A stretch of DNA of 64,000 nt. It comes from Gemmatimonadaceae bacterium (GTDB lineage: Bacteria > Gemmatimonadota > Gemmatimonadetes > Gemmatimonadales > Gemmatimonadaceae). Location of the stretch: assembly GCA_036496605.1 (NCBI GenBank), contig DASXKV010000054.1, positions 124,001 through 188,000 on the forward strand, given 5' to 3'. Of this stretch, positions 1-64,000 are shown one piece after another. The notes below the pieces were generated by a model. That model had not been told where the DNA came from, searched no databases, and worked only from the letters and a program-made list of their open reading frames with translations. Made by a program: the position numbers and the translations under genes. Numbering within the stretch: the stretch's first letter is position 1; each line of letters starts with the position of its first letter.

Positions 1-2399
1 ACTACGATTGCCACAAACGTCAGCGGATCACTCGGCGTCACTTCGACGAGCATGCTGCGCATCGCCCTCGTCAACGCAAACGCGCTCGCCCCGCCGATCA
101 CGATCCCCATCGCGCTGAGGCGCAGTCCCTGCCCCACGATGAGCCGCATGATACTCCACTGCTGCGCACCGAACGCCATCCGCAGCCCGATCTCCGCCGT
201 GCGCATTCGCACCAGTGTCGACAACACGCCATACAGACCGACCGACGCGAGAATCACCGCGATCGTCGCGAAGACTCCAATCAGCACGAGCGAGAAGCGC
301 GTTTGCGCCATCGCGCGGTCGACGTAGGCCGAGTACGGCTTGACGTTCGCGACGAGGAGCGAGGGATCCATCTCGCGGATCACTGCACGAATGGGTGCGG
401 CGAGTGTCGTCGGATCGACGTTCGTTCGCACGACCCAGGTCGTCGCCGCAAAATGATTGAAGATGCCATCGGTGAAGAACATCTCTTCCGGGCCGTTGGT
501 CGCGAGCGATTCGTGGCGCTCGTGGTCGACGATGCCGATCACGTCGAACCATTCCGGTTCCTCGGTTCGCACGCGGACGAGCAAACGTTGACCGACGGCG
601 TTCCTGTTCGGAAATGCTTTCGCCGCTAACAGCTTGTCGACGATGATGACCCTGGCACTGTCTCGGTTGTCCACCGACGTGAATGTGCGCCCGGCGATCA
701 GCCTCGTACGCATCGTCTCGAAATAGCCAGGATACACGGCGATCGTCGTCGCCTGCTTGAATTTCGCTGGATCAGCTGCGGCTTCCGCCGTCCCGTAGCG
801 CGCATTCGAGAGCGAGCCGTCGAGTGGCAGCACCGAGGTCACGGTGACGCCGCGCACCCCTGGCAACGCCCCGAGTCGCTCGTGCACATTGTCCTTGAAC
901 ACCGCCTGCTCGTCCGGCTTGTTGAGTCGTGGATTCACGAGCGTGAAGGTGAGGACGCGATCCGGATCGTAGCCTGGATCGACGTGCGACAGGGCGACGA
1001 AGCTGCGCACCATGAGTCCCGAGCCAATCAGGAGCACGAAGGAAAGCGCAACTTCTGCGGTCACGACGCCATTGCGCAGCAGCTTGGCTCCGCCGAGCCC
1101 CGGTGAACGTCCGGCGGCACGCAGCACGTCCGCGAGATCGGGACGCGACGCTCGCCACGCGGGCACGACGCCGAACAGCACCGCCGACACGACGGCGCAG
1201 GTAATCGTGAACGAGAGCACAAAGGGATCGAGCGAGACCGTGTCGAGACGCGGCAGATTCGCCGGCGCCATCGCGATGAGCAGTCGGATCCCGAGCTGCG
1301 CCAGCGCAAGGCCGAGCAATGCGCCACCGCCCGCGAGCAGGAGACTCTCGGCGAACATCTGCCTGACGAGTCGCCAGGGCGATCCACCCAACGCGGCGCG
1401 CACCGCCAGCTCACGCTCTCGGACCGACGACCGGACGAGCAACAGATTGGCGACATTCGCGCACGCGATCAGCAGCACGAACACCACCGCGCCCATGAGC
1501 GCCAGGATCGCGGGCTTTACCTCCGCGACCATGTTCTCGTGCATCCCATCGACGTCGATGTTGAAGTTCGCCGTCTGATCGATGGGAAAGCGTCGCCGCA
1601 GATCGGCCGCGATGCCGTCGGCCTGCGCCTGCGCCTGCGCCATCGTCACCCCCGGCTTCATCCGGCCGATGACGCGCAGAAAGACATTTTTCCGCGATGA
1701 ATTCTCGTAGTCGATGCGCTGAGCGAACCAGATGTCGGGCGTGGGCTCGATCGACGCTTTCGGTGGGAAGAGCAGCTCGAAGCCCGGTTGCAGAATGCCG
1801 ACGACCGTCGCGCTGGCACCGCCGACGTCGATCGCCTTCCCAAGGATGGTCCGGTCACCGCCAAAGCGACGCTCCCAGAATTCGTGGCTCAGGATGGCGA
1901 TGAGCGGAAGCCGCGGTCCCGGCGGTGCCGGCGCCACACCGGCAACCGGCTGCGGCGGGCGTGGCTGCGGCATCCCGTCATTGTCCGTGAAATCGCGTCC
2001 GACTTCGATACGGCCGCCAAGGAGACGGAAGATGTTCGTCGTCGCTCCGGCCGTGCTCACCTGCTCGGGATCTCCGCCATTCCCCGTCACCGTTCCGCGC
2101 CCGGTCGTCACCGCGGCGAAATCCTGGAAGAGCGTCCCCTGATCCTTCAGATCTTTGAAGTCCGGCGGCGAGAAGGGAAAGTTCGGGAGGCTGCGCGCCC
2201 GCAGCTCGCCCCAGACGAGCACGAGGCGGTCGGCGTGCGGATATGGCAAAGGACGCAGCAGCACCGAGTTCACGACGCTGAAGATCGCCGTGCTCGCGCC
2301 GATGCCTAACGCGAGCGTCAGCAGCGCCGTCGCGGCAAACGCCGGATTCTTGCGCAGCGAGCGCATCGCGAACTTGATGTCTTTCAGTAAAGCGTCCAT
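1..2399 (-). CDS. ADOP-type ABC transporter permease (MacB/FtsX fold), 3' end cut by window edge
   Basis: The reading frame starts at ATG 2399 and stays open to the left edge (about 799 residues visible). The N-terminus (MDALLKDIKFAMRSL, then a first membrane segment around LTLALGIGASTAIF) is typical of the large duplicated orphan permeases of Acidobacteria and Gemmatimonadota, which have two MacB-PCD/FtsX halves. A periplasmic MacB-like domain follows, then membrane segments around VFVLLIACANVANLLLV, a second periplasmic domain, and FtsX helices near the left edge. Unlike the paralogue at 6673-9336 it has no N-terminal prefix domain. No ATPase lies next to it, as is usual for this family; the substrate is unknown. 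It probably belongs with a PadR-type regulator outside the window. Confidence 0.88.
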   Translation of the reverse strand, partial: MDALLKDIKFAMRSLRKNPAFAATALLTLALGIGASTAIFSVVNSVLLRPLPYPHADRLVLVWGELRARSLPNFPFSPPDFKDLKDQGTLFQDFAAVTTGRGTVTGNGGDPEQVSTAGATTNIFRLLGGRIEVGRDFTDNDGMPQPRPPQPVAGVAPAPPGPRLPLIAILSHEFWERRFGGDRTILGKAIDVGGASATVVGILQPGFELLFPPKASIEPTPDIWFAQRIDYENSSRKNVFLRVIGRMKPGVTMAQAQAQADGIAADLRRRFPIDQTANFNIDVDGMHENMVAEVKPAILALMGAVVFVLLIACANVANLLLVRSSVRERELAVRAALGGSPWRLVRQMFAESLLLAGGGALLGLALAQLGIRLLIAMAPANLPRLDTVSLDPFVLSFTITCAVVSAVLFGVVPAWRASRPDLADVLRAAGRSPGLGGAKLLRNGVVTAEVALSFVLLIGSGLMVRSFVALSHVDPGYDPDRVLTFTLVNPRLNKPDEQAVFKDNVHERLGALPGVRGVTVTSVLPLDGSLSNARYGTAEAAADPAKFKQATTIAVYPGYFETMRTRLIAGRTFTSVDNRDSARVIIVDKLLAAKAFPNRNAVGQRLLVRVRTEEPEWFDVIGIVDHERHESLATNGPEEMFFTDGIFNHFAATTWVVRTNVDPTTLAAPIRAVIREMDPSLLVANVKPYSAYVDRAMAQTRFSLVLIGVFATIAVILASVGLYGVLSTLVRMRTAEIGLRMAFGAQQWSIMRLIVGQGLRLSAMGIVIGGASAFALTRAMRSMLVEVTPSDPLTFVAIV

Positions 2400-2410
2400 G
2401 GAGAGTGCAG

Positions 2411-2533
2411 GCTGGTTGTCGGTTGCTTGTGGTTGGTGGCTTGGTGCTCGGTGATCGGTTGCTGGTGGTTTGTGAGTGCGGATAACCAACCACCAACCAC
2501 CAGCCACCAATCACCAGCCACCAATCACCAGCA
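2411..2533. repeat. GGTTGGTGG / CCACCAACC low-complexity inverted array
   Basis: Between the DinB-fold gene stop (2534) and the permease start, degenerate GGTTGGTGG-like units (about 2411-2470) face their complement CCAACCACC-like units (about 2483-2533). The two halves could fold into one long imperfect hairpin. It lies at the 3' end of the DinB-fold gene, where a transcription stop or insulator would be expected. No coding potential is seen. Confidence 0.7.
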
Positions 2534-3016
2534 TCACCCGTCGGGCCATGCGCCCAGTAATCGTCTGACCACGATCAGTTCGCCGACATGGTACGCCGTG
2601 TGGTCGGCGGTGAGCAGGATTTCGCGCAGGTACGTTTGTCCTGTTCCATTCGGCACCGGCGCGGTGAGATCGGTTTTCGCGTCGACCGCGAGTGCCGCCA
2701 GCTTGTCGCGATCACGCTTAACGGCGGCAATGCTGTCATCCCAGGCCTTTGCTGACGGCGGTTCCGGCCCCTCGGGCCAGTAATCCTTCGGCCATTCCTG
2801 CTCTTTGTATTTCGACGCGACGCAGAACTCGAGAATGTCTGCCTGCGTGATTCGAATGTGCTCGACCAGCTGCCAGGCCGAGTAAGGAAGCCCGTTTGGC
2901 ACCTTGCCTCGGAGCGCGGGGGCGAGCCCCTTCACCGCGGATTCGAAGCCGGCATGGGCATCCTCCCAGTCCAGTGTTCGCGCGATGTGTTGACCGAGCG
3001 ATTTGTCGTCAGGCAT
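2534..3016 (-). CDS. DinB-fold (DUF664/DUF1569-like) protein
   Basis: This 160-residue protein has the helical DinB/YfiT layout: an early His in the WQLVEHIRITQADI helix and the C-terminal His pair in TADHTAYHVGELIVVRR, which together usually form the metal-binding triad. Family members are metal-dependent enzymes, often thiol or bacillithiol S-transferases, but the substrate here cannot be told. The ATG at 3016 (MPDDKSLGQHI) is preferred: the frame can be read further upstream, but that extension runs through the repeat at 3025-3085 and looks non-coding. Probably cytosolic and monocistronic. Confidence 0.75.
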   Translation of the reverse strand: MPDDKSLGQHIARTLDWEDAHAGFESAVKGLAPALRGKVPNGLPYSAWQLVEHIRITQADILEFCVASKYKEQEWPKDYWPEGPEPPSAKAWDDSIAAVKRDRDKLAALAVDAKTDLTAPVPNGTGQTYLREILLTADHTAYHVGELIVVRRLLGAWPDG

Positions 3017-3024
3017 TGTGACCG

Positions 3025-3085
3025 CATCCTGAGGAGCCCAGGCGCTTGTACTCGAGGAGCGCAAGCGACGAAAGGACGAAGGATG
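3025..3085. repeat. REP-like CATCCTGAGGAGC...AGGATG interspersed repeat, copy 1
   Basis: An imperfect palindrome bounded by CATCCT (3025) and AGGATG (ending 3085) contains the words GAGGAGC and GAGCGCAAGCGACGA. The same words recur at 4484-4521 and 35693-35726. It sits just upstream of the DinB-fold start and is likely an interspersed extragenic palindrome, not a coding sequence. Confidence 0.7.
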
Positions 3086-3201
3086 ACAGTCGACTGGAAG
3101 GCGGCCAGTGTCAACCGCCGAGAATTGTCGGGGGTCCACTCCTAGCCGAACCTCGGGGAAATTCGCATACTGAAACGTCCCATTCGTATCCGGAGGTTGT
3201 C

Positions 3202-4473
3202 ATGCCCGTTACGTCTCCGCCGATGGGGTCCGACCAGCCGCCCACCCCAGGCGTGCCACTCAGCGATCCTGCTTCGCTCGAGCAGTACTTCCGTTCTCAT
3301 TTCTCCGATCTCGCGACCGAGGCGAAAGAGCAACTGGCTGACGCCGCGTCTGCAGCCCCAAAAGTCGTCGAGGGCGCCTTCCGTCACGCATGGGAGGAGC
3401 GAGAGCGCATAACGAGCTCGCAGGATCTGGACTCCTTCCTCCACGACGAGGTCCGACACGGCGCAGCGCGCGAGAAGAGTCGGCGGGCGAGCCTGCACCG
3501 GCACGACGCGCCCGGGTCAGCCAAGCCGGCTCCGCACAGTCAGACGCAGGTCGACGTCGACCAGTCCTGGGTCCATCTGTCTCGTGCACTACATTTCGTG
3601 CCCGATGACGTGAGTATCGCCGAACAGGAGAGCGCTGCGGCGCTCCGCCATGACGCTGCCGGTCACGTCGCGGAGCTGGCCAGGAAGCGTTCGTGGAAGG
3701 TGCCTATCGCCATCGTCGTCGTTGCCGCGGCCGTGGTCGGCACCGGCATCTGGTACGTCGATCGCCTTGGCGACGAAGGCGCCATCACCGGTGCGCTCGC
3801 CTCGGCGGATGCACGCACGCACGTTGCCGCCACCGCGCAGCTCGCGAAGGTCACGCTCGATGACGGCACGCAAGCCGTGCTCACCCCTGAATCCAAGCTC
3901 ATCGTCCCGAAGCAGTTCGGTGAGTTGATGCACGCGGTGAAGCTCGAGGGCTCGGCGACGTTTACCGTCGTGAAGGGGCAACGACGCCCGCTCGAGATCC
4001 GCGCGGGCAACACGCACATCCTCGTGACTGGCACGGTCCTCACCGTGCGCGCCTTCCCGAGTGAAAGCTCGGTCGTCGTTGCACTGAAGGACGGCAGCGC
4101 CAACGTGAAGGTCGGCGATAGCGTCCGCACCGTGGCCGCGGGCAAGGCGCTTTTCGTGAAAAACAAGGTGATGCGCGACGCCACGGCACCGGAGATCGAG
4201 GAGGCGACGAGCTGGAATGAGCAAACGCTCACGATCTCCAACCGTCAGCTGCGCGACGTGCTGACGTCGCTCCGACGCTGGTATGGGCTGGATATCAAAG
4301 TGCTCGATGCACCGCTACTCGACCGGCTGGTGACGATTCAGGCCTCGCTCGACTCGCCGAAGGAGGCGATCAACGCCGTGCAGCAGAGCGCGAACTTGCA
4401 GTTTGCCTGGGGCGAAGACGGAAAGACGATGCTCTTCAAGGACGCGCCGGCAAAAGGGGCGAAGAAGAAGTAA
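3202..4473 (+). CDS. FecR-domain membrane protein
   Basis: The 423-residue protein starts at ATG 3202, preceded by a GGAGG motif at 3192-3196. A charged cytoplasmic region of about 160 residues is followed by one membrane segment (VPIAIVVVAAAVVGTGIWYV), then a periplasmic FecR domain (LDDGTQAVLTPESKL ... EGSATFTVVKGQRRP ... TGTVLTVRAF ... VALKDGSANVKVG). The C-terminus (ISNRQLRDVLTSLRRWYGLDI) resembles the DUF4974/STN-like segment of FecR proteins. Family members usually transmit TonB-transporter signals to an ECF sigma factor. No sigma factor or TonB receptor is adjacent, and the N-terminal region does not look like a standard anti-sigma domain, so its partner is unknown. Confidence 0.8.
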   Translation: MPVTSPPMGSDQPPTPGVPLSDPASLEQYFRSHFSDLATEAKEQLADAASAAPKVVEGAFRHAWEERERITSSQDLDSFLHDEVRHGAAREKSRRASLHRHDAPGSAKPAPHSQTQVDVDQSWVHLSRALHFVPDDVSIAEQESAAALRHDAAGHVAELARKRSWKVPIAIVVVAAAVVGTGIWYVDRLGDEGAITGALASADARTHVAATAQLAKVTLDDGTQAVLTPESKLIVPKQFGELMHAVKLEGSATFTVVKGQRRPLEIRAGNTHILVTGTVLTVRAFPSESSVVVALKDGSANVKVGDSVRTVAAGKALFVKNKVMRDATAPEIEEATSWNEQTLTISNRQLRDVLTSLRRWYGLDIKVLDAPLLDRLVTIQASLDSPKEAINAVQQSANLQFAWGEDGKTMLFKDAPAKGAKKK

Positions 4474-4489
4474 CCATCCCGGTCATCCT

Positions 4490-4521
4490 GAGGAGCGCAA
4501 GCGACGAGGCTTGCGCTCCTC
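4490..4521. terminator. REP-like perfect hairpin, copy 2, after the FecR gene
   Basis: GAGGAGCGCAAGC (4490-4502) and GCTTGCGCTCCTC (4509-4521) are perfectly complementary over 13 bp around the 6-base loop GACGAG. The hairpin begins 16 bases after the FecR stop and is preceded by GGTCATCCT, as in the other copies of this repeat. There is no T-run, so it would be an RNA-stabilising or Rho-assisting hairpin, not a classical intrinsic terminator. Confidence 0.7.
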
Positions 4522-4556
4522 TAGGGCAGGCGCCTTGCTCAGTATGACAGCTACAG

Positions 4557-4898
4557 CTAGGGATGCGTCGATACGCGCTCGAGCTTGCCGTTCTTGGCGA
4601 AGACGAACATCAGACTTCCCATCGACACCGTCGTGTCGGTCGCGAAGATACGCGCCTTTGGATTGTCATGCCGGAGCACCCGCAGCACCGTCGCGCGATT
4701 GGCTGGCGGTTGCTGCTGCTCGAGAATGTGCGCGACGATCTCCAGATTCTGCTGGCTCGCATCGGGCCCCTCGCCAGCGTAGCTCACCTTTCTGTCGGAG
4801 CGAGCAATCAGCAGAACGCCGATCACCACAATCGACACGCCGAGGAGAACGAAGAAGCTCTGGCGCCAAATTCGGCGGCTGCGTCCGATGTCCGTCAT
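4557..4898 (-). CDS. Small membrane-anchored protein of unknown function
   Basis: A 113-residue protein with an N-terminal basic stretch, one hydrophobic segment (FFVLLGVSIVVIGVLLI) and a short hydrophilic domain likely outside the membrane. The C-terminal part (VLRVLRHDNPKARIFATDT, then MGSLMFVFAKNGKLERV) suggests a small beta-containing domain, but I recognise no family. It is downstream of, and oriented like, the Tat-exported protein at 5042-5719, separated by a CTAGG-rich spacer. The hydrophobic segment and the plausible coding character support it being real. Confidence 0.6.
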   Translation of the reverse strand: MTDIGRSRRIWRQSFFVLLGVSIVVIGVLLIARSDRKVSYAGEGPDASQQNLEIVAHILEQQQPPANRATVLRVLRHDNPKARIFATDTTVSMGSLMFVFAKNGKLERVSTHP

Positions 4899-4972
4899 GG
4901 CTAGCCGCCAAGACTAGTCCGCGATAGACATCTCGTCGGTGACTCACCGCACACACGCAACCAAGCTGAAGC

Positions 4973-5040
4973 GCTAGGGCCTAGGTTGTTAGGTGCTAGA
5001 GACTTCTAATCCCTAGCCCTTAGTCCCTCACTCCTCGTTC
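4973..5040. repeat. CTAGGG/CCCTAG intergenic array, copy A
   Basis: CTAGGGCCTAGG and GTTAGGTGCTAG units at 4973-4999 face AATCCCTAGCCCTTAGTCCC at about 5008-5027, giving a weak hairpin. It immediately follows the stop of the 5042-5719 gene (minus strand). It belongs to the same family as the arrays at 5727-5840, 13098-13205 and 28162-28261. Confidence 0.65.
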
Positions 5041-5041
5041 C

Positions 5042-5719
5042 TCAACTCGCCCTGAGGTACTTGCACCCCGCGTCCTGCGCGTGCAGCGCCGCGAAGACGC
5101 CCGAGGGCTGGAGAATCACACCCGGCACCATGAAGCCAATCGCCTGCTTCCGCGCGTCCGCGTCGCTTGCATTGTCTTTCTTCTGAATCACCTCAACAAC
5201 GTCATCGAGGGCGAGGTTGCAAGCGAGGACGATCCCGCCGCGGCCAATGAACTTGTCGAGCGCCGCATCGTCGAACATCGCCGGCACTTCGTTCCGCGTC
5301 GAAGAGAGCAGCGCCGGGTTGCGATCGGTCCCCTGCTGCGTGATGGGATGCAGGACGCTCTTCTCCTTTCCGATCGCATACTTGTCCCAGTAGCCCTGCT
5401 GCATCGCGAGCTGGATCCCGTGATGCCGGAGCACGAGCACCGCCGACAACTCGTTAGGCTTCACCCCGAGGACGTCCATGTACTGCTTTCCCCAGATGGA
5501 CGCGCGCCACACGCCGTAGCCGCTGTCGATCTCCGGCACGTCGAAGATTGCGCGATACTTTCCCGTTATGCGCTTCACCCAGCTGAGATCCCAGTCCTCG
5601 GCGACCATCGCGCGTGGCTGAGATAGCGCGCGAACGGAAGCGTCGATAGGCAGCGGGAGGCCGGCCAGCAGCGCGCTCGCGGCAACGCGGCCGACGAAAT
5701 CACGACGATCGAGGGTCAT
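5042..5719 (-). CDS. Tat-exported conserved protein, possibly DsrE-like fold
   Basis: The 225-residue product starts with a twin-arginine signal (MTLDRRDFVGRVAASALLAGLPL), so it is predicted to be exported folded. The mature part has WDLSWVKRITGKYRAIFDVP, then AVLVLRHHGIQLAMQQGYWDKY, GGIVLACNLALDDV, and VPGVILQPSGVFAALHAQ. Alternating hydrophobic strands with a Cys-Asn after the GIVLACN strand resemble the DsrE/DsrF fold, but this is a fold-level guess. No pathway partner is evident in the neighbourhood. Confidence 0.68.
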   Translation of the reverse strand: MTLDRRDFVGRVAASALLAGLPLPIDASVRALSQPRAMVAEDWDLSWVKRITGKYRAIFDVPEIDSGYGVWRASIWGKQYMDVLGVKPNELSAVLVLRHHGIQLAMQQGYWDKYAIGKEKSVLHPITQQGTDRNPALLSSTRNEVPAMFDDAALDKFIGRGGIVLACNLALDDVVEVIQKKDNASDADARKQAIGFMVPGVILQPSGVFAALHAQDAGCKYLRAS

Positions 5720-5726
5720 GGAAGAA

Positions 5727-5840
5727 GGGGCTAGGGAATGGGGGCTAGGGCTGCAGGGAAACGACGCCCCAAGATGCCCTCGCCCGAAATGCGTCGCAAC
5801 TCGTGACTGCTCTAGCCCCTAAGTCCCTAGCCCTAGCCCC
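5727..5840. repeat. CTAGGG/CCCTAG intergenic array, copy B, with G-quadruplex-type runs in both arms
   Basis: The left arm (5727-5750, plus strand) has four G-runs of 4, 3, 5 and 3 separated by CTA, AAT and CTA. The right arm (5816-5840) has the complementary pattern, giving four G-runs on the minus strand separated by CTA, CTA and ACTTA, and it abuts the mutarotase stop codon at 5841. The two arms could pair with each other across a loop of about 65 bases, or each fold as a quadruplex. It lies at the 3' end of the mutarotase gene. Confidence 0.75.
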
Positions 5841-6656
5841 TTACAAAGCCGTGAGCGTTTGTTGCCCCGTCCAGCGCTCACCCGGTGCGAGTTGCACGGG
5901 TGCCCCAACTACCGCCGCCTCGACGCACAGCATGCGAAGCCACCCGCCCGGGTCCAGATCCGACAGCGCCGCACCACGTTCGGCGCCTGGGTTCCACACC
6001 ACCACGTCCGAGAAGCCGCGCATCGAGACCCTCGTTCGGCGCACCGCGTCGCGCACCTCCAGCGGCGCCCCGACTCCGAGATAGATCCGATCCAATTCGC
6101 CGACGGCGCGGAGGTCGGCGTCATCCTGCCGCTTCTCGACGCCGCCCGCCGCGGCATCATGGAACGTCGCACCCTCCAACCCACGAACGACGGAGCTCCG
6201 AACGTCATCGACTAGCAGATACGTGTGGAGGGCGGCGGTGAATTGAAAGGGGACCGCGTCTTCGTTGAGCACCGACAGCGCGAGCGAAAGCGACATTCCC
6301 TGCACGCTCACGACGAAGCTTGCCGAGAACGCGTGATTCCACGCGGAACGCGTGTGGTCGTTCGCCGTTAGGCGAAACTGTGCCTCGCCCCGTCCGGCGG
6401 TCGTTCGACCCGCGCGAAGCATCTCCCACTCGCTTACACGTGCGAACCCATGCTTCGGGAGACTGCCCATTCCCCCAAACTGCGGGAAGATGATCGGCAC
6501 CCCGCCACGAATCGCCGAATCGGGGCCGAAGTGCGATCGACCGCTCAGGAAAAGCCGCTCCTCACCACTCGCTGGCTTCCACGACGTAACCTGTGCGCCG
6601 TACGGATACGCCTCGGCTCGCGCGCCGTCGACGGCGGCGATCTCCACTTTTTCCAT
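5841..6656 (-). CDS. D-hexose-6-phosphate mutarotase-like protein (aldose 1-epimerase fold)
   Basis: The 271-residue protein (ATG 6656, MEKVEIAAVDG) matches the YeaD/YMR099C type of aldose 1-epimerase: QVTSWKPASGEERLFLS near the N-terminus, SAIRGGVPIIFPQFG, the HGFAR signature (KHGFARVSEWEM), and the late LDPGGWLRMLCVEAA segment. These enzymes interconvert anomers of glucose-6-phosphate in the cytosol; no signal peptide is present. The frame extends upstream to 6773, but that part overlaps the adjacent permease and is rejected. The next gene upstream ends at 6673, so the two may share a transcript. Confidence 0.85.
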   Translation of the reverse strand: MEKVEIAAVDGARAEAYPYGAQVTSWKPASGEERLFLSGRSHFGPDSAIRGGVPIIFPQFGGMGSLPKHGFARVSEWEMLRAGRTTAGRGEAQFRLTANDHTRSAWNHAFSASFVVSVQGMSLSLALSVLNEDAVPFQFTAALHTYLLVDDVRSSVVRGLEGATFHDAAAGGVEKRQDDADLRAVGELDRIYLGVGAPLEVRDAVRRTRVSMRGFSDVVVWNPGAERGAALSDLDPGGWLRMLCVEAAVVGAPVQLAPGERWTGQQTLTAL

Positions 6657-6672
6657 AGGGTCTCCACGGTCT

Positions 6673-9336
6673 TTACTCCGCGCGCAACGCGGCAATTGGG
6701 TCGACGCCAAGGGCGCGTAGCGCTGGCAGGAGGCATGCCGCGAACGCGACCGTTGCGAGCAGCAGCGCGACACCGGCCAACGTCACCGGGTCTGCCGCGC
6801 CGACGCCGTAGAGTAGACTGTGGAGGAACCGTCCAAGTGACAAAGCGCCGAGCAACCCGAGGCCGAGGCCGACTGCCGCGAGCCGCGCTCCCTGGAGAAG
6901 CACCAAGGCGAGGATCGCGCGAGGCGCCGCGCCGAGCGCCGTGCGCACCCCGATTTCGCGCGTGCGCTCGGCGACCGCACCCGCCAACACACCGTAGATG
7001 CCGGCGACGGCGAGAACCAGTGCGATCGTCGCGAACGACATGAACAGCAGAAGGGCCAGCCGTCGCTGCGCTGTCGATGTCTCGATCACCTGCTCCATCG
7101 TCGCCAGTGCGGTGATTGGCTGCGTTGGATCGACGGCTTGCACGGCCGCGCGAACCGCGCGCGCGAGATTCGTAGGATTCCCGTGCGTTCGCACGACGAG
7201 CGCGACCGCGTTGTCGGCGAAAATCCACTGCCGCTCGGGAATGTAGAGTTGAGCCGCCTCGGACACGTCCAGTCCGCGATGATGAACGTTGGCGGCGACA
7301 CCAATCACAGTTCGCCACGGCGCGTTCGGACCGCCCGCGCGGATGCGCTTCCCGATGGGATCTTCGCCGGGCCAGATTCGCGACGCGAGCGCGCTGCTGA
7401 CTATAGCCACGAGGGCGGCGGCGTCGCTATTGTCGGCGGCGGTGAAGCCACGGCCTCGCCGAATGGCGATTCCCATCGTGTTCATAAAATCAGGGGAGAC
7501 CGTGTAGCGGTCGGCGTATGGTGCAAGCTCGGGGTTGGCGAGCGGCTTATCCTGCGCGTTGACGCCGTAGCTGTCGACGTTTCCACCTAATGGGAGCTGG
7601 CTCGCGGTGCCGACGCGGTCCACGCCCGGCAACGCCCGCACTGCTTCGCGTATGCGTTCGTGATTCGCATAGACTGAACTGCTATCGGGATACTTCGGCC
7701 CGGCGGCTTGCGTCTGCAAAGTGAGCAGATGCCCCGGCGCGAAGCCGGGATCAACCGAGAGCAACCGCACAAGGCTCTGCGCGAGCAAGCCGGCGCCGAC
7801 GAGCAGCATCAGGGCGAGCGCCATCTCGCTCACGACGAGTCCGGCGCGCGCCACGTGCCGCCCGCCCGTGAGGCGACGCCCGCCGGCTCGCAGCGCGGAC
7901 GGCGTCCCGCCATCTTCACGGAGCGCCGGCACCAGCCCGACGACGACGCCAAGCAGGAGTGTGATCACCGCGCCGACGGCGAGCGCCGTTCCATCGAGGG
8001 CGATCGCGCCCAGACGCGGCATCGTCGGCGGCAGACGATTGACGAGCATGCCTAACGTGGATCGCGCGACGACGAGCCCGACCGCGCCGCCAATGATCGC
8101 GAGGACGATCCCCTCGGCAATGGACTGCACGGTGAGGCGTCCGCGGCCGGCTCCGAGCGCCGAACGAATCGCGAATTCCTCTTCGCGCCGGATCGCGCGC
8201 GCGAGTTGCAGATTCATGACGTTCGCCGCCGCGATAAGCAGCACGAGTATCGACGCGCCGAAGACGGCCCAGAGCACTGGTCGCGACGTACCCATCGTTG
8301 CGTCGCCTAACGGCCGCACGATCGCGCCCGCCGCCGGGTATTCCTTCGGATACTCGCGCACCAGCCGCGCCGAAAGCCCGCTCAACTCGGCGGCAGCACG
8401 CTCCGTCGTCACCCCCGGTTTCAGGCGCGCGAACATCTGCAGGTGCCGGCACGTGCGGCAGGCATACGGCAAGGACGAGTCATACCCGAGTACCCGCCAG
8501 ATCTCGGCGCCGGGTTGGATCACGCTCTCGAAGGAAGCCGGCAGTACGCCGGCGAGGAGGTAAGCATTCCCGTTGATCGAGATCGGCTTCCCCACGACCG
8601 AGGAGTCGCTACCGAATCGACGCGCCCACAACGCATGACTGATGATCACGACCTGATTCGTGCCTGGCGTGTCCTGGGACTCGGTGAAGTCGCTGCCTAA
8701 CGCGGGCCGCACTCCGAGCATCGAAAAGAAAGTGGGGGACACTCTTTGGCCATTGACGCGCTCCGGCGCGCCCCCGACGCGGCCGTCGAGCGTCACCTGC
8801 CAACTCCCCGCCGCCGCGGCGCGCTCGATGGTCCTCGCGTCACGCGCGAAGTCGGTATAGGTCGGGTAGCCGAGGTTGCTCATTGAACCGTCGGCGTCGC
8901 GCTCACCGATCACGACGAGACGGTCAGCACGCGGAAAGGGCAGCGGCCGGAAGAGCACGGGATCGGCGACGCTGAAGATTGCCGTGGTTGCACCGACGCC
9001 AAGCGCAATCGTCAGTACGGCGAGTACGGTAAAGGCCGGTGAGCGGCGCAGGACGCGCACGCCGTGGCGCAGATCGGACAGGAACGTGAGCATCGGTGCG
9101 TCTCCGACAGGTTGGGTCGTCACGGCGACGTAGCGCCGACCGTGCAGTGTGAGCAGCGCGAGGAGCGTCTGTCGCCAGAACCAGCGCCGTCCTCGCGCTG
9201 CGCCGTGCCTAACGACTTCGGCTTCGAGGCCTTCGACGAGGTCTCCGACAAAGGGTTCGCGCTCGCTCTCGGGCAACGAATGTTGGAGCAGCCAGAGCGC
9301 GAGTCGCGGCGGCGCGACCAGACGTGGAGTGCTCAC
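6673..9336 (-). CDS. ADOP-type ABC transporter permease with N-terminal prefix domain
   Basis: The 887-residue protein starts with the cytosolic prefix typical of PadR-linked ADOP proteins (LALWLLQHSLPESEREPFVGDLVEG), a membrane-proximal stretch, then two MacB-periplasmic plus FtsX halves. The first half opens at VLRRSPAFTVLAVLTIALGVGATTAIFS; helices recur at ILVLLIAAANVMNLQLA, MALALMLLVGAGLLAQS and the C-terminus (LALVLLQGARLAAVG). It overlaps the upstream PadR gene by 4 bases (ATGA at 9333-9336), so the two are translationally coupled and almost certainly co-regulated. The exported substrate or mechanical role is unknown. Confidence 0.92.
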   Translation of the reverse strand: MSTPRLVAPPRLALWLLQHSLPESEREPFVGDLVEGLEAEVVRHGAARGRRWFWRQTLLALLTLHGRRYVAVTTQPVGDAPMLTFLSDLRHGVRVLRRSPAFTVLAVLTIALGVGATTAIFSVADPVLFRPLPFPRADRLVVIGERDADGSMSNLGYPTYTDFARDARTIERAAAAGSWQVTLDGRVGGAPERVNGQRVSPTFFSMLGVRPALGSDFTESQDTPGTNQVVIISHALWARRFGSDSSVVGKPISINGNAYLLAGVLPASFESVIQPGAEIWRVLGYDSSLPYACRTCRHLQMFARLKPGVTTERAAAELSGLSARLVREYPKEYPAAGAIVRPLGDATMGTSRPVLWAVFGASILVLLIAAANVMNLQLARAIRREEEFAIRSALGAGRGRLTVQSIAEGIVLAIIGGAVGLVVARSTLGMLVNRLPPTMPRLGAIALDGTALAVGAVITLLLGVVVGLVPALREDGGTPSALRAGGRRLTGGRHVARAGLVVSEMALALMLLVGAGLLAQSLVRLLSVDPGFAPGHLLTLQTQAAGPKYPDSSSVYANHERIREAVRALPGVDRVGTASQLPLGGNVDSYGVNAQDKPLANPELAPYADRYTVSPDFMNTMGIAIRRGRGFTAADNSDAAALVAIVSSALASRIWPGEDPIGKRIRAGGPNAPWRTVIGVAANVHHRGLDVSEAAQLYIPERQWIFADNAVALVVRTHGNPTNLARAVRAAVQAVDPTQPITALATMEQVIETSTAQRRLALLLFMSFATIALVLAVAGIYGVLAGAVAERTREIGVRTALGAAPRAILALVLLQGARLAAVGLGLGLLGALSLGRFLHSLLYGVGAADPVTLAGVALLLATVAFAACLLPALRALGVDPIAALRAE

Positions 9337-9650
9337 GGAGTGTCGAGACCCAGATCGAGCCCGCGCGCCATGCGGCGAAGCACTTCAACCGACTGTCGCA
9401 CCGCCCGTTGGCCCGCGGCAGTGACCGCATAGTAGCGTTTGCGTCGGCCGCCACGCTCTGGGGTCGGCTCGCCCATACGCGCGGTGACGAGCCCTTTCTC
9501 CTCGAGTCGCGTGAGCGTCTTATAAACCGCGGCGAGATTGATGTCGCGCCCCGATCGGTCGACGATGGCGCGTTGGATCGGGACGCCGTACGCCTCCTTT
9601 CCCGCGCGCAGGATCGCCAGCAAGACGAGTTGCTCGAATTCGCCGAGCAT
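9333..9650 (-). CDS. PadR-family transcriptional regulator
   Basis: The 105-residue winged-helix protein has the PadR layout: LGEFEQLVLLAILRAGKEAYG, recognition helix region LAAVYKTLTRLEEKGLV, and wing RRKRYYAVTAAGQRAV. It overlaps the ADOP permease by 4 bases. A GGAG motif precedes its ATG at 9650, and an inverted repeat at 9660-9688 lies just upstream, so autoregulation is likely. The usual role of such proteins is ligand-responsive repression of the linked permease. Confidence 0.92.
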   Translation of the reverse strand: MLGEFEQLVLLAILRAGKEAYGVPIQRAIVDRSGRDINLAAVYKTLTRLEEKGLVTARMGEPTPERGGRRKRYYAVTAAGQRAVRQSVEVLRRMARGLDLGLDTP

Positions 9651-9659
9651 GGAGCTCCG

Positions 9660-9688
9660 TGATATCTATGACTTTGTCTACTATATCA
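9660..9688. promoter_or_regulatory. Candidate PadR operator (TGATAT...ATATCA inverted repeat)
   Basis: TGATAT at 9660-9665 and ATATCA at 9683-9688 form an inverted repeat centred about 24 bases upstream of the PadR start codon. The element is AT-rich against a GC-rich background. Its position suits autorepression by the PadR protein. Confidence 0.5.
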
Positions 9689-9719
9689 GCGGTTCGTCCC
9701 TCCGCAAGAGCAGCTTCAA

Positions 9720-11969
9720 CTAGAGGCCCATCCTCCGCCGGAGCTTCGCGAAGCGCGCCGACGCCCGCAACGGATCGAACACCGGGTTTACATCCATGTA
9801 AGCCAACCACCCGCGGCGCTCGTCGCAGGAACGCTCGGCCCAGTCGAGCGCCCGCTCATGATCGCCGATGCCGAGACAGAGAGTCGCGAGGGCGACAGGT
9901 GAGACGTACTCATCGCGCCGACGCGCATCGAGATCGGCGAGGATCTTTTGCGCGGCGCGCACCTGACCCGAGCGTCCGAGAGCGTAGCCGAGCGTTGCCA
10001 GGGTGTAAGCGCTTGCGCCGGGAAGGGCCGACGCGTCGCGCAGAACCTCCTCGGCGTCGATGTACTTCTCATCGAGGGTATGGATCAGTCCGAGGACGCG
10101 ATAGGTCTCCTCCGCTGCCGGCGCGAGCGTGAGCGCTCGACTGGCGTGGTAACGCGCGCGGTCGTAGCGCCGAGCATAGAGATACATGTAGGCGAGGCTG
10201 CGTCGCGCGGAGGCCGATGTTGGATCCAGCTCCTGCGCAGTGTGCCCTTCGATGAGTGCCTCCTGCATCTCGCCCCGTGCCGCGAGGAGTGCTGCGTACC
10301 ACTGGTGAGCCGTTGCGTAACGATGGTCGAGCTCGATCGCACGCTCGAATTCCCGCGCTGCGGCCGACCATTGCCACTCATAGATGAAGAGCACCCAGCC
10401 TAACGACGTATGGGCTTCGGCGACCGACTCGTCGATTGCGAGCGCGCGCTCCGCATACTCGCGCGCTTTCGCGAATCCCTCGTGCACGGGCACGCTGCGG
10501 TAGTCGACATGCAGCGCATACGCGTCGGACAAGCCCGTGTAGGCAAGCGCATACCGAGGGTCAGCCGCGATCGCCTGCTGGAAGAAGTCGATCGCTTCGG
10601 CGACGCCCTCGTTGGTGCGCTTGTTCCACGCGTGCCGGCCGCGGAGATAGAACGCGTAGGCCGTGACGCTCTCGGTGTACCGCTTCTGCTTGCGCGTGGG
10701 CGGATCCCCGAAGGACTTCGCTCGCAACGTCGCGACGATTGTCTGCGCGATCTCGTCCTGGAGGGCGAAGACGTCGGCGAGCTGCCGGTCGTAGCGCTGC
10801 GACCAGAGCAGCCGCCCATCGTCGGTCGAAGTGAGCTGTGCCGTGACCCGCAGCTGCGCACCTATCTTTCGCACCGTGCCTTCGAGGACGACCGTCGTGC
10901 CTAACAGCGCGCCGATCGCACGCACGTCCAGCGGTTTGTTCTTGAGTGAAAAGACCGATGTCCGCGACGCAACGCGCAGTCCCTCGACCTTGGCGAGCGC
11001 GTCGATCAACTCGTCGGTGATGCCGTCGCTCAGGTACTCGTTCTCCGGATCGGAGCTCGCGTTCACGAAGGGGAGCACGGCGATGCTCCGCGCGGCGTCG
11101 ATCGAATGAATGACGGGCAGATCGGCGCCGAGCGCCGTGGTGAACTCGGCGACCGTCGCATAACGACTCACTGGATCCTTCGCCAGCGCACGCGCGAGTA
11201 CCGACTCGACGGCGACGGACGCATCGGGGCGGAGCGCGCGGAGCGGCCGCGGCGTCTCGGTGACGTGCCGCGCCATCGTCGTGCGCATGTTGCCGCTGCG
11301 AAAGGGCGGCTCGCCGGCGAGCATCTCGTAGATGACGCACGCGAGACTGTAGACGTCGCTGCGCGCATCGACCTCGCTCCCGCTCGCCTGCTCGGGACTC
11401 ATGTACTCCGGAGTGCCTAACGCGATGCCTGCGCCCGTGACGGGCCCGCGCGCCATCAGCGCGTTGTCGTCGGCACACATCGCCCGCGCAACGCCGAAGT
11501 CGGCGAGCAGCGCATGGCCGTCGGCGAAGAGAATGTTCTCCGGCTTCACGTCGCGATGCACGAAGCCCTCGCGATGCGCATAGTCGAGGCCCGCGCCGAC
11601 CTCGCTCGCGATGCGGACCGCGTCACGCACGGCAAGGCGGCGCTCAGCGCGCAGCCGATCGCGCAGCGAGCCACCGGGCACGTACGGTGACACGTAATAC
11701 AGCAAACCGTCGGCGGTGCCGGAGTCGATGAGAGGTACGATGTGCGGATGCGCCAGGCGCGCGGCGATGCGGATCTCGCGCAGGAACCGCTCGGCACCGA
11801 CTGATGCCGCGAGCTCCGGCCGCAACACTTTGATCGCGACTTTGCGGCCGTGCTTCTTCTCCTCGGCCAGGTACACCGTCGCCATTCCTCCCGCGCCGAG
11901 CTCGCGCTCGACGAGATACCGCGACGCGAGCGGACTACCAGGATTGGGAGGAATCGCGGTCGTGGTCAC
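9720..11969 (-). CDS. Serine/threonine protein kinase with TolB-like domain and TPR repeats
   Basis: From a GTG at 11969 the protein has 749 residues; the frame is open to a TTG at 12071. The kinase domain is intact: G-loop GAGGMATVY (about 25-33), VAIK lysine (47), HRDVKPEN (139-146), DFG (157-159) and GTPEYMSPEQ. After residue about 300 comes a FlgO/TolB-N-like domain (SIAVLPFVNASSDPENEYLSDG ... LLWSQRYDRQ), then tandem TPR helices (AEAHTSLGWVLF, ATAHQWYAALLAARG, AYTLATLGYALGRSG). No membrane segment is evident, unlike many bacterial kinases of this kind. It probably senses or assembles through the TPRs and phosphorylates unknown targets. The PadR gene lies downstream. Confidence 0.9.
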   Translation of the reverse strand: MTTTAIPPNPGSPLASRYLVERELGAGGMATVYLAEEKKHGRKVAIKVLRPELAASVGAERFLREIRIAARLAHPHIVPLIDSGTADGLLYYVSPYVPGGSLRDRLRAERRLAVRDAVRIASEVGAGLDYAHREGFVHRDVKPENILFADGHALLADFGVARAMCADDNALMARGPVTGAGIALGTPEYMSPEQASGSEVDARSDVYSLACVIYEMLAGEPPFRSGNMRTTMARHVTETPRPLRALRPDASVAVESVLARALAKDPVSRYATVAEFTTALGADLPVIHSIDAARSIAVLPFVNASSDPENEYLSDGITDELIDALAKVEGLRVASRTSVFSLKNKPLDVRAIGALLGTTVVLEGTVRKIGAQLRVTAQLTSTDDGRLLWSQRYDRQLADVFALQDEIAQTIVATLRAKSFGDPPTRKQKRYTESVTAYAFYLRGRHAWNKRTNEGVAEAIDFFQQAIAADPRYALAYTGLSDAYALHVDYRSVPVHEGFAKAREYAERALAIDESVAEAHTSLGWVLFIYEWQWSAAAREFERAIELDHRYATAHQWYAALLAARGEMQEALIEGHTAQELDPTSASARRSLAYMYLYARRYDRARYHASRALTLAPAAEETYRVLGLIHTLDEKYIDAEEVLRDASALPGASAYTLATLGYALGRSGQVRAAQKILADLDARRRDEYVSPVALATLCLGIGDHERALDWAERSCDERRGWLAYMDVNPVFDPLRASARFAKLRRRMGL

Positions 11970-12270
11970 TCGGGAAATATGCTCGCCGCCGGAAGATTTC
12001 TCACGCGACAAAGCGTAACCACCCAGTGACGCGGAATTGTCCGCCTTCGTGGACGACGCTGCGCGTTCCAAGCGCCCGGCTCAATCGCCCGCGTCGCGCG
12101 CCAACTGTAATGCACATCGGGGGTTGCACACGAAAACGCGTCGTTTGGCACCGGCTCCTGCACACTGGTTCCGACGGGCCTGAGCGTTGCCTTTTGTGTA
12201 GGTGCAATGACGTCCGAGGTGACGTCGGCATCACGACCAAAAACGCGCTCGCTGCACAAAGGAGGCGCAT
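11970..12270. other. Divergent intergenic region between kinase gene and secreted-protein gene
   Basis: About 300 bases with no convincing gene. It must hold the kinase promoter (minus strand) and the promoter of the 12271 gene (plus strand). The visible elements are a direct repeat of TGACGTC at 12208-12214 and 12220-12226 and a strong ribosome-binding site AAAGGAGG at 12257-12264. The frame that extends the kinase N-terminus into this region could encode up to 34 more residues. Confidence 0.5.
12208..12226. promoter_or_regulatory. Tandem TGACGTC repeat upstream of secreted-protein gene
   Basis: Two copies of TGACGTC (each containing the palindrome GACGTC) start 12 bases apart at 12208 and 12220, about 45-60 bases before the start codon at 12271. 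The spacing of roughly one helical turn suggests a protein-binding site. The regulator is unknown. Confidence 0.35.
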
Positions 12271-13092
12271 ATGACCATGTTTCGTTCGACTCTTCGCACG
12301 CTCTCGATTGCCCTTCCGCTGCTCGCCGCGGGCGCTCCGGCGCTGATGGCGCAGAATCGCACCCTTTTCACGTGGACGGGACGCGTCGATCGCGAGGTTC
12401 AGATCACGATGCGCGGTCGCGACGCCTGGATCAACGGCGCCGATCGAGACGACCGCGGTCGCGTGAGCGTCGCATCGATGCTGCCGCGTAGCGACGGCTA
12501 CGTGCGCGTGCAAACGCTGGATGGACGCGGCGACGTGTCCGTTCTGCAGCAGCCCAATGCCTCGAACAACTACACGACGATCGTGCGTGTCACGGATCGC
12601 AGCAGCGGTTCCGATCGATATCGCGTCGCCGCGTACTGGGATTCTCGCTATTCCGATAATCGCGGCGGCTACGGCCGGCGCGACGGTGACGACGGTCGCC
12701 GCGACAATGGTGGCTGGGACAATGGCTCCGGTACGCCCTCGAGAATCGATCCGCGTGATCGTTCAAACGGTGGCTGGAACAACGGATCGTATGGCAGCGG
12801 CACGGCGCTTCGCTGGGCCGGCAACGTCGATGGCGAGGTTGAAATTCGCCTCCAGGGACGCCGCATGGACGAGCGCGTGTTGAGCGGTGGCGAGATTCGA
12901 AACGAGCGAAGCTCGGTCGTCGGGGACATGCCGCAGCGTGACGCACAGCTGTTCATCTCTCAGAGCTCCGGTCGCGGCCAGGTATACGTCGCCCAGCAGC
13001 CGTCAGCCTACAACGGTTATACGACGGTTATCCGCGTTCGAGATCCGCAGGGCGGGTATGGCTACTACAATTTCGAGGTCGGCTATCGGTGA
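12271..13092 (+). CDS. Secreted protein with duplicated beta-rich domain, unknown function
   Basis: The 273-residue product has a signal peptide (MTMFRSTLRTLSIALPLLAAGAPALMAQ). Two related domains of about 80 residues follow: one with FTWTGRVDREVQITMRGRDAW and SVLQQPNASNNYTTIVRV, the other with LRWAGNVDGEVEIRLQGRRMD and YVAQQPSAYNGYTTVIRV. They are joined by a low-complexity linker rich in Gly, Asn, Asp, Arg and Trp. A strong AAAGGAGG site 6 bases before the ATG suggests high expression. No enzyme motif is seen; an envelope structural or binding role is a guess. The gene ends at a strong bidirectional terminator. Confidence 0.8.
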   Translation: MTMFRSTLRTLSIALPLLAAGAPALMAQNRTLFTWTGRVDREVQITMRGRDAWINGADRDDRGRVSVASMLPRSDGYVRVQTLDGRGDVSVLQQPNASNNYTTIVRVTDRSSGSDRYRVAAYWDSRYSDNRGGYGRRDGDDGRRDNGGWDNGSGTPSRIDPRDRSNGGWNNGSYGSGTALRWAGNVDGEVEIRLQGRRMDERVLSGGEIRNERSSVVGDMPQRDAQLFISQSSGRGQVYVAQQPSAYNGYTTVIRVRDPQGGYGYYNFEVGYR

Positions 13093-13097
13093 CATTT

Positions 13098-13205
13098 GGG
13101 GGGCTAGGGGCTAGCAGTTAGGTATTAGGTGCTAGCAAAAGCAGAACCCCGTGAGCACGTCTCTCGGGGTTCTGCTTTTAGCCATTAGCCCCTAGGCCGT
13201 AGCCT
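13098..13205. repeat. CTAGGG/CCCTAG intergenic array, copy C, flanking a terminator
   Basis: GGGGGGCTAGGGGCTAGC and GTTAGGTATTAGG words (13098-13136) face TTAGCCATTAGCCCCTAGG (about 13178-13196). They extend the stem of the terminator at 13137-13179. The array fills the spacer between two convergent genes. Confidence 0.7.
13137..13179. terminator. Bidirectional intrinsic terminator between convergent genes
   Basis: AAAAGCAGAACCCCG (13137-13151) pairs with CGGGGTTCTGCTTTT (13165-13179), a 15-bp stem with a 13-base loop whose A- and T-rich ends give U-runs on both strands. It sits between the secreted-protein gene (plus) and the ParB-like gene (minus), so it can serve both. Confidence 0.88.
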
Positions 13206-13212
13206 TCGCGCC

Positions 13213-14169
13213 TCACTCCTCGGCCGGTGCGCCGCCGGTTCGCGCCACTTGATCCGCACGAATCTTCCCGGGATCGAACTTCTGCGCACTCGAGGTCATC
13301 TTGTCGATGGTTTCGTCGAAGTCGGCGGTCGGCGAGCGCTTGAAGCGCAGCGGGTTCACGCGCGCGACGACGAACGCCTTGAGATATGGACTCTCCATCC
13401 CGCGGGACTTGAGCGCTTTCACCGCGTCGTTTACCGCCTCATTGAGGGTCAGCAATTTCTCGGCGCGTTCGCGACGCGTTGCCATGGCTTTGGGGAGCTT
13501 CGCCGACAGAAACTGGTCGCAGCGCTTGAGCACGGAGTGGTACGCCCCACCCGAGAACCGCCCGTTCTGCTGATAGCACAGGCCGAGCGTCACGAGCGCT
13601 GCCTCCTCGAACTCGACCGCGAACTCCTTCTCGGGACGATCGTCGAGCGCGGACAATGCCTCGGCGAGGCGTACGACCTCGAGCGCGCGCTCGCGAAGAT
13701 TGTGCGCCTTCTCGGTATTGAGAAGCAGAATGCGATGCGCAACCTCAGGCTCGGGAACAACGATTGCCACGACCGACTTGGCGCCGAGCTCTTTGAGTGC
13801 GCCGAGGCGATGATAGCCGTTAGGCGACCAGTATTTCCCGTCGCCGGCTGGAACGGCGATGACGGGATCGAGAAACCGATCGAGCGCATCGATCGCCTTG
13901 GCGAGGCGGCCGACGTGCGCCTCCGAAAGATCCCGCTGGTATGGAGTCGGCTCGACGCGATCGAGCGGGAGCGCGGCGAGGAGTTGCCAGTGTCCACCGA
14001 GCGGATCGCGGTAGGATGCGAGGACGGTTCCGCCATCATCCTCGATCGTACGCGCGAGCGTCGTGACGGAGACGGGAGGCGCCTGGCTCGTTAGGCGGCG
14101 TGCCTCGAGCCCGCGGGACGCTGCGGGCACCTCGACCTTCTTTTTCTTGGCACGTTTGGCGGTAGCCAC
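13213..14169 (-). CDS. Orphan ParB/Srx-like nuclease-domain protein
   Basis: The 318-residue protein (GTG start at 14169) has a basic N-terminus (AKRAKKKKVE) and a ParB/Srx core: LPLDRVEPTPYQRDLSEAHV, then LDPVIAVPAGDGKYWSPNG, the box-II-like NGYHRLGALKELGAKSVVAI, and a late NTEKAHNLRERALEVVRLAE helix resembling the start of the ParB DNA-binding region. The canonical GERR of chromosomal ParB is replaced by GYHR, and no ParA or parS-like cluster is nearby. A chromosome-segregation role is therefore unlikely; a DNA-binding or CTP/ATP-binding regulatory protein is more plausible. It follows the coiled-coil membrane protein gene by 18 bases. Confidence 0.75.
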   Translation of the reverse strand: MATAKRAKKKKVEVPAASRGLEARRLTSQAPPVSVTTLARTIEDDGGTVLASYRDPLGGHWQLLAALPLDRVEPTPYQRDLSEAHVGRLAKAIDALDRFLDPVIAVPAGDGKYWSPNGYHRLGALKELGAKSVVAIVVPEPEVAHRILLLNTEKAHNLRERALEVVRLAEALSALDDRPEKEFAVEFEEAALVTLGLCYQQNGRFSGGAYHSVLKRCDQFLSAKLPKAMATRRERAEKLLTLNEAVNDAVKALKSRGMESPYLKAFVVARVNPLRFKRSPTADFDETIDKMTSSAQKFDPGKIRADQVARTGGAPAEE

Positions 14170-14187
14170 GATGCTCTGAAATGTCGC

Positions 14188-14970
14188 TCAGCTCCGCCGA
14201 ATGCGCACCTCGTCTCGCTGATTCTGAAGAACGATCCCCTCCGGCTGGCCTGCGCCCAGCGCACGTGGCGACTGGCCACTCCTTGTGGACGCTGGGGATG
14301 ATGGCGCGCTCCCGGCGCCCGCCTCGGGCGCATCCGGCTGAGTCATGATCTTGGTCAGAAACCGCTGACCTTCCGAAACACGCTCCATCTCCACCGCGAT
14401 CGTGTCGACTGCCTGCTCGAGACGTTCGAGGCGGTTCGGGGCGTCGTTCCAGCCTGCGGGTAGCGCCGGCTTCGCTCCGCGCCGCCAGAGCAGGCGTCCC
14501 ATGGAGCCTGCCAGCGGACCGAGCACGCACACGACGAAAACAATCGAGATCGCGGTTATTTGTCCGGAACCGAGATTCATGATAGGAAATCGATCCGGAA
14601 CCCCGACGATCGCCGTCGGACCAGTGTAGGCGGTGAGAGCACGACCCGATTCCCCGATATCACTCTCGATCTGGAGGATGCGCTGATCGAGCACGTGAAG
14701 TTGTTGGTCGAGGCCGGCGCGGTTCGCTCCGGTGGCACTCTCATACTGTCGCGCAATGCTTTGGCGACGGTCACGGACGCTGCTGACCTGTCTCGACATT
14801 TCCGAGCGCTGAGCCTTCAACATCTCGAATTCGGCAGCCGTCTGCGGCACGCGGAACTGGCCGAAAGACTGGGTCGCGGGAGAAGGCACGATGGCGACTG
14901 GCGTTCCCGGTGCCTGCGGCGGAACAGTCGTCGTGGGTGGGGCCGGCGCCTGGAAGATTGTTATCGGCAT
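14188..14970 (-). CDS. Coiled-coil, single-pass membrane protein of unknown function
   Basis: ATG 14970 gives a 260-residue protein. A Pro/Thr-rich start is followed by a coiled coil (FEMLKAQRSEMSRQVSSVRD and LDQQLHVLDQRILQIESDIG), one membrane segment (GQITAISIVFVVCVLGPLAG), a second coiled stretch (RLERLEQAVDTIAVEMERV) and a Ser/Gly/Ala-rich tail. The frame continues to a TTG at 14979. No family is recognised. It is just upstream of the ParB-like gene in the same orientation, so the two probably form an operon. Confidence 0.65.
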   Translation of the reverse strand: MPITIFQAPAPPTTTVPPQAPGTPVAIVPSPATQSFGQFRVPQTAAEFEMLKAQRSEMSRQVSSVRDRRQSIARQYESATGANRAGLDQQLHVLDQRILQIESDIGESGRALTAYTGPTAIVGVPDRFPIMNLGSGQITAISIVFVVCVLGPLAGSMGRLLWRRGAKPALPAGWNDAPNRLERLEQAVDTIAVEMERVSEGQRFLTKIMTQPDAPEAGAGSAPSSPASTRSGQSPRALGAGQPEGIVLQNQRDEVRIRRS

Positions 14971-15033
14971 GCCGGGCAATACGGGCCATGACAGGCCGAG
15001 GTTGCACGCGCGTGATCGGGCGTCTTTACCTAT

Positions 15034-16002
15034 CTATTTGCATCCGCGGCGATCGGCTGACTCGGTTCGACACGCGGTCTGTGTGTCGCGCGCGCTGCCA
15101 AGGACGGCTTCCGAACCGGCCGGGGATGCACGGAGATGCTCGATGAGGAAGTCCCCGACGCGTCGCTCGTACTCGAGCGGCGCGTAATCGTGCAGATCCT
15201 GGTGGCCGGCGCCGGATACCTCCCACAACTCCTTCTCGCTCGTCGCGTGGGCAAAGAGAGCGCGCGATTCGCTGAGTCTGGTGTACTGGTCTTCGGTGCC
15301 GGCGATGAGCAATACGGGCTGCGTCACCTGTCCAATCGCATCGATCGGTCGCAGCCGCGCCGGGTTGACACCAATTCGAGGCGCGACGACGTCGATGAGC
15401 AGCGGCGTCATCGCAGTTCCAAGGAAGCCCAGTGGACCGAGCCAGGTGTGCAGGCGGTCGGCTACGGCGTCCTTGAACGTCGGATAGACCGACTCGAGAA
15501 CGAGCGCGTCCGCCGAGAGCGGCTTATTCCCGACAAGCGACGCCGCGCCACCCATCGAGACGCCGATGATGCCGATCCGCTCACCTGGCGAAGCCACTCG
15601 CAAGAAGGCGAGCGCGGCCGCGGCATCCAGACTCTCGAGCTCACCGAAGGTGATGTGTTGTCCGGGACTCTCGCCATGCGCCTGGAAATCAGGAGCAAGG
15701 ATCGCGAAGCCGGCACGATGGAGGAAGCTCGCGCGCGCCAGCATGCTGACACGATTGCTTCCCATACCGTGAAGGAGCAGCACCGCTCCTGCACCGGGCC
15801 GACCCGGCGCGAACCACGCTCGTAAGATGCTTCCCGAGCGGCTCGGAAAGTCCACAGTTCGCGCTTCGATTCCCAGGCTTCGCGGGACAGCACCAACGAT
15901 GCTACGAGCCGGCCGTGCAAAAAGGCACCCCTCCGCGCCGATTAGAAACATAGCGGCCGTCAGGACACGTATGAGTCGTTGTGCGGAAGCATTCTGTCTC
16001 AT
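15034..16002 (-). CDS. Exported alpha/beta-hydrolase (BAAT/acyl-esterase type)
   Basis: The start at ATG 16002 is supported by an AGGAGG site 4 bases upstream. The 322-residue protein has an N-terminal hydrophobic signal (LIRVLTAAMFLIGAEGC, perhaps lipoprotein-like) and an alpha/beta-hydrolase fold: LLLHGMGSNR oxyanion loop, DFQAHGESPG, nucleophile elbow GVSMGG, acid region IAGTEDQYT and His in VSGAGHQDLHDY. The substrate is unknown; esterase or thioesterase activity is likely. It is divergent from the next hydrolase gene. Confidence 0.85.
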   Translation of the reverse strand: MRQNASAQRLIRVLTAAMFLIGAEGCLFARPARSIVGAVPRSLGIEARTVDFPSRSGSILRAWFAPGRPGAGAVLLLHGMGSNRVSMLARASFLHRAGFAILAPDFQAHGESPGQHITFGELESLDAAAALAFLRVASPGERIGIIGVSMGGAASLVGNKPLSADALVLESVYPTFKDAVADRLHTWLGPLGFLGTAMTPLLIDVVAPRIGVNPARLRPIDAIGQVTQPVLLIAGTEDQYTRLSESRALFAHATSEKELWEVSGAGHQDLHDYAPLEYERRVGDFLIEHLRASPAGSEAVLGSARDTQTACRTESADRRGCK

Positions 16003-16132
16003 CGACCTCCTACTAAGCACGAGCCGTTCCGCGAGATGCGGGGTTCAAGAGAGACAGGCACATCATCGGTGACGACGCGGGCTTCGCGCGTGTCTTTGTT
16101 GGCGAGGGCCCACCTCCCAGCTACTGCTTTCG

Positions 16133-17110
16133 ATGCCGCTTGGAATTGCCTGGCACACGGTAGTTCTGTTCTTCGGTCTTGTCGCGTTCGCGCCGACGCG
16201 ACTGGGCGATCTTTACGCGCACCCGATGCCGGTGGCCGACTACTCCGCCGCGGTCGCCCGCATAGCGTCGCTGCAGTCTCAGGAAGATAGCGTCGTCGCG
16301 CCGGGTGGCGGTTCGATCCTGCTCACGCATGGGCATCGCACTGCTCGCGTTGTGGTCCTCTACCACGGACTCACAGATTCGCCGCTGCAATATTTCCCGT
16401 TTGCGCAGCGGCTATTCGCCGAGGGCGACAATGTCTTCGTGCCGCGTCTGCCTCACCACGCCGAAAAGGCGGGACGTGTCGCGAATATGGGCCGGCTGAC
16501 CGCTCAGGAACTGCGCGACCTTGGCGATGCATCGGTGGACGTAGCCCGCGGACTCGGCGATACGGTGATCGTGTCCGGACTGAGCGCGGGCGGGACAGTC
16601 GCCGCCTGGGTGGGGCAGTACCGTGCGGACGTCCAACGGGTCGTCCTCGTCGCGCCCGCGCTCGAGGTGACGCACGTGCCGTCGCTCCTGAATGGCGCCG
16701 TGCTGCGGATCGCCCTCCGTGTGCCTAACGTGACGCGTGCCGCTGCGCGCGACTCGACCGAGCCCGACCGTGAACCGGGCTGGGCGACTCATGCCGTTGC
16801 GCAAACGCTCAAGTTGGGCGTCGCGGTGCGTCGCACGGCGGCCGGAAAGCCGCCTGCCGTCCATGACCTGGCAGTGCTGCTGAACGCCGACGATCACACG
16901 ATCTCGAACGGCGCCGCGATCGATCTCGTGCATCGGTGGCAGAGCCACGGCGCGGAGACGCATATCTATCAGTTACCAGACTCACTGCATTTACCGCACG
17001 ATGTGATCGATCCGCGACACCCGGGAAGCAATATCGATGCGGTGTACCCAGTGCTGGACGCGTTGATCGCCGGTGCCAAGCCCGCGGGCTGGGTTGCGGT
17101 TTTGAAGTGA
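16133..17110 (+). CDS. Alpha/beta-hydrolase, carboxylesterase/lipase-like
   Basis: A 325-residue protein with an N-terminal hydrophobic segment (HTVVLFFGLVAFAPT), then VVLYHGLTDSPLQYFPFAQ (oxyanion HG), RLPHHAEKAGRVANM, the nucleophile elbow GLSAGG and a late acid/His region (LLNADDHTIS; LPDSLHLPHDVIDP). The HGLTDSP motif and GLSAGG elbow resemble esterase/lipases and monoacylglycerol lipase-like proteins. It shares a divergent promoter region (16003-16132) with the hydrolase to its left. Confidence 0.82.
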   Translation: MPLGIAWHTVVLFFGLVAFAPTRLGDLYAHPMPVADYSAAVARIASLQSQEDSVVAPGGGSILLTHGHRTARVVVLYHGLTDSPLQYFPFAQRLFAEGDNVFVPRLPHHAEKAGRVANMGRLTAQELRDLGDASVDVARGLGDTVIVSGLSAGGTVAAWVGQYRADVQRVVLVAPALEVTHVPSLLNGAVLRIALRVPNVTRAAARDSTEPDREPGWATHAVAQTLKLGVAVRRTAAGKPPAVHDLAVLLNADDHTISNGAAIDLVHRWQSHGAETHIYQLPDSLHLPHDVIDPRHPGSNIDAVYPVLDALIAGAKPAGWVAVLK

Positions 17111-17123
17111 AGATCGGGACCGC

Positions 17124-17990
17124 TCAAGCGCGTTCCATCAAACACAACCCGGACCATGGCCGTTTTCCCTGCGCACCATTCGACTCGGGGAAGAATCCAA
17201 ACAGTTTGAGCGGCCAGGGTAGACGGCGAGCGCGGCTCGCCTCTTTGAACGCCGATCGCACCTCGAGCGGTCGCCAACCGTAGGGACGGAAAACGTCCGG
17301 ACCTTCCGACGGCGCGAACTTGAAGGGTGCGCCGGCTCGTTCCAGGTCCTCGCCGCCGCCTTGGGTACGCAACATCTCGAGGAGACCTGGCGACACGATG
17401 TCGAAGACCCAGTATCGAAAAGTCGGTTGGCTCGAGAGGTCTTTCGCGAGCACGCCCACGTCATTGGCGCTCAGATAGATTAGCAAACCCTCACTAATCA
17501 CGAGCACGCGCTTCGCCGCGGCGCCAACCTGTGCGAACAGCGCGCGCCGCTTGGCGACATCGGAGAGGTCCATTGGAATGCGCTGGAGGAGGCAGCGTGG
17601 CTTCTCGCCGGCGAGCACCTCTTCCTTGTAAGCGAGCAGCTCCGGAAGATCGACCTCGATCCAGCGCAACGTCGGTGACACTGACATGCGGTACGGGCGC
17701 GCATCGAGCCCCGCCGCGAGATTCAGCACAGTATCGACACCCGCCGCGAGCTGCCGCTCGATGTACTGATCGAAGATGTAGGTACGCATCACCCACGACC
17801 ATGCGTTCTTCGTGTGCATGGTCATCGCCGCCGCGATCTGTTCCCCGCGATCGCCCGCGAGCCGTTGCGCTAGCGGATCGCGGAAGAGCGCGTCGGCCCG
17901 CTCGGTCTCTCGGGCGCGGAAAACCGCGGCCCATCGAGCGGTGTCGGAGATGTTCCGAATCAGCGGTTCAGTCATGGATGTGGAGGCCAT
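17124..17990 (-). CDS. TIGR00027-type SAM-dependent methyltransferase (LCM-like)
   Basis: The 288-residue protein (ATG 17990; a second ATG at 17975 is possible) has the family's SAM-binding signature VLNLAAGLDARPYRM followed by WIEVDLPELLAYK, then VLVISEGLLIYLS. These are the hallmark motifs of the leucine-carboxyl-methyltransferase-like family common in actinobacteria and soil bacteria, mostly with unknown O-methylation targets. It starts 4 bases after the stop of the M28 peptidase gene, so the two are probably cotranscribed. Confidence 0.85.
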   Translation of the reverse strand: MASTSMTEPLIRNISDTARWAAVFRARETERADALFRDPLAQRLAGDRGEQIAAAMTMHTKNAWSWVMRTYIFDQYIERQLAAGVDTVLNLAAGLDARPYRMSVSPTLRWIEVDLPELLAYKEEVLAGEKPRCLLQRIPMDLSDVAKRRALFAQVGAAAKRVLVISEGLLIYLSANDVGVLAKDLSSQPTFRYWVFDIVSPGLLEMLRTQGGGEDLERAGAPFKFAPSEGPDVFRPYGWRPLEVRSAFKEASRARRLPWPLKLFGFFPESNGAQGKRPWSGLCLMERA

Positions 17991-17994
17991 TGAA

Positions 17995-19740
17995 CTACTT
18001 CTGCGCGAGTGTCGAGTCCCTCTTGGCCTTGAACTCCGTACCTTGCTTCCACTGCGGCATCGAATCCGTCTGTGCGACGACGTACCCGACCCGGAACAGT
18101 GTGCGTACATCCTGCGCGCCGCCGGTGAGGTCCCAGTCTTTCTTCACCTCGTCAGACGGTTTGTGGTAATCCCTGCTCGTGTACTCGTCCCGCTTCCGCA
18201 TGCCGTAACCGTTAGGCTTGCCGATGAAATCGATGCCGGCGTCCGTGTCGAGCGCCGGGACGCCTTGTTTCGCAAACTCGAAATGATCGGAGCGATAGTA
18301 GAACCCCTTCTCCGGCTCCGCGTCCGGGCGCACGACGCGGCCGTCCGCCTTGAGAATGCGCGTGAGGTCGTCGTCGAGCGTCGAGTTACCGAGCCCGATG
18401 ACGGTGAACTCGTTCGTGCGGCCCCACTGATTGATGCCATCCATGTTGATGTCCGCCGCCGTCTTGTTCAGCGGATACAGCGGATGCTCGGCGTAGTACT
18501 TCGATCCAACGAGCCCCTTCTCTTCAGCCGTTACAGAGAGAAAGAGGATCGAGCGTCGCGGCGGCGGCGCAAGCTTCATGTACGCCTGGGCGATGTCGAG
18601 GAGTGCCGCGCAACCGCTGGCGTTGTCGGCGGCGCCATTGAAGATCTGGTCACCCTTGAGTGTCGTATCCTTGCCGAGGTGGTCCCAGTGCGCGGTGTAA
18701 ATCACGTACTCGTCTTTCTTGTCACCGCCCTCGAGCTTCGCGACGACGTTCTTCGACTGGATCTCGCGGTGATCGATCTTGATGTTGAAGTCGGCCTTGG
18801 CGTCGAGAGCGACCGGCTTGAAGTCCTTCTTCTTCGCCGCTGCCTTCAGCGAATCGAAATTGAGTCCTGCGTCGCGCAGCAGCTCCTTCGCCTTCTCCAG
18901 ACGGATCCAGCCCTCCACAGGGACACGTTTCTCGGCGTCCGCCGATGGAACGTCGAACTGCTCGGCGGAGTTGCTGGAGCGCACGACCTCGTAGGGATAG
19001 CCGGCAGGGCCCGTTTCATGAATGATGATCGCCACCGCCGCCCCCTTCTCTGACGCGATCTCGTACTTGTACGTCCATCTGCCGTAATAGGTCATCGCTT
19101 TGCCCTTGAACATCGCCGTGTCGAGCGCGGTCGAGTCGCCCGGCGCGGCGTTAGGCGCGGGAACCGCCGGATCGTTGACCAGCATGAGGATCGTCTTGCC
19201 CTTCACGTCCACGCCTTTGTAGTCGTCCCAGCCGTATTCCGGCGCGACGACGCCATAGCCGACGAAGACAACATCGGAGTTCTCGACCTTCGTCGAGTCG
19301 CGGTTGTGTCGCGAGTTGGCGATGTAGTCGTCGGGATAGCGCAGCGACACGGTTTTTCCACGCGCGCTGAACGACGCCGTCGGATGCGCCTTGTATCCGA
19401 TCAGATCCACCTTCTGGATGTAGCTGCCGTCGGGATTCCCGGGCTTGAGGCCCAGCTTCTGGAACTGCTGCGTGAGGTATGCGACGGCCTTTTCCTCGCC
19501 GGGAGTACCAGGCGCGCGTCCCTCCATGGAGTCGGCCGCGAGATCCTTGATATGCTGCAGCAGCGACGCGGTATCGATCGATTGCGCGGCGGTGACCACG
19601 GCCGGCGACGTCGCGGTCGTATCAGTGAAGGCCGCCGGCGCCGATGATCCGGCTGCGGTGTTGGAGTTGCCTTTCTCGCCACAGGCGGCGAGGAGCAAGG
19701 CGGCGAGGAGCGCGCCCGAGAACCGATAAATGGATGACAC
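17995..19740 (-). CDS. M28-family zinc aminopeptidase lipoprotein with PA domain
   Basis: The 581-residue product (GTG start) has a lipoprotein signal ([14 protein letters not shown]). A PA-like insertion ([31 protein letters not shown]) precedes the M28 catalytic domain. Probable zinc ligands are seen at [26 protein letters not shown], the catalytic Glu pair in [18 protein letters not shown], and [16 protein letters not shown]. It is predicted to act in the periplasm or outer membrane on peptides. The methyltransferase gene follows after 4 bases. Confidence 0.92.
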
Positions 19741-19841
19741 GATGAATGGAGGGCTGAGGAGACGACTCGCTGCGGACCAGCCGGAAATCTTCGAGTTCTC
19801 ACGACGTGCGGCAAGAGCCTAGGAACGCGATATTCCTGCCC

Positions 19842-21206
19842 ATGACAAATCACCGATTTCTCCGATCGTGCTGGGTTCCGACGATTCTCGCCCTCGCGGC
19901 TTGCGGGCGCGACAATCGCCCAGCCAAGAGCGATACCATTGGCTACTCGTCGTATTCAGCGGGCGGCCGGAGACCGTGCGCGAGTGACAACGGCGGCCTC
20001 ACGCTACCGCCCGGGTTCTGCGCCACGATTTTCGCGGACAGCATCGGCCACGCACGGCATATCGTCGTCGCGCCTAACGGGGACGTCTACGTCAACACCT
20101 GGAGCGGCCAGTATTTTGGCGGCGACAAGGGTCCCGAGGGCGGTTATCTCATCATGCTCCGCGATACGACGCACGACGGTCGCGCCGATGTCATAACCCG
20201 ATTTGGCGCGAAGGCCGACAGCGGTGGCCACGGCGGCACGGGCATCGCGTTACACAGCGATGCACTCTACGCCGAGGAGAGTGCGACAATCGTTCGTTAC
20301 GCCCTGCCGGAAGGCAGTGGGGTGCCGACGGCTGCGCCCGTCGTCATCGTCAAATTGTTGCCGCTCAACGGCGATCACCCGATGCATCCCTTCGCGATCG
20401 ACTCGTCAGGCACGATGTACGTCGATCTCGGCTCGGCATCGAATTCGTGCCAGTTCACGAATCGTGTGCCCAACTCACCGGGTCACAATCCCTGTAACGA
20501 GCTCCGCACGCGCGGCGGCATCTGGGCATACGACGTCAACAAGACGAATCAGAATTTCTCTCCGGAGAATCGTTACGCGACGGGGATTCGCAACGCCGTC
20601 GGCATGGCGATCGATGGCGACGGCAAGCTCTGGTCGACGCAGCATGGGCGCGATCAGCTCTACGAGAACTGGTCGAAGCTCTATGCCAGCGAACAGGGAC
20701 AGAATCTTCCCGCCGAAGAGCTATTGTTGATCGAGAAGGGAGCGGACTACGGCTGGCCGCGCTGCTACTTCGATGGTGATCAGCAGAAGCTCGTCCTCGC
20801 ACCAGAGTACGGCGGCGACGGCGGCAAGATGGTGAGCGATTGCCGGGAAAAGCATGCGCCCGCCGCGTTTTTCCCGGCGCACTGGGCGCCGGACGGATTG
20901 TTGTTCTACACGGGCAACCAGTTTCCCGCACGATACCGCAATGGCGCGTTCATCGCCTTCCACGGGTCGTGGAATCGCGCGCCGGGGCCACAGGGCGGGT
21001 ACCAGGTGGTCTTCCAACCGCTCTCGTCAGACAAGGCATCGGGGAATTACGAGTCGTTCGCGAATGGGTTCGCGGGTGGCGTCATGCAGCCCGACGCGGC
21101 CAAGCACCGACCGGTGGGGTTGGCACAGGGGCCGGATGGGGCCTTGTACATCACGGATGACAAAGCTGGGCGAGTCTGGCGCGTGGTGTACGTCGGCACC
21201 AACTAA
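19842..21206 (+). CDS. PQQ-dependent sugar dehydrogenase-like lipoprotein (sorbosone dehydrogenase type)
   Basis: ATG 19842 gives 454 residues with a lipoprotein signal (VPTILALAACGRD). The body is a six-bladed propeller of the soluble glucose dehydrogenase/L-sorbosone dehydrogenase family: LPPGFCATIFADSIGHAR, VAPNGDVYVNTWSG, HGGTGIALHSDALY, MHPFAIDSSGTMYVDLGS, GIRNAVGMAIDGDGKLWSTQHGRDQ, GADYGWPRCYFDG, and a terminal GPDGALYITDDKAGRVWRV. These enzymes oxidise sugars or aldehydes in the periplasm. It is divergent from the M28 gene and convergent with the efflux operon. Confidence 0.87.
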   Translation: MTNHRFLRSCWVPTILALAACGRDNRPAKSDTIGYSSYSAGGRRPCASDNGGLTLPPGFCATIFADSIGHARHIVVAPNGDVYVNTWSGQYFGGDKGPEGGYLIMLRDTTHDGRADVITRFGAKADSGGHGGTGIALHSDALYAEESATIVRYALPEGSGVPTAAPVVIVKLLPLNGDHPMHPFAIDSSGTMYVDLGSASNSCQFTNRVPNSPGHNPCNELRTRGGIWAYDVNKTNQNFSPENRYATGIRNAVGMAIDGDGKLWSTQHGRDQLYENWSKLYASEQGQNLPAEELLLIEKGADYGWPRCYFDGDQQKLVLAPEYGGDGGKMVSDCREKHAPAAFFPAHWAPDGLLFYTGNQFPARYRNGAFIAFHGSWNRAPGPQGGYQVVFQPLSSDKASGNYESFANGFAGGVMQPDAAKHRPVGLAQGPDGALYITDDKAGRVWRVVYVGTN

Positions 21207-21234
21207 GTGAGCGCCCGGGTTGTGGAGCGCGCAA

Positions 21235-22383
21235 TTACGCAGCGCGCTTTGAATATTGCCTAACTGCGAGCGTAAACACGGCGGCCGCGAACACGGCCAG
21301 AATGAGAAAGGGCTGCTCGATCTCGCGGAGTGTTGCGCCCTTCACCAGTACCGCCCGCGAGATCGCCACGAAATGTCGCACCGGATTCAGCTCGGCGACG
21401 ATCTGTACCCACTTCGGCATGCTGTCGATCGGCGTGAACAACCCGCTCATCAGCAGGTAGATCATCATGATGAAGAACGTCACGAACATCGCCTGCTGCT
21501 GCGTCTCGACGATCGTCGATATCCAGAGGCCGATGCCTAACGCGGCGATCAGGTAAACCGCCGAGACGGCGAAGAGGAGTACCGGGCTGCCCAGAATCGG
21601 CACACCAAAAACAAAACGGCCGAGGGCGAGTCCGCCCGCGAGCTCGAACATCCCGAGCACCCAGAACGGCAGGAGCTTGCCGGTAATGAATTGGCCGCGC
21701 GTGATCGGCGTGACGTTGAGTTGCTCCAGGGTGCCGAGCTCCTTCTCCCGAGCAATGTTCTGGGCGGTCAGCAGCGTCCCGATCAGTGTCACGAGCGCGA
21801 CCAGAATTCCCGGAACCATGTAGTGCCGATAATCGAGCGTGGGGTTGTACCACGCCCGTGTGCGCACATCGAGCTGCGGCGTTCCGCGCCGGGGCGCTGC
21901 CTCGACGCCGATCGACGGCGACGCGCCAACGCCAATCTCTGGCGCAAGCTCCTCTGCATAGCGAGTGAGAATGCGCGAGGCGTAGAACTGCACGATCCCC
22001 GCCGCCATTCCCTTCTCCGCATTCACGACGAGCTGCACGGTTGCCGCATGATTGCGCACGAGCTCGCGCTCGAAATCGTGCGGAATCGTGAGCACCATCG
22101 TCACGTCGCCTGACAGTAGCCGCTCGTTCGCCAGCTCGGGACTCGGCGACGCGCCCACGATGCCGAAGTCGCCCGACGCGGCGAAGCGCGTGACGAGACC
22201 ACGCGACGCGCTCGTATGGTCCTGGTCGACCACGTACAATGGGGTATCGCGAATCTCGAAGGTCGCCGCATTCGCGAGAATGAGGAGTTGAATGAAGGGG
22301 ATGAGCAGGACCTGCGCGAGCGTCGCGCGATCGCGGACGACGTGCAAGACTTCCGTCCAGGCGAGTATCAACGCGCGACGCAT
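21235..22383 (-). CDS. ABC-2 type permease, YbhR-like (last gene of efflux operon)
   Basis: A 382-residue permease (ATG 22383) with one N-terminal helix (LAQVLLIPFIQLLILANA), a large external domain (YVVDQDHTSASRGLV, VVNAEKGMAAGIVQFYA), and five C-terminal helices with the ABC-2 hallmark AREKELGTLEQLNVTPI between the second and third. Its start overlaps the stop of the preceding permease (ATGA). With 22383-23486 it would form the membrane channel of a multidrug or solvent exporter. Confidence 0.92.
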   Translation of the reverse strand: MRRALILAWTEVLHVVRDRATLAQVLLIPFIQLLILANAATFEIRDTPLYVVDQDHTSASRGLVTRFAASGDFGIVGASPSPELANERLLSGDVTMVLTIPHDFERELVRNHAATVQLVVNAEKGMAAGIVQFYASRILTRYAEELAPEIGVGASPSIGVEAAPRRGTPQLDVRTRAWYNPTLDYRHYMVPGILVALVTLIGTLLTAQNIAREKELGTLEQLNVTPITRGQFITGKLLPFWVLGMFELAGGLALGRFVFGVPILGSPVLLFAVSAVYLIAALGIGLWISTIVETQQQAMFVTFFIMMIYLLMSGLFTPIDSMPKWVQIVAELNPVRHFVAISRAVLVKGATLREIEQPFLILAVFAAAVFTLAVRQYSKRAA

Positions 22384-23486
22384 CAGGCGAGCCGGATCTT
22401 GAACGACCGCGTCGCCGCCGCGACTAACAGCAGCGTCATGCCGAGCAGAATGAGCGTCTCGTGCCAGAGATACTCCAGCCCAACACCCTTCAGCATCACA
22501 CCACGGGCGATCAACACGAACCATTTTGCGGGCACGACATTCGAGATGAGACGCAGCGGCCAGGGCATGCTCTCGATCGGGAAGATGAACCCCGAGAGCA
22601 GAATCGTGGGCAGCATCGTGCCGGCGAGAGCGCCGATCATCGCCACGCGCTGCGAGGATGTCCGCGACGAAATGAGAATGCCTAACGACAGCGACGTCAG
22701 AATGTACAGCAGGCCTTCGGCGAGGAGCAGCAAGAGACTTCCGCGCAACGGAACCGAGAAGATGAGGCGCGCCTCGGCGACGACGAGCAGCACGCTCACG
22801 AACCCGATGACGACGTACGCCAGTACCTTGCCGACGATGATCTCGAGCGGCTTGAGCGGCGACACGAGCAGAATCTCCATCGTCCCGGTCTCCTTCTCTC
22901 GCGTGAGCGAGATCGCCGTCATCAGCGCCGAGATGATCGTGAGGACGAAGGCGATCAGGCCGGGGACGAAGAGATTCGAGCTCGCGCGCGTCGGATTGAA
23001 GCGCATCCGCACTTCGGGGAAGATCTGCACGCCTCCGCTTCGCAGCGCGATGTCTCGTTGATAGCCCTGAATGACGCCGATGGCATAGCTCTCCATCGCG
23101 CTGCCACTGTTCGGCTCCGAGGCGTCGACGACCACCAGCACGCGCGCCGGGAGGCCACGCGCCAGACGATTGGCGAAATCAGCGTCGAAGACGACCGCCT
23201 CCTGGATGTCGCCCGCCGCGAACAGCCGATCCAACGGCCCCGCGCTCGGAAGGATCCTAACGAGCTCGAAGACATCACTCCCGGAGAAACGATTGCGAAT
23301 CTCGAGCGTCGACGCATCGGGTGAGGGATCGACGATAGCCAGGCGAATCGCCCAGATGTCGGTCCTGATGGCATAGCCGAACAGAATGACCTGCACGATC
23401 GGCATGAAGATCACGACGAAGAGCGTGCGCCGGTCGCGCAGTATATGCAGCCATTCCTTCCGAAGCAGTCCGGCGAAGGCGCTCAT
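22383..23486 (-). CDS. ABC-2 type permease, YbhS-like
   Basis: A 367-residue permease starting at ATG 23486, which overlaps the stop of the upstream ATPase by 4 bases. It has an N-terminal helix (RTLFVVIFMPIVQVILFGYAI), an external domain (SGSDVFELVRILPSAG; RVLVVVDASEPNSGSAMES) and C-terminal helices with the motif TREKETGTMEILLVSPLKP. Its paralogue is the next gene. The frame can be read upstream to 24005, but that part overlaps the ATPase and is spurious. Confidence 0.92.
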   Translation of the reverse strand: MSAFAGLLRKEWLHILRDRRTLFVVIFMPIVQVILFGYAIRTDIWAIRLAIVDPSPDASTLEIRNRFSGSDVFELVRILPSAGPLDRLFAAGDIQEAVVFDADFANRLARGLPARVLVVVDASEPNSGSAMESYAIGVIQGYQRDIALRSGGVQIFPEVRMRFNPTRASSNLFVPGLIAFVLTIISALMTAISLTREKETGTMEILLVSPLKPLEIIVGKVLAYVVIGFVSVLLVVAEARLIFSVPLRGSLLLLLAEGLLYILTSLSLGILISSRTSSQRVAMIGALAGTMLPTILLSGFIFPIESMPWPLRLISNVVPAKWFVLIARGVMLKGVGLEYLWHETLILLGMTLLLVAAATRSFKIRLA

Positions 23487-24238
23487 CAGGCTGCCCCCGC
23501 AGCCGGCCGGGCGAGACGGACGAACAGCTCGTCGATCGAGTCGACACCATACTGCTGCTTGAGCTCGGCCGGTGTGCCTAACGCTCCGATGTGCCCGGCG
23601 ACCATGATCGAGATCCGGTCGCAGTACTCGGCCTCGTCCATGTAGTGCGTCGTGACGAATACGGTAGTGCCGCGAGCCGCTGCTTCGTAAATGAGCTCCC
23701 AGAACTGTCGTCGCGTAATCGGATCGACGCCGCTCGTCGGCTCGTCGAGAAATACGATCGAGGGCTCGTGCAGGAGCGCGACCGAGAACGCGAGCTTCTG
23801 CCGCCAGCCTAACGGCAACCCGCGCACCTGCGTTCGTGCAGCTTTCTCGAGGCCGAGACGCGAGAGCATGCGCGTCGTCCGCTCGCGGACGGTCTCGCGC
23901 GAGAGATCGTAGATCCCGCCGTACAGCCTGATGTTCTCGGTAACCGTCAGGTCCTCGTACAGCGAGAACTTTTGGCTCATGTAGCCAATGCGGCGTTTGA
24001 TCCATTCGCTTTCGGTGTAGACGTCGTGCCCGGCGACGCGCGCGGTGCCCGACGTTGGCGAGAGGAGCCCGGTCAGGATGCGGATCGCCGTCGTCTTCCC
24101 GGCTCCGTTTGCTCCGAGAAACCCGAACACTTCGCCAGTGGCGACATCGAACGTGATCTTGTCGACGGCCGTGAACGAGCCGAAGCGTCGAGTGAGGTCG
24201 CGCGCCTCGATCGCTTTGCCGTTAGACACGGCGCTCAT
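23486..24238 (-). CDS. ABC transporter ATPase, equivalent to the C-terminal half of YbhF
   Basis: A 250-residue ATPase with Walker A GANGAGKTT, Q-loop YMSQKFSLYEDLTV, Walker B SIVFLDEPTSGVD and H-loop TTHYMDEAEYC. The signature motif is degenerate (LPLGWRQ instead of LSGGQ). It overlaps both neighbours by 4 bases. In the E. coli ybhGFSR system the two ATPase domains are one polypeptide; here they are two genes, each with one weakened motif, which implies an obligate heterodimer. Confidence 0.93.
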   Translation of the reverse strand: MSAVSNGKAIEARDLTRRFGSFTAVDKITFDVATGEVFGFLGANGAGKTTAIRILTGLLSPTSGTARVAGHDVYTESEWIKRRIGYMSQKFSLYEDLTVTENIRLYGGIYDLSRETVRERTTRMLSRLGLEKAARTQVRGLPLGWRQKLAFSVALLHEPSIVFLDEPTSGVDPITRRQFWELIYEAAARGTTVFVTTHYMDEAEYCDRISIMVAGHIGALGTPAELKQQYGVDSIDELFVRLARPAAGAA

Positions 24239-25182
24239 GCGGCCCGCTCGGGCTCGCCCATGCGCGCCATGAACGTGTCCTCGATCGTCGGCGAAGCCGG
24301 CGCGACATCGACCTCGCCAAAGCCGCGCTGTCGGAGGTAGTCGCGAAGCTCCGCGCCGATCTGCTCCGTGGGTAGTGCCGTTCGCCGGTCGGTGTAGTGA
24401 AGCAGATCGCCGAAGGGAAACACCGTCGCCGCATTCGGGTACTCGCGCGTCGCGAGAAGCAGCGGATAGCGCTCGCCGCCCCGGACGGTGAATAAGGGGC
24501 GCCCGAAGGACGCGGCAATTCGCGCCGGGGCGTCGATGCCGAGGATGCGCCCACGCTGAATGAGTGCAACGCGCCCGCAGCGATCGGCTTCGTCCATGTA
24601 GGGCGTCGAGACGATGATCGTGAGCCCAGAGGCTTTCAGTCGATCGAGGAGCTCCCAGAACTCGCGCCGCGAGACCGCGTCGACGCCGGTCGTGGGTTCG
24701 TCGAGGAAGAGAATCTCCGGGCGATGTACGAGGGCGCAGCAGAGTGCGAGCTTCTGTTTCATGCCACCCGACAGCGCGCCGGCGCGCCGATCCTTGAAGG
24801 GCGCAAGCTGGTCGTAGATGGGCGCGATGAGATCATACTGCTCGGCGACGGTCGCTCCAAAGACCGACGCGAAGAAGCGCAGATTCTCTTCGACGGAGAG
24901 ATCGGGGTATAACGAGAATCGCCCGGGCATGTAACCGACGCGACGACGGAGCTCCCAGATGTCCGTCGTGACGTCGCGTCCGAGCACGGTCGCCCGTCCC
25001 GCATCCGGCAATATCAGCGTTACGAGTATGCGAAACAGCGTCGTCTTCCCTGCACCGTCAGGACCGATGAAGCCAAAGAGCTCGCCGGTTTCGATGTCGA
25101 GCGTGACATCATCGAGAGCCGTCGTCGTATCGTAGCGCTTGACGATGCCCTGGATTTCGACGGCGCTTGGAGCGGATGGCAT
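24235..25182 (-). CDS. ABC transporter ATPase, equivalent to the N-terminal half of YbhF
   Basis: ATG 25182 gives 315 residues. Walker A is GPDGAGKTT, Q-loop YMPGRFSLYPDLSVEEN, signature LSGGMKQ and Walker B EILFLDEPTTGVD; the usual H-loop His is replaced (STPYMDEADRC). After the nucleotide-binding domain there is an extension of about 85 residues (FTVRGGERYPLLLATRE; DTFMARMG) as in DrrA/CcmA-like exporters. It overlaps the next ATPase by 4 bases and follows the adaptor gene by 11 bases. Confidence 0.93.
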   Translation of the reverse strand: MPSAPSAVEIQGIVKRYDTTTALDDVTLDIETGELFGFIGPDGAGKTTLFRILVTLILPDAGRATVLGRDVTTDIWELRRRVGYMPGRFSLYPDLSVEENLRFFASVFGATVAEQYDLIAPIYDQLAPFKDRRAGALSGGMKQKLALCCALVHRPEILFLDEPTTGVDAVSRREFWELLDRLKASGLTIIVSTPYMDEADRCGRVALIQRGRILGIDAPARIAASFGRPLFTVRGGERYPLLLATREYPNAATVFPFGDLLHYTDRRTALPTEQIGAELRDYLRQRGFGEVDVAPASPTIEDTFMARMGEPERAA

Positions 25183-25193
25183 CGACTTCCTCG

Positions 25194-26102
25194 CTAGTTT
25201 CGCATACTCAAAAAGCGAACGTCGGCTGGCATGCCGATCTTGACGATGCCGCTCGGATTCGGCACGCGCACCTTCACGGCGTAGACGAGATCCTTGCGCT
25301 CGTCGCGCGTCTGGATGGGTGTCGGCGTGAACTCGGCTTGCGGCGACACCCAACTCACCGTCCCCGCGAGCGTGCGACGCGCCTTGCCGCCCGTATCGAT
25401 CGACACGTTTGCTGGCGCGCCCAGCCTGACGCGTGCAAGTTGCGTCTCGGTCACATACGCACGAAGGATCATCGAATCGAGATTCGCGATTTTATACAGC
25501 GGCTGGCCGGGCTGGACGAACTCGCCGCGATCGGTGTAGCGCGCGAGCACGGTGCCGGCAACCGGGCTCGTTATGCGGCTCTTGGAGAGCTGCTGGCTGA
25601 TTTGCGCCAAGCGTGCGTCCGTCGATTTCACGTCCTCACCGACGCTGCGTTGCTGTGCCTCGGCACCCTGGATCTGTTCGCCGAGCACCTTGTAGTCGCG
25701 CTCCGCCTGATCGAGTTGTTGCGCCGTCGCTGCCTGATCGGCGAAGAGTCGTTTCATGCGTTCATAATTCCGGCCGGCGATCTCGTACTGAACGCGGAGC
25801 GCGTCGAGCTGCTGCCCCACCTCGGTGACGTGCGAGGCGCCGGCGCTCCGTTGTGCCGACAGCTGTCGCTGCTGCAACGCGAGTTGCGTCGTATCGATGA
25901 CCGCGACGAGTTGGCCGTGCGTCAACATCTGTCCTTCGTCGGCCTGGAACCAGAGGAGCTGACCACTCGTCTCGGCGGAGACGACGACCTCCGTCGTCTC
26001 GAAATTACCGTAGGCGTCGGGCTGATTCTTGTCGCGACACGACGCGAGTATAACGAGCACGCCGAGCATCGGGACCAAGCGCGGAACGCGGGCGAGTGGC
26101 AT
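25194..26102 (-). CDS. HlyD-family periplasmic adaptor lipoprotein, YbhG-like
   Basis: A 302-residue protein with a lipobox (LGVLVILASC), an N-terminal lipoyl half (VVSAETSGQLLWFQADEGQML), a long coiled-coil hairpin (about residues 75-165, LDALRVQYEIAGRNYERMK ... LDQAERDYKVLGEQI), the second lipoyl half (ITSPVAGTVLARYTDRGEFVQPG) and a beta-barrel. It would bridge the inner-membrane ABC permeases to the TolC-type channel. Its ATG overlaps the TolC stop (ATGA). Confidence 0.92.
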   Translation of the reverse strand: MPLARVPRLVPMLGVLVILASCRDKNQPDAYGNFETTEVVVSAETSGQLLWFQADEGQMLTHGQLVAVIDTTQLALQQRQLSAQRSAGASHVTEVGQQLDALRVQYEIAGRNYERMKRLFADQAATAQQLDQAERDYKVLGEQIQGAEAQQRSVGEDVKSTDARLAQISQQLSKSRITSPVAGTVLARYTDRGEFVQPGQPLYKIANLDSMILRAYVTETQLARVRLGAPANVSIDTGGKARRTLAGTVSWVSPQAEFTPTPIQTRDERKDLVYAVKVRVPNPSGIVKIGMPADVRFLSMRN

Positions 26103-27406
26103 CAGCGAAGCTCCAGTCCGACCGTGGTGAGATAGCGGGCGCGAGCCTGCGCGAGCTCCACTTCGTGGCTGATGCGCGTCAGACGCGCCCCGAGCACGTC
26201 GTTGCGCCGATCGACATACTCGGCGGCCGTGACGACGGCTTCGGCGTACCGGTGCTGCGTTTCGCGCTCGATGCGCTCGCGCAGCGCGATGATCGTGTCA
26301 TCGGTGCGCAGCGCAGCCGTTAGGCGATCGATGTCGGCAAGCTGCCGCGCGACGGCGCGCTGCGTCGCGGCGGTGAAGGCCTCCTCGTCGCTGGCGACGA
26401 TCTGCTGCTGGACCTCGAGCACCTCGCGGTCGCGCGCGTTGCTTCCCCACGTCCACGGAGCCCATTGAACGCGCACGCCGGCCAACCAGTAGCTGTTGAA
26501 ATCAGTCGCGAGGAAGTTCAGGCCTGGCTTTCCGTAGCCAAGACGGCCGTAGGCCGAGAGCTGCGGCCGAGTCTGCGCCCCAATGACGCGCTCTTGTGCG
26601 GCGAGTTGGTCGCGTGTCCGCGCGAACTCTGCGTATTCCGGTCTCGCGCGGGGCGACGTGACGCGCGTGCTCGCCACGGCGGCCGCGAGGTCCGGCAGGA
26701 GAATGGTATCATTCACTCCGATGGCGCGACCGGTGAGCGAGGACAGAATGGCGAGCGAAGCGCGGCGCGTCGTCGCGAGATCCTCCCGATCCTGCCTTCG
26801 ACGAAGCAATTCCGCTTCGATCGTCGCCGGTTCGCTCGGGAGTGCGGTGCCCTCGCGCACGCGTGACTGCGCGACGCGAAGCTGTGCCTCGAGATCCGAG
26901 ATGACTGTCGTCAACTCGTCGGCGCGCGCGTCGGCGAGTGCCGCGGAAAAGAACGCGTCGTTCACGTCGCTCCGAAGCGCGTAGACGGTGGTCCGCACGC
27001 GCGCCTCGGTCACCGCGAGCCCCGCTCGCTCCGCGTCCGCGCGCGGAGCGAGCGAAGGGTCGTAGAGCCGTTGCTGGGCGATAAGGTGCGCGTCGTAGGT
27101 ATCGTGCGGAATGCCTGGAAAGAGCACGTTAGGCACGTTGAACGGCAGTGCGACGACGACGGACTGATATTGTCCGTCGCCTTCGCCGCTGAGCGCGGGC
27201 AGCCGGTCGGCGCCGATGGTGCGCAGGCGGAGTGCGGTTGCCTGGCGCTGCAATGAGAGTTGGCGTTCTCGCGGATCGAGGCTGGCGGCGGCATCCTGCA
27301 GCTCGCCGAGTCGCAGCGTGTCACGGCGCTCGGCCGCCTGCGCGCGCAGCGCGTGGGATGCGAATGCGACCACGACGAGAGCAACGCCAATCGTGCGATC
27401 GTTCAT
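26102..27406 (-). CDS. TolC-family outer-membrane efflux protein
   Basis: The 434-residue protein has a signal peptide (IGVALVVVAFASHALRAQA) and the TolC/OEP helical pattern in two halves: LGELQDAAASLDPRERQLSLQRQA with ALRSDVNDAFFSAALADARADELTTV, then EYAEFARTRDQLAAQE with VARQLADIDRLTAALRTDD and the late AVVTAAEYVDRRND. Its presence makes this operon a complete tripartite exporter, which the E. coli ybh operon is not. It overlaps the TetR gene by 4 bases. Confidence 0.92.
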   Translation of the reverse strand: MNDRTIGVALVVVAFASHALRAQAAERRDTLRLGELQDAAASLDPRERQLSLQRQATALRLRTIGADRLPALSGEGDGQYQSVVVALPFNVPNVLFPGIPHDTYDAHLIAQQRLYDPSLAPRADAERAGLAVTEARVRTTVYALRSDVNDAFFSAALADARADELTTVISDLEAQLRVAQSRVREGTALPSEPATIEAELLRRRQDREDLATTRRASLAILSSLTGRAIGVNDTILLPDLAAAVASTRVTSPRARPEYAEFARTRDQLAAQERVIGAQTRPQLSAYGRLGYGKPGLNFLATDFNSYWLAGVRVQWAPWTWGSNARDREVLEVQQQIVASDEEAFTAATQRAVARQLADIDRLTAALRTDDTIIALRERIERETQHRYAEAVVTAAEYVDRRNDVLGARLTRISHEVELAQARARYLTTVGLELR

Positions 27407-28107
27407 GGCCGGAGCCCCTGGAGGAAGAACACCGGAAGATCCCGCTTGCGTCGAGCGATGAGCTCCGCGAAGGCTGCGTCATTGAGTTGCAGCACGGCCT
27501 GGATCATCGGACGCGCGGCGAAGGGAAAGACGCAGAGCGAGAGGAGGTTGAGAATGAACTGGTCGGGCGCGATGGGGCGCATTTGTCCCTCTTGCGCCCG
27601 CTCGCGGATTTGCCTGGCGACGACCTCGAGAACGCGCGGCGCGAGATCCTCGATCGCGATCCCGGTGAGTGCGGCGATGAGCTGTTTCGCGCGGGCGGAA
27701 TTGTGCGTGAGCTCGGAGATGATGTAGCCGGGGAGGTACGGGTGTCGCAGCAGAACATCGAGCTCGATCTCGATCACGCGTTCGACCTTGGTCTCGAGCT
27801 CGTCGTCGGAGGCAAGCGTCGCGATCACGGGCGGCAACAGGCGTGAGGCGGCGCGGGCGAAGACAGCCGCAGCGAGGCGTTCCTTGGTGCGGAAGTAGTA
27901 ATGGAGAAGCGCTTTGTTGACGCCGGCTTCGTCGGCGATTTCCTGGGTACGGGCGCCGGCGCTGCCGCGCCGGAGAAAGACCCTGTGGGCGGCGTCGAGA
28001 ATACGCTGTTCGGTCTGTGTGGAGCGCTGCTCCCGTGCCGCGGATGCCGCGGTGCGCGACGCGTGCGCCGCTCGCGACGAGCGCTCCCTGGCGCGTTTCT
28101 TAACCAT
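27403..28107 (-). CDS. TetR-family repressor, first gene of the efflux operon
   Basis: ATG 28107 gives 234 residues. After a basic Ala/Arg/Ser-rich tail of about 30 residues comes the TetR helix-turn-helix (QRILDAAHRVFLRRG; TQEIADEAGVNKALLHYYFRTKERLA). The C-terminal ligand domain (VERVIEIELDVLLRHPYLPGYIISEL) resembles the CecR/YbiH-like group that controls ybhGFSR in E. coli. An inverted repeat overlaps the start codon (28103-28125), so the protein probably represses its own operon until an inducing drug or metabolite binds. Confidence 0.92.
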   Translation of the reverse strand: MVKKRARERSSRAAHASRTAASAAREQRSTQTEQRILDAAHRVFLRRGSAGARTQEIADEAGVNKALLHYYFRTKERLAAAVFARAASRLLPPVIATLASDDELETKVERVIEIELDVLLRHPYLPGYIISELTHNSARAKQLIAALTGIAIEDLAPRVLEVVARQIRERAQEGQMRPIAPDQFILNLLSLCVFPFAARPMIQAVLQLNDAAFAELIARRKRDLPVFFLQGLRP

Positions 28108-28125
28108 TGGGTTTGACCGTTTGGT
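28103..28125. promoter_or_regulatory. Candidate TetR operator overlapping the tetR start codon
   Basis: ACCATTGGG (28103-28111) and CCGTTTGGT (28117-28125) form an inverted repeat of the consensus ACCAWWSGG around a 5-base spacer; wider arms TTAACCA/TGGTTAA lie at 28100-28106 and 28122-28128. The start codon of the TetR gene (28105-28107) is inside the left arm. The site would block transcription or translation of the seven-gene operon. Confidence 0.65.
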
Positions 28126-28161
28126 TAAATCCAATGCTAGGCGGTCTGGCTGGACTAGACA

Positions 28162-28261
28162 AGGGATAGGGACTAGAGAATAGGGGCTGAGGAAGTCGAA
28201 ACGAGCGCTTCGTTCCGTATTCCCCTAGCCCCTAGGCTCCTAGCCCTAGCCCCCTAGCCCC
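28162..28261. repeat. CTAGGG/CCCTAG intergenic array, copy D, with minus-strand G-runs
   Basis: A left arm with AGGGATAGGGACTAG and ATAGGGGCT (28162-28188) faces five C-runs at 28222-28225, 28229-28232, 28244-28246, 28250-28254 and 28258-28261, mostly separated by TAG. On the minus strand these are five G-runs with CTA loops and one 11-base loop. It lies directly downstream of the msrA stop (28275). Confidence 0.75.
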
Positions 28262-28274
28262 TAAACGCTGGACC

Positions 28275-28967
28275 CTATTTGGTCGACACGTCCTCGCGGT
28301 ACAGCGAGGCGAAGCGCTCCTTGAGCGCGGCGACCTTCGGCAAGTCGTACGTGTAGATGTACGGACTGTCCTGATGCAGCATCGCGTAATGCTGGTGGTA
28401 CGACTCGGCCGGATAGAACGCCTTGAGTGGTGCCACCTGCGTCACGATCGGCCGTGCGAAGACCTTCGCGTTTGCGAACTCCTCGATGTATGCGTCGATC
28501 ACGTGACGCTGATCATCGGTGCGATAGAAGATCGCCGAGCGATATTGCGTCCCGACATCGGGACCTTGGCGATTCTTTTCCGTGGGATCGTGCGCGACGG
28601 AAAAGAAAATCTGCAACAGCTGACCTAACGACACCTGCGACGGATCGAACACGACCTCGACCGATTCCGCATGACCCGTCGCACCCGAGCTCACGTCTTC
28701 GTACGAAGGCGAGACCACTGTTCCACCGGCGTATCCCGACACCGCGCTCTTCACGCCGCGGACATGCTCGTAAACGGCCTGGACACCCCAGAAGCATCCG
28801 CCGGCGAAGACGACCGTGTCGTCGCGCGCCGACGCGAGCGGCCTGGTACCCACCGCCGGCTCAGGAAGACTAACGCCCGTCCGGACATCACTCGCCCGCG
28901 AGCCGAACAGCAGCGCGCCACCGACTAACGCGGCCGCGGCCGCCCCACTCCAAGTCATGCTTACCAT
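28275..28967 (-). CDS. msrA: Exported peptide methionine sulfoxide reductase A
   Basis: The 230-residue protein has an N-terminal signal/anchor (GAAAAALVGGALLFGSRASD) ahead of a complete MsrA domain: catalytic Cys in VVFAGGCFWGVQAVYEHVRG, then SGYAGGTVVSPSYEDVSSGATGHAE (split over the usual YxxVxxGxTGHAE), FFSVAHDPTEKNRQGPDVGTQYRS and ESYHQHY. It repairs methionine-S-sulfoxide in proteins. The signal implies a periplasmic enzyme protecting envelope proteins. An AGAGGA site precedes the ATG at 28967. Confidence 0.93.
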   Translation of the reverse strand: MVSMTWSGAAAAALVGGALLFGSRASDVRTGVSLPEPAVGTRPLASARDDTVVFAGGCFWGVQAVYEHVRGVKSAVSGYAGGTVVSPSYEDVSSGATGHAESVEVVFDPSQVSLGQLLQIFFSVAHDPTEKNRQGPDVGTQYRSAIFYRTDDQRHVIDAYIEEFANAKVFARPIVTQVAPLKAFYPAESYHQHYAMLHQDSPYIYTYDLPKVAALKERFASLYREDVSTK

Positions 28968-29159
28968 AGCGAAATCCTCTTGCTATCGTCCTGTCTTGTA
29001 ACCGCTTCATACCGCTAGGGGTTCCCCTGATCGAGGCGAATCCCGGCGCCGCGGCCACGCTTTTGCAACCGCATGGCCCAAAGTCTACTTGCGCGGCGGC
29101 CGACGGCTACTCGAAGCCGTACCGTCCGTTTACCCCTGTGTGCCAGCGAGGTACCAGCG

Positions 29160-30668
29160 ATGCAGCTCTCGAGTTCACGGAACGACGGCGACCTTGGCAA
29201 GCTTCACCGCAGCGGCCAGCTGGCCGTCGCCGACGGCAATGGGCACCACCACTCCGTGCAATTCTACGAGAGCGACGACTTCCTGGTGCGGTCAGTGACC
29301 GACTACGTCGTGGCAGGCTTCGATGCCGAGGAGCCGGCCATGATCATCGCAACGCCGGAGCATTGTGAGGGTCTGACTACCACCCTCGCCGACCGTGGCG
29401 TCGACGTCGAGTGGAGCAAACGACGCGGGCTGCTCACGCTGCTGGACGCTCGCAAGACGCTCTCCTCGATCATGTCCGACGGCGCTCCAGACGAGACACT
29501 CTTCCGGAAGCAGATCGGACCGGCGCTCGAGAATGTTCGCCGCCGGCGCCGGAGCAGCACGGTACGAGCCTACGGCGAGATGGTGAACCTCCTCTGGTGC
29601 GACGGCAACGCGAGCGCGGCGCTCGCGCTCGAGGCGCTCTGGAACAAGCTGGCGGAGACACAGCGCTTCTCGCTGCTCTGTGGCTACTGCATGTCCCACT
29701 TCGACGATGCCGCCGACGCGGCGATGTTCTCCTCGCTTTGCGCGGAGCACACCCACGTCGTGCCGACGGAGCGATATGTCGAACGCGACGAGATGTCGCG
29801 GCTGATCGAGATTTCATGTCTCCAACAACGAGCGCAGGCTCTCGAGTGCGAGATCCGTCGGCGCAAGGTGCTCGAGACGACGCTGCGGTCGGCGCTCGAC
29901 GAGCGCGAACGGCTCCTCGAGGCGGAGCGCACCGCGCGCTCTGACGCCGAAGCGGCGCGGCATCAGGCGGAGCACGCGAATCGCGCCAAGGCCGATTTTC
30001 TCGCCGTCATGAGTCACGAGTTGCGAACGCCGCTCAACGCGATCGCCGGATATGCAGAGTTGATGGAGCTCGGGATCGGGGGCGAGCTGTCCCATGGCCA
30101 ACGCGACGCGCTCGAGCGCATTCAACGCAGCCAGCGTCACCTGCTCGGCTTGATTAACCAAGTACTAAACTATACGCGTCTCGAGGTGGGGACGGTGGAA
30201 TTCGTCCTCTCGGATCTGCGCCTCGACTCGCTGCTCCGCGCCGCCGACGCGCTCGTGTATCCGCAGATGCAGGCGAAAGGGCTGCGCTACACCTATGCCG
30301 GTTGCGACCCCGATATCGTCGTGCGCGTTGACGGGGAGAAGCTGCAGCAGATCATGCTCAACCTGCTGACGAATGCGACGAAATTCACGGATCAGGGCGG
30401 CGAGATCACCGTCGACGCAGGGCTCGTGGGCAACGTTGCGCGCGTCTCGGTGCGCGACACGGGCATCGGGATTCCGGGCGACAAACTCGCGGCCATCTTC
30501 GATCCGTTCGTGCAGGTCGACGTGCCTTTCACGCGCACGCGCGATGGCGTCGGGCTCGGTCTTGCGATCAGCCGCGATCTGGCGCGCAAAATGGGCGGTG
30601 AGCTAGCCGTCGAGAGTACCGCCGGAGTCGGGTCGACATTCACGCTTACCCTGCCACTCGCGCGCTGA
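29160..30668 (+). CDS. MEDS-domain sensor histidine kinase
   Basis: ATG 29160 (GAGG 8 bases upstream) gives 502 residues. The N-terminal MEDS domain, related to DcmR sensors, is seen at HHHSVQFYESDDFLVRSV, AGFDAEEPAMIIATPEH and FSLLCGYCMSHF. A coiled coil (about 215-270) leads to HisKA with the phospho-His in FLAVMSHELRTPLNAIAGY, and an HATPase_c domain with N-box QIMLNLLTNATKFT, G1 DTGIGIP and G2 GVGLGLAISRDLA. No membrane segment is present, so it senses a cytosolic or diffusible signal. No response regulator is adjacent. Confidence 0.9.
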   Translation: MQLSSSRNDGDLGKLHRSGQLAVADGNGHHHSVQFYESDDFLVRSVTDYVVAGFDAEEPAMIIATPEHCEGLTTTLADRGVDVEWSKRRGLLTLLDARKTLSSIMSDGAPDETLFRKQIGPALENVRRRRRSSTVRAYGEMVNLLWCDGNASAALALEALWNKLAETQRFSLLCGYCMSHFDDAADAAMFSSLCAEHTHVVPTERYVERDEMSRLIEISCLQQRAQALECEIRRRKVLETTLRSALDERERLLEAERTARSDAEAARHQAEHANRAKADFLAVMSHELRTPLNAIAGYAELMELGIGGELSHGQRDALERIQRSQRHLLGLINQVLNYTRLEVGTVEFVLSDLRLDSLLRAADALVYPQMQAKGLRYTYAGCDPDIVVRVDGEKLQQIMLNLLTNATKFTDQGGEITVDAGLVGNVARVSVRDTGIGIPGDKLAAIFDPFVQVDVPFTRTRDGVGLGLAISRDLARKMGGELAVESTAGVGSTFTLTLPLAR

Positions 30669-30696
30669 CGCGTTCTGCGGCCGTCTCGATTGGCGC

Positions 30697-31656
30697 TCAG
30701 ACCTTCAAATCCTTGTACCAGGCTCCGAAGGCGCGCTCGTAGAACGCCTTGCTGAAGAGCGTCCAGTCGCCTAACGACGGAGGCAGGCTGAACGCCGCGG
30801 CGGCATCGGCGGGAGTGAGGCCCTTGGCGTAACCCGCGCGCGCGGCGCGCTCCACCTCGTCGATCATCGCCGTGTAACGGTCGTACTGCGCGGTCTTGCC
30901 TAACGCGCCATGGCCGGGTACATAGATCGTATCGCTCGTGCGTCGAAGCGCGCGCACAGACTGCGAGAGCTGCGTCGGGATCGCGTCGACATAATTCGGG
31001 AACATGGCATTCCAGAAGAGATCTCCGCAGAAGACGATGCTCGGATCGTCGAGCTCGATCGAGACATCGCTCTCCGTGTGACCGCGCCGCGGCACGACGC
31101 GCACCACCCGTCCACCGAGGTCGAGCGTCGACGGCGTGTCGGCACCGATGAACACCGCCTGGTCGAGCGCGGCGACGCGCGCGGCATCAGCAGGCTGATT
31201 GCGCTCGACGACGAGATCGCGCGTCCGCTTGGTGGACCGCAGCTCCGGATGGTCGGAGCCGCCGAGGTACCCCGCGATGCCGTTCGCGTGATCGGCGTGA
31301 TAATGGGTCAGTGCAACGTGTGTCGGCCACCGACCGGTGAGCTCGCGCGACTTCGTCGCCAACCACAGCGCGCCCTGCGGCTGATTGAAGCCTTCGATCG
31401 CGAGCACTGCATTCCGCCCGACGATCAAACCACCATTCGAGATCGTCGTGCGATCACCGCTCAACGGCGTCGAGATGAGCGCCCACACACCCTCGGCGAC
31501 TCGTTCGAGATTGCCAAACGGCTCACGCGCAACAACGCTGCCTAACGGCGCAGCCCACGCACGTCGTGCGAACGCGGGCATCACACTTGCCGCCAGAGCC
31601 AGATGCGCGGCGCAGCTGCCCGACGAGAGCAAAAACTCTCTTCGAGAGATCGTCAT
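30697..31656 (-). CDS. Tat-exported metallo-beta-lactamase-fold hydrolase
   Basis: A 319-residue protein with a twin-arginine signal (MTISRREFLLSSGSCAAHLALAAS) and an MBL fold: the metal motif THYHADHANG (HxHxDH), RGHTESDVSI with the next His, DPSIVFCGDLF with the bridging Asp, and VPGHG with the last His. The five ligands are all present, so a dinuclear zinc centre is expected. The substrate is not evident; MBL proteins with Tat signals include quinohaemoprotein-associated hydrolases and beta-lactamases of subclass B3 type, but similarity to a true beta-lactamase is not established. Confidence 0.87.
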   Translation of the reverse strand: MTISRREFLLSSGSCAAHLALAASVMPAFARRAWAAPLGSVVAREPFGNLERVAEGVWALISTPLSGDRTTISNGGLIVGRNAVLAIEGFNQPQGALWLATKSRELTGRWPTHVALTHYHADHANGIAGYLGGSDHPELRSTKRTRDLVVERNQPADAARVAALDQAVFIGADTPSTLDLGGRVVRVVPRRGHTESDVSIELDDPSIVFCGDLFWNAMFPNYVDAIPTQLSQSVRALRRTSDTIYVPGHGALGKTAQYDRYTAMIDEVERAARAGYAKGLTPADAAAAFSLPPSLGDWTLFSKAFYERAFGAWYKDLKV

Positions 31657-31725
31657 AGGGTGTGGATGGAGTCGGTTCAGTATACGGTAGAAAGGCGAAC
31701 CGATAAAGGCGTCGGCTGATTCCGC

Positions 31726-32547
31726 TCAGTGCGTCAATCCATACATCACGTAATTGACGCCGAGTTTGTACCCCTCGTTCGACTCCTCCACCGGGACCCA
31801 GCCCGTCGCCGAGAATTCCCAGAAGTTCGAGACGTCGGTGTTGAAATTGATGATCGCGAGCAAGCGCTGTTTGGGATCGTTGTTCTCGAAGATTCCGCGG
31901 AAGATCGGGCGACCGCGATCGTAGTACTGCGGCAACTGGTCGAACGACTCGATGTCGAAGAAGGAGTGAAAGATCGGGTGCGACGGGTCGAGGTCGACGA
32001 AGCGCGCGTCGGGAAGCACGCGATGCATCTGCATCTCGAAGTTGGCCCATCCGGCGCTTCGGAAATCGTCGCGGAAGTCGTCGAAGATGATGAACCCGCC
32101 CTTGAGGATGTACGCGCGGAGCGCCGCGGCCTCGTGGTCCGTCATGGTCCAGAAACCGGCTTCGGTCATGTACGCCACGGGGTACTTCATGAGCTCGGGG
32201 TCGTCGAAGGCGAGAGCGTTGCTCTGCGCAACGTGCGGCCTCAATGCGGTCACCTCGCGCATGATCCGCATCAGGTTTTCCTCGGCCAGATTGTACCCGT
32301 GCGCCCAGGCGGGAAGCCCGCGATAGTAGTAGCCGCCGGGTCCCGTCGTGTAGGTCAGCCGAGCGAAGGTGAATCGGCCGTCGTACTTGATGTTGTGTAT
32401 ATCGGGATCAGCGCGCCAGCCGGCTACGAACCGGCCGTTCGCCAGGGCGCGCGCGGGTGACGACGACGATGACAAGCCCGCAAGCGCGATCGCCGAGAGG
32501 AGCCGCAACGGCGTTCGCGCAAAGACGGATTGGCTGACGAGTCCCAT
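31726..32547 (-). CDS. Exported DUF4159-domain protein
   Basis: ATG 32547 is preceded by a GGGAGGGG site; the 273-residue product has a signal peptide (LLSAIALAGLSSSSSPARALA). The mature part carries the DUF4159 motifs FTFARLTYTTGPGGYYYRG, LMKYPVAYMTEAGFWTMTD, YILKGGFIIFDDFRD and PSHPIFHSFFDI, with the late NFNTDVSNFWEFSATGW. The family resembles class-I glutamine-amidotransferase-like folds of unknown function, often near BatA/MoxR clusters, which are absent here. Confidence 0.85.
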   Translation of the reverse strand: MGLVSQSVFARTPLRLLSAIALAGLSSSSSPARALANGRFVAGWRADPDIHNIKYDGRFTFARLTYTTGPGGYYYRGLPAWAHGYNLAEENLMRIMREVTALRPHVAQSNALAFDDPELMKYPVAYMTEAGFWTMTDHEAAALRAYILKGGFIIFDDFRDDFRSAGWANFEMQMHRVLPDARFVDLDPSHPIFHSFFDIESFDQLPQYYDRGRPIFRGIFENNDPKQRLLAIINFNTDVSNFWEFSATGWVPVEESNEGYKLGVNYVMYGLTH

Positions 32548-32710
32548 GACCCCTCCCGCTTCGAGGCAAAGCTCAGCTGGTACCTTGTACCCGAAAGCTC
32601 GCAGCCGGCTGCCGGCGGGACCGTCAAGAAATGACAAAGACGAGCGCGTGACGCTTCACGCGAGGCGCGTCCCGCGCGAACTATGCAGGGTCGACATTTC
32701 GAGGTTTCGC

Positions 32711-32944
32711 ATGTTCGAGTTGGGCCCAGAAAAGCTTTTGATGTTGCTACTGATCTGCCTGGTGATCTTCGGGGGCAAACGCATCCCGGAGATCGGCGCG
32801 GGGATCGGTAAGGGAATTCGCGAGTTCAAGCGCGGATTGAGTGATATCGGCGAGTCCGTGAGCCAGCCGCAGACGCAATCGCCTCCATCCGTCGAGACGA
32901 CGACGTCGATCGAGCGACGAGAGGAGCCCAAACGGCTCGGCTAG
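32711..32944 (+). CDS. tatA: Sec-independent translocase subunit TatA
   Basis: A 77-residue protein: short N-terminus, one membrane helix (PEKLLMLLLICLVIFGGKRIPE), then the FGGKRIPEIG hinge and amphipathic helix (GIGKGIREFKRGLSD), with a charged tail. This is the classical TatA/E layout. No tatB or tatC gene is nearby. At least six proteins in the window carry twin-arginine signals, so Tat export is well used in this organism. Confidence 0.93.
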   Translation: MFELGPEKLLMLLLICLVIFGGKRIPEIGAGIGKGIREFKRGLSDIGESVSQPQTQSPPSVETTTSIERREEPKRLG

Positions 32945-33091
32945 AAGCACGCGACCGATAGAAGAGCGTAACTCACCCAGGCGGAGTCGTTAGGCGTGGC
33001 CCTTCGTTCGTCGCGTCGTGCAACGGGTGCGCCATACGACTGTCGCCGCCGACCGCAGGTTGCGCCCTTCCGGTTTCATCGTCTGCCGTGC

Positions 33092-33802
33092 ATGGATTCC
33101 GGCTCTCTGAATTGCCCGGACTGCGGCGCGGCGGTGCCTGCGAGCTCGACCGAGTGCGCGTTCTGTCACGCCCGCCTGGCGACGATCGGCTGCCCCAAGT
33201 GCTTCGCGCTGGTTTTCGTCGGCAGCAAGCACTGCCCGCGCTGCGGCGGCGACGTCAGCCAGCCCGCCGATCGCGAGGCCGCGCCGCTTTCCTGTCCGCG
33301 ACAATGCGGTGAAATGCGCGCAGTACGATTCGGCGGCGCCGACATGTACCTGTGCGCGACGTGCAATGGACTCTGGGTAGACGCCGAGACCCTACAGCGG
33401 ATCGTGGCCGAGCACGTGAAGCCGGCGCCGATGATGGCTACCGGCATCGCGACGCCCCCCACGCCTCGCGCCAAGCTCGATACGGTGCGCTACGCACCGT
33501 GTCCGATCTGTAAGAACTTGATGAATCGCGTCAACTTCGCGCACGCGTCCGGCGTCATCGTCGACGTCTGCACGAATCACGGTACCTGGTTCGACGCCGA
33601 CGAGCTGCGGCGCGTCCTCGACTTCATCAGCGCCGGCGGTCTCGAGTCGGCGCGTCAGCGCGAGCTCCGGCGAACCCCCGCCGTTTCGCCCATGCCGAGC
33701 ATCGACGATCCGTGGAAGATCGTGCGTCCCGCGCTCGATGGCGAAGACGCAAAGGTAATCATCAGCGCGCTGGTGACGTTCGCGGGCCGGCGAAAGGCCT
33801 GA
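33092..33802 (+). CDS. Zinc-ribbon protein with two zf-TFIIB-like domains
   Basis: The 236-residue protein (ATG 33092) begins with two short zinc ribbons (NCPDCGAAVPASSTECAFC and GCPKCFALVFVGSKHCPRC). Two zf-TFIIB-type units follow: CPRQCGEMRAVRFGG with CATCNGLWVDAETLQRIV, and CPICKNLMNRVNF with CTNHGTWFDADELRRVL. Such proteins are predicted zinc-binding, cytosolic and of unknown function. The long upstream extension of the frame is not supported. Confidence 0.82.
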   Translation: MDSGSLNCPDCGAAVPASSTECAFCHARLATIGCPKCFALVFVGSKHCPRCGGDVSQPADREAAPLSCPRQCGEMRAVRFGGADMYLCATCNGLWVDAETLQRIVAEHVKPAPMMATGIATPPTPRAKLDTVRYAPCPICKNLMNRVNFAHASGVIVDVCTNHGTWFDADELRRVLDFISAGGLESARQRELRRTPAVSPMPSIDDPWKIVRPALDGEDAKVIISALVTFAGRRKA

Positions 33803-33869
33803 CCGGGATCTCGTAGTCGCCGGCGCCGGCACCAGCCAGAGCGGTGCGATTTCTGCGTTAGAGTCCGCC

Positions 33870-35687
33870 ATGCCGAGCCGCATCGAGGATTACGCGCTCA
33901 TCGGGGACTGCGAGACCGCGGCGCTCGTATCGCGATCTGGATCGATCGACTGGCTGTGCTGGCCGCGCTTCGACTCGGGCGCGTGCTTCGCCGCGATGCT
34001 CGGCGGTCCCGAGCATGGCCGGTGGCAGATCGCGCCGCGCGATCCGAAGCCCAAAGTGACGCGTCGCTATCGTGAGCATACGCTCATCCTCGAGACCGAC
34101 TTCGAGACGCCGGAGGGTGCGGTCACCGTCGTCGACTTCATGCCGCTCCGCGGCCATGCCTCGGATCTCGCGCGAATTGTCATCGGCCGGCGCGGGCGTG
34201 TCGAGATGCGCATGGAGCTCATTCTGCGCTTCTACTACGGCGCTTTCGTGCCGTGGGTCACGCGCCTCGACGACGGTTCGTTGCGCGCCATTGCCGGGCC
34301 AGACAGGGTCGTGCTCCAGACCCAGGTGCCCGTCCGCGGCGAGGGCCTAACGACTGTCGCCGACTTCGCGGTGAGCGAGGGCGATTTCGTTCCCTTCGTG
34401 TTGACGTATTCGCCGTCGCACCTGCCGCCGCATGAGCCGGTCAATCCGCGAAAGGCGCTGAAAGACACAGAAGAGTACTGGAAGGCGTGGTCGAGCAAGG
34501 GCACCTATCGCGGTGAGTGGCAAAGTGCCGTCAATCGCTCGCTGATCACGCTCAAGGCACTGACCTATCGGCCGACGGGGGGCATCGTTGCCGCGGCGAC
34601 GACCTCCCTGCCCGAGCAACTCGGCGGCCAGCGAAACTGGGACTACCGTTACTGCTGGCTTCGCGATGCGACGTTCACGCTGCTCGCCCTGATGGATGCC
34701 GGTTACTTCGAGGAAGCCGCCGCGTGGCGGGACTGGCTGTTGCGCGCCGCTGCGGGCAGTCCGTCGCAGGTCCAGATCATGTATGGGCTCGGCGGCGAGC
34801 GCGTCCTCCGTGAGAACGTCATCGAATGGTTGCCCGGTTACGAGAGCGCTAAACCGGTGCGTATCGGGAATGCGGCTTATGGACAACTGCAGCTCGACGT
34901 CTACGGTGAGGTGATGGACGCCCTCTATCAAGGACGGCGCGGTGGACTCAGCCGAAGTCTCGAATCGTGGGGGCTACAGCGTGCACTCATCAAGCATCTG
35001 GCGACCGTCTGGCAACGTCCCGATCAGGGACTGTGGGAGGTGCGCGGTGGTCCCCAGCATTTCACATATTCGAAAGTCATGGCGTGGGTCGCCGTCGACC
35101 GCACGATCAAGAGCGCCGAGGAGTTTCGCAGCGATCATTTTGTGCAGCAGTGCCGCCGGCTGCGTCAGCAAATTCACGACGAGGTCTGCGAAAAGGGATT
35201 CGACCGTCAACTCGGTGTCTTCGTCCAGGCGTACGGCTCGAAACTGCTCGACGCGAGTGCGTTGCTGATTCCGGTCGTCGGCTTTCTCCCCGCTGACGAT
35301 CCGCGCGTGCGGAGCACCGTCGAACAAATCGAGAAGCGGCTCGTCGTCGATGGGCTCGTCCTTCGGTACGACAGCGAAAAGACGGACGACGGACTACCCG
35401 GGGGCGAAGGCGCGTTCCTCGCGTGCAGCTTCTGGCTCGCCAACAACTATGTTCTCCTTGGCCGTCACGCTGACGCGCGCAAGCTGTTCGAACGTCTGCT
35501 GTCCTTGTCCAACGACGTCGGTCTCCTCTCCGAGGAGTACGATCCACGCGCGAAGCGGCTGGTCGGAAACTTCCCGCAGGCGTTTTCGCATGTCGCGGTT
35601 GTCGGCACCGCGTTCAATCTCGCCCGCACAGACAGGTTCGAGGAGCGGAAGCCGGTCCGCGAGCAACGTGAGCGCGTAGAGACGTAG
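33870..35687 (+). CDS. Glycoside hydrolase family 15 protein
   Basis: The 605-residue enzyme has the family N-terminal beta-sandwich (IEDYALIGDCETAALVSRSG, DWLCWPRFDSGACFAAML) and the (alpha/alpha)6 catalytic barrel: NWDYRYCWLRDATFTLLALM, GEVMDALYQ, GGEGAFLACSFWLANNYVLLG and the C-terminal SEEYDPRAKRLVGNFPQAFSH, where the acidic pair near EEYDP is the likely general base. Members are glucoamylases, glucodextranases or trehalases; in mycobacteria related enzymes hydrolyse trehalose. No signal peptide is seen, so it probably acts on intracellular glucans or trehalose. Confidence 0.9.
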   Translation: MPSRIEDYALIGDCETAALVSRSGSIDWLCWPRFDSGACFAAMLGGPEHGRWQIAPRDPKPKVTRRYREHTLILETDFETPEGAVTVVDFMPLRGHASDLARIVIGRRGRVEMRMELILRFYYGAFVPWVTRLDDGSLRAIAGPDRVVLQTQVPVRGEGLTTVADFAVSEGDFVPFVLTYSPSHLPPHEPVNPRKALKDTEEYWKAWSSKGTYRGEWQSAVNRSLITLKALTYRPTGGIVAAATTSLPEQLGGQRNWDYRYCWLRDATFTLLALMDAGYFEEAAAWRDWLLRAAAGSPSQVQIMYGLGGERVLRENVIEWLPGYESAKPVRIGNAAYGQLQLDVYGEVMDALYQGRRGGLSRSLESWGLQRALIKHLATVWQRPDQGLWEVRGGPQHFTYSKVMAWVAVDRTIKSAEEFRSDHFVQQCRRLRQQIHDEVCEKGFDRQLGVFVQAYGSKLLDASALLIPVVGFLPADDPRVRSTVEQIEKRLVVDGLVLRYDSEKTDDGLPGGEGAFLACSFWLANNYVLLGRHADARKLFERLLSLSNDVGLLSEEYDPRAKRLVGNFPQAFSHVAVVGTAFNLARTDRFEERKPVREQRERVET

Positions 35688-35692
35688 CTTGT

Positions 35693-35726
35693 CATCCTGA
35701 GCGAAGCGCTGACGCTCCTCAGGATG
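35693..35726. repeat. REP-like CATCCTGAG...CTCAGGATG palindrome, copy 3
   Basis: CATCCTGAG (35693-35701) and CTCAGGATG (35718-35726) are perfect inverted arms, 6 bases after the GH15 stop. The internal GCGAAGCG matches the core of the interspersed repeats at 3025-3085 and 4484-4521. It can act as a 3'-end hairpin of the GH15 transcript. Confidence 0.75.
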
Positions 35727-35767
35727 AGCGAAGGGCCTTGGCCTGGTGCTTGCCCGGCACCGCTGCA

Positions 35768-36757
35768 ATGGTCATCAAGGGATTTCACGTCGGTCGGCTG
35801 TTGAAGGAGGTCGGCAAGGCGATCTGGGCCGACAACATCCTCACGATCGCTGCGGCGGTCGCGTACAACTTCTTCTTCTCGATCTTTCCGCTGCTGCTCT
35901 TCGCCGCGCCGCTGCTCAGTCTCGTGGGCAACAAGCAGGTGCTCTTCGGCTGGATCCTGCAACAGTTGGCGACGACGGTGCCACCGGCGGCATACACGAT
36001 GCTCGCGGGTGTCGCGCACGATGTGGTCTTCGCGCCGAGCGCGCCCGGTCTCGTCTCGATCGGCGCGCTGCTCACGGCGTACTCGGCATCGAACATCTTT
36101 GGTTCGTTGATGGGCGCGCTGAACATCGCATACCACGTGAAGAACGACCGGCGTCCCTGGTGGAAGCAGCGATTGATTCAGCTCGGCATGGTCGTCGTTG
36201 CCGGCGGTCTGCTTGCGATCGCGGCGGCGGTGATGATGGCGGGCCCGAACATCGTCGAGACCGTTGCGCGAGTCACGCGCCTGAGCGGCCTAACGAAGTG
36301 GGGCTGGATGATTGTGCAGTATCCGCTCGCGTTCACCTTTCTCGTCGTCGCGTTCTGGTTGATGTACTACATCCTGCCGGATTTTCCGCAGCACAAGCGA
36401 CAGATCACGGTGGGCGCGATCATCGCGGCGGCGCTGTGGGTCATCGCGACGAGCCTCTTCCGACTGTACGTCGTTCATTTCACAACTTTCAACAAAGCCT
36501 ACGGTACCATCGGCGGCGTGTTGTTGCTGCTGACGTGGATGTACTACTCGATGGTCGTGGTGTTGGCGGGCGGAGAGCTCAATGCGGAGCTCGCGAAAGG
36601 GACGGCCGAAGTGGCGCCTCAGCCCAAGACGGAGTACGACAAGCAAGTGGCGGCGGCACAAAGCGAGCGCGCTGCGCAGGATCGGCACGAGGAGAAGAAG
36701 AAGGAGCAGAAGGAAGTCCGCTCGGCGGCCAAGCGCGAACAGCTCGCGAAGGAATAG
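35768..36757 (+). CDS. YihY/virulence factor BrkB family membrane protein
   Basis: ATG 35768 gives 329 residues with six membrane segments: ILTIAAAVAYNFFFSIFPLL, GLVSIGALLTAYSASNIFG, LGMVVVAGGLLAIAAAVMM, YPLAFTFLVVAFWLMYYIL, VGAIIAAALWVIATSLFRL and IGGVLLLLTWMYYSMVVVLAG. The AYNFFFSIFPLLLF and NKAYGTIGGVLLLLTWMYYS motifs are diagnostic. A long charged coiled C-terminus (about 290-329, rich in Glu, Lys, Gln, Arg) is cytosolic. Function is not established; the name ribonuclease BN is historical. Confidence 0.92.
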   Translation: MVIKGFHVGRLLKEVGKAIWADNILTIAAAVAYNFFFSIFPLLLFAAPLLSLVGNKQVLFGWILQQLATTVPPAAYTMLAGVAHDVVFAPSAPGLVSIGALLTAYSASNIFGSLMGALNIAYHVKNDRRPWWKQRLIQLGMVVVAGGLLAIAAAVMMAGPNIVETVARVTRLSGLTKWGWMIVQYPLAFTFLVVAFWLMYYILPDFPQHKRQITVGAIIAAALWVIATSLFRLYVVHFTTFNKAYGTIGGVLLLLTWMYYSMVVVLAGGELNAELAKGTAEVAPQPKTEYDKQVAAAQSERAAQDRHEEKKKEQKEVRSAAKREQLAKE

Positions 36758-36769
36758 CTCGCGCCATTC

Positions 36770-37039
36770 CTAGGCGACGGTGCCGACGTCGCTCAGCGGC
36801 CCGACGTCGGCGTGAGCAACGTCGGGTCGCTGCACCAACCATTCGAGGACGGCGTCACGATCGGCGTCTGTCGCCTGCATGCCCTCTCCGGCCACGACGA
36901 GCGCCGACAAGCTGCCGGTGACGACGAGGGCGCGCGAGAATAGGAATTCCGACAGCCGCCGCGAAAAATCATCGGCGTCCGTGCCGGCGCGAAGCCGGAC
37001 ACGAATGAGGAAACCAAAAACCGGACAGGCGGGAGACAC
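36770..37039 (-). CDS. YggL-like (DUF469) small protein
   Basis: This 89-residue product (GTG start) reads FGFLIRVRLRAGTDADDFSRR, a mid segment ending SALVVAGEG, and the late DADRDAVLEWLVQRPDVAHADVGPLSDV, which follows the order of the YggL/DUF469 family (ribosome-binding protein in E. coli). The similarity is to the pattern, not exact residues, and the start is uncertain. It is convergent with the BrkB-like gene, separated by 12 bases. Confidence 0.55.
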   Translation of the reverse strand: MSPACPVFGFLIRVRLRAGTDADDFSRRLSEFLFSRALVVTGSLSALVVAGEGMQATDADRDAVLEWLVQRPDVAHADVGPLSDVGTVA

Positions 37040-37088
37040 GGGGAAGCTAGATCATTCGGTGCTTGCACTCCTCAGATGACAGGAGCGG

Positions 37089-37928
37089 CTACGGTGCCCG
37101 CACTCGATCGAGCACGAAGTGTATCGCGTCGATCACGAGCTGCGGCTCCTCGTGCTGCGTATCGTGGCCGCTGTGCGTCGTCTCGATGTGAAGGCCATTC
37201 CGCGAACGCTGAAACCACTCGTCGTGCAGCGCTCGCCAGACAACGTGGCCTTCGGGCCGCCCATTCACGTACGGCGCCTTCGGATCTGCTTTCATGCTCG
37301 TGATCACGGCGATCGGTATGTCGGGGAGCGGCGTTAGGCCCTCGACGGCGCCCGCGGCCTGAATGCGAACGGTCTCGCGTGTCTCGGCCGCCTGCGCGCC
37401 GGGCGGCGTCGTCTTGAGAATCGAATCGAAGAATTGCCGGAACGCGGCGGGGTAGCTGCTGTCGATCATGCCCCAACGCTTCACCTGTTGCTCGTGAGTG
37501 CCTTCGACGATCACGAGGCCGGCGACATCCTTCGGATACCGCGACGTGTAGAGCCTAACGAGGATGCTGCCATACGAGCGACCGACCAACACGAACGGCG
37601 TCGGCAGGCGGAGCCGGGTGAGGAGCTCGTGCAGCTCCGTCACTTCCTGTCGCGCCGAGCGATCAGCGGGGCCCGTCTCGGACCGGCCGAAGCCGGCGCG
37701 CGAGTACGCGATGACCGTCGCGCTCTTAGCGATCGTTGGCCAGATCGGCGACCACGTGTCGAGCGAGTCTCCGAGGCCCGCCTCGAAGACGACGGCGGGC
37801 GTTCCGGAACCAGAGCGGAGCACGTCCAACCGGTAGCCGCCGATATCGACGAGCTGGTGAGTCTGCCCGTTCGCCAGCGCCGGTGCAATCGCAAACAACC
37901 ACGGACTCAGACTGCGTTTGACTCTCAT
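37089..37928 (-). CDS. Exported alpha/beta-hydrolase
   Basis: The 279-residue protein has a signal peptide (LSPWLFAIAPALANGQ) and an alpha/beta-hydrolase fold: VVFEAGLGDSLDTW, IAYSRAGFGRSE, nucleophile elbow VGRSYGSILVRLY, and a late His in ETTHSGHDTQHEEP. The pattern is that of haloperoxidase/epoxide-hydrolase-like esterases. The substrate is unknown. The gene is followed by the YggL-like gene on the same strand. Confidence 0.82.
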   Translation of the reverse strand: MRVKRSLSPWLFAIAPALANGQTHQLVDIGGYRLDVLRSGSGTPAVVFEAGLGDSLDTWSPIWPTIAKSATVIAYSRAGFGRSETGPADRSARQEVTELHELLTRLRLPTPFVLVGRSYGSILVRLYTSRYPKDVAGLVIVEGTHEQQVKRWGMIDSSYPAAFRQFFDSILKTTPPGAQAAETRETVRIQAAGAVEGLTPLPDIPIAVITSMKADPKAPYVNGRPEGHVVWRALHDEWFQRSRNGLHIETTHSGHDTQHEEPQLVIDAIHFVLDRVRAP

Positions 37929-37977
37929 GGGACGTTTCTCAGCTCCCTGCTACTTGCAGATGAGACCGCGAAAACAA

Positions 37978-38406
37978 CTAAGCGCCTACGTCTCGAACCA
38001 GCACCCGAATCTCGCCAAGGTACGCGGCTCCGACGACGCGAACGACCTGAGTAGCACTCTCGATCCCCGTCGGCTCGTGTGCCTGGTTGATTGCGTTGGC
38101 CATTAGGGCGAATACGTCGAACATGACGTTCACGCCCGGCGGTACGATCAACGTGACGCGCGAGCCATATGCGCGGGCATCGAGCGTGAATCCCTCGGGG
38201 ATCGTATTTCCGCGAAGATCGATCTTGACCTCGCCGAGAAATGAGCGTACGCGCAAGAGTCGGGGAACGGCCCACCGTCCGACGCGCCGCACCTCACCCG
38301 CCATTGCAAGGATGCGCCGTTCATGGGGCACCTCGACGAGCGCGCTCGAGTCGTCCGCTCGCCCGGGGAAGCTTCCCGGGACTTTGCGAGGTTGTGAAGA
38401 CGTCAT
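37978..38406 (-). CDS. LiaF-like / cell-wall-active antibiotics response C-terminal domain protein
   Basis: ATG 38406 with a GGAAGG site upstream gives 142 residues. The core RRVGRWAVPRLLRVRSFLGEVKIDLR, GFTLDARAYGSRVTLIVPPGVNV is the DUF2154/LiaF C-terminal beta-helix pattern (flat stack of short strands). Membrane helices typical of full LiaF proteins are absent, so this is a stand-alone soluble version, probably a regulator or envelope-stress sensor. The frame's long upstream extension overlaps the neighbour and is rejected. Confidence 0.75.
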   Translation of the reverse strand: MTSSQPRKVPGSFPGRADDSSALVEVPHERRILAMAGEVRRVGRWAVPRLLRVRSFLGEVKIDLRGNTIPEGFTLDARAYGSRVTLIVPPGVNVMFDVFALMANAINQAHEPTGIESATQVVRVVGAAYLGEIRVLVRDVGA

Positions 38407-38470
38407 GACCTTCCTACGCCGAAGATGTCGTCGCGGTACCACCGGCCCAAAGTTCGTTAGACGACATTGC

Positions 38471-39070
38471 CTACCAGATTCCAGGGACGAGCCGTCGAGT
38501 TCGCGCCATGTACGCCGTGTAGGGCGCTCCGAGCCGCTCGACCAGCGCGCGCTCTTCGACGCGAATCCGATAGACGAATAACGGCGGCGCGGCAAGCAGG
38601 ACGATCACCAAGCTGCCCCAATGGGTGAGGCAGAGGGCAAAGCCGAGGTGCAGCAGCAGCGCCGCGGCGTATGACGGATGTCGCAGGAACCGATAGGCGC
38701 CGCGCTCGACCACCGGTTGGTCCGGCCGGACCGTTACGGCACCACGAAAGTCCGCGCCGAGCATCCGAAAACAATGTCGGCGGAGCAAGCTCGCGGCGAC
38801 GAGAATGACAAGCCCGACAACGAACACGGTCGTGCGGTAATGCTGCATGGCGAGGCGCGGCAGGTAGAGGGCGACGACGATCACGACCAACATCTCGACG
38901 CGCTGACCCATGACGAGTGGCCCGAACGATGGGTCGCGCGCTGCTGCGTCCGTGTTTCGCTCTGCCCGTCGCGCCTCGCGAAGGATGCGAAACTCCGGCC
39001 AGAATGCCCAGAGAAAGACCAGCCAGAATACAAGGCCCAGGGGCCAGGTGAATGGAATGGGAGTTAGCAT
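38471..39070 (-). CDS. Isoprenylcysteine carboxyl methyltransferase-family membrane protein
   Basis: The 199-residue integral membrane protein (ATG 39070) has helices at LGLVFWLVFLWAFWPEF, EMLVVIVVALYLPRLAMQ, TVFVVGLVILVAASLL and LTHWGSLVIVLLAAPPLFVY. The SAM-binding region of the ICMT/phospholipid methyltransferase family is visible as YRFLRHPSYAAALLLHLG and the C-terminal RIRVEERALVERLGAPYTAYM. It likely methylates a lipid or small hydrophobic molecule at the membrane. It is divergent from the MFS transporter gene. Confidence 0.88.
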   Translation of the reverse strand: MLTPIPFTWPLGLVFWLVFLWAFWPEFRILREARRAERNTDAAARDPSFGPLVMGQRVEMLVVIVVALYLPRLAMQHYRTTVFVVGLVILVAASLLRRHCFRMLGADFRGAVTVRPDQPVVERGAYRFLRHPSYAAALLLHLGFALCLTHWGSLVIVLLAAPPLFVYRIRVEERALVERLGAPYTAYMARTRRLVPGIW

Positions 39071-39221
39071 ACGCTCAATGCTGCATCGACGAAACGTCCA
39101 CCGAAGGTTGCGTCGACACCAAAGTACGTCGCGATGTCGAGCTTGACGAGGACACAGGTAGATTCCAAGGCACCTGGCCCTGGTACGTGGTACCCGGCAC
39201 CGACATCCCGAAATCCGCGGC

Positions 39222-40388
39222 ATGATCAATCGACGCGCCCTATTCGCCGTCTCCTGCGTGAGTCTCTTCACCTTCGGCATCGTCCTCACGACGCTCGGGG
39301 CGGTGCTGCCGTCGATCATCGAGCGCTTCGGCATCGACAAGACCGCTGCCGGGTCGCTGTTTCTGCTCAACACGTTCGGGATCGTCATCGGCTCGATCGT
39401 CTTTGGACCGATCGTCGACCGGAACGGCTACAAGGAGATGCTCGTCGTTTCGACGGCGCTCATTATTCTCGGCCTCGAGGCGATCGCGTTCGCGCCATCG
39501 ATGAACTGGCTGCGGGCAGCAGTGCTGATGACGGGCTTTGGCGCCGGCATCATCAACGGCGGCGCCAATGCCCTCGTGGCCGACATCAGTGTCGACGGGC
39601 GGACCGCTGGCTTGAGCAAGCTCCACGTCTTCTTCGGCGCCGGCGCCGTCGGCGTGCCATTCGCGTTAGGCATCCTCCTCGGCAGATTCACATATTCTAT
39701 ATTGATCGCTGCCGTCGGCGCGCTCTGTGTCATTCCGCTCGTGATCACCGCTGTCCCGCACTTTCCGACGCCAAAGCAGGCGCAGGGATTCCCGATCGCG
39801 ACGGCGAAGGCGCTGCTCCGCGATCCGGTGCTGCTGACATTTGGCGTCATGCTCTTTCTCGAGAGCGGGATGGAGATCACCGTCGGCGGCTGGACGGCGA
39901 CCTTTTTCAAGGAAGAGCTGCTGATCAGCGATCAGCGCGCGCTGGTGTACCTCGCACTGTACTGGTCTGGCCTCATGGTTGGCCGAATAGCCCTGAGCGC
40001 AGTCGTCCGTCGCGTGACGGCGTCGAGAGTGCTCGCGGGTGGCATCACGATCGCCTTCATCGCCGCATGGATCGTCATCACGACGCACGATCCGTCATTC
40101 GCCGCGCTCGGGGTCTTTCTCCTTGGCCTGGGCTTCTCGGCCACGTTTCCGGTGGTGCTCGGCCTCATCGCGGATCGGCATGTCGCACTCTCTGGTACCG
40201 CTTTCAGCGTTGCGATGGTCATGGCGCTCACCGGCGGAATGCTGATGCCGTATTTGACGGGTGTGTTAGGCACGGCGTACGGACTGCGCGGCTCCTTCCT
40301 GATCGTTCCGGCCGCGCTGCTGGGGCTCGCGACACTGCTCGGCGTGGCGAGCTCACGCCTTGTCCGCCACCCTCGGCCAGCCGCGTAG
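39222..40388 (+). CDS. MFS sugar transporter (FHS/FucP-like)
   Basis: The 388-residue protein has 12 hydrophobic segments, starting LFAVSCVSLFTFGIVLTTLG. Motifs AGSLFLLNTFGIVIGSIVFGPIVDRNGYK and GAGIINGGANALVADIS, plus LHVFFGAGAVGVPFALG, match the fucose/glucose/galactose:H+ symporters. With a GH29 fucosidase and a galactokinase-like gene 2-5 kb away it may import L-fucose, galactose or glucose, though no operon link exists: it lies on the opposite strand. Confidence 0.88.
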   Translation: MINRRALFAVSCVSLFTFGIVLTTLGAVLPSIIERFGIDKTAAGSLFLLNTFGIVIGSIVFGPIVDRNGYKEMLVVSTALIILGLEAIAFAPSMNWLRAAVLMTGFGAGIINGGANALVADISVDGRTAGLSKLHVFFGAGAVGVPFALGILLGRFTYSILIAAVGALCVIPLVITAVPHFPTPKQAQGFPIATAKALLRDPVLLTFGVMLFLESGMEITVGGWTATFFKEELLISDQRALVYLALYWSGLMVGRIALSAVVRRVTASRVLAGGITIAFIAAWIVITTHDPSFAALGVFLLGLGFSATFPVVLGLIADRHVALSGTAFSVAMVMALTGGMLMPYLTGVLGTAYGLRGSFLIVPAALLGLATLLGVASSRLVRHPRPAA

Positions 40389-40467
40389 GGCATCGAATTC
40401 ATTAGGCGATTCTTGCGCATCGGCTTGCGAGTCCATAAGACTTAATTGTCTCAGGAAAGAGGCCGAG

Positions 40468-41181
40468 ATGCGTAGTCGTGTAATTGTCGCAATCGTCGCT
40501 CTGGTCGTGCCCGCGGCGCTGAGCGCTCAGCGCATTCCCCTGCCCATTGGGCGACGGCCGGCGCGACCGGAGCCCCTGCCGCCGCAACCCGGACCCATCG
40601 CCAACGAGTTGGCCTATAAGCGCTGGCGGATTTCGGTCGAGAGCTACCCGATCGTCAGCTATTTCCAGGCATCGGGCTTTCCATCATGGACAACGCTCGG
40701 CATGGGAAGTCGCGCCGATTACATGGTCAATCGGTATGTCTCGGCGACGCTGGACATGACGTCTTCGTTCATCGGCGGCCCCAATATAGTGAACACCGTC
40801 GAGGTGGGTACGCGCGCCCATCCCGAATGGGCAGAGCACAAGATTTACCCGTATATCGATCTCCGCGTCGGATACATCGCGTCGTACAACCGGCGATTGG
40901 GCTCGATCGACAATAGCTACGCCGATCCGGTCGCCACGGGCAGCTACGGCGCGCCGTACAGCCATGGCTTCGGCGCGATCGGCGGCGGCGGACTGGAGTA
41001 TGCGCTGACGCATTCGTGGTCGCTCACCACGGGCGCGTCGGTGGTGCAGAGCCGGATGACGCCACACGACCTGTCCAGTCCGGATCTCAATAGGCCATAC
41101 TCCATGACGGCGATCCGGTACACTTTCGGCGTCCGCTTCAATCCGGTCACGGTGATCAGACAAGGTGGCGACGCACGCTGA
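40468..41181 (+). CDS. Outer-membrane beta-barrel-like protein, first of a tandem pair
   Basis: ATG 40468, preceded by AGGAAAGAGG, gives 237 residues with a signal peptide (VIVAIVALVVPAALSAQR). A Pro/Arg/Leu-rich region of about 30 residues follows, then alternating amphipathic strands (WRISVESYPIVSYF, YMVNRYVSATLDMTSSF, YPYIDLRVGYIASYN, YALTHSWSLTTGASVVQ) ending in an aromatic-rich strand IRYTFGVRFNP. This fits an 8-stranded outer-membrane barrel. The next gene is a clear paralogue. Confidence 0.78.
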   Translation: MRSRVIVAIVALVVPAALSAQRIPLPIGRRPARPEPLPPQPGPIANELAYKRWRISVESYPIVSYFQASGFPSWTTLGMGSRADYMVNRYVSATLDMTSSFIGGPNIVNTVEVGTRAHPEWAEHKIYPYIDLRVGYIASYNRRLGSIDNSYADPVATGSYGAPYSHGFGAIGGGGLEYALTHSWSLTTGASVVQSRMTPHDLSSPDLNRPYSMTAIRYTFGVRFNPVTVIRQGGDAR

Positions 41182-41200
41182 TGAGAGGATTCTCATAAAT

Positions 41201-41234
41201 GGCCGGTAGCTTTTGCTACCGGCCGTTTTCTTTT
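41201..41234 (+). terminator. Intrinsic terminator between the two barrel genes
   Basis: GGCCGGTAGC (41201-41210) pairs with GCTACCGGCC (41215-41224) around a TTTT loop, followed by GTTTTCTTTT (41225-41234). This is a textbook terminator 20 bases after the first barrel gene stop. It suggests the second barrel gene has its own promoter in the short gap before 41301. Confidence 0.93.
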
Positions 41235-41300
41235 GGCGCACTGTATCGTCCTCGAGCGGGCCCTGTTCTTGCGACCGGGCACTCGTTTGGCGAGGTTACG

Positions 41301-42071
41301 ATGTTCCGAATGTCCACTCGGAGCTCCCCCATGCGTGCTGCCATTGCGATGTTCTCACTTGTGTTGCCCGCGGTATTGAGCGCGCAGCGCATCGCCGTTC
41401 CCCTGCCAGTGACGACGCCTCGGCCGGCGCGCCCGGCGCCGCTCCCACCGCAGCCGACGCCCATTGCGCAGGACCTCGCGTACAGGCGACTCCGGCTATC
41501 GGTAGAGAGTTATCCGATGGTGAGCAGTTTCAGCGCGCCGGGCTATGCTAGCGACGGCCGCTTCGCGAGCTGGAGGAGCTTCGGCACCGGCACTCGAGCG
41601 GACTACCGCCTAACGCGCTACCTGTCCGCAACTCTGGACATGACATCGTCCTTTCTTGGAGGCCCCGCATTGGTGGAAACGGCCGAAGTCGGTACGCGGG
41701 TTGGCCGTCCGCGCGAGGGAGGTCGATTCTATCCCTTTGCGGATCTGCGCGCCGGCTACATCGCCGCCTTCACCAAAAATGCGGGGTCGATCGTGGGCGT
41801 TTATGGCGGCCCGACTCCCCAGGGCTCGTACGTGGCGAGCTATAGCCATGGGATCGGAGGCATCGGTGGCGCGGGATTCGAGTACGCCTTCACGCGAATG
41901 TTGTCGCTGACCACGGAGCTCTCGGTAATGCAGAGTGGGATGCAGACGCACGCGTTCGAGGGTCCGATCATCACCGACCGCCACTTCGGGATGACGACGA
42001 TTCGCTATACGCTCGGGTTGCGATTCAATCCCGTTCGATACGTCCGGACGCCGGGAGAGGATACTCGTTAG
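41301..42071 (+). CDS. Outer-membrane beta-barrel-like protein, second of a tandem pair
   Basis: ATG 41301 (GAGG 5 bases before it) gives 256 residues with signal (AAIAMFSLVLPAVLSAQR). It shares blocks with its neighbour: PARPAPLPPQPTPIAQDLAY, RLSVESYPMVSSF, RYLSATLDMTSSFLGGP, YPFADLRAGYIAAF, YSHGIGGIGGAGFEYAFTR and TTIRYTLGLRFNPV. The conserved Pro-rich segment before the barrel may lie in the periplasm. Two copies in tandem suggest recent duplication with divergent loops. Confidence 0.78.
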   Translation: MFRMSTRSSPMRAAIAMFSLVLPAVLSAQRIAVPLPVTTPRPARPAPLPPQPTPIAQDLAYRRLRLSVESYPMVSSFSAPGYASDGRFASWRSFGTGTRADYRLTRYLSATLDMTSSFLGGPALVETAEVGTRVGRPREGGRFYPFADLRAGYIAAFTKNAGSIVGVYGGPTPQGSYVASYSHGIGGIGGAGFEYAFTRMLSLTTELSVMQSGMQTHAFEGPIITDRHFGMTTIRYTLGLRFNPVRYVRTPGEDTR

Positions 42072-42106
42072 GCCGGAACGCTCTCCGCTTAAAGCACAAG
42101 GAACGT

Positions 42107-43429
42107 CTAGTGCCTGCGACGATCCGTCTGCAGGACGAAAACGCGGTCAGGCTCATCCCCCGTCGCGACGGGGAGTGTCAGCACGAGCGCATTCTGCGTT
42201 TGCGAAACATCCACAGGTTCGTCGGTCGCGAGCATCGACGCGCGGACGACGTGGGCACCGAAGCTCGGGAGCGAGAGTACTCGATCCGGCCAGCTCAGCA
42301 CGTGGACGAATACCGAGTCACCGCGCTGCGTCGTGACGCCCCATTCGCGTGGCGGAATCGGCCCGCCTCGCGTCCCATAGATCGAAGCTCCGTACCGCGA
42401 GAGCCAATCGCCTAACGCCTTCAAGCGCTCGGCGGCTTCGGGTTGGATTGTCCCATCGGGGCGTGGGCCGATGTTGAGCAGCAGGTTCGCGTCTCTCCCC
42501 GCAGCACGCACGAGATAGCCGATCAGCTCGCGCGGCGACTTCCAGCTCGTGTCGGTGATGTTGAACCCCCACGAACCGTTCATCGTCAACGACGTCTCGA
42601 GCGGCAGCGCGCCGATTTGCTTCGTGTTGAAGCCGGCGGTATTGGCGCCAGGCAGATCCTGCTCGAAGGTCTGCACATCTTCGCCGGGTAACGGCAGCTG
42701 ATGATGATTCGGCACGATGAGCGCCGCCGGCTGGAGCGAATGGATCAACGCATAGGTTCGGTCCAGCCGCCAATTGGCGTCCGGCTTGTCCCACATGCCG
42801 TCGAACCAGATGCCGCCGATCGGACCGTAGTTCGTGAGCAGCTCGGTGAGCTGGCGATCCATGAAATCCAGATAGCGGTTCCAGTCACCGTTCTCCGGAC
42901 GGCCCGTTGAAAGACCCGTGCGTCCGCGCGGCCAATAATCGGGGTGATGCCAGTCGAGTTGAGAATAGTAGAAAAAGAGCTTGATGCCCTGCCGGCGGCA
43001 TTCCTCCGCCAGCTCCCTGAGCGGATCACGTGCGAACGGCGTCCAGTCGACGATGTTGTAGCGCGTCGCGTGCGTCGCGAACATCGCGAAGCCGTCGTGA
43101 TGGCGACTCGTGATCGTGATGTACCGAGCGCCGGCGCGCTTCGCGATCGAGACCCACTCGTGCGCGTTGAACTTGACCGGATTGAAGGTCGACGCCAACC
43201 ACTCGTATCGGTCGACGGTAATGCCGCGGTTCTGCATCACCCACTCGCCCTGGCCGAGGAGGCTGTACACACCCCAATGGATGAACATGCCGAATTTGGC
43301 ATCGCGAAACCATGCGCGCGCCGCGGACCGCTCGGGAGGGATGTCGTTAGGTGCGACTTGCGCCCGCACGGTCGAGCGGGTGAGGACGAACAGCGCAACC
43401 GTGAGAAAGACGCGTTTTACGCTCGGCAT
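42107..43429 (-). CDS. Alpha-L-fucosidase, GH29, last gene of the glycan operon
   Basis: A 440-residue protein with a signal peptide (VFLTVALFVLTRSTVRAQ) and the GH29 signature: FGMFIHWGVYSLLGQGEWVM, YITITSRHHDGFAMFAT, LFFYYSQLDWHHPDYW, and the probable nucleophile Asp210 in GPIGGIWFDGMWDKP. The C-terminus is a beta-sandwich. It would remove terminal L-fucose from glycans outside the cytoplasm. It follows the kinase gene by 24 bases on the same strand. Confidence 0.93.
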   Translation of the reverse strand: MPSVKRVFLTVALFVLTRSTVRAQVAPNDIPPERSAARAWFRDAKFGMFIHWGVYSLLGQGEWVMQNRGITVDRYEWLASTFNPVKFNAHEWVSIAKRAGARYITITSRHHDGFAMFATHATRYNIVDWTPFARDPLRELAEECRRQGIKLFFYYSQLDWHHPDYWPRGRTGLSTGRPENGDWNRYLDFMDRQLTELLTNYGPIGGIWFDGMWDKPDANWRLDRTYALIHSLQPAALIVPNHHQLPLPGEDVQTFEQDLPGANTAGFNTKQIGALPLETSLTMNGSWGFNITDTSWKSPRELIGYLVRAAGRDANLLLNIGPRPDGTIQPEAAERLKALGDWLSRYGASIYGTRGGPIPPREWGVTTQRGDSVFVHVLSWPDRVLSLPSFGAHVVRASMLATDEPVDVSQTQNALVLTLPVATGDEPDRVFVLQTDRRRH

Positions 43430-43453
43430 GTCTCGAATGTCGTCAACGTGGTG

Positions 43454-44773
43454 CTATGCAAGCGCACTCGCAGGGGGCCCTGCATGCGTGATGAAGGCGC
43501 TCGCGTCGGCGGCCCGGCTCGGAAACGCGCTCGTGTACTGCTCGAGCCACCGGCGGACAAAATCGTCTGCGTCCGACGCACGCACCAGAGCGTAGACGCT
43601 GCCGCCGAACCCGGCGCCGAACGCCGAGGCGGCGACGGCTCCCGTCTCGCGCGCCATGCGCGCCAGGGCGATCGTCTCCGGGATCTGGTTCGAGAGTAAT
43701 CGCGCCGCCCCTGCCTGCGACTCGTCGACAAGCGCACCGAGCCGATCGAGATCGCTCGTTGCGAGTGCGTCACCTGCCTCCTGAACGAGACGTGATTCGT
43801 TATTGAACTGCTCGACACGGTCGAGCACTTCGCGCCGGCTCCCCAACATCTCGCGGAAATCGGCGACGCCGCCCGGCGCCTCTTCCAGTGCGGCGCTGAG
43901 TGTTGCGGCGTGGCTGTGGGTTGCCTCCCGCCATACGTTGAGCGCCTGGGCGGCGAGCGCCGAAGCGCGGTTGTACCGCTCGAGGGCGCCACCCGCTTTG
44001 GCCGCCACAACACCGCTCGACACCACAGCCAACACGTGGTCGTTCGGCAACGGCACCATGCGGTCGCAGCGAACTGGCAGGTAGCTGTATTGCACGAGCG
44101 CGCCCGGCCGAGAACAGAGAATCGCCGTATGATCCTGACTTCCGCCCTGAGTCCCGACGCCGGCATCGCCAGCAAGCCTTCCATAGCCGGACCCGTTCTC
44201 GACGGCGCCCAGGTAACCGGCGAGCTCCTCGACGCCACGAATCGCAGCCTGATATTCCAGACGTGCTTCGAGATCGTTCGCATCGGAGAGCGCGAGGAAG
44301 GTCGCCACCATGAGTGCACTCGAGCTACTTAACCCTGCTGCGGAAGGCAAATCGCTCGCAAACGCGAGATCGACTCCACGACGCGTTCCGGGAAAGTTCC
44401 GCGCAACGCGACGACTTACCGTCAGCGGGTAGTTCGACCAGTGACCGCGCGGCGGCACGAGATCGGTATCGAGCTCGTGCTCGACGCTGTCGCCGGAATT
44501 CGCGTCGCGAAAGCGAAGTCGCCGATCGCTCGGCGCGGCGGCGACCGCGAAGCCACGCTCCACCGCGCAGACGAGGCTTGGACCGCCCGCGTAATCGGTG
44601 TGCTTGCCGAGGAACTCGATGCGACCGGGCACCCACCAGATGCGCGCGTCACGTGCTTCCGGCCCGAGGGCATCGAGCGCGCGATCGAACAGTGCTGCTT
44701 TCGACTCGAGCGCACCGCTGGTCAGGCCGATCGCGCCCAGTCGTAACGCAATTGCTTTGACAATTGAGCTCAC
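43454..44773 (-). CDS. Galactokinase-like GHMP kinase
   Basis: Starting at a GTG (44773) that overlaps the stop of the coiled-coil gene (GTGA), the 439-residue protein has the three GHMP motifs: PGRIEFLGKHTDYAGG, LPSAAGLSSSSALMV and AFGAGFGGSVYALV. In classical galactokinases motif 1 reads GEHTDY; here the Glu that contacts the sugar is Lys, so the sugar may not be galactose. Next to a nucleotidyltransferase domain, it most likely makes a sugar-1-phosphate for a nucleotide-sugar salvage route. The frame upstream of 44773 only runs antiphase through the coiled-coil gene. Confidence 0.88.
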   Translation of the reverse strand: MSSIVKAIALRLGAIGLTSGALESKAALFDRALDALGPEARDARIWWVPGRIEFLGKHTDYAGGPSLVCAVERGFAVAAAPSDRRLRFRDANSGDSVEHELDTDLVPPRGHWSNYPLTVSRRVARNFPGTRRGVDLAFASDLPSAAGLSSSSALMVATFLALSDANDLEARLEYQAAIRGVEELAGYLGAVENGSGYGRLAGDAGVGTQGGSQDHTAILCSRPGALVQYSYLPVRCDRMVPLPNDHVLAVVSSGVVAAKAGGALERYNRASALAAQALNVWREATHSHAATLSAALEEAPGGVADFREMLGSRREVLDRVEQFNNESRLVQEAGDALATSDLDRLGALVDESQAGAARLLSNQIPETIALARMARETGAVAASAFGAGFGGSVYALVRASDADDFVRRWLEQYTSAFPSRAADASAFITHAGPPASALA

Positions 44774-44946
44774 AGCTTCGCGAGAAGCTTGCGTTGGTTC
44801 GCGAGAATCTGATCGAGTTTCTTTTGATTGTTGGCAATGCGATCGAGCTTCTTCTGATTCGCCTCGATACGTTTCTGATTCGCGAGGATTTTTCGCTGGT
44901 TGGCGAGAATCAGTTTCTGGTTCGCGACGGTCGCATCCTGGGCCAT
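44770..44946 (-). CDS. 58-residue repetitive coiled-coil microprotein coupled to the kinase gene
   Basis: ATG 44946 follows a strong AAAGGAG site (spacing 5-6 bases). The product is built of near-identical heptads such as ILANQRK, ILANQKR, IEANQKK and ILANQRK: Ile/Leu at position a (13, 20, 27, 34, 37, 44, 47, 54) and Asn at position d (16, 23, 30, 40, 50), always followed by Gln. Two three-residue insertions after Leu34 and Leu44 break the register. There is no signal or membrane segment. Its stop overlaps the kinase start by 4 bases, so translation is coupled. An oligomerisation partner or scaffold for the kinase or nucleotidyltransferase is possible, but the function is unknown. Confidence 0.85.
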   Translation of the reverse strand: MAQDATVANQKLILANQRKILANQKRIEANQKKLDRIANNQKKLDQILANQRKLLAKL

Positions 44947-44994
44947 GACGTTCTCCTTTCAGTTCAGGGTAGTCTCGTTTATGAACTGCCTGGC

Positions 44995-47595
44995 CTAGAG
45001 GCGAACCGGAACGCCACGAAGCCGGGCGGTCACCTCCGGAATATCGCCGCGATGCGAGAGATCGAGCACCGCTGCTCTCACCGGAAGTGCGCGAAGGCGC
45101 ATACCAAGGTGCTCGATCGCCCATTGTATCGCATTCGGAAGCTCAACCTCACTTCGTGCTGACGGCGCGACCCGCCGGCACGCTTCGAGAATTGCCGGCG
45201 TCAGAAGCCAGACATTCATGCTCACGGCGGCATCCGGACCAAAGGCGCGCTCCGTTTCCGCATCCGGCTTCTCGACGACTCGGCGTAAGTAGCCGTCATC
45301 GTCGACGTCGAGCAGTGCGTAACGCGCTATGCGCTCCGGGGGAATGTTGCCGTCGCGAATGAGGGCGTCGCGCTCGAAGGCAGGCAGCGCCGGCTCGCGT
45401 TCGGCGCGGAGCAGTCGCAACACCTCGGGTGGATAATAATTGTCGGCATTGAGGACGACAAACGCGTCCTCACCAATGAAGCCTGAAGCAGCGAGAAGGG
45501 CGTCGGCAGTGCCTAACGGCTTCTCCTGGATCGCGAAGTTCACTCGAACGCGGCTCGGCGGATTCTTCTCGTAATACTCGCGCACGACGCCGTGCTCCGG
45601 GCCGATGACGAGGCAGGCCTCGGTAAATCCCGCATCGGCGAGCGCGCTGAGGACGTAATCCAGAAAAGGCCGATCGATCGCGATCATCGCCTTGAGTCCG
45701 GTGTCGGCGACGGCGGCCTGCTCACGGCTCAGTTGCGCCCGGTCGTCGGCGACGCGCATTCGCGTGCCCAGGCCGCGGGCGAGGATGACGGCCTTGGTCG
45801 GTGCCGAGGACATCGCCTTCTCCGCGGTGCCGTCCGAGCGCGACCAGAGTCGCGGCAGGAGCCTAACGAGGTAGATGCCGCTTGCGACGAAGAGGACGAT
45901 CCAGATCGCGCCCTGCGCCAACCGCCCGTACAACAAGCTCCCTGACCCAAAGAGTGCGGCGTACACGAAGGTGCAGCCGGCCACCCACGCAAGCAGCGAT
46001 TGCGCGAGGGAATCGGGCGACGGCCCGAGGCCGCCGCGCTCGCGGACCTCGCGCCAGCCCGGGCCTGGTGGTCGCACGAGTGCGTAGAAGCGCTCAAGGG
46101 TCACCGCATCCGTCGGCTCGGTGAGGTACGTCGCCACAACCCAGCTCACGGTCGTGACGATAATCGTCACGAGGAGCACCGTGGTCGCATCGATCGTTGC
46201 ACCGGCCTTCTGAGCCACGAAGAACGCAATGGACACGATGAACGAGCTCGCCATTGCGGCGATCTCGCTCCACGCATTGATCCGCCACCAGAACCAGCGA
46301 AGGAGATAGATCAATCCAGTTCCGGCACCAATCGACATGAGCAGATTGAAGCTCTGCTGCGCCGACGTGAGCACGAACGTCACGCCGGCGGCCGCCAGCA
46401 TGAGCAAACCAGTAATGATTCGGCCGACGAACACGTAGTGCCGCTCGTCCGCGCTCGGCCGCACGAAGCGTCGATAGAAATCGTGGACGATGTACGACGT
46501 GCCCCAATTCAAGTGCGTCGACAGCGTCGAGACGTATGCGGCCAGCATCCCCGCGATCATCACACCGAGGAATCCCGTCGGCAGAAACTTGAGCATTGCC
46601 GAATACGCCATGTCGTGACCAATGAGATGACGATCGACGTACGGGAACGTGGCCGCGATATCTGAGAGGTTTGGGAAAACGATCATCGACGAGAGTGCGA
46701 CGATGATCCACGGCCACGGACGCAACGCGTAGTGCATCACGGTGAAGAAGAGCGTACCAGACAACGCGTCGCGCTCGCTCTTGGCCGCCAGCATGCGCTG
46801 GGCGATGTAACTCCCTCCCCCTGGCTCGGCGCCGGGATACCAGACCGACCACCATTGCACGGTGAGCGGAATGACGAGCAGCGACGCGGTGAGCTTCCAG
46901 TCGCCGAAATCGGGAAGGACGTTGAGCGTCCGTTCCGGAATCTTGTGAAAGAGTCCGGTCAGGCCACCCACTTCGGGCTGCTTCACGGCAAAGTAGGCGG
47001 CGGCAAACGAGCCGGTCATCGCAACACCGAATTGAATCAGATCCGTCACCATCACGCCCCACAGTCCCGACGTCGCCGCAAAGGCGATGTTGAGTACTGT
47101 GCAAACGGCGAGCGTCTGCATCATTGGCCAGCCGAGGACCACGTTCGCGATCTTGACGGCGGCGAGGTTCACTGCCGCCATGATCATGCAATTGAAGAAG
47201 AGACCCAGATACAGCGCGCGGAAACCACGAACGAACGTTGCTGGCCGTCCGGAATAGCGGATTTCGTAAAATTCGAGATCGGTGAGCACGCGCGACCGGC
47301 GCCAGAGGCGCGCGTAGAAGAAAACCGTCGCCATTCCGGTGAGGAGAAACGCCCACCATGCCCAGTTGTTCGCGACGCCGCCCTCGCGGACAAAGTTCGT
47401 GACGAGATTCGGCGTGTCGGTACTGAAGGTCGTCGCGACCATCGACACGCCGATGAGCCACCATGGCGCCGCGCGCCCCGAGGTGAAGAACTCGGCGGTG
47501 CTCTTCCCAGCGCGACGGGCAAGCAGGATCGCCGGTGTGAACGACACGGCGATCGACACGAGGACAATCAGCCAGTCGACCCTGGTGGGCTTCAT
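44995..47595 (-). CDS. Sodium/solute symporter (SSS family) fused to a sugar nucleotidyltransferase
   Basis: The 866-residue frame starts at ATG 47595, overlapping the preceding stop (ATGA). Residues 1 to about 590 form a multi-helix SSS transporter (WLIVLVSIAVSFTPAILLARR, FFTSGRAAPWWLIGVSMVATT, SAMLKFLPTGFLGVMIAGML). Residues about 595-866 form a nucleotidyltransferase domain with AVILARGLGTRMR, GLKAMIAIDRPFLDYVLSAL, EKPLGTADALLAA and FVVLNADNYYP. No stop codon separates them. An internal ATG at 45813 preceded by GGAGAAGG could yield the 272-residue enzyme alone. Substrate sugar and nucleotide are not determined; the domain resembles glucose-1-phosphate nucleotidyltransferases. Confidence 0.85.
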   Translation of the reverse strand: MKPTRVDWLIVLVSIAVSFTPAILLARRAGKSTAEFFTSGRAAPWWLIGVSMVATTFSTDTPNLVTNFVREGGVANNWAWWAFLLTGMATVFFYARLWRRSRVLTDLEFYEIRYSGRPATFVRGFRALYLGLFFNCMIMAAVNLAAVKIANVVLGWPMMQTLAVCTVLNIAFAATSGLWGVMVTDLIQFGVAMTGSFAAAYFAVKQPEVGGLTGLFHKIPERTLNVLPDFGDWKLTASLLVIPLTVQWWSVWYPGAEPGGGSYIAQRMLAAKSERDALSGTLFFTVMHYALRPWPWIIVALSSMIVFPNLSDIAATFPYVDRHLIGHDMAYSAMLKFLPTGFLGVMIAGMLAAYVSTLSTHLNWGTSYIVHDFYRRFVRPSADERHYVFVGRIITGLLMLAAAGVTFVLTSAQQSFNLLMSIGAGTGLIYLLRWFWWRINAWSEIAAMASSFIVSIAFFVAQKAGATIDATTVLLVTIIVTTVSWVVATYLTEPTDAVTLERFYALVRPPGPGWREVRERGGLGPSPDSLAQSLLAWVAGCTFVYAALFGSGSLLYGRLAQGAIWIVLFVASGIYLVRLLPRLWSRSDGTAEKAMSSAPTKAVILARGLGTRMRVADDRAQLSREQAAVADTGLKAMIAIDRPFLDYVLSALADAGFTEACLVIGPEHGVVREYYEKNPPSRVRVNFAIQEKPLGTADALLAASGFIGEDAFVVLNADNYYPPEVLRLLRAEREPALPAFERDALIRDGNIPPERIARYALLDVDDDGYLRRVVEKPDAETERAFGPDAAVSMNVWLLTPAILEACRRVAPSARSEVELPNAIQWAIEHLGMRLRALPVRAAVLDLSHRGDIPEVTARLRGVPVRL

Positions 47596-49619
47596 GCCGT
47601 CGGCTCGGCCTGGAGGGTCAACACTTCGAACGGCGCGAGGAGCACGTCGTGCTCGGTGCCGGCGCGCAACCGCACCGGCGCGCGGCCGCTGTCGCGGAAC
47701 CACGGGCTGCGCGCGACATATTGACGAGCACCTTCCGGCGGCAGCTCGAACGCGTGCTCGACGTCGAGCCCGAAGCGCTGCTGCACGCCATTCGGGTTTC
47801 GCAATGTGATAATTCCGCGCCGCGGCGACCACGACGCCCAACCGTAGACCTGAAGCTGCTTCGGGTCGCCGCCTAACCAGTGCGTGTCGACGAGCGTCGC
47901 GGCGTTGCCGCGGGACCACTTTGCGGCCTCGGCGAGGAAGGCCCACTGCGTGTTCGCGAGCGTCGGCGTGACGTACATCTCCTGGAGCTGAGTCCCTGTG
48001 CCGAAGTAGGAGTGTACCTCGTCGACGAAGTCACGATACGGATCGGCCGCGAGCTTCTTCGCGTAGCGCGCGTACACGAGGCCGTGCAGCATCAGCGAAT
48101 TCAGTGGATAGAGTGCGCCGCGCCTAACGACGTGCTCGTAGGTGTCGCCGTCGCGGTAGGTGATCCACTGCTGACGATCCGTGCCGACGCCCGCAAAGTC
48201 GTGGTCCTCGCCACCGCGCCAGATCGAATCGGCGTAGCGCAGCCAGAAGGGCGACGGATAGGTCCCCGTCGTCAGGTTGATGTAGATATCCGGCTTCTCG
48301 GTGCGCAGTGATTCGATGAGATGAATCGCGGCGTCGAAGTCGCTGTCGAACGTACTCCCCGGAAATGCCCTCGAGGCATTGCCGGTGCCATCGAACTTGA
48401 ACTGATTGACGCCGAACTCGCGTATCATCCGAAAGCAGGTCTCGCGGAATCGCTCGTAGTACTTCGGCCCGGAGAGGGCGAAACCACCCTCGTTCGTCTC
48501 GAACCCCTGCTGCTGCGCGAACTCGAGGCGCTTCTTCTTGGGATCGCCGTATCCGCCCCAGGGTGACATCCAGATGCCGGGCCCCGCGCCGTACTCCGCG
48601 GCCGCTGTGCGCACGCGCTTGAATCCATCGGGGAAGCCGGCGTGGAAGCTCCAGAGCGTGTGCGGGTCATCCCAGCCGTCATCGAAGAGAAAGGAGTCGA
48701 GGACGACGCCGCGCTGCCTAACAAGTTGGTCACCGAAGGCCTGGATCGCGCCGATCGCCTCGGATTCCGAGTACTGCGAGAAATAGCCGATGTCGTACCA
48801 GGAGTTGTAATGCAGGAAGGTGCGGTACGGATGCGCACGCTCGCGTTCGACGTACTCGAGGAAGTCACGGCGCATCTGGCCCGGCCGTGTCGTCCCGATC
48901 ACCGACGAAACAGTGAATGGCGACTCCGGGCGGAGCGGCAGCTCTCTCGCGAGGACGCAGCGAACCCGGTCGCCGTCGACCGTACTCTCGGAGAGAGGAT
49001 GCTCCAAGCCGACGAACCATTGGCCGATCGCTACAGGACTTCCCTTCACGGTGCCGGTGACTTGCGCGCCGTGTGCGTGGAAATCGACGAGCGTGATTTC
49101 ACGTACGGGGACGGGCGCTCCAAGCGCCCGGAAAGTGATTTCCTGTCGGACATACCGCGCACCATCTCGCAGCTCGGCGCGCCAGACCGCTCGCAATCGG
49201 CGATCGGGATCTTCGAGGCTGACCGTAAGGCGGTGTCCACTGACGCGCTCGGCGAATCGCGAGGCCTTCGGCGAGGGCACGAGCGTCTCCATTGAGGGTG
49301 CGCCGACAATTCGCATGCGGGTGGAGTCGAGTCTCGTCCCGTCGGCGAAAGCAAGAATGAAGAGCTGTTCGGGCAGCGTTAGGCGAACGTTCGCATCGCG
49401 ATCAACGATGTCGCGCGGGCGCAAGGCCCCGCCGTCCGTGGTCCAGCTTGCGTCGATCGCGTCGTTCTCGATGGTGAGCGTGTCGCTCGGCGGGCGCAGG
49501 ATGCCCTGTATGATTCGGCTCGTCGAGTCAGCTCCCGACAGGCCAAGACTTGCGCCAGCGAGCGCCGAACGCTCGACGAATTCTCGTCGCGTGATCTTGC
49601 CGCCGGAGTCCTGGGTCAT
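47592..49619 (-). CDS. Tat-exported glycosidase of alpha-galactosidase-like (clan GH-D) type
   Basis: ATG 49619 gives 675 residues with a twin-arginine signal (KITRREFVERSALAGASLGLS); a TTG at 49673 overlapping the previous stop is an alternative start. A beta-sandwich (residues about 40-270) precedes a TIM-barrel with FLHYNSWYDIGYFSQYSE, VVLDSFLFDDGWDDPHTLW, WMSPWGGYGDPKKKR, VNQFKFDGTGN (candidate nucleophile Asp) and YINLTTGTYPSPFWLRYAD with WRGGEDHDFAG. A C-terminal beta domain closes it. The DDGWDD and KFDGTG pair resembles GH27/GH36/GH31-like enzymes; exact family is not certain. Confidence 0.75.
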   Translation of the reverse strand: MTQDSGGKITRREFVERSALAGASLGLSGADSTSRIIQGILRPPSDTLTIENDAIDASWTTDGGALRPRDIVDRDANVRLTLPEQLFILAFADGTRLDSTRMRIVGAPSMETLVPSPKASRFAERVSGHRLTVSLEDPDRRLRAVWRAELRDGARYVRQEITFRALGAPVPVREITLVDFHAHGAQVTGTVKGSPVAIGQWFVGLEHPLSESTVDGDRVRCVLARELPLRPESPFTVSSVIGTTRPGQMRRDFLEYVERERAHPYRTFLHYNSWYDIGYFSQYSESEAIGAIQAFGDQLVRQRGVVLDSFLFDDGWDDPHTLWSFHAGFPDGFKRVRTAAAEYGAGPGIWMSPWGGYGDPKKKRLEFAQQQGFETNEGGFALSGPKYYERFRETCFRMIREFGVNQFKFDGTGNASRAFPGSTFDSDFDAAIHLIESLRTEKPDIYINLTTGTYPSPFWLRYADSIWRGGEDHDFAGVGTDRQQWITYRDGDTYEHVVRRGALYPLNSLMLHGLVYARYAKKLAADPYRDFVDEVHSYFGTGTQLQEMYVTPTLANTQWAFLAEAAKWSRGNAATLVDTHWLGGDPKQLQVYGWASWSPRRGIITLRNPNGVQQRFGLDVEHAFELPPEGARQYVARSPWFRDSGRAPVRLRAGTEHDVLLAPFEVLTLQAEPTA

Positions 49620-49669
49620 CGTCGCGAAGAAGTTGGCGGGGAAACCGGCCGCCGGCCAGCCTACCAGCG

Positions 49670-51475
49670 TCAACGGATAGGTACGGGTACACTGAGTGCC
49701 GACACCCCGTTCTCATCGAAGCTCTCGACCGCGACCCAGTACGCCTGGCCAACGGTGAGGGCGCGCAAATCGAGGGTTGTGCCTTCATCGGCGAACCGCT
49801 GGTAGGTCTGGTACAGCTTCGACGGCGCAATGCCCCAGCGGATGTTGTAGCCGACCACGTCGGGAACAGCGTGCCAGGTGATGGTCGCGTCCCGTTCGTC
49901 GGCGGCGCGGCGCGCCGCTAGGCGTCCGGGCGTCGGCGGTTCAGGGCCGGTGCCGTTGCCGAATACGCGAATGTCGCTGATCGCCAGGTTCGCCGCGCCG
50001 ACGTGGATGTGCTCGTAGCGGACAAATCGCGTGCGCGCTGGACTTGGCAGCTCGATGTACGCGTTCGGCCGGTCGCGTCGTTCCTTCGACAGGTCGGCCA
50101 CCGTTCGCCAGTGCGCACCATCGCTCGAGATCTTCAGCCTGAACTGGGTGTAGACGGTCGAGTCGGTGCCGTAGAGTCCCGATTTATAATCTGCGTAGTT
50201 CACCTGGATCGCCTTCACGTCGAGCCGGCGTCCGAGATCGATCGTCAGCCATTCGCCCGGGCGATTCGTACGCGCGACCCAGAACGTGCGCGGATTCTCG
50301 TCCGTAACGGCGCTCGCCGGGAAGCTGTCGCGCGCCGAAGACGCCGTGACTCGGCTGCGATAAGACAGGAGCATCCAGCCCGTAAATAGCGCGTCGCTCC
50401 GCTGCCAACGACTCGTCGGCAGCCAGTGCGGAAAGTCGCCGAAGCGCGTATCGACGTAGAGCTGCCCATCAGCGTCGAAACCTGCCGGATGAAGGCCAAT
50501 GCGGCGCTCGAAATTCCAATTCACGCCAATCCAGGGCGTGCCGGTGTTCCACCAGTTGCCGTAGACGTCCTGGAACGTGTTGCCGTGCCCAGCGCCCTGG
50601 ACGAATCCGCCAGGCTTGTAGGCGATCGGATTGTAAGGTGCGTACGTGAACGGACCCGTTGGCTCGTCGGCGACGTAGGTGCCAGTTGAGTAGACGTTAT
50701 ACTCCGTGCCTGGGGCGCCGTACTGTAGATAATATCGCCCGCCGTGCTTCGTCATCCAGGCGCCTTCGATGAACGGCTTGATCGTCGTGTCGCGATGATC
50801 GCGGCCGAACCGCTCCCACCCGTGCTTTTCCGGAACGAGGCCAAAGAGCCAGTGCGGAGTGCCCTTGTACGCAAGCTGCTTGGTCTTGTCGAGCTCGATC
50901 ACGTCCAGCGGGTAGACATTCGACGAGTTCCAGTAGAGAAACCAGCGGTCGGTGTCCTCGTCGTAGAAGAACTGCGGGTCCCAGGGCCCGGGCTGCACCG
51001 AGTCTGGTTTCGCGAACGTCGCCGCTTCGGTCTCGCGTGCCATCGGCAACCAGGGCAATAAGCGATTGTAAAACTCCACGCGTCCTGTCGCCGGTTGCGT
51101 GAGCATCAGAATCGGCAAGGGACGCGTCGTGGCCGGCAGGAGATAGATCGTATCGCGGACCGACAGAACCGCCGGCGCGACGACATCGGTGATCGGCCAG
51201 CGTGTCGGCGTGATGTGACGCCAGCTGCCGAGGTCGCGGGACGTCCAGTAGCCGTCGCCGAGCGTTTCGAAGAGGTAGTACGCGCCGCGCTGGACCACGA
51301 TCACCGGGTCTGCACCGGAGCGATACGAGATTCCTTCGTTGTGCTGCTCGAAGTTGTACCGGTAATCGATGTCGATCGGGTTCGCGTACGTACGCTGCGG
51401 CGACTGCGCCGCGACGCGCACTGCAGCACACGCGGCCAGTCCCACGACAGTGAGACAAATACCTAACGACTTCAG
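49670..51475 (-). CDS. GH43-like glycosidase with discoidin (F5/8C) and FN3 domains
   Basis: The likely start is a CTG at 51475 that overlaps the GMC stop (CTGA), giving 601 residues with a signal peptide (LGICLTVVGLAACAAVRVAAQ). The five-bladed propeller shows GH43 acids at RSGADPVIVVQRGAYYLF, GPWDPQFFYDEDTDRWFLYW and FIEGAWMTKHGGRYYLQYGA. A discoidin-like domain follows (NRPGEWLTIDLGRRLDVKAI; TRFVRYEHIHVGAANLAISD), then an FN3 domain (ATITWHAVPDVVGYNIRWG). It probably removes arabinofuranosyl or xylosyl units, or galactose, with the discoidin domain binding glycan. Confidence 0.85.
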   Translation of the reverse strand: MKSLGICLTVVGLAACAAVRVAAQSPQRTYANPIDIDYRYNFEQHNEGISYRSGADPVIVVQRGAYYLFETLGDGYWTSRDLGSWRHITPTRWPITDVVAPAVLSVRDTIYLLPATTRPLPILMLTQPATGRVEFYNRLLPWLPMARETEAATFAKPDSVQPGPWDPQFFYDEDTDRWFLYWNSSNVYPLDVIELDKTKQLAYKGTPHWLFGLVPEKHGWERFGRDHRDTTIKPFIEGAWMTKHGGRYYLQYGAPGTEYNVYSTGTYVADEPTGPFTYAPYNPIAYKPGGFVQGAGHGNTFQDVYGNWWNTGTPWIGVNWNFERRIGLHPAGFDADGQLYVDTRFGDFPHWLPTSRWQRSDALFTGWMLLSYRSRVTASSARDSFPASAVTDENPRTFWVARTNRPGEWLTIDLGRRLDVKAIQVNYADYKSGLYGTDSTVYTQFRLKISSDGAHWRTVADLSKERRDRPNAYIELPSPARTRFVRYEHIHVGAANLAISDIRVFGNGTGPEPPTPGRLAARRAADERDATITWHAVPDVVGYNIRWGIAPSKLYQTYQRFADEGTTLDLRALTVGQAYWVAVESFDENGVSALSVPVPIR

Positions 51476-53760
51476 ATCTCCCCCCGCCGCGCGGCCTCCG
51501 CGATGAGATCGCCAGCGCGGAATCCCAGGGCCGCGATCGTTTCCGTGGGCTGTCCGCGTCCCGACGTGACGAAGCTGCTCCCATCGCACAGGAACAAATT
51601 CTTGACGTCGTGCGCGCGATGGCTACGATCGATCACGGAGGTCTTTGGGTCATCGCCCATACGGCACGTCCCGAGCAGGTGCACGCCGACGGTCTGCTCC
51701 TCTACCGGGGCTCCCCACTTCTGCACCGCACCCGCTGCCTCGAGCAGCTCGAGCGCGCGCTCGCGGAAGAATCCCATCGTCTTTACGTCGTCGGAGTGAT
51801 CGCGGTAGGTGACGCGGAGCGCGGGCACGCCCCAGCCGTCCTTGAGCTGCGGATCGAGCTCGATGCCATTCGTCGGAACCGGGAGCGACGTGCTGTGTCC
51901 GAACACGTCCATGCGATGGCTGAAATTATGCCTAACGGCCCTGGCATACTCGGCGCCCCAGTGCTTGCCCTCATGCGGCACCGATGAGAATGCAGCGTCG
52001 ATCGGACCGAGCGGCCCGAAGCGGCTGTCCATGCCACCGCCGCCGTAGAACCCCCGCTTGAGATCCGCCTCGTAGAAATCCCAGATCACGCGGCTTGGCT
52101 GCACGCTCTTCCACTCGTTGAGCTCGTGCTCGAAGATGCCGGTTGCGATGACGTTGCCGTTGAACATCAGGTGCTTGCCGACGTAACCGCTGGAGTTGGC
52201 GAGCCCGTTCGGAAAGAGATTCGACTTCGAGAGCAGCAGGAGTCGGGGCGTCTCGGCGCCATTGGCACTGACGACAACAGCCTTCGCGCGCTGTAGGTGC
52301 TCCTTTCCATCCTGATCGAAGTAGAGGACGCCGACGGCACGTCCTGCCTTGTCAGTTTCAATTTTACGAACGTAGGAGCTTGTGCGGATGTCGCAGTTTC
52401 CTGTCGCCTCGGCCTCGCGAACGACTGTCGCGAGCGCGCTCGATTTGGCCCCATACTCGCAGCCGTAGCCCTCGCAAAAGCCGCAATGCTGACAGGCTAC
52501 GCGACCCCGATGCGGTCGCGAAATCACCGCCATCGGCGCTGGGAATGGATGCCAGCCAAGCTTGCGCGCCGCGCCCTCGAACAACACACCTGACGACTTC
52601 ACCGGAAGTGGCGGGAGCGGTAACGGCGCCGAGCGCGGCGGCTCGAAGGGATTGGCACTGCTGTCGCCCGAGATTCCGAGCACCTGCTCGGCGCGCGTGT
52701 AGTACGGCTCCAGATCCCCGTAGGTGATTGGCCAATCGGCGAATCCAGTTCCGGCCATCGGCCCGAGCGCGCTGCGCTCCTTGAAGTCGATCTCACGGAA
52801 GCGCCAGAAGTTGGCTGTGAAATGCACCGAGCTGCCGCCGACGCAACGTCCGTAGATGACGTGCAGTCCCGTCTGCGCCTTCTCCTTCGATGTCTTACGG
52901 AAGGTCTGCGGGCTCTTCTTCGGATCGTTCGTCAACTCATTCAGCATGAAGTTTCCAAATTCGTCATGCCGGAAGTCCTTCTCCGTGAGATACGGCCCTT
53001 GCTCGAAAACGACGACCTTGTATCCCGCGCGGGCGAGGGTCCACGCAATCGATCCACCCGCAAAGCCGGACCCGACGATCACGAAGTCGACGTCGGTCTC
53101 GGGCGCATAACGAGCGGCGGACGTACTCCCCGCCTGCATGAAGGTGGGCGCGAGGGCCGACGGCGTGGCTGGTGCGTTGGAGACGTCTGGCGTGTCGCGA
53201 TCGTAGTAGCCGAAGGGCGGCGCGAATGCCCCGTGATGCTCGAGCCCGATGAGCTTCCAGCCGCTTTCGTCAGAGTTCCCACCGTACTTCGGGTCGGCGA
53301 AGCATGCGACGACCGTGTGCGCGCTCAGCATGCCGAAGAACGGCGTCTTTTCCGTTGCCGTGAGCACCTTGTCCTGCTGCGACTCGTCGAGGGAGGCGAA
53401 ACCCGCGGAGCGCGGGTAGAGCTTCTTCGTCGTCGCCTCAAGCGACTTGATGCCGTCGAGATATGGCTTGCGAGCCTCGACCATCGCTTGCTGCAGCGCG
53501 AGGTCGATGAACTGCGGCGCGTGCATCGCACCCGCGTTCGGCTGATCGTCGACGGCCGGGAAGATCCGATTCGCCGCGGCTTCAATCACAGCCAATTGCG
53601 CCGGAGTGAAAAAGCCCGGCGGGGGCGAGGCGCTCGTTGCCTGACGATAGACCGCAAGTAGTGCGCGGGTGCTCGCTCCAAGCAGGAACGGAGCCAATGC
53701 TGCCGATGACGAGGTGAGCAGAAACAGACGCCGAGAGACGAGATCAGAATCCATGGTCAT
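51472..53760 (-). CDS. GMC oxidoreductase fused to a gluconate-2-dehydrogenase subunit-3 domain
   Basis: The 762-residue protein has a Tat-like signal (SRRLFLLTSSSAALAPFLLG), then a subunit-3 domain (FFTPAQLAVIEAAANRIFPA ... PFFGMLSAHTVVACFADPKYGG), then the FAD domain (VDFVIVGSGFAGGSIAWTL, HVIYGRCVGGSSVHFTANFW) with a Cys cluster (ACQHCGFCEGYGCEYG) and the C-terminal active-site region (VHLLGTCRMGDDPKTS, GRGQPTETIAALGFRAGDL). Normally the small subunit and the GMC subunit are separate genes. It oxidises a sugar or sugar acid in the periplasm and should pass electrons to a cytochrome, plausibly the nearby 55395-56576 product. Confidence 0.9.
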   Translation of the reverse strand: MTMDSDLVSRRLFLLTSSSAALAPFLLGASTRALLAVYRQATSASPPPGFFTPAQLAVIEAAANRIFPAVDDQPNAGAMHAPQFIDLALQQAMVEARKPYLDGIKSLEATTKKLYPRSAGFASLDESQQDKVLTATEKTPFFGMLSAHTVVACFADPKYGGNSDESGWKLIGLEHHGAFAPPFGYYDRDTPDVSNAPATPSALAPTFMQAGSTSAARYAPETDVDFVIVGSGFAGGSIAWTLARAGYKVVVFEQGPYLTEKDFRHDEFGNFMLNELTNDPKKSPQTFRKTSKEKAQTGLHVIYGRCVGGSSVHFTANFWRFREIDFKERSALGPMAGTGFADWPITYGDLEPYYTRAEQVLGISGDSSANPFEPPRSAPLPLPPLPVKSSGVLFEGAARKLGWHPFPAPMAVISRPHRGRVACQHCGFCEGYGCEYGAKSSALATVVREAEATGNCDIRTSSYVRKIETDKAGRAVGVLYFDQDGKEHLQRAKAVVVSANGAETPRLLLLSKSNLFPNGLANSSGYVGKHLMFNGNVIATGIFEHELNEWKSVQPSRVIWDFYEADLKRGFYGGGGMDSRFGPLGPIDAAFSSVPHEGKHWGAEYARAVRHNFSHRMDVFGHSTSLPVPTNGIELDPQLKDGWGVPALRVTYRDHSDDVKTMGFFRERALELLEAAGAVQKWGAPVEEQTVGVHLLGTCRMGDDPKTSVIDRSHRAHDVKNLFLCDGSSFVTSGRGQPTETIAALGFRAGDLIAEAARRGEI

Positions 53761-55325
53761 GGAGCTCCCGTGTTGCTGACGAACGCCAACCGCCTGCCAT
53801 CAGGGGACCACGACGGCACGTTGATCGTTCCCTGCCCTCCGTACACGTATGCGATCACCCGCGACGCACCGCCATCGATCGGCATCAATCGCAGAAGCAC
53901 GTGCTTGTAGAAAGGATGATCCTCCGCGGCGACATCCGGCAGAAAGGAGACGTACGCGATCCACTTCCCGTCGGGTGAAATGTGTGGGAACCAGTTGTTG
54001 AAGTCGTCGTTCGTGATTTGTTGCTGCGCGCTGCCGTCCGGGCGCATGCGCCAGATCTGCATGCGGCCCGTGCGCGAGGAGTTGAAATAGATGTACGCGC
54101 CGTCGGGCGTGAACTCGGGGCCGTCGTCGAGACCGGGGGCAGACGTTAGGCGTATCTCGTCGCCGCCGGCGCTGGGGATCTTGTATACGTCAAACTCCTT
54201 GTCGCGCTGGCCGGTGAAGACGAGCCAGCGCCCGTCAGGGGACCAGCCGTGCAGGTAAGACGGACCCTTCGCGGTAATCCGCTTCGGGATACCACCAGTC
54301 GTCGGCACGGTGTACACGATCGATGCACCACTGTCTTCGGCCGCGTGATGACTGATCGCCAGCATTTGGCCGTCGAAGGAGAGCACGTGATCGTTGTTGT
54401 TCCGTGTCGCGAAGCCGGTGTTGATCACGTGCGGCTGTCGCGTCGCCAGGTCGAACCGATAGAGCCGGCCTTCCTGCGCGTAGATGAGCGCCTTGCCGTC
54501 GTGCGTCCAATTGGGCGCCTGGAATGAGCCGTCGTAGTGATGCACGATCGTCGCATTACCAGTCGTTAGGTCGAGGACCTCGAGGTTGCTCGCGAGGTAA
54601 TCGCGGTAGGGAACGAGAGTCGGTGGTGCCGGGATTGTGATGCGCACGTTGGTGAACGCGGCTCGCTCGACGACCGTGTCGTTGTGCGCGCACACGAACA
54701 GCCCCACGTACAGGGTGTCGGGCAAGGTGACGCCAGTGAGCTGTTCGGTTGTCAGCGTGTCGCCGAAACGTCCGACGGACATGAGATAGACGCCGTCGCG
54801 TCGCTCGAGCTGAATGACGGCGTCGGCATTCGGCAGGCTGTCGGCCGATTTTAGCTCCTCGGTAACGCCGCCATCGGTACGCCGAAACTGGAGCGACATC
54901 AGACCATCACCATGCATCGCGGCCGTGACGTGCGGTGCATTCGGCGCGAGCGATGGCCGGATCGTCCAACCGATCTTCCGATGCGCCTCGACGCCCGTAC
55001 TCACAAAGCGCGTGCGAGTGGAGAGGATAAAATTTCCGCTGAGCCGCTTCCAGACGAAATGAAAGTCGTCGCGGTCGTTCCACATGTTCTGACCCGAGCC
55101 GGCAATGGCGTACGCCTGCGTGCGCGAGTCGTAGGACGCGGAGCCGCGGCGCGCGCGTCCTACGTCAGACTGCGAGTCGAAGATGCCAATCGCGTTCGAT
55201 GAGGGGCCGGTCACTCGACTCGTAGGGCGCGCATGGGACAGCGACGCGACAACGACGATGCCCGTTAGGCAACGGTGGACGGTCGAGGAGCTGCGCCCGC
55301 CTCCGAACCCGCGTCGTGTCGGCAT
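53757..55325 (-). CDS. Exported protein with concanavalin-like domain and TolB/PD40 propeller
   Basis: ATG 55325 (GTG 55337 also possible) gives about 522 residues with a short hydrophobic signal (LTGIVVVASLSHA). Residues about 60-230 form a DUF1349/beta-sandwich-like domain (WNDRDDFHFVWKRLSGNFIL; VGRFGDTLTTEQL). The C-terminal half has PD40/TolB blades with repeated SPDG motifs (HGWSPDGRWLVFTGQRD, GPEFTPDGAYIYFNSS, PHISPDGKWIAYVSF, PSWSPDGRRLAFVS). It probably binds carbohydrate or protein; no catalytic residues are apparent. Overlaps the GMC gene by 4 bases. Confidence 0.82.
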   Translation of the reverse strand: MPTRRGFGGGRSSSTVHRCLTGIVVVASLSHARPTSRVTGPSSNAIGIFDSQSDVGRARRGSASYDSRTQAYAIAGSGQNMWNDRDDFHFVWKRLSGNFILSTRTRFVSTGVEAHRKIGWTIRPSLAPNAPHVTAAMHGDGLMSLQFRRTDGGVTEELKSADSLPNADAVIQLERRDGVYLMSVGRFGDTLTTEQLTGVTLPDTLYVGLFVCAHNDTVVERAAFTNVRITIPAPPTLVPYRDYLASNLEVLDLTTGNATIVHHYDGSFQAPNWTHDGKALIYAQEGRLYRFDLATRQPHVINTGFATRNNNDHVLSFDGQMLAISHHAAEDSGASIVYTVPTTGGIPKRITAKGPSYLHGWSPDGRWLVFTGQRDKEFDVYKIPSAGGDEIRLTSAPGLDDGPEFTPDGAYIYFNSSRTGRMQIWRMRPDGSAQQQITNDDFNNWFPHISPDGKWIAYVSFLPDVAAEDHPFYKHVLLRLMPIDGGASRVIAYVYGGQGTINVPSWSPDGRRLAFVSNTGAP

Positions 55326-55394
55326 GGACTCGCTCACTGAAAGCGGCCCAATGATGTCCTCGAAACGCGCCGCCCGCCAGCGGGCGGCGACACC

Positions 55395-56576
55395 TCAGCG
55401 GCCTATGGTCCGCGGATAGACCCTGATCCAATGCGTTCGCACAAGCGGTTGTTCCCGCTGGCCGTTGTGGCTGGAGATGATCACGTTCGATGGCTCGAGC
55501 GGCATGTGGCAGTCGACGCATCGTCCAACGAGGGCGTTGCCGCGCTCCGGGTAGAGGCCGCAGCTCTGGACGGTGTGGCAGCTGAGGCAACGCCCCGAAA
55601 GGGATGCGACGTCGCGCTGGGTCTCATGCACGTTGTGGCAGGTGGCGCAGGTCATCTGCGACTTCTGGAAGCAACGGCTCCGGATGAGCAGCTCGAGCTG
55701 ATTGCCGTGAACGTCGGGCGTGCCGCCGAATGTCGGCATGGGCAGATCGAGGTGTTGCTCGAGTCGTTGCCCGGGCAGGAAAGAGAACGCCGGCGTCTTG
55801 AGCGTTCCAAGTCCGGCGTGGCACAGGGCGCAGGCGTCCAGCCGCTGGCCGCGAGAAAAGCGCGCCGGATTGATGATCGCGGACGACAGCACCGCCGTCG
55901 GCACGACACGCAGTGGCGAACGCTCGCGCGCCGCGTGCATTCGGCCCGCGCCGTGACAGGTCTCGCAGCCGATGCCCAGCATCGTGCTCGTTAGGCGATA
56001 GCGATTCGTGCGTCGCGCATCGGCGACCGGCTCGAGTCGCGTCGCGTGGCACTCCACGCAGCGCGGCGCGATGGGCCGATCGAAGTTGGCCACGCCATCT
56101 CGATATCCCGGGCTGTTGATCCAGCCGATCCCGCGCCAGGACGAGACGGGAAGCTGATACAGCTGGTCGCCCTGCCAGTAGAGGTACGACTGCCCTTTGC
56201 GCACGCCGGTGACGATGTCGATGCGCGCCGTCTGGCTCGTGGTATCTGGCGCGCGCCCTGACACGGCGGTCTCGTAGTAGCCGCGCGCCATCGAATCCAT
56301 GCGGTAGTGCAATTGCGGATTCGCGGTCTGGAGCACGTTCTCGCCGGCGCTGAAGCTGCCCTCGATCGCGGCCCGCGACGGAAGCTGTGAGGTCAGACGA
56401 TGCGCGGTTTCCTCGAAGCTCGCCTTCTCGCGATGGCAGGAGAGACAGGTCGCATCGCCGACAGCGTTCGACGCGCGAACCGGTGGCGGTCGATACCGCC
56501 GCGCGAACACGACGGCTGCGCAGACAGCGACGAGGATCAGGGAGACGACGGCCGCGCTGCGGCAGCGGTGCTTCAT
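55395..56576 (-). CDS. Heptahaem cytochrome c
   Basis: The 393-residue protein has a membrane-signal segment (AVVSLILVAVCAAVVFA) and seven CxxCH haem-binding motifs at about residues 44, 173, 204, 249, 310, 330 and 353 (CLSCH, CVECH, CETCH, CALCH, CATCH, CLSCH, CVDCH). Periplasmic, membrane-anchored by the N-terminus. In this operon it is a plausible electron acceptor for the GMC sugar oxidoreductase. The layout (one haem, a 120-residue gap, then six) resembles multihaem c554/DmsE-type cytochromes in general. Confidence 0.92.
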   Translation of the reverse strand: MKHRCRSAAVVSLILVAVCAAVVFARRYRPPPVRASNAVGDATCLSCHREKASFEETAHRLTSQLPSRAAIEGSFSAGENVLQTANPQLHYRMDSMARGYYETAVSGRAPDTTSQTARIDIVTGVRKGQSYLYWQGDQLYQLPVSSWRGIGWINSPGYRDGVANFDRPIAPRCVECHATRLEPVADARRTNRYRLTSTMLGIGCETCHGAGRMHAARERSPLRVVPTAVLSSAIINPARFSRGQRLDACALCHAGLGTLKTPAFSFLPGQRLEQHLDLPMPTFGGTPDVHGNQLELLIRSRCFQKSQMTCATCHNVHETQRDVASLSGRCLSCHTVQSCGLYPERGNALVGRCVDCHMPLEPSNVIISSHNGQREQPLVRTHWIRVYPRTIGR

Positions 56577-56645
56577 CGAGGCGTGCGGGCATGGGCGCGG
56601 TCGGACGTTGCGAGGTGTGCGCGCCTCACAGCGGCCTCGCAGTCG

Positions 56646-56963
56646 TCATCGAGAGCTTCGGCGCTCACGAGCATGAACTCTTTGTCCGAGATCGGCAACC
56701 AGGCTGCCGTTTGGACGACGCCACCGCAGGATCACGGCGGCCGCCTCGGCGAAAACGACACCGCCCAGAATACTCGGGTCGAATAGAAAAAGTCTCTCCG
56801 CGAGCCAGCGCGTCCGGCCAATCGAAGGCACAAGAGCAGCGCCCTGGACTAGGCCACTCGAAATATCGCCGACGACCAGTATGATGGCGATGACGAGACC
56901 AAGTCGCGAACCGACGTCGGTCGCCTCGGTCGGCCTCGGATGCCCTCGAATGAGAATCCTCAT
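56646..56963 (-). CDS. Small two-helix membrane protein
   Basis: A 105-residue protein whose ATG overlaps the stop of the preceding serine hydrolase (ATGA). It has two hydrophobic segments (LGLVIAIILVVGDISSGLVQGAA with GLVIAI... and FDPSILGGVVFAEAAAVIL). No family is recognised. The 4-base overlap is the main support that it is a gene. Confidence 0.55.
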   Translation of the reverse strand: MRILIRGHPRPTEATDVGSRLGLVIAIILVVGDISSGLVQGAALVPSIGRTRWLAERLFLFDPSILGGVVFAEAAAVILRWRRPNGSLVADLGQRVHARERRSSR

Positions 56964-58618
56964 TGTGGCCTCAAAATCCTGATCTCACGCCAGTGCCTAA
57001 CGGGTAAGACGAATCCAATGCCCGCGCCGATCGCCGCTGATGTTGGCACACCATCGACCAACCCGATCCATGCGAATCCCTCGCCGAAACACTCCGGTCC
57101 CGTGCACGTGGCCTCCTCGTGAACGATCCACGCCGTGGCGGCAAGGAGGTACGCTCCCAATCCCACGAGCGCGCCGACTCTCGCGTGATCCCATCGCGAC
57201 TTCCCGCTGTACGGCACCTCGAGCCGCGCCACGCTCGCCGTTGGTATGGCTACTCGTGCCAGCAGACGCATCGACGGTGGCTCGCTCATGCGCCGGAGAA
57301 AAACGGTGTCATCGCTGAGCGAATCGAGCCTCGCCTCGGCGGGCCAGGGTACACCGGCCGCCGGCGCGAGCACGCGCACTCTGTCGCCGCGTCGCAGGAG
57401 GTCGCCCGGCACCCGCCGGCTATCCGGTTCTGCACCCGCGACGATGGCGCGCGCAACAGCGGCTTGCAGCGGACCAACGTCCGGGAAGTAGCCGCGCGCG
57501 TCCGTTCCCAGGTTCTGACGATTGGTGAGCAGGACGATCGAGAGACCATATTTCGGCACGCCAAGCACGTACGTCCCCGTGAAGCCCGTATGGCTGAAGC
57601 TCCCAGGCGGCAACTCGTTAGGTGACATCCATCCCAGAAAGTTCTGATACCGATCACGGGTTAGAAAACGGTCGATGACCTCCGGCCGGATGTATTGCCG
57701 GCCATTCGCACGCCCATGCGCGAGCAATAGGTCGATCAGTACGCGTAACGCGCTGGCCGTCGAGAACAGGCCTGCGTCCCCAGCGACGCCGCCATTCGCG
57801 TACCACGAGTTGCCGTCGTCGGCCTCGCCGTTGAGCACATACTCACGCCACCCGTTCCACGCCGTTGGATCGCCGCGATAGCGATAGCCAAACGTGGAGT
57901 CGAACACCATGTGGTGCTCGTAGCCATTTCCCTGCTCCGTCGCCGCAAAGTCGGAGAAGCCGTGTTGCTTCGGCAGGAATGTCGTCGATCGCAGCCCAAG
58001 CGGTTGGTACAGTGCCTCGGCAACGTACCGATCCAGTGGCTGAGCCGTGACACGCTCGACGATGTAGCCGAGGAGCATGAATCCAAGGTCGCTGTAGTGG
58101 CGCGCCTCGCCGACGCCCCACTCGAGGGGCATCTGGCGGATGACATCATACGTCTGGTGCTCGTTGGACGCGTGATAGTAGAGCGGTTGCCATTGCACCA
58201 GGCCGGCCGAGTGCGTCAAGAGGTGCCTAACGGTGATGCTGTCGAGGTGCACGCCGCGGAAGTCGGGAAGATAGCGATAGACGGGCGCGTCGACGTCGAT
58301 CCGGCCTTCGCTCGCGAGCATCATCACCGCCATCGTCGTCGCCATCACTTTCGTCACGGACGCGAGGTCGAAGAGCGTCGACGTGTGCATCGGCCTGGGA
58401 TTCGGCAGGTGATGCCCTTCGAAGTCGTTCAACTGAGCCCAGCCGAAGGCCCCTTCGTGAACGAGTTGGCCATTGTGAGAGACGACGAGCACGGCGCCGG
58501 GAATCGTGTGGCCGACTGCAGCCTGGATCACGGAGTCGGCCGTCGCGATGCCGTGCGTGAGGCCCGTGTCTGGCCGAAGGAGTTGGGCGACGAGTCCGAG
58601 TGCGGCGAGGCAATTCAT
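56960..58618 (-). CDS. Serine hydrolase (beta-lactamase/D-alanyl-D-alanine carboxypeptidase-like) with C-terminal membrane domain
   Basis: The 552-residue protein has an N-terminal hydrophobic start (MNCLAALGLVAQLL) and a class C-type fold: catalytic SxxK at SVTK (87-90), the second motif Tyr in HYSDLGFMLLGYIVE, and a third motif HTGFTGT. A C-terminal beta region and two membrane segments follow (GALVGLGAYLLAATAWIV; GAGIGFVL). It may act as an esterase or amidase at the membrane. Its role in a glycan operon may be deacylation of sugars. Confidence 0.85.
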   Translation of the reverse strand: MNCLAALGLVAQLLRPDTGLTHGIATADSVIQAAVGHTIPGAVLVVSHNGQLVHEGAFGWAQLNDFEGHHLPNPRPMHTSTLFDLASVTKVMATTMAVMMLASEGRIDVDAPVYRYLPDFRGVHLDSITVRHLLTHSAGLVQWQPLYYHASNEHQTYDVIRQMPLEWGVGEARHYSDLGFMLLGYIVERVTAQPLDRYVAEALYQPLGLRSTTFLPKQHGFSDFAATEQGNGYEHHMVFDSTFGYRYRGDPTAWNGWREYVLNGEADDGNSWYANGGVAGDAGLFSTASALRVLIDLLLAHGRANGRQYIRPEVIDRFLTRDRYQNFLGWMSPNELPPGSFSHTGFTGTYVLGVPKYGLSIVLLTNRQNLGTDARGYFPDVGPLQAAVARAIVAGAEPDSRRVPGDLLRRGDRVRVLAPAAGVPWPAEARLDSLSDDTVFLRRMSEPPSMRLLARVAIPTASVARLEVPYSGKSRWDHARVGALVGLGAYLLAATAWIVHEEATCTGPECFGEGFAWIGLVDGVPTSAAIGAGIGFVLPVRHWREIRILRPQ

Positions 58619-58633
58619 TGTCGTTATAGCCTA

Positions 58634-59179
58634 CTAATCAGACAGGAGATTCGCCACGAGCTCATTCAGCGCGTTCACTGCGTCTTCGATAGTTGTCGTG
58701 GTCGTGTCGATGATCGGTATGTGCAATGCGTCAGCCTGGCCGCGGAGGTAGGCGGCCCAGGCATCCATGTTCGCGGTTGCGAGCTCGGGCTGGCCGCGTG
58801 CATCGCGCAGTCTGGCGTTGCGCGTCGAGTACTCGCAGTCCACGAGCACCGCTTGACCTCGCTCGACTCGATGACGCCGTAAAACTTCCTGGACGCTAGT
58901 CGGCCGAACTTGTGCATCGAGGACGGCCACGCGCACGCGGTCCTCGTTGCGCGTTAGGCGCTCCAGCCACTCGTCCAACGCCCACTCCTGGAAGCCGAGT
59001 CCATCCCCGAATCGCGAGACGATCTCCTCGTTCGATGGCACTCCAATCGTGTCGAAGTAATAGCAGCCGACTCCCGACAGGCCGCGCCGCTCGAGATGCC
59101 TGACGAGGGTCGTCTTCCCCGCTCCGGACGCTCCGACAACGACGATCACGGCCGGCGCGCGTGGGGCGTGCACGCCCAT
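58634..59179 (-). CDS. P-loop NTPase / kinase-like protein
   Basis: A 181-residue cytosolic protein with Walker A GASGAGKTT, then a Thr/Ser-rich segment and VAVLDAQVRP; late VLVDCEYSTRNARL resembles shikimate/gluconate-kinase-like or AAA nucleotide kinases. The reaction is unknown. Its ATG at 59179 directly adjoins the GH127 stop at 59180, so the two are co-translated. Confidence 0.7.
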   Translation of the reverse strand: MGVHAPRAPAVIVVVGASGAGKTTLVRHLERRGLSGVGCYYFDTIGVPSNEEIVSRFGDGLGFQEWALDEWLERLTRNEDRVRVAVLDAQVRPTSVQEVLRRHRVERGQAVLVDCEYSTRNARLRDARGQPELATANMDAWAAYLRGQADALHIPIIDTTTTTIEDAVNALNELVANLLSD

Positions 59180-61654
59180 TCAGGCAGTTTTCGCTCGGAT
59201 CACGCGCAGACCGTAGACCGGCGCGACCCGACCATCGGCGGCCGCCTGGAAGCGCACCGTCACCTTGCTCTTTCCCTCGACGAGTGCCGGCGGAACGACG
59301 TACGTCTCGCTCCAGAAACTGGTCGCTGCTCGATTTGCTGCGTAGTGCGTGAGCGTCGAACCGTCGACCTCAATGTCGAAGTTTGCGAGCACCGGAAGCC
59401 CGAGGTCGTTGTGGTACGTCACGACGAGCGACTGCTCCGCGCCGGACTCCACCGGCACGTCGAAGGAGAACCAGCCGGGGCCTCCTCGTCCGCTCCGACC
59501 ATTCGTGCGCGTCACCGTCCGATCCGCGGGCTCGCTGCGATAGCCGAATCTCTGTTCCGCCGCGGGATCGCCTGGCTGGACGAAGGCCACCGTCGCCTGC
59601 TCGAGACGACGCTCGTGCTCCGTCTCGGCGGCGCGTGCCGCGACGCGCGCGGCAAACTCCGACTCGGTGAGGATATCGTGGTAGATGCTGTACGTTCGTC
59701 CGTGCGTTCGATAGAAGGGCGCAAGCGCCCTGTCAATCGCCGCATCGTTAGGTTCGGCGATTGACCGACCGAGCTTCGCGATTCGAAAGTCGCCAACGTT
59801 CGTACCCGGCGTAACCCACTGATCCAGCGGTCGTCCACCGGTGACGAGCGCGCGCGGGGCCGGACGTGGTGTCTTGTCTCCACGCTCGCGTCGCGGTCCG
59901 AGATCGGCTGCCAGCACGAGCGGCCCCCACATGATCGCCGCCACCGACGAGTCGTCAGCTGTCGGTTCGAGTCGTAGCGATTTGGGAATCTTGAGGTCGA
60001 TGGTGTCCCCTGCCTTCCAAGGGCGCTCGATCGTCACGTAGGAGCTGGGCGGCAGCTGTCCAGCGTCCAGCCCGAGGTCGCGCCCGCCCGCGCCGCCGGG
60101 CCGCAGACTCGCGAGCGTCGGCACGTCGACACGCTCCCCGTTGACGCGAATCACGAAGGCATCGCCAGCCCAGCCAGGACGACGCACCGCCAATGCGAAC
60201 GGGCGCGCCGCGTGCCCCGTTAGGCGGATCGTCGTCTGATCACCGTCGGGGAAGGAGCTGTCCATGGCAACCTTCATCCCGTTCCGCAGTTCGGCCGTCG
60301 ATGGCGCAAAGAGGTTCACCCACACGGTGTCGGGCGACTCGTAGTAGATCCCGTCGCCATGGAGGGCGTGATTCTCCATGCCCGTACCCATGCAACAGGT
60401 GAAGTCGTCGAACATTTCCTGATACTCCTGCTGTTCGGCGCGCCCGACGGGCACCATGTACGACATCCGCACGCCATCCGGGTCGAACGAAGCGAGCGCG
60501 TGGTTGAACAGCATGCGCTCGTGATAGTCGGCGTAGAATGCGTCCGGCCGCATCGCGAAGAGCTGGCGCGTGAGCTTGAGCATATTATAAACACAGCACG
60601 ACTCGCAGGCTCGCCCATCGACGCGCCTGCTGAACTGGTCCGGATAACCGAAGTACTCGTCGAGCCCCTGACCACCCGTCGCGTACCTGTGGTGCTGCGC
60701 AACCCGATCCCAGAAGAACGAGGCAATCTCGAAATCTCTGGCGTCGCCGGCGTACTCGTAGCGCGCCGCCGCGCCGATGAGCTTGGGGATCTGGCAGTTG
60801 ACGTGCTTGCCCGGAAGGTTGTCCTGATGACGGGCGAGCGCATCGGTGAACGCATGGTGCTCGAAGCGTCGCGAGAGCGCCAGCCAACGCTGATCGCCCG
60901 TATCCACGGCGAGATCGGCGAGCACTTCGTTCATCCCACCGTGCTCCGTGTTGAGCATGCGCGCAACCTGGGCGTCATCGAGCGGCGTGAGGACTCCGCG
61001 CGCCCACTCGGCGAATCGCGTCTCGACCTCGAGCGCCGTGTGATTGCCCGTGTGGCGATAGGCGTCGCGGAGTCCCGCGAACGTCTTGTGTAGCGTGTAC
61101 CAGGGAGACCAGAGCCCGTTCAGGTCGAACGCGGCCGACTTGATCTCGCCATGCGAGAGCTTCGCGAAGGCTTCGCGTCCGCCCTCGAGCGCGCTCAGAT
61201 AGCCATCGCGATTCTTTTTCTGCACCTCGGCCAGGTCGTGGACGAGATAGTCGGCGCGCTGCTTGAAGCGTGTGTCGCCGGTGGCGACGTACATCAAACT
61301 GACCGCCGAGAGATAGTGACCGGTGACGTGACCCGTGAGATTGCGCCCCGGGCCATCCCAGCCGCCATACGGCTTGGCTTTCGGCGTAAGGCCCGCATGG
61401 GTGCGGTAGAACGCCATCATTCGGTCGGGCTCGAGCTCGAGCAGGTACTTCATGTCGGCTTCCTGTGCACGCTTGAGCGGGCCACCGATGATTCTCACTT
61501 TGCTCAACGCCACGGGATGCGCGATGACGCGCTCGTTCGCCGGTGCCGGCGCCGCTCGAGGCGAGGCGCCCAACGCGGCGCGCGGATCCAGGGCCACGGC
61601 CGCCGCCGTTACAGCGGACGCTTGCAGGAAGCCACGTCGATCGGTATGTGTCAT
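59180..61654 (-). CDS. Tat-exported beta-L-arabinofuranosidase, GH127 (DUF1680)
   Basis: An 824-residue protein with Tat signal (MTHTDRRGFLQASAVTAAAV). The catalytic (alpha/alpha)6 barrel spans about 50-460: MNTEHGGMNEVLADLAVDTG; candidate zinc ligands and nucleophile at Glu351, Cys353, Cys420 and Cys421 (ACESCCVYNMLKL; DDFTCCMGTGMENH), with candidate acid/base Glu333 in GLDEYFGYP. This mirrors the known HypBA1 Glu-Cys-Cys-Cys zinc-cysteine site. C-terminal beta domains follow, including LVVTYHNDLG. It cleaves beta-L-arabinofuranosides of plant glycoproteins or arabinans. Confidence 0.93.
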   Translation of the reverse strand: MTHTDRRGFLQASAVTAAAVALDPRAALGASPRAAPAPANERVIAHPVALSKVRIIGGPLKRAQEADMKYLLELEPDRMMAFYRTHAGLTPKAKPYGGWDGPGRNLTGHVTGHYLSAVSLMYVATGDTRFKQRADYLVHDLAEVQKKNRDGYLSALEGGREAFAKLSHGEIKSAAFDLNGLWSPWYTLHKTFAGLRDAYRHTGNHTALEVETRFAEWARGVLTPLDDAQVARMLNTEHGGMNEVLADLAVDTGDQRWLALSRRFEHHAFTDALARHQDNLPGKHVNCQIPKLIGAAARYEYAGDARDFEIASFFWDRVAQHHRYATGGQGLDEYFGYPDQFSRRVDGRACESCCVYNMLKLTRQLFAMRPDAFYADYHERMLFNHALASFDPDGVRMSYMVPVGRAEQQEYQEMFDDFTCCMGTGMENHALHGDGIYYESPDTVWVNLFAPSTAELRNGMKVAMDSSFPDGDQTTIRLTGHAARPFALAVRRPGWAGDAFVIRVNGERVDVPTLASLRPGGAGGRDLGLDAGQLPPSSYVTIERPWKAGDTIDLKIPKSLRLEPTADDSSVAAIMWGPLVLAADLGPRRERGDKTPRPAPRALVTGGRPLDQWVTPGTNVGDFRIAKLGRSIAEPNDAAIDRALAPFYRTHGRTYSIYHDILTESEFAARVAARAAETEHERRLEQATVAFVQPGDPAAEQRFGYRSEPADRTVTRTNGRSGRGGPGWFSFDVPVESGAEQSLVVTYHNDLGLPVLANFDIEVDGSTLTHYAANRAATSFWSETYVVPPALVEGKSKVTVRFQAAADGRVAPVYGLRVIRAKTA

Positions 61655-61673
61655 CGTCGCCTGCTCGATATGA

Positions 61674-63467
61674 TCACGCGATATTGGCGCGCGATTTCGC
61701 CTTTGCGATGATCGCCGCCATCACGTCACGATATTTGGTGAACGTGTCGTCGACGACCTGCAACGTCGGAATCGCCGCTGGAGACAAGCCGAGCGTCTCC
61801 GTATTGAATCTGCTAAAGCCCCACTCATGTACGCCACTCGAGCCACGACCAGCTGCGGGCGCGCTGAGGTGCTGAAAGAAGCGCGAGTACTTGTGCCAGC
61901 GCACGCCATTGCCCGCATGGTACATCGGAATAAAGCCATGCAACGCGTCGTACGGCATTTCGCCGACGCAGGCGACCGACGGATACTTCGCTCTAAGATT
62001 CTCGACCAGGCGCCTCGTGCCCTCGTGCATGTCACCCGTCGTGCTATTGACGTGACCGCCGACGATGTCGAGAAAATAGGCATCGACGCCATACCGCTCG
62101 ATCATCTCCGCGATGCGTCCCTCGAGATGATTCCGCCACGCATCGGCGCCAAGGTTCATGTAGGTGAGCCACGCGTCCTGATGCCGATCGTTGTTCCAGT
62201 CTACCCAATTGATGTTGTACTGATCGCCGTCGATTTTGTACGTCGCTCCACTGGCGATCGACGACCACACGGGCTGCTTCCGATTCGCAGCGTTCGTACC
62301 GAACATCGGCATCATCCTGAAGCCGAGCTTGCGGGCTTCCGAGATCAAGCGATGAAATCCCGTCTCTCCTCCCATGCGGGCGGGCACCGTGTAGTTCGGA
62401 TAGTCCCAGTAATAGCGGCCGTCCCACGACGAGAGAAAAACAAGAACCCTCTCGGGTGCGATCTGCGTCGCCATCCACCGCAGGATCTCGAGCTGTCGCG
62501 CGTAATCGTTGAAGATGAAGCCGGTGTAGTGCATCCCGTGGAGCGTCGTGACGAGGGCCACTTGTCGGAGCCATGGCGGAACATCAGAACGCGTTTCCCA
62601 CGCCGGCAATGCGAATGCCCGCTCGATCTGCTCCATGTGCACCGCGATCGCGCCGTCGAGCGACGTCGCTTGGCCGAGCCGCCATCCAGGTACTTCGACG
62701 CGTCGGTCGTCGCGCCACGCGTCGTGCTCGTAGACGGCTTCGACGCGAAAGGCGCGCTCCCCAGCCTGGAAATAGTAGCGTTTGGGCCGGACATGCGCGT
62801 CGAGCGCCGTTAGGTAGAGGAAGCGCTGATCGCCCGCCTGCACGACGGCGACGGGCGTAGACAGGCTCGTGTTCTCGAAGTTGTGAAGATCGCCGCCGCC
62901 GAAGGGATAGGCGCCGAGGATGTCTCCCTCTTTCGTGTCGACGAGCTGGCCGCCGCCGAGCGAGACGAGACCGCGGGGCACGTCGCGAATGACCGTGGTG
63001 ACGGATTTGATTGGCCGCTCCATCTCGGCGCTGACATGCCACTCGATCGTTGTCCCCTTGCGAGTGAACGTCGCCGTCAATTTGCCGGGCGCGTGCTCCT
63101 GCCCGCCGGCCCAGACGAAGCCATCACACGTGAGCTGCAGAGCGTCTGCCGTGCCCGACGTACGCATACGCGAGCGGTCGAGGGCGTACGTGTTCTCGTC
63201 GCTGAAGACAAGAAAGCTGAATCTATGATCGCCGAAGACGACCGCGGGCTCCGGGAAGTCGAAGCTGAACTTCATCCACGTGCGGCCGCGCGCGGGAGTG
63301 AAGACGTCGCTCGTCGAGTAGAGCTCGACGATATCGCCGGGCGCGTGATGCGTCTCGACGGTGAGCGGTCGTGATGGCGTGGTACCGAGATCGAGGTCGA
63401 TCGGTGCCATCGCGCCGACGCCAACGGCGCCGATAGCCTTGAGCCAATCACGGCGTGAGACGGACAT
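61674..63467 (-). CDS. Tat-exported TIM-barrel glycosidase-like protein (DUF6259-like), first gene of the operon
   Basis: ATG 63467 gives 597 residues with a twin-arginine signal (MSVSRRDWLKAIGAVGVGAM). An N-terminal beta-sandwich (WMKFSFDFPEPAVVFGDHRF; LVSLGGGQLVDTKEGDI) precedes a TIM-barrel: LVTTLHGMHYTGFIFNDYAR, VLVFLSSWDGRYYWDYPNY, GFRMMPMFGTNAANRKQP, YGVDAYFLDIVGG (candidate nucleophile Asp) and ACVGEMPYDAL (candidate acid Glu). The order of acidic residues resembles DUF6259/GH-like putative glycosidases. Substrate not known. Confidence 0.72.
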   Translation of the reverse strand: MSVSRRDWLKAIGAVGVGAMAPIDLDLGTTPSRPLTVETHHAPGDIVELYSTSDVFTPARGRTWMKFSFDFPEPAVVFGDHRFSFLVFSDENTYALDRSRMRTSGTADALQLTCDGFVWAGGQEHAPGKLTATFTRKGTTIEWHVSAEMERPIKSVTTVIRDVPRGLVSLGGGQLVDTKEGDILGAYPFGGGDLHNFENTSLSTPVAVVQAGDQRFLYLTALDAHVRPKRYYFQAGERAFRVEAVYEHDAWRDDRRVEVPGWRLGQATSLDGAIAVHMEQIERAFALPAWETRSDVPPWLRQVALVTTLHGMHYTGFIFNDYARQLEILRWMATQIAPERVLVFLSSWDGRYYWDYPNYTVPARMGGETGFHRLISEARKLGFRMMPMFGTNAANRKQPVWSSIASGATYKIDGDQYNINWVDWNNDRHQDAWLTYMNLGADAWRNHLEGRIAEMIERYGVDAYFLDIVGGHVNSTTGDMHEGTRRLVENLRAKYPSVACVGEMPYDALHGFIPMYHAGNGVRWHKYSRFFQHLSAPAAGRGSSGVHEWGFSRFNTETLGLSPAAIPTLQVVDDTFTKYRDVMAAIIAKAKSRANIA

Positions 63468-63609
63468 GCCGCCACCATACGCCGCGTGGCATGTGAGCGC
63501 TAGGTGGGCGGCCATGAGCCTTCACGGCCCCCGCCTGTGACCAAGGTCTCGTGTTCGCTGAATGGACGTCGTACGTTAGATCATTCACCTCCTTCCTCGT
63601 TACGACATC
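63468..63609. other. Divergent promoter region of the glycan operon and the amidohydrolase gene
   Basis: This 142-base gap separates the first gene of the long minus-strand operon (start 63467) from the plus-strand gene at 63610. It must contain the operon promoter. No clear operator or -35/-10 pair could be assigned by eye, and no regulator gene lies within the window, so control of the locus is unknown. Confidence 0.45.
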
Positions 63610-64000
63610 ATGCGCCTAACTGTTGTACTTGTAGCCCTCTCGCTGCCATTAGCGCTTTCTAATGTGTCGGCCCAGCGCGCCGCGCCCGTCGACGTCGTGA
63701 TCGTCGGCGGACGCGTGCTCGACCCCGAGACCGGCCTCGACGCCATTCGCGCCGTCGGCATCAAGGCCGGGCGCATCGTGTCCGTCACCACGACCGTTCC
63801 CGCCGCGCGCGATACGGTCGATGCGAAAGGCCTCGTCGTCGCGCCCGGTTTCATCGACTTGCACTCTCACGGCCAGGATTCGATCAACTACAAGTTCATG
63901 GCGCACGACGGTGTAACAACGGCGCTCGAGCTGGAGCTCGGGACGTATCCCGTCGCGCCGTGGTACGCCGAGCGCGTCGGCAAGTCGCTCATCAACTTCG
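63610..64000 (+). CDS. N-acyl-D-amino-acid deacylase/amidohydrolase, 5' part (cut by window edge)
   Basis: The frame begins ATG 63610 and runs off the right edge (130 residues seen). It has a signal peptide (LTVVLVALSLPLALSNVSAQ) and the start of an amidohydrolase fold: VDVVIVGGRVLDPETGLDA, IRAVGIKAGRIVSV and GFIDLHSHGQDSIN with the HxH metal motif. D-aminoacylases and related exported amidohydrolases look like this; the full fold and ligands are outside the window. It is divergent from the glycan operon. Confidence 0.85.
   Translation, partial: MRLTVVLVALSLPLALSNVSAQRAAPVDVVIVGGRVLDPETGLDAIRAVGIKAGRIVSVTTTVPAARDTVDAKGLVVAPGFIDLHSHGQDSINYKFMAHDGVTTALELELGTYPVAPWYAERVGKSLINF

Follow-up and report, generated by a model that had tools for sequence, protein, structure and literature searches.

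The locus examined here raises the question of whether a reading frame of only 58 codons, lodged between two enzyme genes of a minus-strand operon, is a gene in its own right and, if so, whether its product serves those enzymes or something else. The window, that is, the whole stretch of DNA analysed, comprises 64,000 nucleotides of a Gemmatimonadaceae genome. Its minus-strand operon runs in the order probable glycoside hydrolase, symporter-nucleotidyltransferase fusion, short frame, kinase and alpha-L-fucosidase; we refer to the product of the short frame as NQ. The relevant features are as follows.

42107-43429, minus strand: alpha-L-fucosidase, operon context
43454-44773, minus strand: galactokinase-type GHMP kinase, whose GTG start overlaps the NQ stop within GTGA
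44770-44946, minus strand: NQ microprotein coding sequence, 58 aa, ATG start, heptads I-L-x-N-Q-x-x plus two decads
44774-44994, minus strand: inferred insertion of about 221 nt, which 11 relatives lack at this junction
44947-44994, minus strand: leader of 48 nt from the nucleotidyltransferase stop to the NQ ATG
44953-44959, minus strand: Shine-Dalgarno sequence AAAGGAG, 6 nt ahead of the NQ ATG
44995-47595, minus strand: single frame joining a sodium:solute symporter and a sugar-1-phosphate nucleotidyltransferase
47592-49673, minus strand: large probable glycoside hydrolase bearing a weak Tat-type signal, operon context

The stop of the glycoside hydrolase-like gene overlaps the symporter start by 4 bp. 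The symporter-nucleotidyltransferase frame contains an internal ATG at 45813, preceded by GGAG, which could give the enzyme alone; the same-genus genome G001 aligns across the junction of the two parts in one frame, and in L086 and L098 they align as separate segments. At 40360-42071, on the plus strand, a tandem pair of genes encodes proteins of 273 and 290 aa that resemble each other and look secreted or outer-membrane-like.

Judged on its sequence features, the frame at 44770-44946 is a genuine microprotein gene. The earlier note had described a 58-residue frame opening with an ATG behind a strong Shine-Dalgarno sequence and overlapping a sugar kinase start by four bases, and each of these points was confirmed: the ribosome site is AAAGGAG at a 6-nt spacing, and a single GTGA contains both the NQ stop TGA (44772-44770) and the GTG at 44773 of a kinase that proved to be of the galactokinase-type GHMP family. 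Translational coupling of NQ to the kinase is plausible, because no clear Shine-Dalgarno sequence lies ahead of the kinase GTG. The translation, MAQDATVANQKLILANQRKILANQKRIEANQKKLDRIANNQKKLDQILANQRKLLAKL (58 aa), contains Asn-Gln dipeptides starting at residues 9, 16, 23, 30, 40 and 50, and the resulting spacings of 7, 7, 7, 10 and 10 were matched in regularity by none of 200,000 residue permutations. The repeats use differing synonymous codons (AAC/AAT and CAG/CAA) and TRF found no DNA tandem repeat at the gene, which together argue that it is not a young DNA repeat.

Searches of the usual reference collections returned little for this gene. No Pfam or NCBIfam model reached its cut-off for the protein (the Pfam matches to Myb_CC and Msl2-3 fell below cut-off and were ignored), Rfam has no family within the window, and a PDB sequence search gave no relative, the matches to designed peptides and nucleoporin p62 being generic coiled coils. 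PADLOC found no match to the window protein and weak matches in 2 of 14 relatives. The 48-nt leader showed neither a terminator nor a promoter signal above shuffles; a 7-bp inverted repeat, CAGTTCA...TGAACTG (44954-44990, minus strand), lies just before the ribosome site and may be due to chance. Third-position GC content is 69% in the NQ gene against 73-80% in its neighbours, a difference too small to prove foreign origin.

We collected the family of the protein, which amounts to about 27 standalone homologues and one fused domain. Only strong, inspected matches were counted, since weak ones (E about 1e-5 to 1e-3) are other repeat ORFs; those in G133, G567, G599, G408, G572, G620 and G000:C36 were set aside as unrelated repeats or unconfirmed. 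By this measure, the window's phylum has strong profile matches in 10 of 298 genomes (an eleventh, in G133, being among those set aside). The numbers are 6 of 297 for the phylum of G309 (Acidobacteriota), 7 of 193 for the class of G310, and 1 of 151 for the order to which a Methylococcaceae MAG belongs. NQ is present, too, in a Myxococcota-like MAG and on one viral contig; on the latter (L019:4001-4180) the gene accompanies a terminase-like gene and is closely related to that of the Methylococcaceae MAG, which suggests phage carriage. A tblastn search of plasmids and phages gave no NQ match, a weak negative given that the low-complexity filter probably masks the protein. The standalone proteins are 43-105 residues long and nearly all start with ATG after a purine-rich ribosome site. 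The window protein shares the features by which members are recognised, namely a short ATG ORF, heptads, Asn spacings of 7 and 10, and a ribosome site. Pairwise comparison gave dN 0.09 against dS 0.78 for L066 and L079, and dN 0.13 against dS of about 1.0 for the window protein and its nearest homologue, L014, the larger values being rough on a repeat alignment. This pattern indicates that the family is conserved under purifying selection, and by profile comparison it is also uncatalogued, lying outside all Pfam and NCBIfam models. Net charge ranges from -4 to +15, which argues against a common nucleic-acid or lipid role; since some members are acidic, nucleic-acid binding through basic charge was dismissed as a trait of the family.

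The repeat itself follows a consistent grammar. Across 26 proteins, the distances between successive Asn residues of N[QE] pairs were 7 (101 cases), 10 (21), 14 (10), 17 (2) and 5 (3), nearly all of them 7, 10 or a sum of these, so that the unit can be written as I-L-x-N-Q-x-x heptads broken by decads of the form L-x-x-[IVL]-L-x-N-Q; the two decads of the window protein are LDRIANNQ and LDQILANQ. Relative to the Asn, position N-3 is I, L, V, M or F in 90% of cases (I or V in 80%) and N+4 is so in 98%. The near-identical heptads described earlier thus stand as a heptad pattern rich in core Asn, but one that is interrupted twice by decads. The assignment of Ile/Leu to a and Asn to d also fits the sequence; however, position b (N-2) is usually Leu or Ile as well, with I, L, V, M or F in 82% of cases, and this hydrophobic b makes the register ambiguous between Ile at a with Asn at d and an alternative with Gln at a, Ile at d and Leu at e, and the assembly likewise. 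The Q-x-x-I within the repeats fits the Gln-at-a register, and that alternative would suit a larger bundle. Heptads of the form [I/V]xxNxxx with beta-branched residues at a, as expected of Asn-d trimeric coiled coils, recur with 7 as the dominant spacing, and the AlphaFold2 model of the window protein, a monomer model and silent on partners, gives the continuous helix such coiled coils require (residues 2-57, pLDDT 95.8). The window ORF carries neither an export signal nor a C-terminal membrane anchor, and in this respect does not qualify as a trimeric autotransporter adhesin.

The comparison that bears on the supposed kinase link comes from related genomes. Twenty of 41 genomes, the window's own among them, have a kinase orthologue, and the nucleotidyltransferase-kinase junction could be read in 11 relatives, one of which is the same-genus G001. 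The earlier note had named absence of the frame from close relatives that keep the neighbours as the observation that would tell against it, and this is what emerged for the kinase link: the NQ frame is absent between the two genes in 11 of 11 relatives, with both neighbours kept. In 10 of them the distance from the nucleotidyltransferase stop to the nearest kinase start is -4 to +37 bp (5 bp in G001), with a GTGA or ATGA overlap in four and a 1-bp TGATG overlap in one; in the eleventh, L096, no kinase start codon was found and the kinase domain follows directly. These short junctions indicate that about 221 nt (44774-44994) are present only in the window genome, and the flanking genes' 66-76% identity to those of G001 argues against an assembly mix-up. 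The simplest history would be that NQ was gained in the window lineage, into a junction whose coupling predates the microgene. Phylogenetically, on a short and repetitive alignment with weak deep branches, the window protein groups with L014 and L116 of the Acidobacteriota (support 88/81), and the clade enclosing it is otherwise all Acidobacteriota (84/91); it stands apart from the other homologues of its own phylum, most of which begin MA-x-A-[TS]-L/R. Having its nearest kin in the Acidobacteriota suggests horizontal gain, which we regard as likely, the donor being probably Acidobacteriota-like. Neither flanking repeats nor a transposase were seen near the window copy.

Beyond the window, gene neighborhoods offer a different set of associations, with no single partner common to all loci and no sugar kinase adjoining NQ at any other homologue locus. 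Within the window's phylum, a PadR regulator is convergent with and adjacent to NQ in seven loci, and an uncharacterised membrane protein with an LNGPWH motif lies near it in six, directly following NQ in L040 and L041. Such proteins (L037:6150-6740 and relatives, with the motif LNGPWH...HLAEHLVQAYQ) occur near NQ in two phyla, and those tested gave no Pfam or NCBIfam match. In the Acidobacteriota loci L064, L067, L108 and L117, NQ comes after TPR, UnbV and UnbU (RnfD-like) genes; it precedes or neighbours an NMT1/SsuA-like ABC transporter in L017, L065, L080 and L108, and a radical SAM and flavoenzyme pair is close by in L033, L064 and L106. At L081:9059-10255 (minus strand), a sigma-54 AAA+ activator begins with an NQ-like helix where its sensor domain would be, and the gene that comes next encodes a standalone NQ protein. 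The partner genes are single-copy, which would make chance adjacency unlikely, with loci counted regardless of shared descent. In the window genome there is a single UnbU cluster, which includes UnbV, TPR, radical SAM and flavoenzyme genes, and a single LNGPWH gene; each lies on a contig other than that of the window, with no NQ adjoining. A cluster at L120 (G000:C67:64500-76500) comprises radical SAM, halogenase-like flavoenzyme, UnbU, UnbV and TPR/FG-GAP genes, and this same set is found again near NQ genes of other genomes.

Taken together, the explanation we favour, at about even confidence, is that NQ is a cytosolic, self-associating coiled-coil module of the Asn-d type that serves as an accessory for oligomerisation or regulation, was gained, probably horizontally, at this locus and is not a kinase subunit. 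The protein would be cytosolic, lacking a signal peptide, and would form a single continuous helix; it would most likely self-associate as a parallel trimer that is anion-dependent or stabilised by a partner. Its service to other proteins is suggested by linkage to PadR, UnbV/UnbU, ABC transporter and LNGPWH genes and by the sigma-54 fusion. On insertion, the NQ stop would have re-formed the GTGA overlap, allowing kinase expression to continue. The analysis shows the reality of the family, its purifying selection, the presence of NQ at this junction in the window lineage alone and the neighbourhoods at other loci, whereas its oligomeric state, anion binding, regulatory role and donor are what we infer. 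A bolder version, in which NQ proteins form an undescribed family of mobile Asn-d/Gln microproteins with anion- or partner-gated folding that transport, biosynthetic and sigma-54 regulatory systems would use as plug-in switches of oligomerisation, is a tentative proposal that we think rather improbable as a whole.

Several alternatives bear on the same evidence. NQ might be a mobile or selfish microgene with no dedicated host function, a compact unit of Shine-Dalgarno sequence and ORF that does little harm and preserves operon coupling. Its occurrence in about 2-4% of genomes in the phylum and class samples, its absence from two same-genus genomes, its presence on the viral contig and its insertion into an existing junction would all suit such an element, but the strong purifying selection, a UnbU-NQ operon position conserved over long distances (L064, L067, L108, L117), the fusion to a sigma-54 activator and the lack of flanking repeats or a transposase near the window copy do not, and we consider it unlikely, if somewhat less so than the other alternatives. 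Slightly less probable still is a partnership with transcription regulators, in which the helix would form mixed coiled coils with an NQ-bearing activator or with PadR and tune their oligomerisation. The NQ-like activator N-terminus beside a standalone NQ gene and the seven PadR-adjacent loci point this way, yet there is only one fusion, PadR is convergent rather than co-transcribed, and the window NQ has no adjoining regulator.

The remaining readings are tied to the kinase or to the reality of the frame. That the galactokinase or nucleotidyltransferase has NQ as its dedicated small subunit is suggested by the operon position and GTGA overlap of NQ and is quite improbable, given that the two enzyme genes stay adjacent with no NQ in 11 relatives and that the other homologues are not beside sugar kinases. 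The coupling claimed earlier is supported at the level of GTGA and the lack of a clear kinase ribosome site; the specific kinase or nucleotidyltransferase link is not supported, and a conserved partnership appears largely refuted. We give even less credence to a leader-type cistron whose peptide is unimportant and whose translation only sets kinase expression; the very short, fully overlapping cistron and the lack of a clear Shine-Dalgarno sequence at the kinase GTG would fit, but conservation of the amino-acid sequence extends to monocistronic homologues at other loci, and in relatives the kinase is coupled straight to its upstream neighbour with no NQ. Finally, a spurious or low-complexity ORF is scarcely credible: weak profile matches did prove to be unrelated repeat ORFs, but the strong ones are short, start with ATG behind a ribosome site, show low dN/dS and follow the family's 7/10 grammar, and the artefact reading appears already refuted by the selection signal.

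On the favoured reading of an Asn-d coiled-coil module, the family would be of interest for several reasons. Asn-d layers are known as scattered elements of surface fibres and designed peptides, and NQ is a natural protein of little else. Its native consecutive decads, with ten residues over three turns, have the lowest periodicity said to be possible for a coiled coil, and it offers a compact test of whether Asn-d cores need bound anions or partners for stability. The family also illustrates how a microgene can be gained within an operon junction that is coupled, and it draws attention to an uncatalogued co-travelling gene set of UnbV/UnbU, TPR, radical SAM, flavoenzyme and ABC transporter genes.

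Among known systems, the PspA-PspF pair provides a coiled-coil regulator of a sigma-54 activator. What it would share with NQ is a helical protein's control over an activator that lacks a receiver domain, a likeness at the level of ideas; just one NQ-activator fusion was seen (L081). The phage family phrog_24169 of PHROG (45 residues, function unknown) matches 15 of 16 NQ proteins, with a best E of 2.7e-6, but its best stretch against the window protein is only 14 residues and may reflect repeat similarity, not descent. A further likeness is to trimeric coiled coils. The earlier note had considered Asn at d unusual, yet the [I/V]xxNxxx heptad is documented in anion-binding trimers (PMC4786415, PMC12933892): Asn at d with Ile or Val at a is an anion-holding core motif of trimeric coiled coils in PMC4786415, and the heptad is the chloride-site heptad of PMC12933892. 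PMC4786415, citing Hartmann et al. 2009 (PNAS), describes five Asn-d layers in the Actinobacillus OMP100 stalk, where a 3-residue insertion produces a decad. Read in the Asn-d register, NQ is like OMP100 in its successive heptads with Ile or Val at a and Asn at d and in decads that adjoin Asn-d layers, and the ten-residue steps of NQ match the published 'stammers'. OMP100 is a large surface fibre whose heptads lack a hydrophobic b, whereas NQ is a free protein of 43-105 residues with no export signal and, in that register, with Gln at e and mostly Leu or Ile at b. Counting against the favoured trimer, designed peptides with at least two Asn-d layers formed no trimer in solution (PMC12933892). 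Both [I/V]xxNxxx and Qxx[I/V]xxx, the signatures of the Asn-d and Gln-a chloride-binding trimers of that study, occur in most NQ repeats; in those trimers, which are peptides or fragments of fusion proteins, such layers number one to three, whereas the window NQ has up to six in a standalone bacterial microprotein.

Follow-up and report, generated by a model that had tools for sequence, protein, structure and literature searches.

Genes at the locus

The window, as the whole analysed stretch of 64,000 nucleotides from a Gemmatimonadaceae bacterium is called here, carries on its minus strand a hydrolase gene, a long transporter-enzyme gene, a short ORF and a kinase gene in close succession (Table 1). 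The uninterrupted frame of 866 codons, which the sequence-only reading had described as a symporter joined to a nucleotidyltransferase, is present: it runs from an ATG at 47595 to a stop codon at 44995-44997 with zero internal stops, and it lies on the minus strand, which that reading had left unstated.

Table 1. Features of the fused gene and its neighbours (positions in the window)
Feature	Position	Strand	Basis
Fused ORF, SSS symporter + sugar-1-phosphate nucleotidyltransferase, 866 aa	44995..47595	-	ORF, Pfam, fused relatives
Symporter domain, residues 1-580 (~580), 15 predicted membrane helices, C-terminus predicted inside	45856..47595	-	Pfam SSF; vSGLT/SGLT matches (sequence, fold); positive-inside count
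Linker PRLWSRSDGTAEKAMSSAPT, residues 581-600	45796..45855	-	Alignment of fused proteins
Nucleotidyltransferase domain, residues 601-866	44998..45795	-	Pfam NTP_transferase; invariant motif residues; RmlA/GalU folds
Internal ATG, codon 595, with GGAGAAGG upstream at 45816-45823	45811..45813	-	Sequence
Putative GH36-like (clan GH-D) hydrolase with twin-arginine signal, upstream	47592..49619	-	Conserved beside fused genes; fold matches
GHMP sugar-1-kinase, galactokinase-like, GKH for GEH, downstream	43454..44773	-	Pfam, PDB matches
Coiled-coil-like ORF MAQDATVANQKLILANQRKILANQKRIEANQKKLD..., 58 aa, between fusion and kinase	44770..44946	-	TGA overlaps kinase GTG

The stop codon of the hydrolase gene overlaps the start codon of the symporter (ATGA). 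The hydrolase has no sequence match in Pfam, NCBIfam or PDB, and its weak structural model (pLDDT 60) has its best fold matches among GH36 alpha-galactosidases and alpha-galactosaminidases, which suggests a divergent GH36-like hydrolase, possibly of a new family. The downstream kinase matches the GHMP_kinases N and C and GalKase_gal_bdg domains of Pfam and, in PDB, galactokinases and GalNAc kinase; its score with the galactokinase equivalog of NCBIfam, 99.6 bits, is below the cut-off of 226.65. In galactokinases the GEH motif binds the sugar, and the kinases of all relatives inspected have GKH at this place, which suggests a GHMP kinase of a distinct clade with a different sugar pocket. The 58-aa ORF has a strong ribosome site (-8.7 kcal/mol), and the congener has no room for it at the corresponding place. 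Similar short ORFs are present in other members of the family (G006, G015).

Beyond the hydrolase, a run of glycan genes continues on the same strand (49670-63515), including GH43 with an F5/8C domain, PD40 repeats, GH127, DUF6259, a multihaem-type cytochrome and a beta-lactamase-family hydrolase; within it, a GMC oxidoreductase and a Gluconate_2-dh3 domain form a single chain (51472-53760). Elsewhere in the same genome, a paralogous symporter (48% identical; L158, G000:C44:60000-72000) has no enzyme domain and adjoins a NagB-like gene, a gene of the beta-lactamase type and another symporter that is more distantly related.

Domains of the fused protein

Both halves of the frame are recognised by Pfam, SSF at residues 36-442 (87.4 bits, cut-off 22.8) and NTP_transferase (PF00483) at residues 601-829 (60.4 bits, cut-off 21.2). 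The symporter half matches TIGR00813 (sss) of NCBIfam over its full length (E 1.6e-29) at 103.2 bits, below the cut-off of 184, and the enzyme half reaches none of the named equivalogs AglF, RmlA, GlmU and GalU, the best being AglF with 93.7 bits against a cut-off of 400. S356 and T357 align with the SS pair of vSGLT, the Ser-Ser/Thr pair in TM8 that belongs to the Na2 site of SSS/SLC5 symporters. Among the 11 fused proteins aligned, G608, G610, R612, K635, D718, E775-K776-P777 and D845 are invariant, and these residues align with the usual active-site motifs of the enzyme family (GxGxR...K, D, EKP and a second D).

The AlphaFold model of the fused protein has a pLDDT of 88 (85 alignment rows) and a pTM of 0.72, a value that does not fix the placement of the two domains relative to each other. 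The first strand of the enzyme is misplaced in the enzyme-only alignment rows, and the model confidence there is unharmed. The transporter part adopts an SGLT-type fold that matches SGLT2, SGLT1, vSGLT and SiaT (TMt about 0.7-0.77), and the enzyme domain has an RmlA/GalU-like fold. This fold is shared with vSGLT and human SGLT at only about 20% sequence identity, and those proteins, unlike the window protein, carry no enzyme domain. They have 14 membrane helices, whereas 15 can be read from the model of the window transporter, and the additional helix would turn its C-terminus to the cytoplasm. If the N-terminus lies outside, as it does in the SSS family, 15 helices place the enzyme inside, and the assigned loops contain 22 K+R inside versus 7 outside. 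We infer from this model that the enzyme domain lies on the cytoplasmic side, which agrees with the earlier proposal of an enzyme tethered at the membrane.

The omega values between the window and its congener, by the Nei-Gojobori method, are approximately 0.11 for the symporter, 0.14 for the enzyme and 0.6 for the linker, and are rough because dS is near or above 0.9 in both domains. Judged by these ratios, symporter and enzyme are both under purifying selection, and the linker is relaxed.

Recurrence and origin of the fusion

Fused genes were defined as those whose frame continues without a stop from the final membrane helices of the symporter into the nucleotidyltransferase domain. A search for this architecture, which the sequence-only reading had advised, finds it in 12 of the 179 genomes of the family, that is, in 11 besides the window's own and in five genera (117 of the 179 have any match). 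One of these relatives is the congener (G001, locus L134), whose fused protein is 82% identical and has a different linker. In another, of linker type B as described below (L144, G091:C59), the symporter part contains a frameshift, which is either an assembly error or decay. The fear that a sequencing or assembly error had deleted a stop codon is thus not borne out: the fused frame of the congener, with its different linker, and those of ten more assemblies leave this explanation a negligible probability. Outside the family, no further uninterrupted fusion appears among the matches listed for a 395-genome sample of the phylum; an apparent fusion in a joined match of one Bacteroidales genome (L075) proved to be a stop followed by a separate gene. 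Among 141 symporter loci, some of them duplicate places, no symporter bears a C-terminal extension of more than 100 aa other than the nucleotidyltransferase.

In most relatives the two domains are encoded by adjacent genes in unchanged order, often with overlaps of a few bases or short gaps. Separate genes in relatives had been named earlier as an argument against the fusion; they do prevail, but the fusion is nonetheless real, and probably so in two lineages. At four loci, symporter and nucleotidyltransferase share one frame and are divided by exactly one stop codon (TAG in L145 and L147, TAA in L146, TGA in L024), which is likely to be the state before fusion.

Two types of linker can be distinguished, type A in the window's genus and type B in four other genera, the latter with the conserved sequence ..ETSAxAAxRPCTKAV... 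In the symporter tree, type A falls among separate-gene relatives and type B forms a group of its own. A single origin, with all fused rows held together, is rejected on this tree (p-AU 0.008) and is not rejected on the nucleotidyltransferase tree (p 0.37). Fused and separate forms both occur in two genera (g5 and g15), so that the fusion is patchy within genera. The existence of two linker types, together with the symporter tree, favours two independent fusions of two neighbouring genes without proving them.

The fusion could also be neutral, a stop codon between adjacent, co-translated genes having been lost with both activities unchanged and nothing gained from the link. The adjacency and short spacing of the genes are ancestral, several relatives are one stop codon short of fusion, a cytoplasmic C-terminus would make the fusion harmless, and the linker is poorly conserved between both type A members. 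Against neutrality it can be said that type B persists, its linker still recognisable, in about ten genomes from four genera, and that fusion probably took place twice; these points do not amount to strong evidence of a benefit. We regard a neutral fusion as a serious possibility, a little below an even chance.

The internal ATG

The sequence-only reading had also proposed that an internal ATG might yield the free enzyme. The codon and the GGAGAAGG just upstream of it are present, with a ribosome-site energy of -6.6 kcal/mol, but the start is not conserved in the congener and several fused relatives. In the congener, the stretch that links the last helix to the first enzyme strand contains no ATG, GTG or TTG, and the linkers of three other fused relatives (L138, L139, L143) offer no in-frame start from which an intact soluble enzyme could be made; the free enzyme is therefore not a conserved product. 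Sites at least as strong also arise by chance at several other internal ATGs: among the internal in-frame ATGs of window genes, 11 of 189, codon 595 itself counted, are as good or better (best 6%). It is consequently very unlikely that the working enzyme is the free product of this start and the fused protein a by-product, and the internal start is not accepted as the chief origin of the enzyme. Perhaps the ATG is what remains of the start codon of the formerly separate gene, and free enzyme made from it would be at best a local extra.

The gene cassette and its sugar

The order symporter, nucleotidyltransferase, sugar-1-kinase is retained in separate-gene relatives. An importer, a sugar-1-kinase and a nucleotidyltransferase are encoded together in the window, as in a nucleotide-sugar salvage cassette.

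GH109, the alpha-N-acetylgalactosaminidase family, is encoded directly upstream of several of the separate-gene cassettes. In Roseivirga (L094), a related symporter lies beside a nucleotidyltransferase, a NahK-type N-acetylhexosamine 1-kinase (E 4e-45) and GH109, and NagB-type genes lie beside related symporters at two loci (L027, L035) and beside the paralogue in the window's genome. BT4240, a Bacteroides kinase encoded with GH109, prefers GalNAc (PMC11992087). These neighbours, together with the preference of BT4240, suggest that the salvaged sugar is an N-acetylhexosamine, perhaps GalNAc. GH127, GH43 and GH29 genes close by would also fit arabinose or fucose, and, with K for E in the GEH motif of the kinase, the sugar may be something other than galactose or GalNAc; for these reasons GalNAc itself is held only tentatively, at somewhat less than an even chance. 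The enzymes of GH36 include alpha-galactosidases and alpha-galactosaminidases. An attempt to identify the sugar from the sequence of the upstream hydrolase failed for want of a match, and a search of the window's genome for GH109, run with no positive control, found none.

The Roseivirga loci are a parallel form of the cassette in which the kinase is not homologous. In L094 and L087 of this genus, divergently transcribed nucleotidyltransferase and NahK-type kinase genes adjoin the symporter, with GH109 in L094.

A model for the working of the fused protein

The fusion probably arose when the stop codon between the adjacent symporter and nucleotidyltransferase genes of an older cassette, which also held the sugar-1-kinase, was lost. 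The exported GH36-like hydrolase would release an alpha-linked sugar of the galactose type, probably an N-acetylhexosamine, which the symporter is predicted to bring in with Na+. The separate GHMP kinase would then form the sugar 1-phosphate, to which the tethered domain would add a nucleotide, giving an NDP-sugar (likely a UDP-sugar) at the inner surface of the membrane. Since the substrate of the enzyme is the product of the kinase, it is steps 1 and 3 of the route that are fused. The fusion, its recurrence, the selection acting on both domains and the retention of the cassette are results of computation, whereas we infer the order of these steps, the identity of the sugar and any benefit of tethering. 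Including this origin and working, the interpretation of the protein as a genuine fusion of a Na+-coupled SSS/SLC5 sugar symporter with a sugar-1-phosphate nucleotidyltransferase on its cytoplasmic C-terminus is held with good, though not firm, confidence.

It had been suggested that import is coupled to the formation of the nucleotide sugar. Symporter and enzyme do form one polypeptide, as the intact frame, the two Pfam domains and the recurrence of the fusion bear out, but the suggestion skips a step, because the enzyme needs the 1-phosphate made by a kinase that is encoded by a separate downstream gene. Kinetic coupling between import and NDP-sugar formation is plausible, and the anatomy is accounted for just as well if the loss of the stop codon was simply tolerated. 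A more elaborate arrangement, in which the protein is part of a membrane-bound salvage unit and the enzyme either recruits the kinase to the exit of the symporter or reports the level of sugar 1-phosphate or NDP-sugar to the transporter, seems to us unlikely; if true, it would tie uptake to nucleotide-sugar synthesis in a way that resembles group translocation and is chemically distinct from it.

The NDP-sugar might instead be an intermediate of degradation, as UDP-galactose is in the use of galactose, and not a glycan precursor. A kinase and a nucleotidyltransferase can stand in for GalT in galactose use, and the operon lies amid hydrolase genes; no epimerase or further catabolic gene is, however, consistently found beside the cassette, and we give catabolic use a minority chance, somewhat under one in three.

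Comparison with known systems

The locus shows that an importer has been fused in nature, apparently more than once, to a metabolic enzyme that would serve the same salvage route, and it connects an SSS subfamily so far uncharacterised with the salvage of nucleotide sugars. It further predicts that separate symporters, nucleotidyltransferases and GHMP kinases act jointly in many Gemmatimonadota and some Acidobacteriota, and the fused and separate pairs provide material for asking if flux changes once an enzyme is anchored to a transporter.

A comparable gene group is that of Roseivirga (Bacteroidota, L094), where a related symporter likewise has a sugar-1-kinase and a sugar nucleotidyltransferase for neighbours; there, the genes are separate, the kinase belongs to the APH/NahK type and not to GHMP as in the window, and the nucleotidyltransferase is distant. 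In FKP, the bifunctional L-fucokinase/GDP-fucose pyrophosphorylase (PMC11982464), a salvage nucleotidyltransferase is fused to another step of its own pathway, as here, and salvage steps are likewise fused in the zebrafish glucuronokinase/pyrophosphorylase (PMC3938481). The fusion partner in both is a kinase, whereas in the window it is the importer, and kinase and nucleotidyltransferase do not share a chain as in FKP, the kinase having an ORF of its own.

Transporter and enzyme are paired in LplT-Aas, in which the cytoplasmic enzyme uses the transported compound and the two are encoded by two operon genes in many bacteria and by one ORF in some (PMC11416262). Its families are unrelated to those of the window fusion, and Aas works on the transported lipid directly, with no kinase step in between as there is here. 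In the CbrA/CrbS SLC5-STAC histidine kinases (PMC7096432, PMC9100948), an SSS/SLC5 transporter is followed by a cytoplasmic catalytic domain, as in the window protein; that domain is a signalling kinase, in contrast to the metabolic enzyme found here. No report of an SSS-nucleotidyltransferase fusion was found in the open-licence papers searched, and the earlier view that the arrangement is new holds for this searchable part of the literature. Enzyme-enzyme, transporter-enzyme and SSS-signalling fusions are thus already known, and the fusion of an SSS symporter with a nucleotidyltransferase is a new combination.
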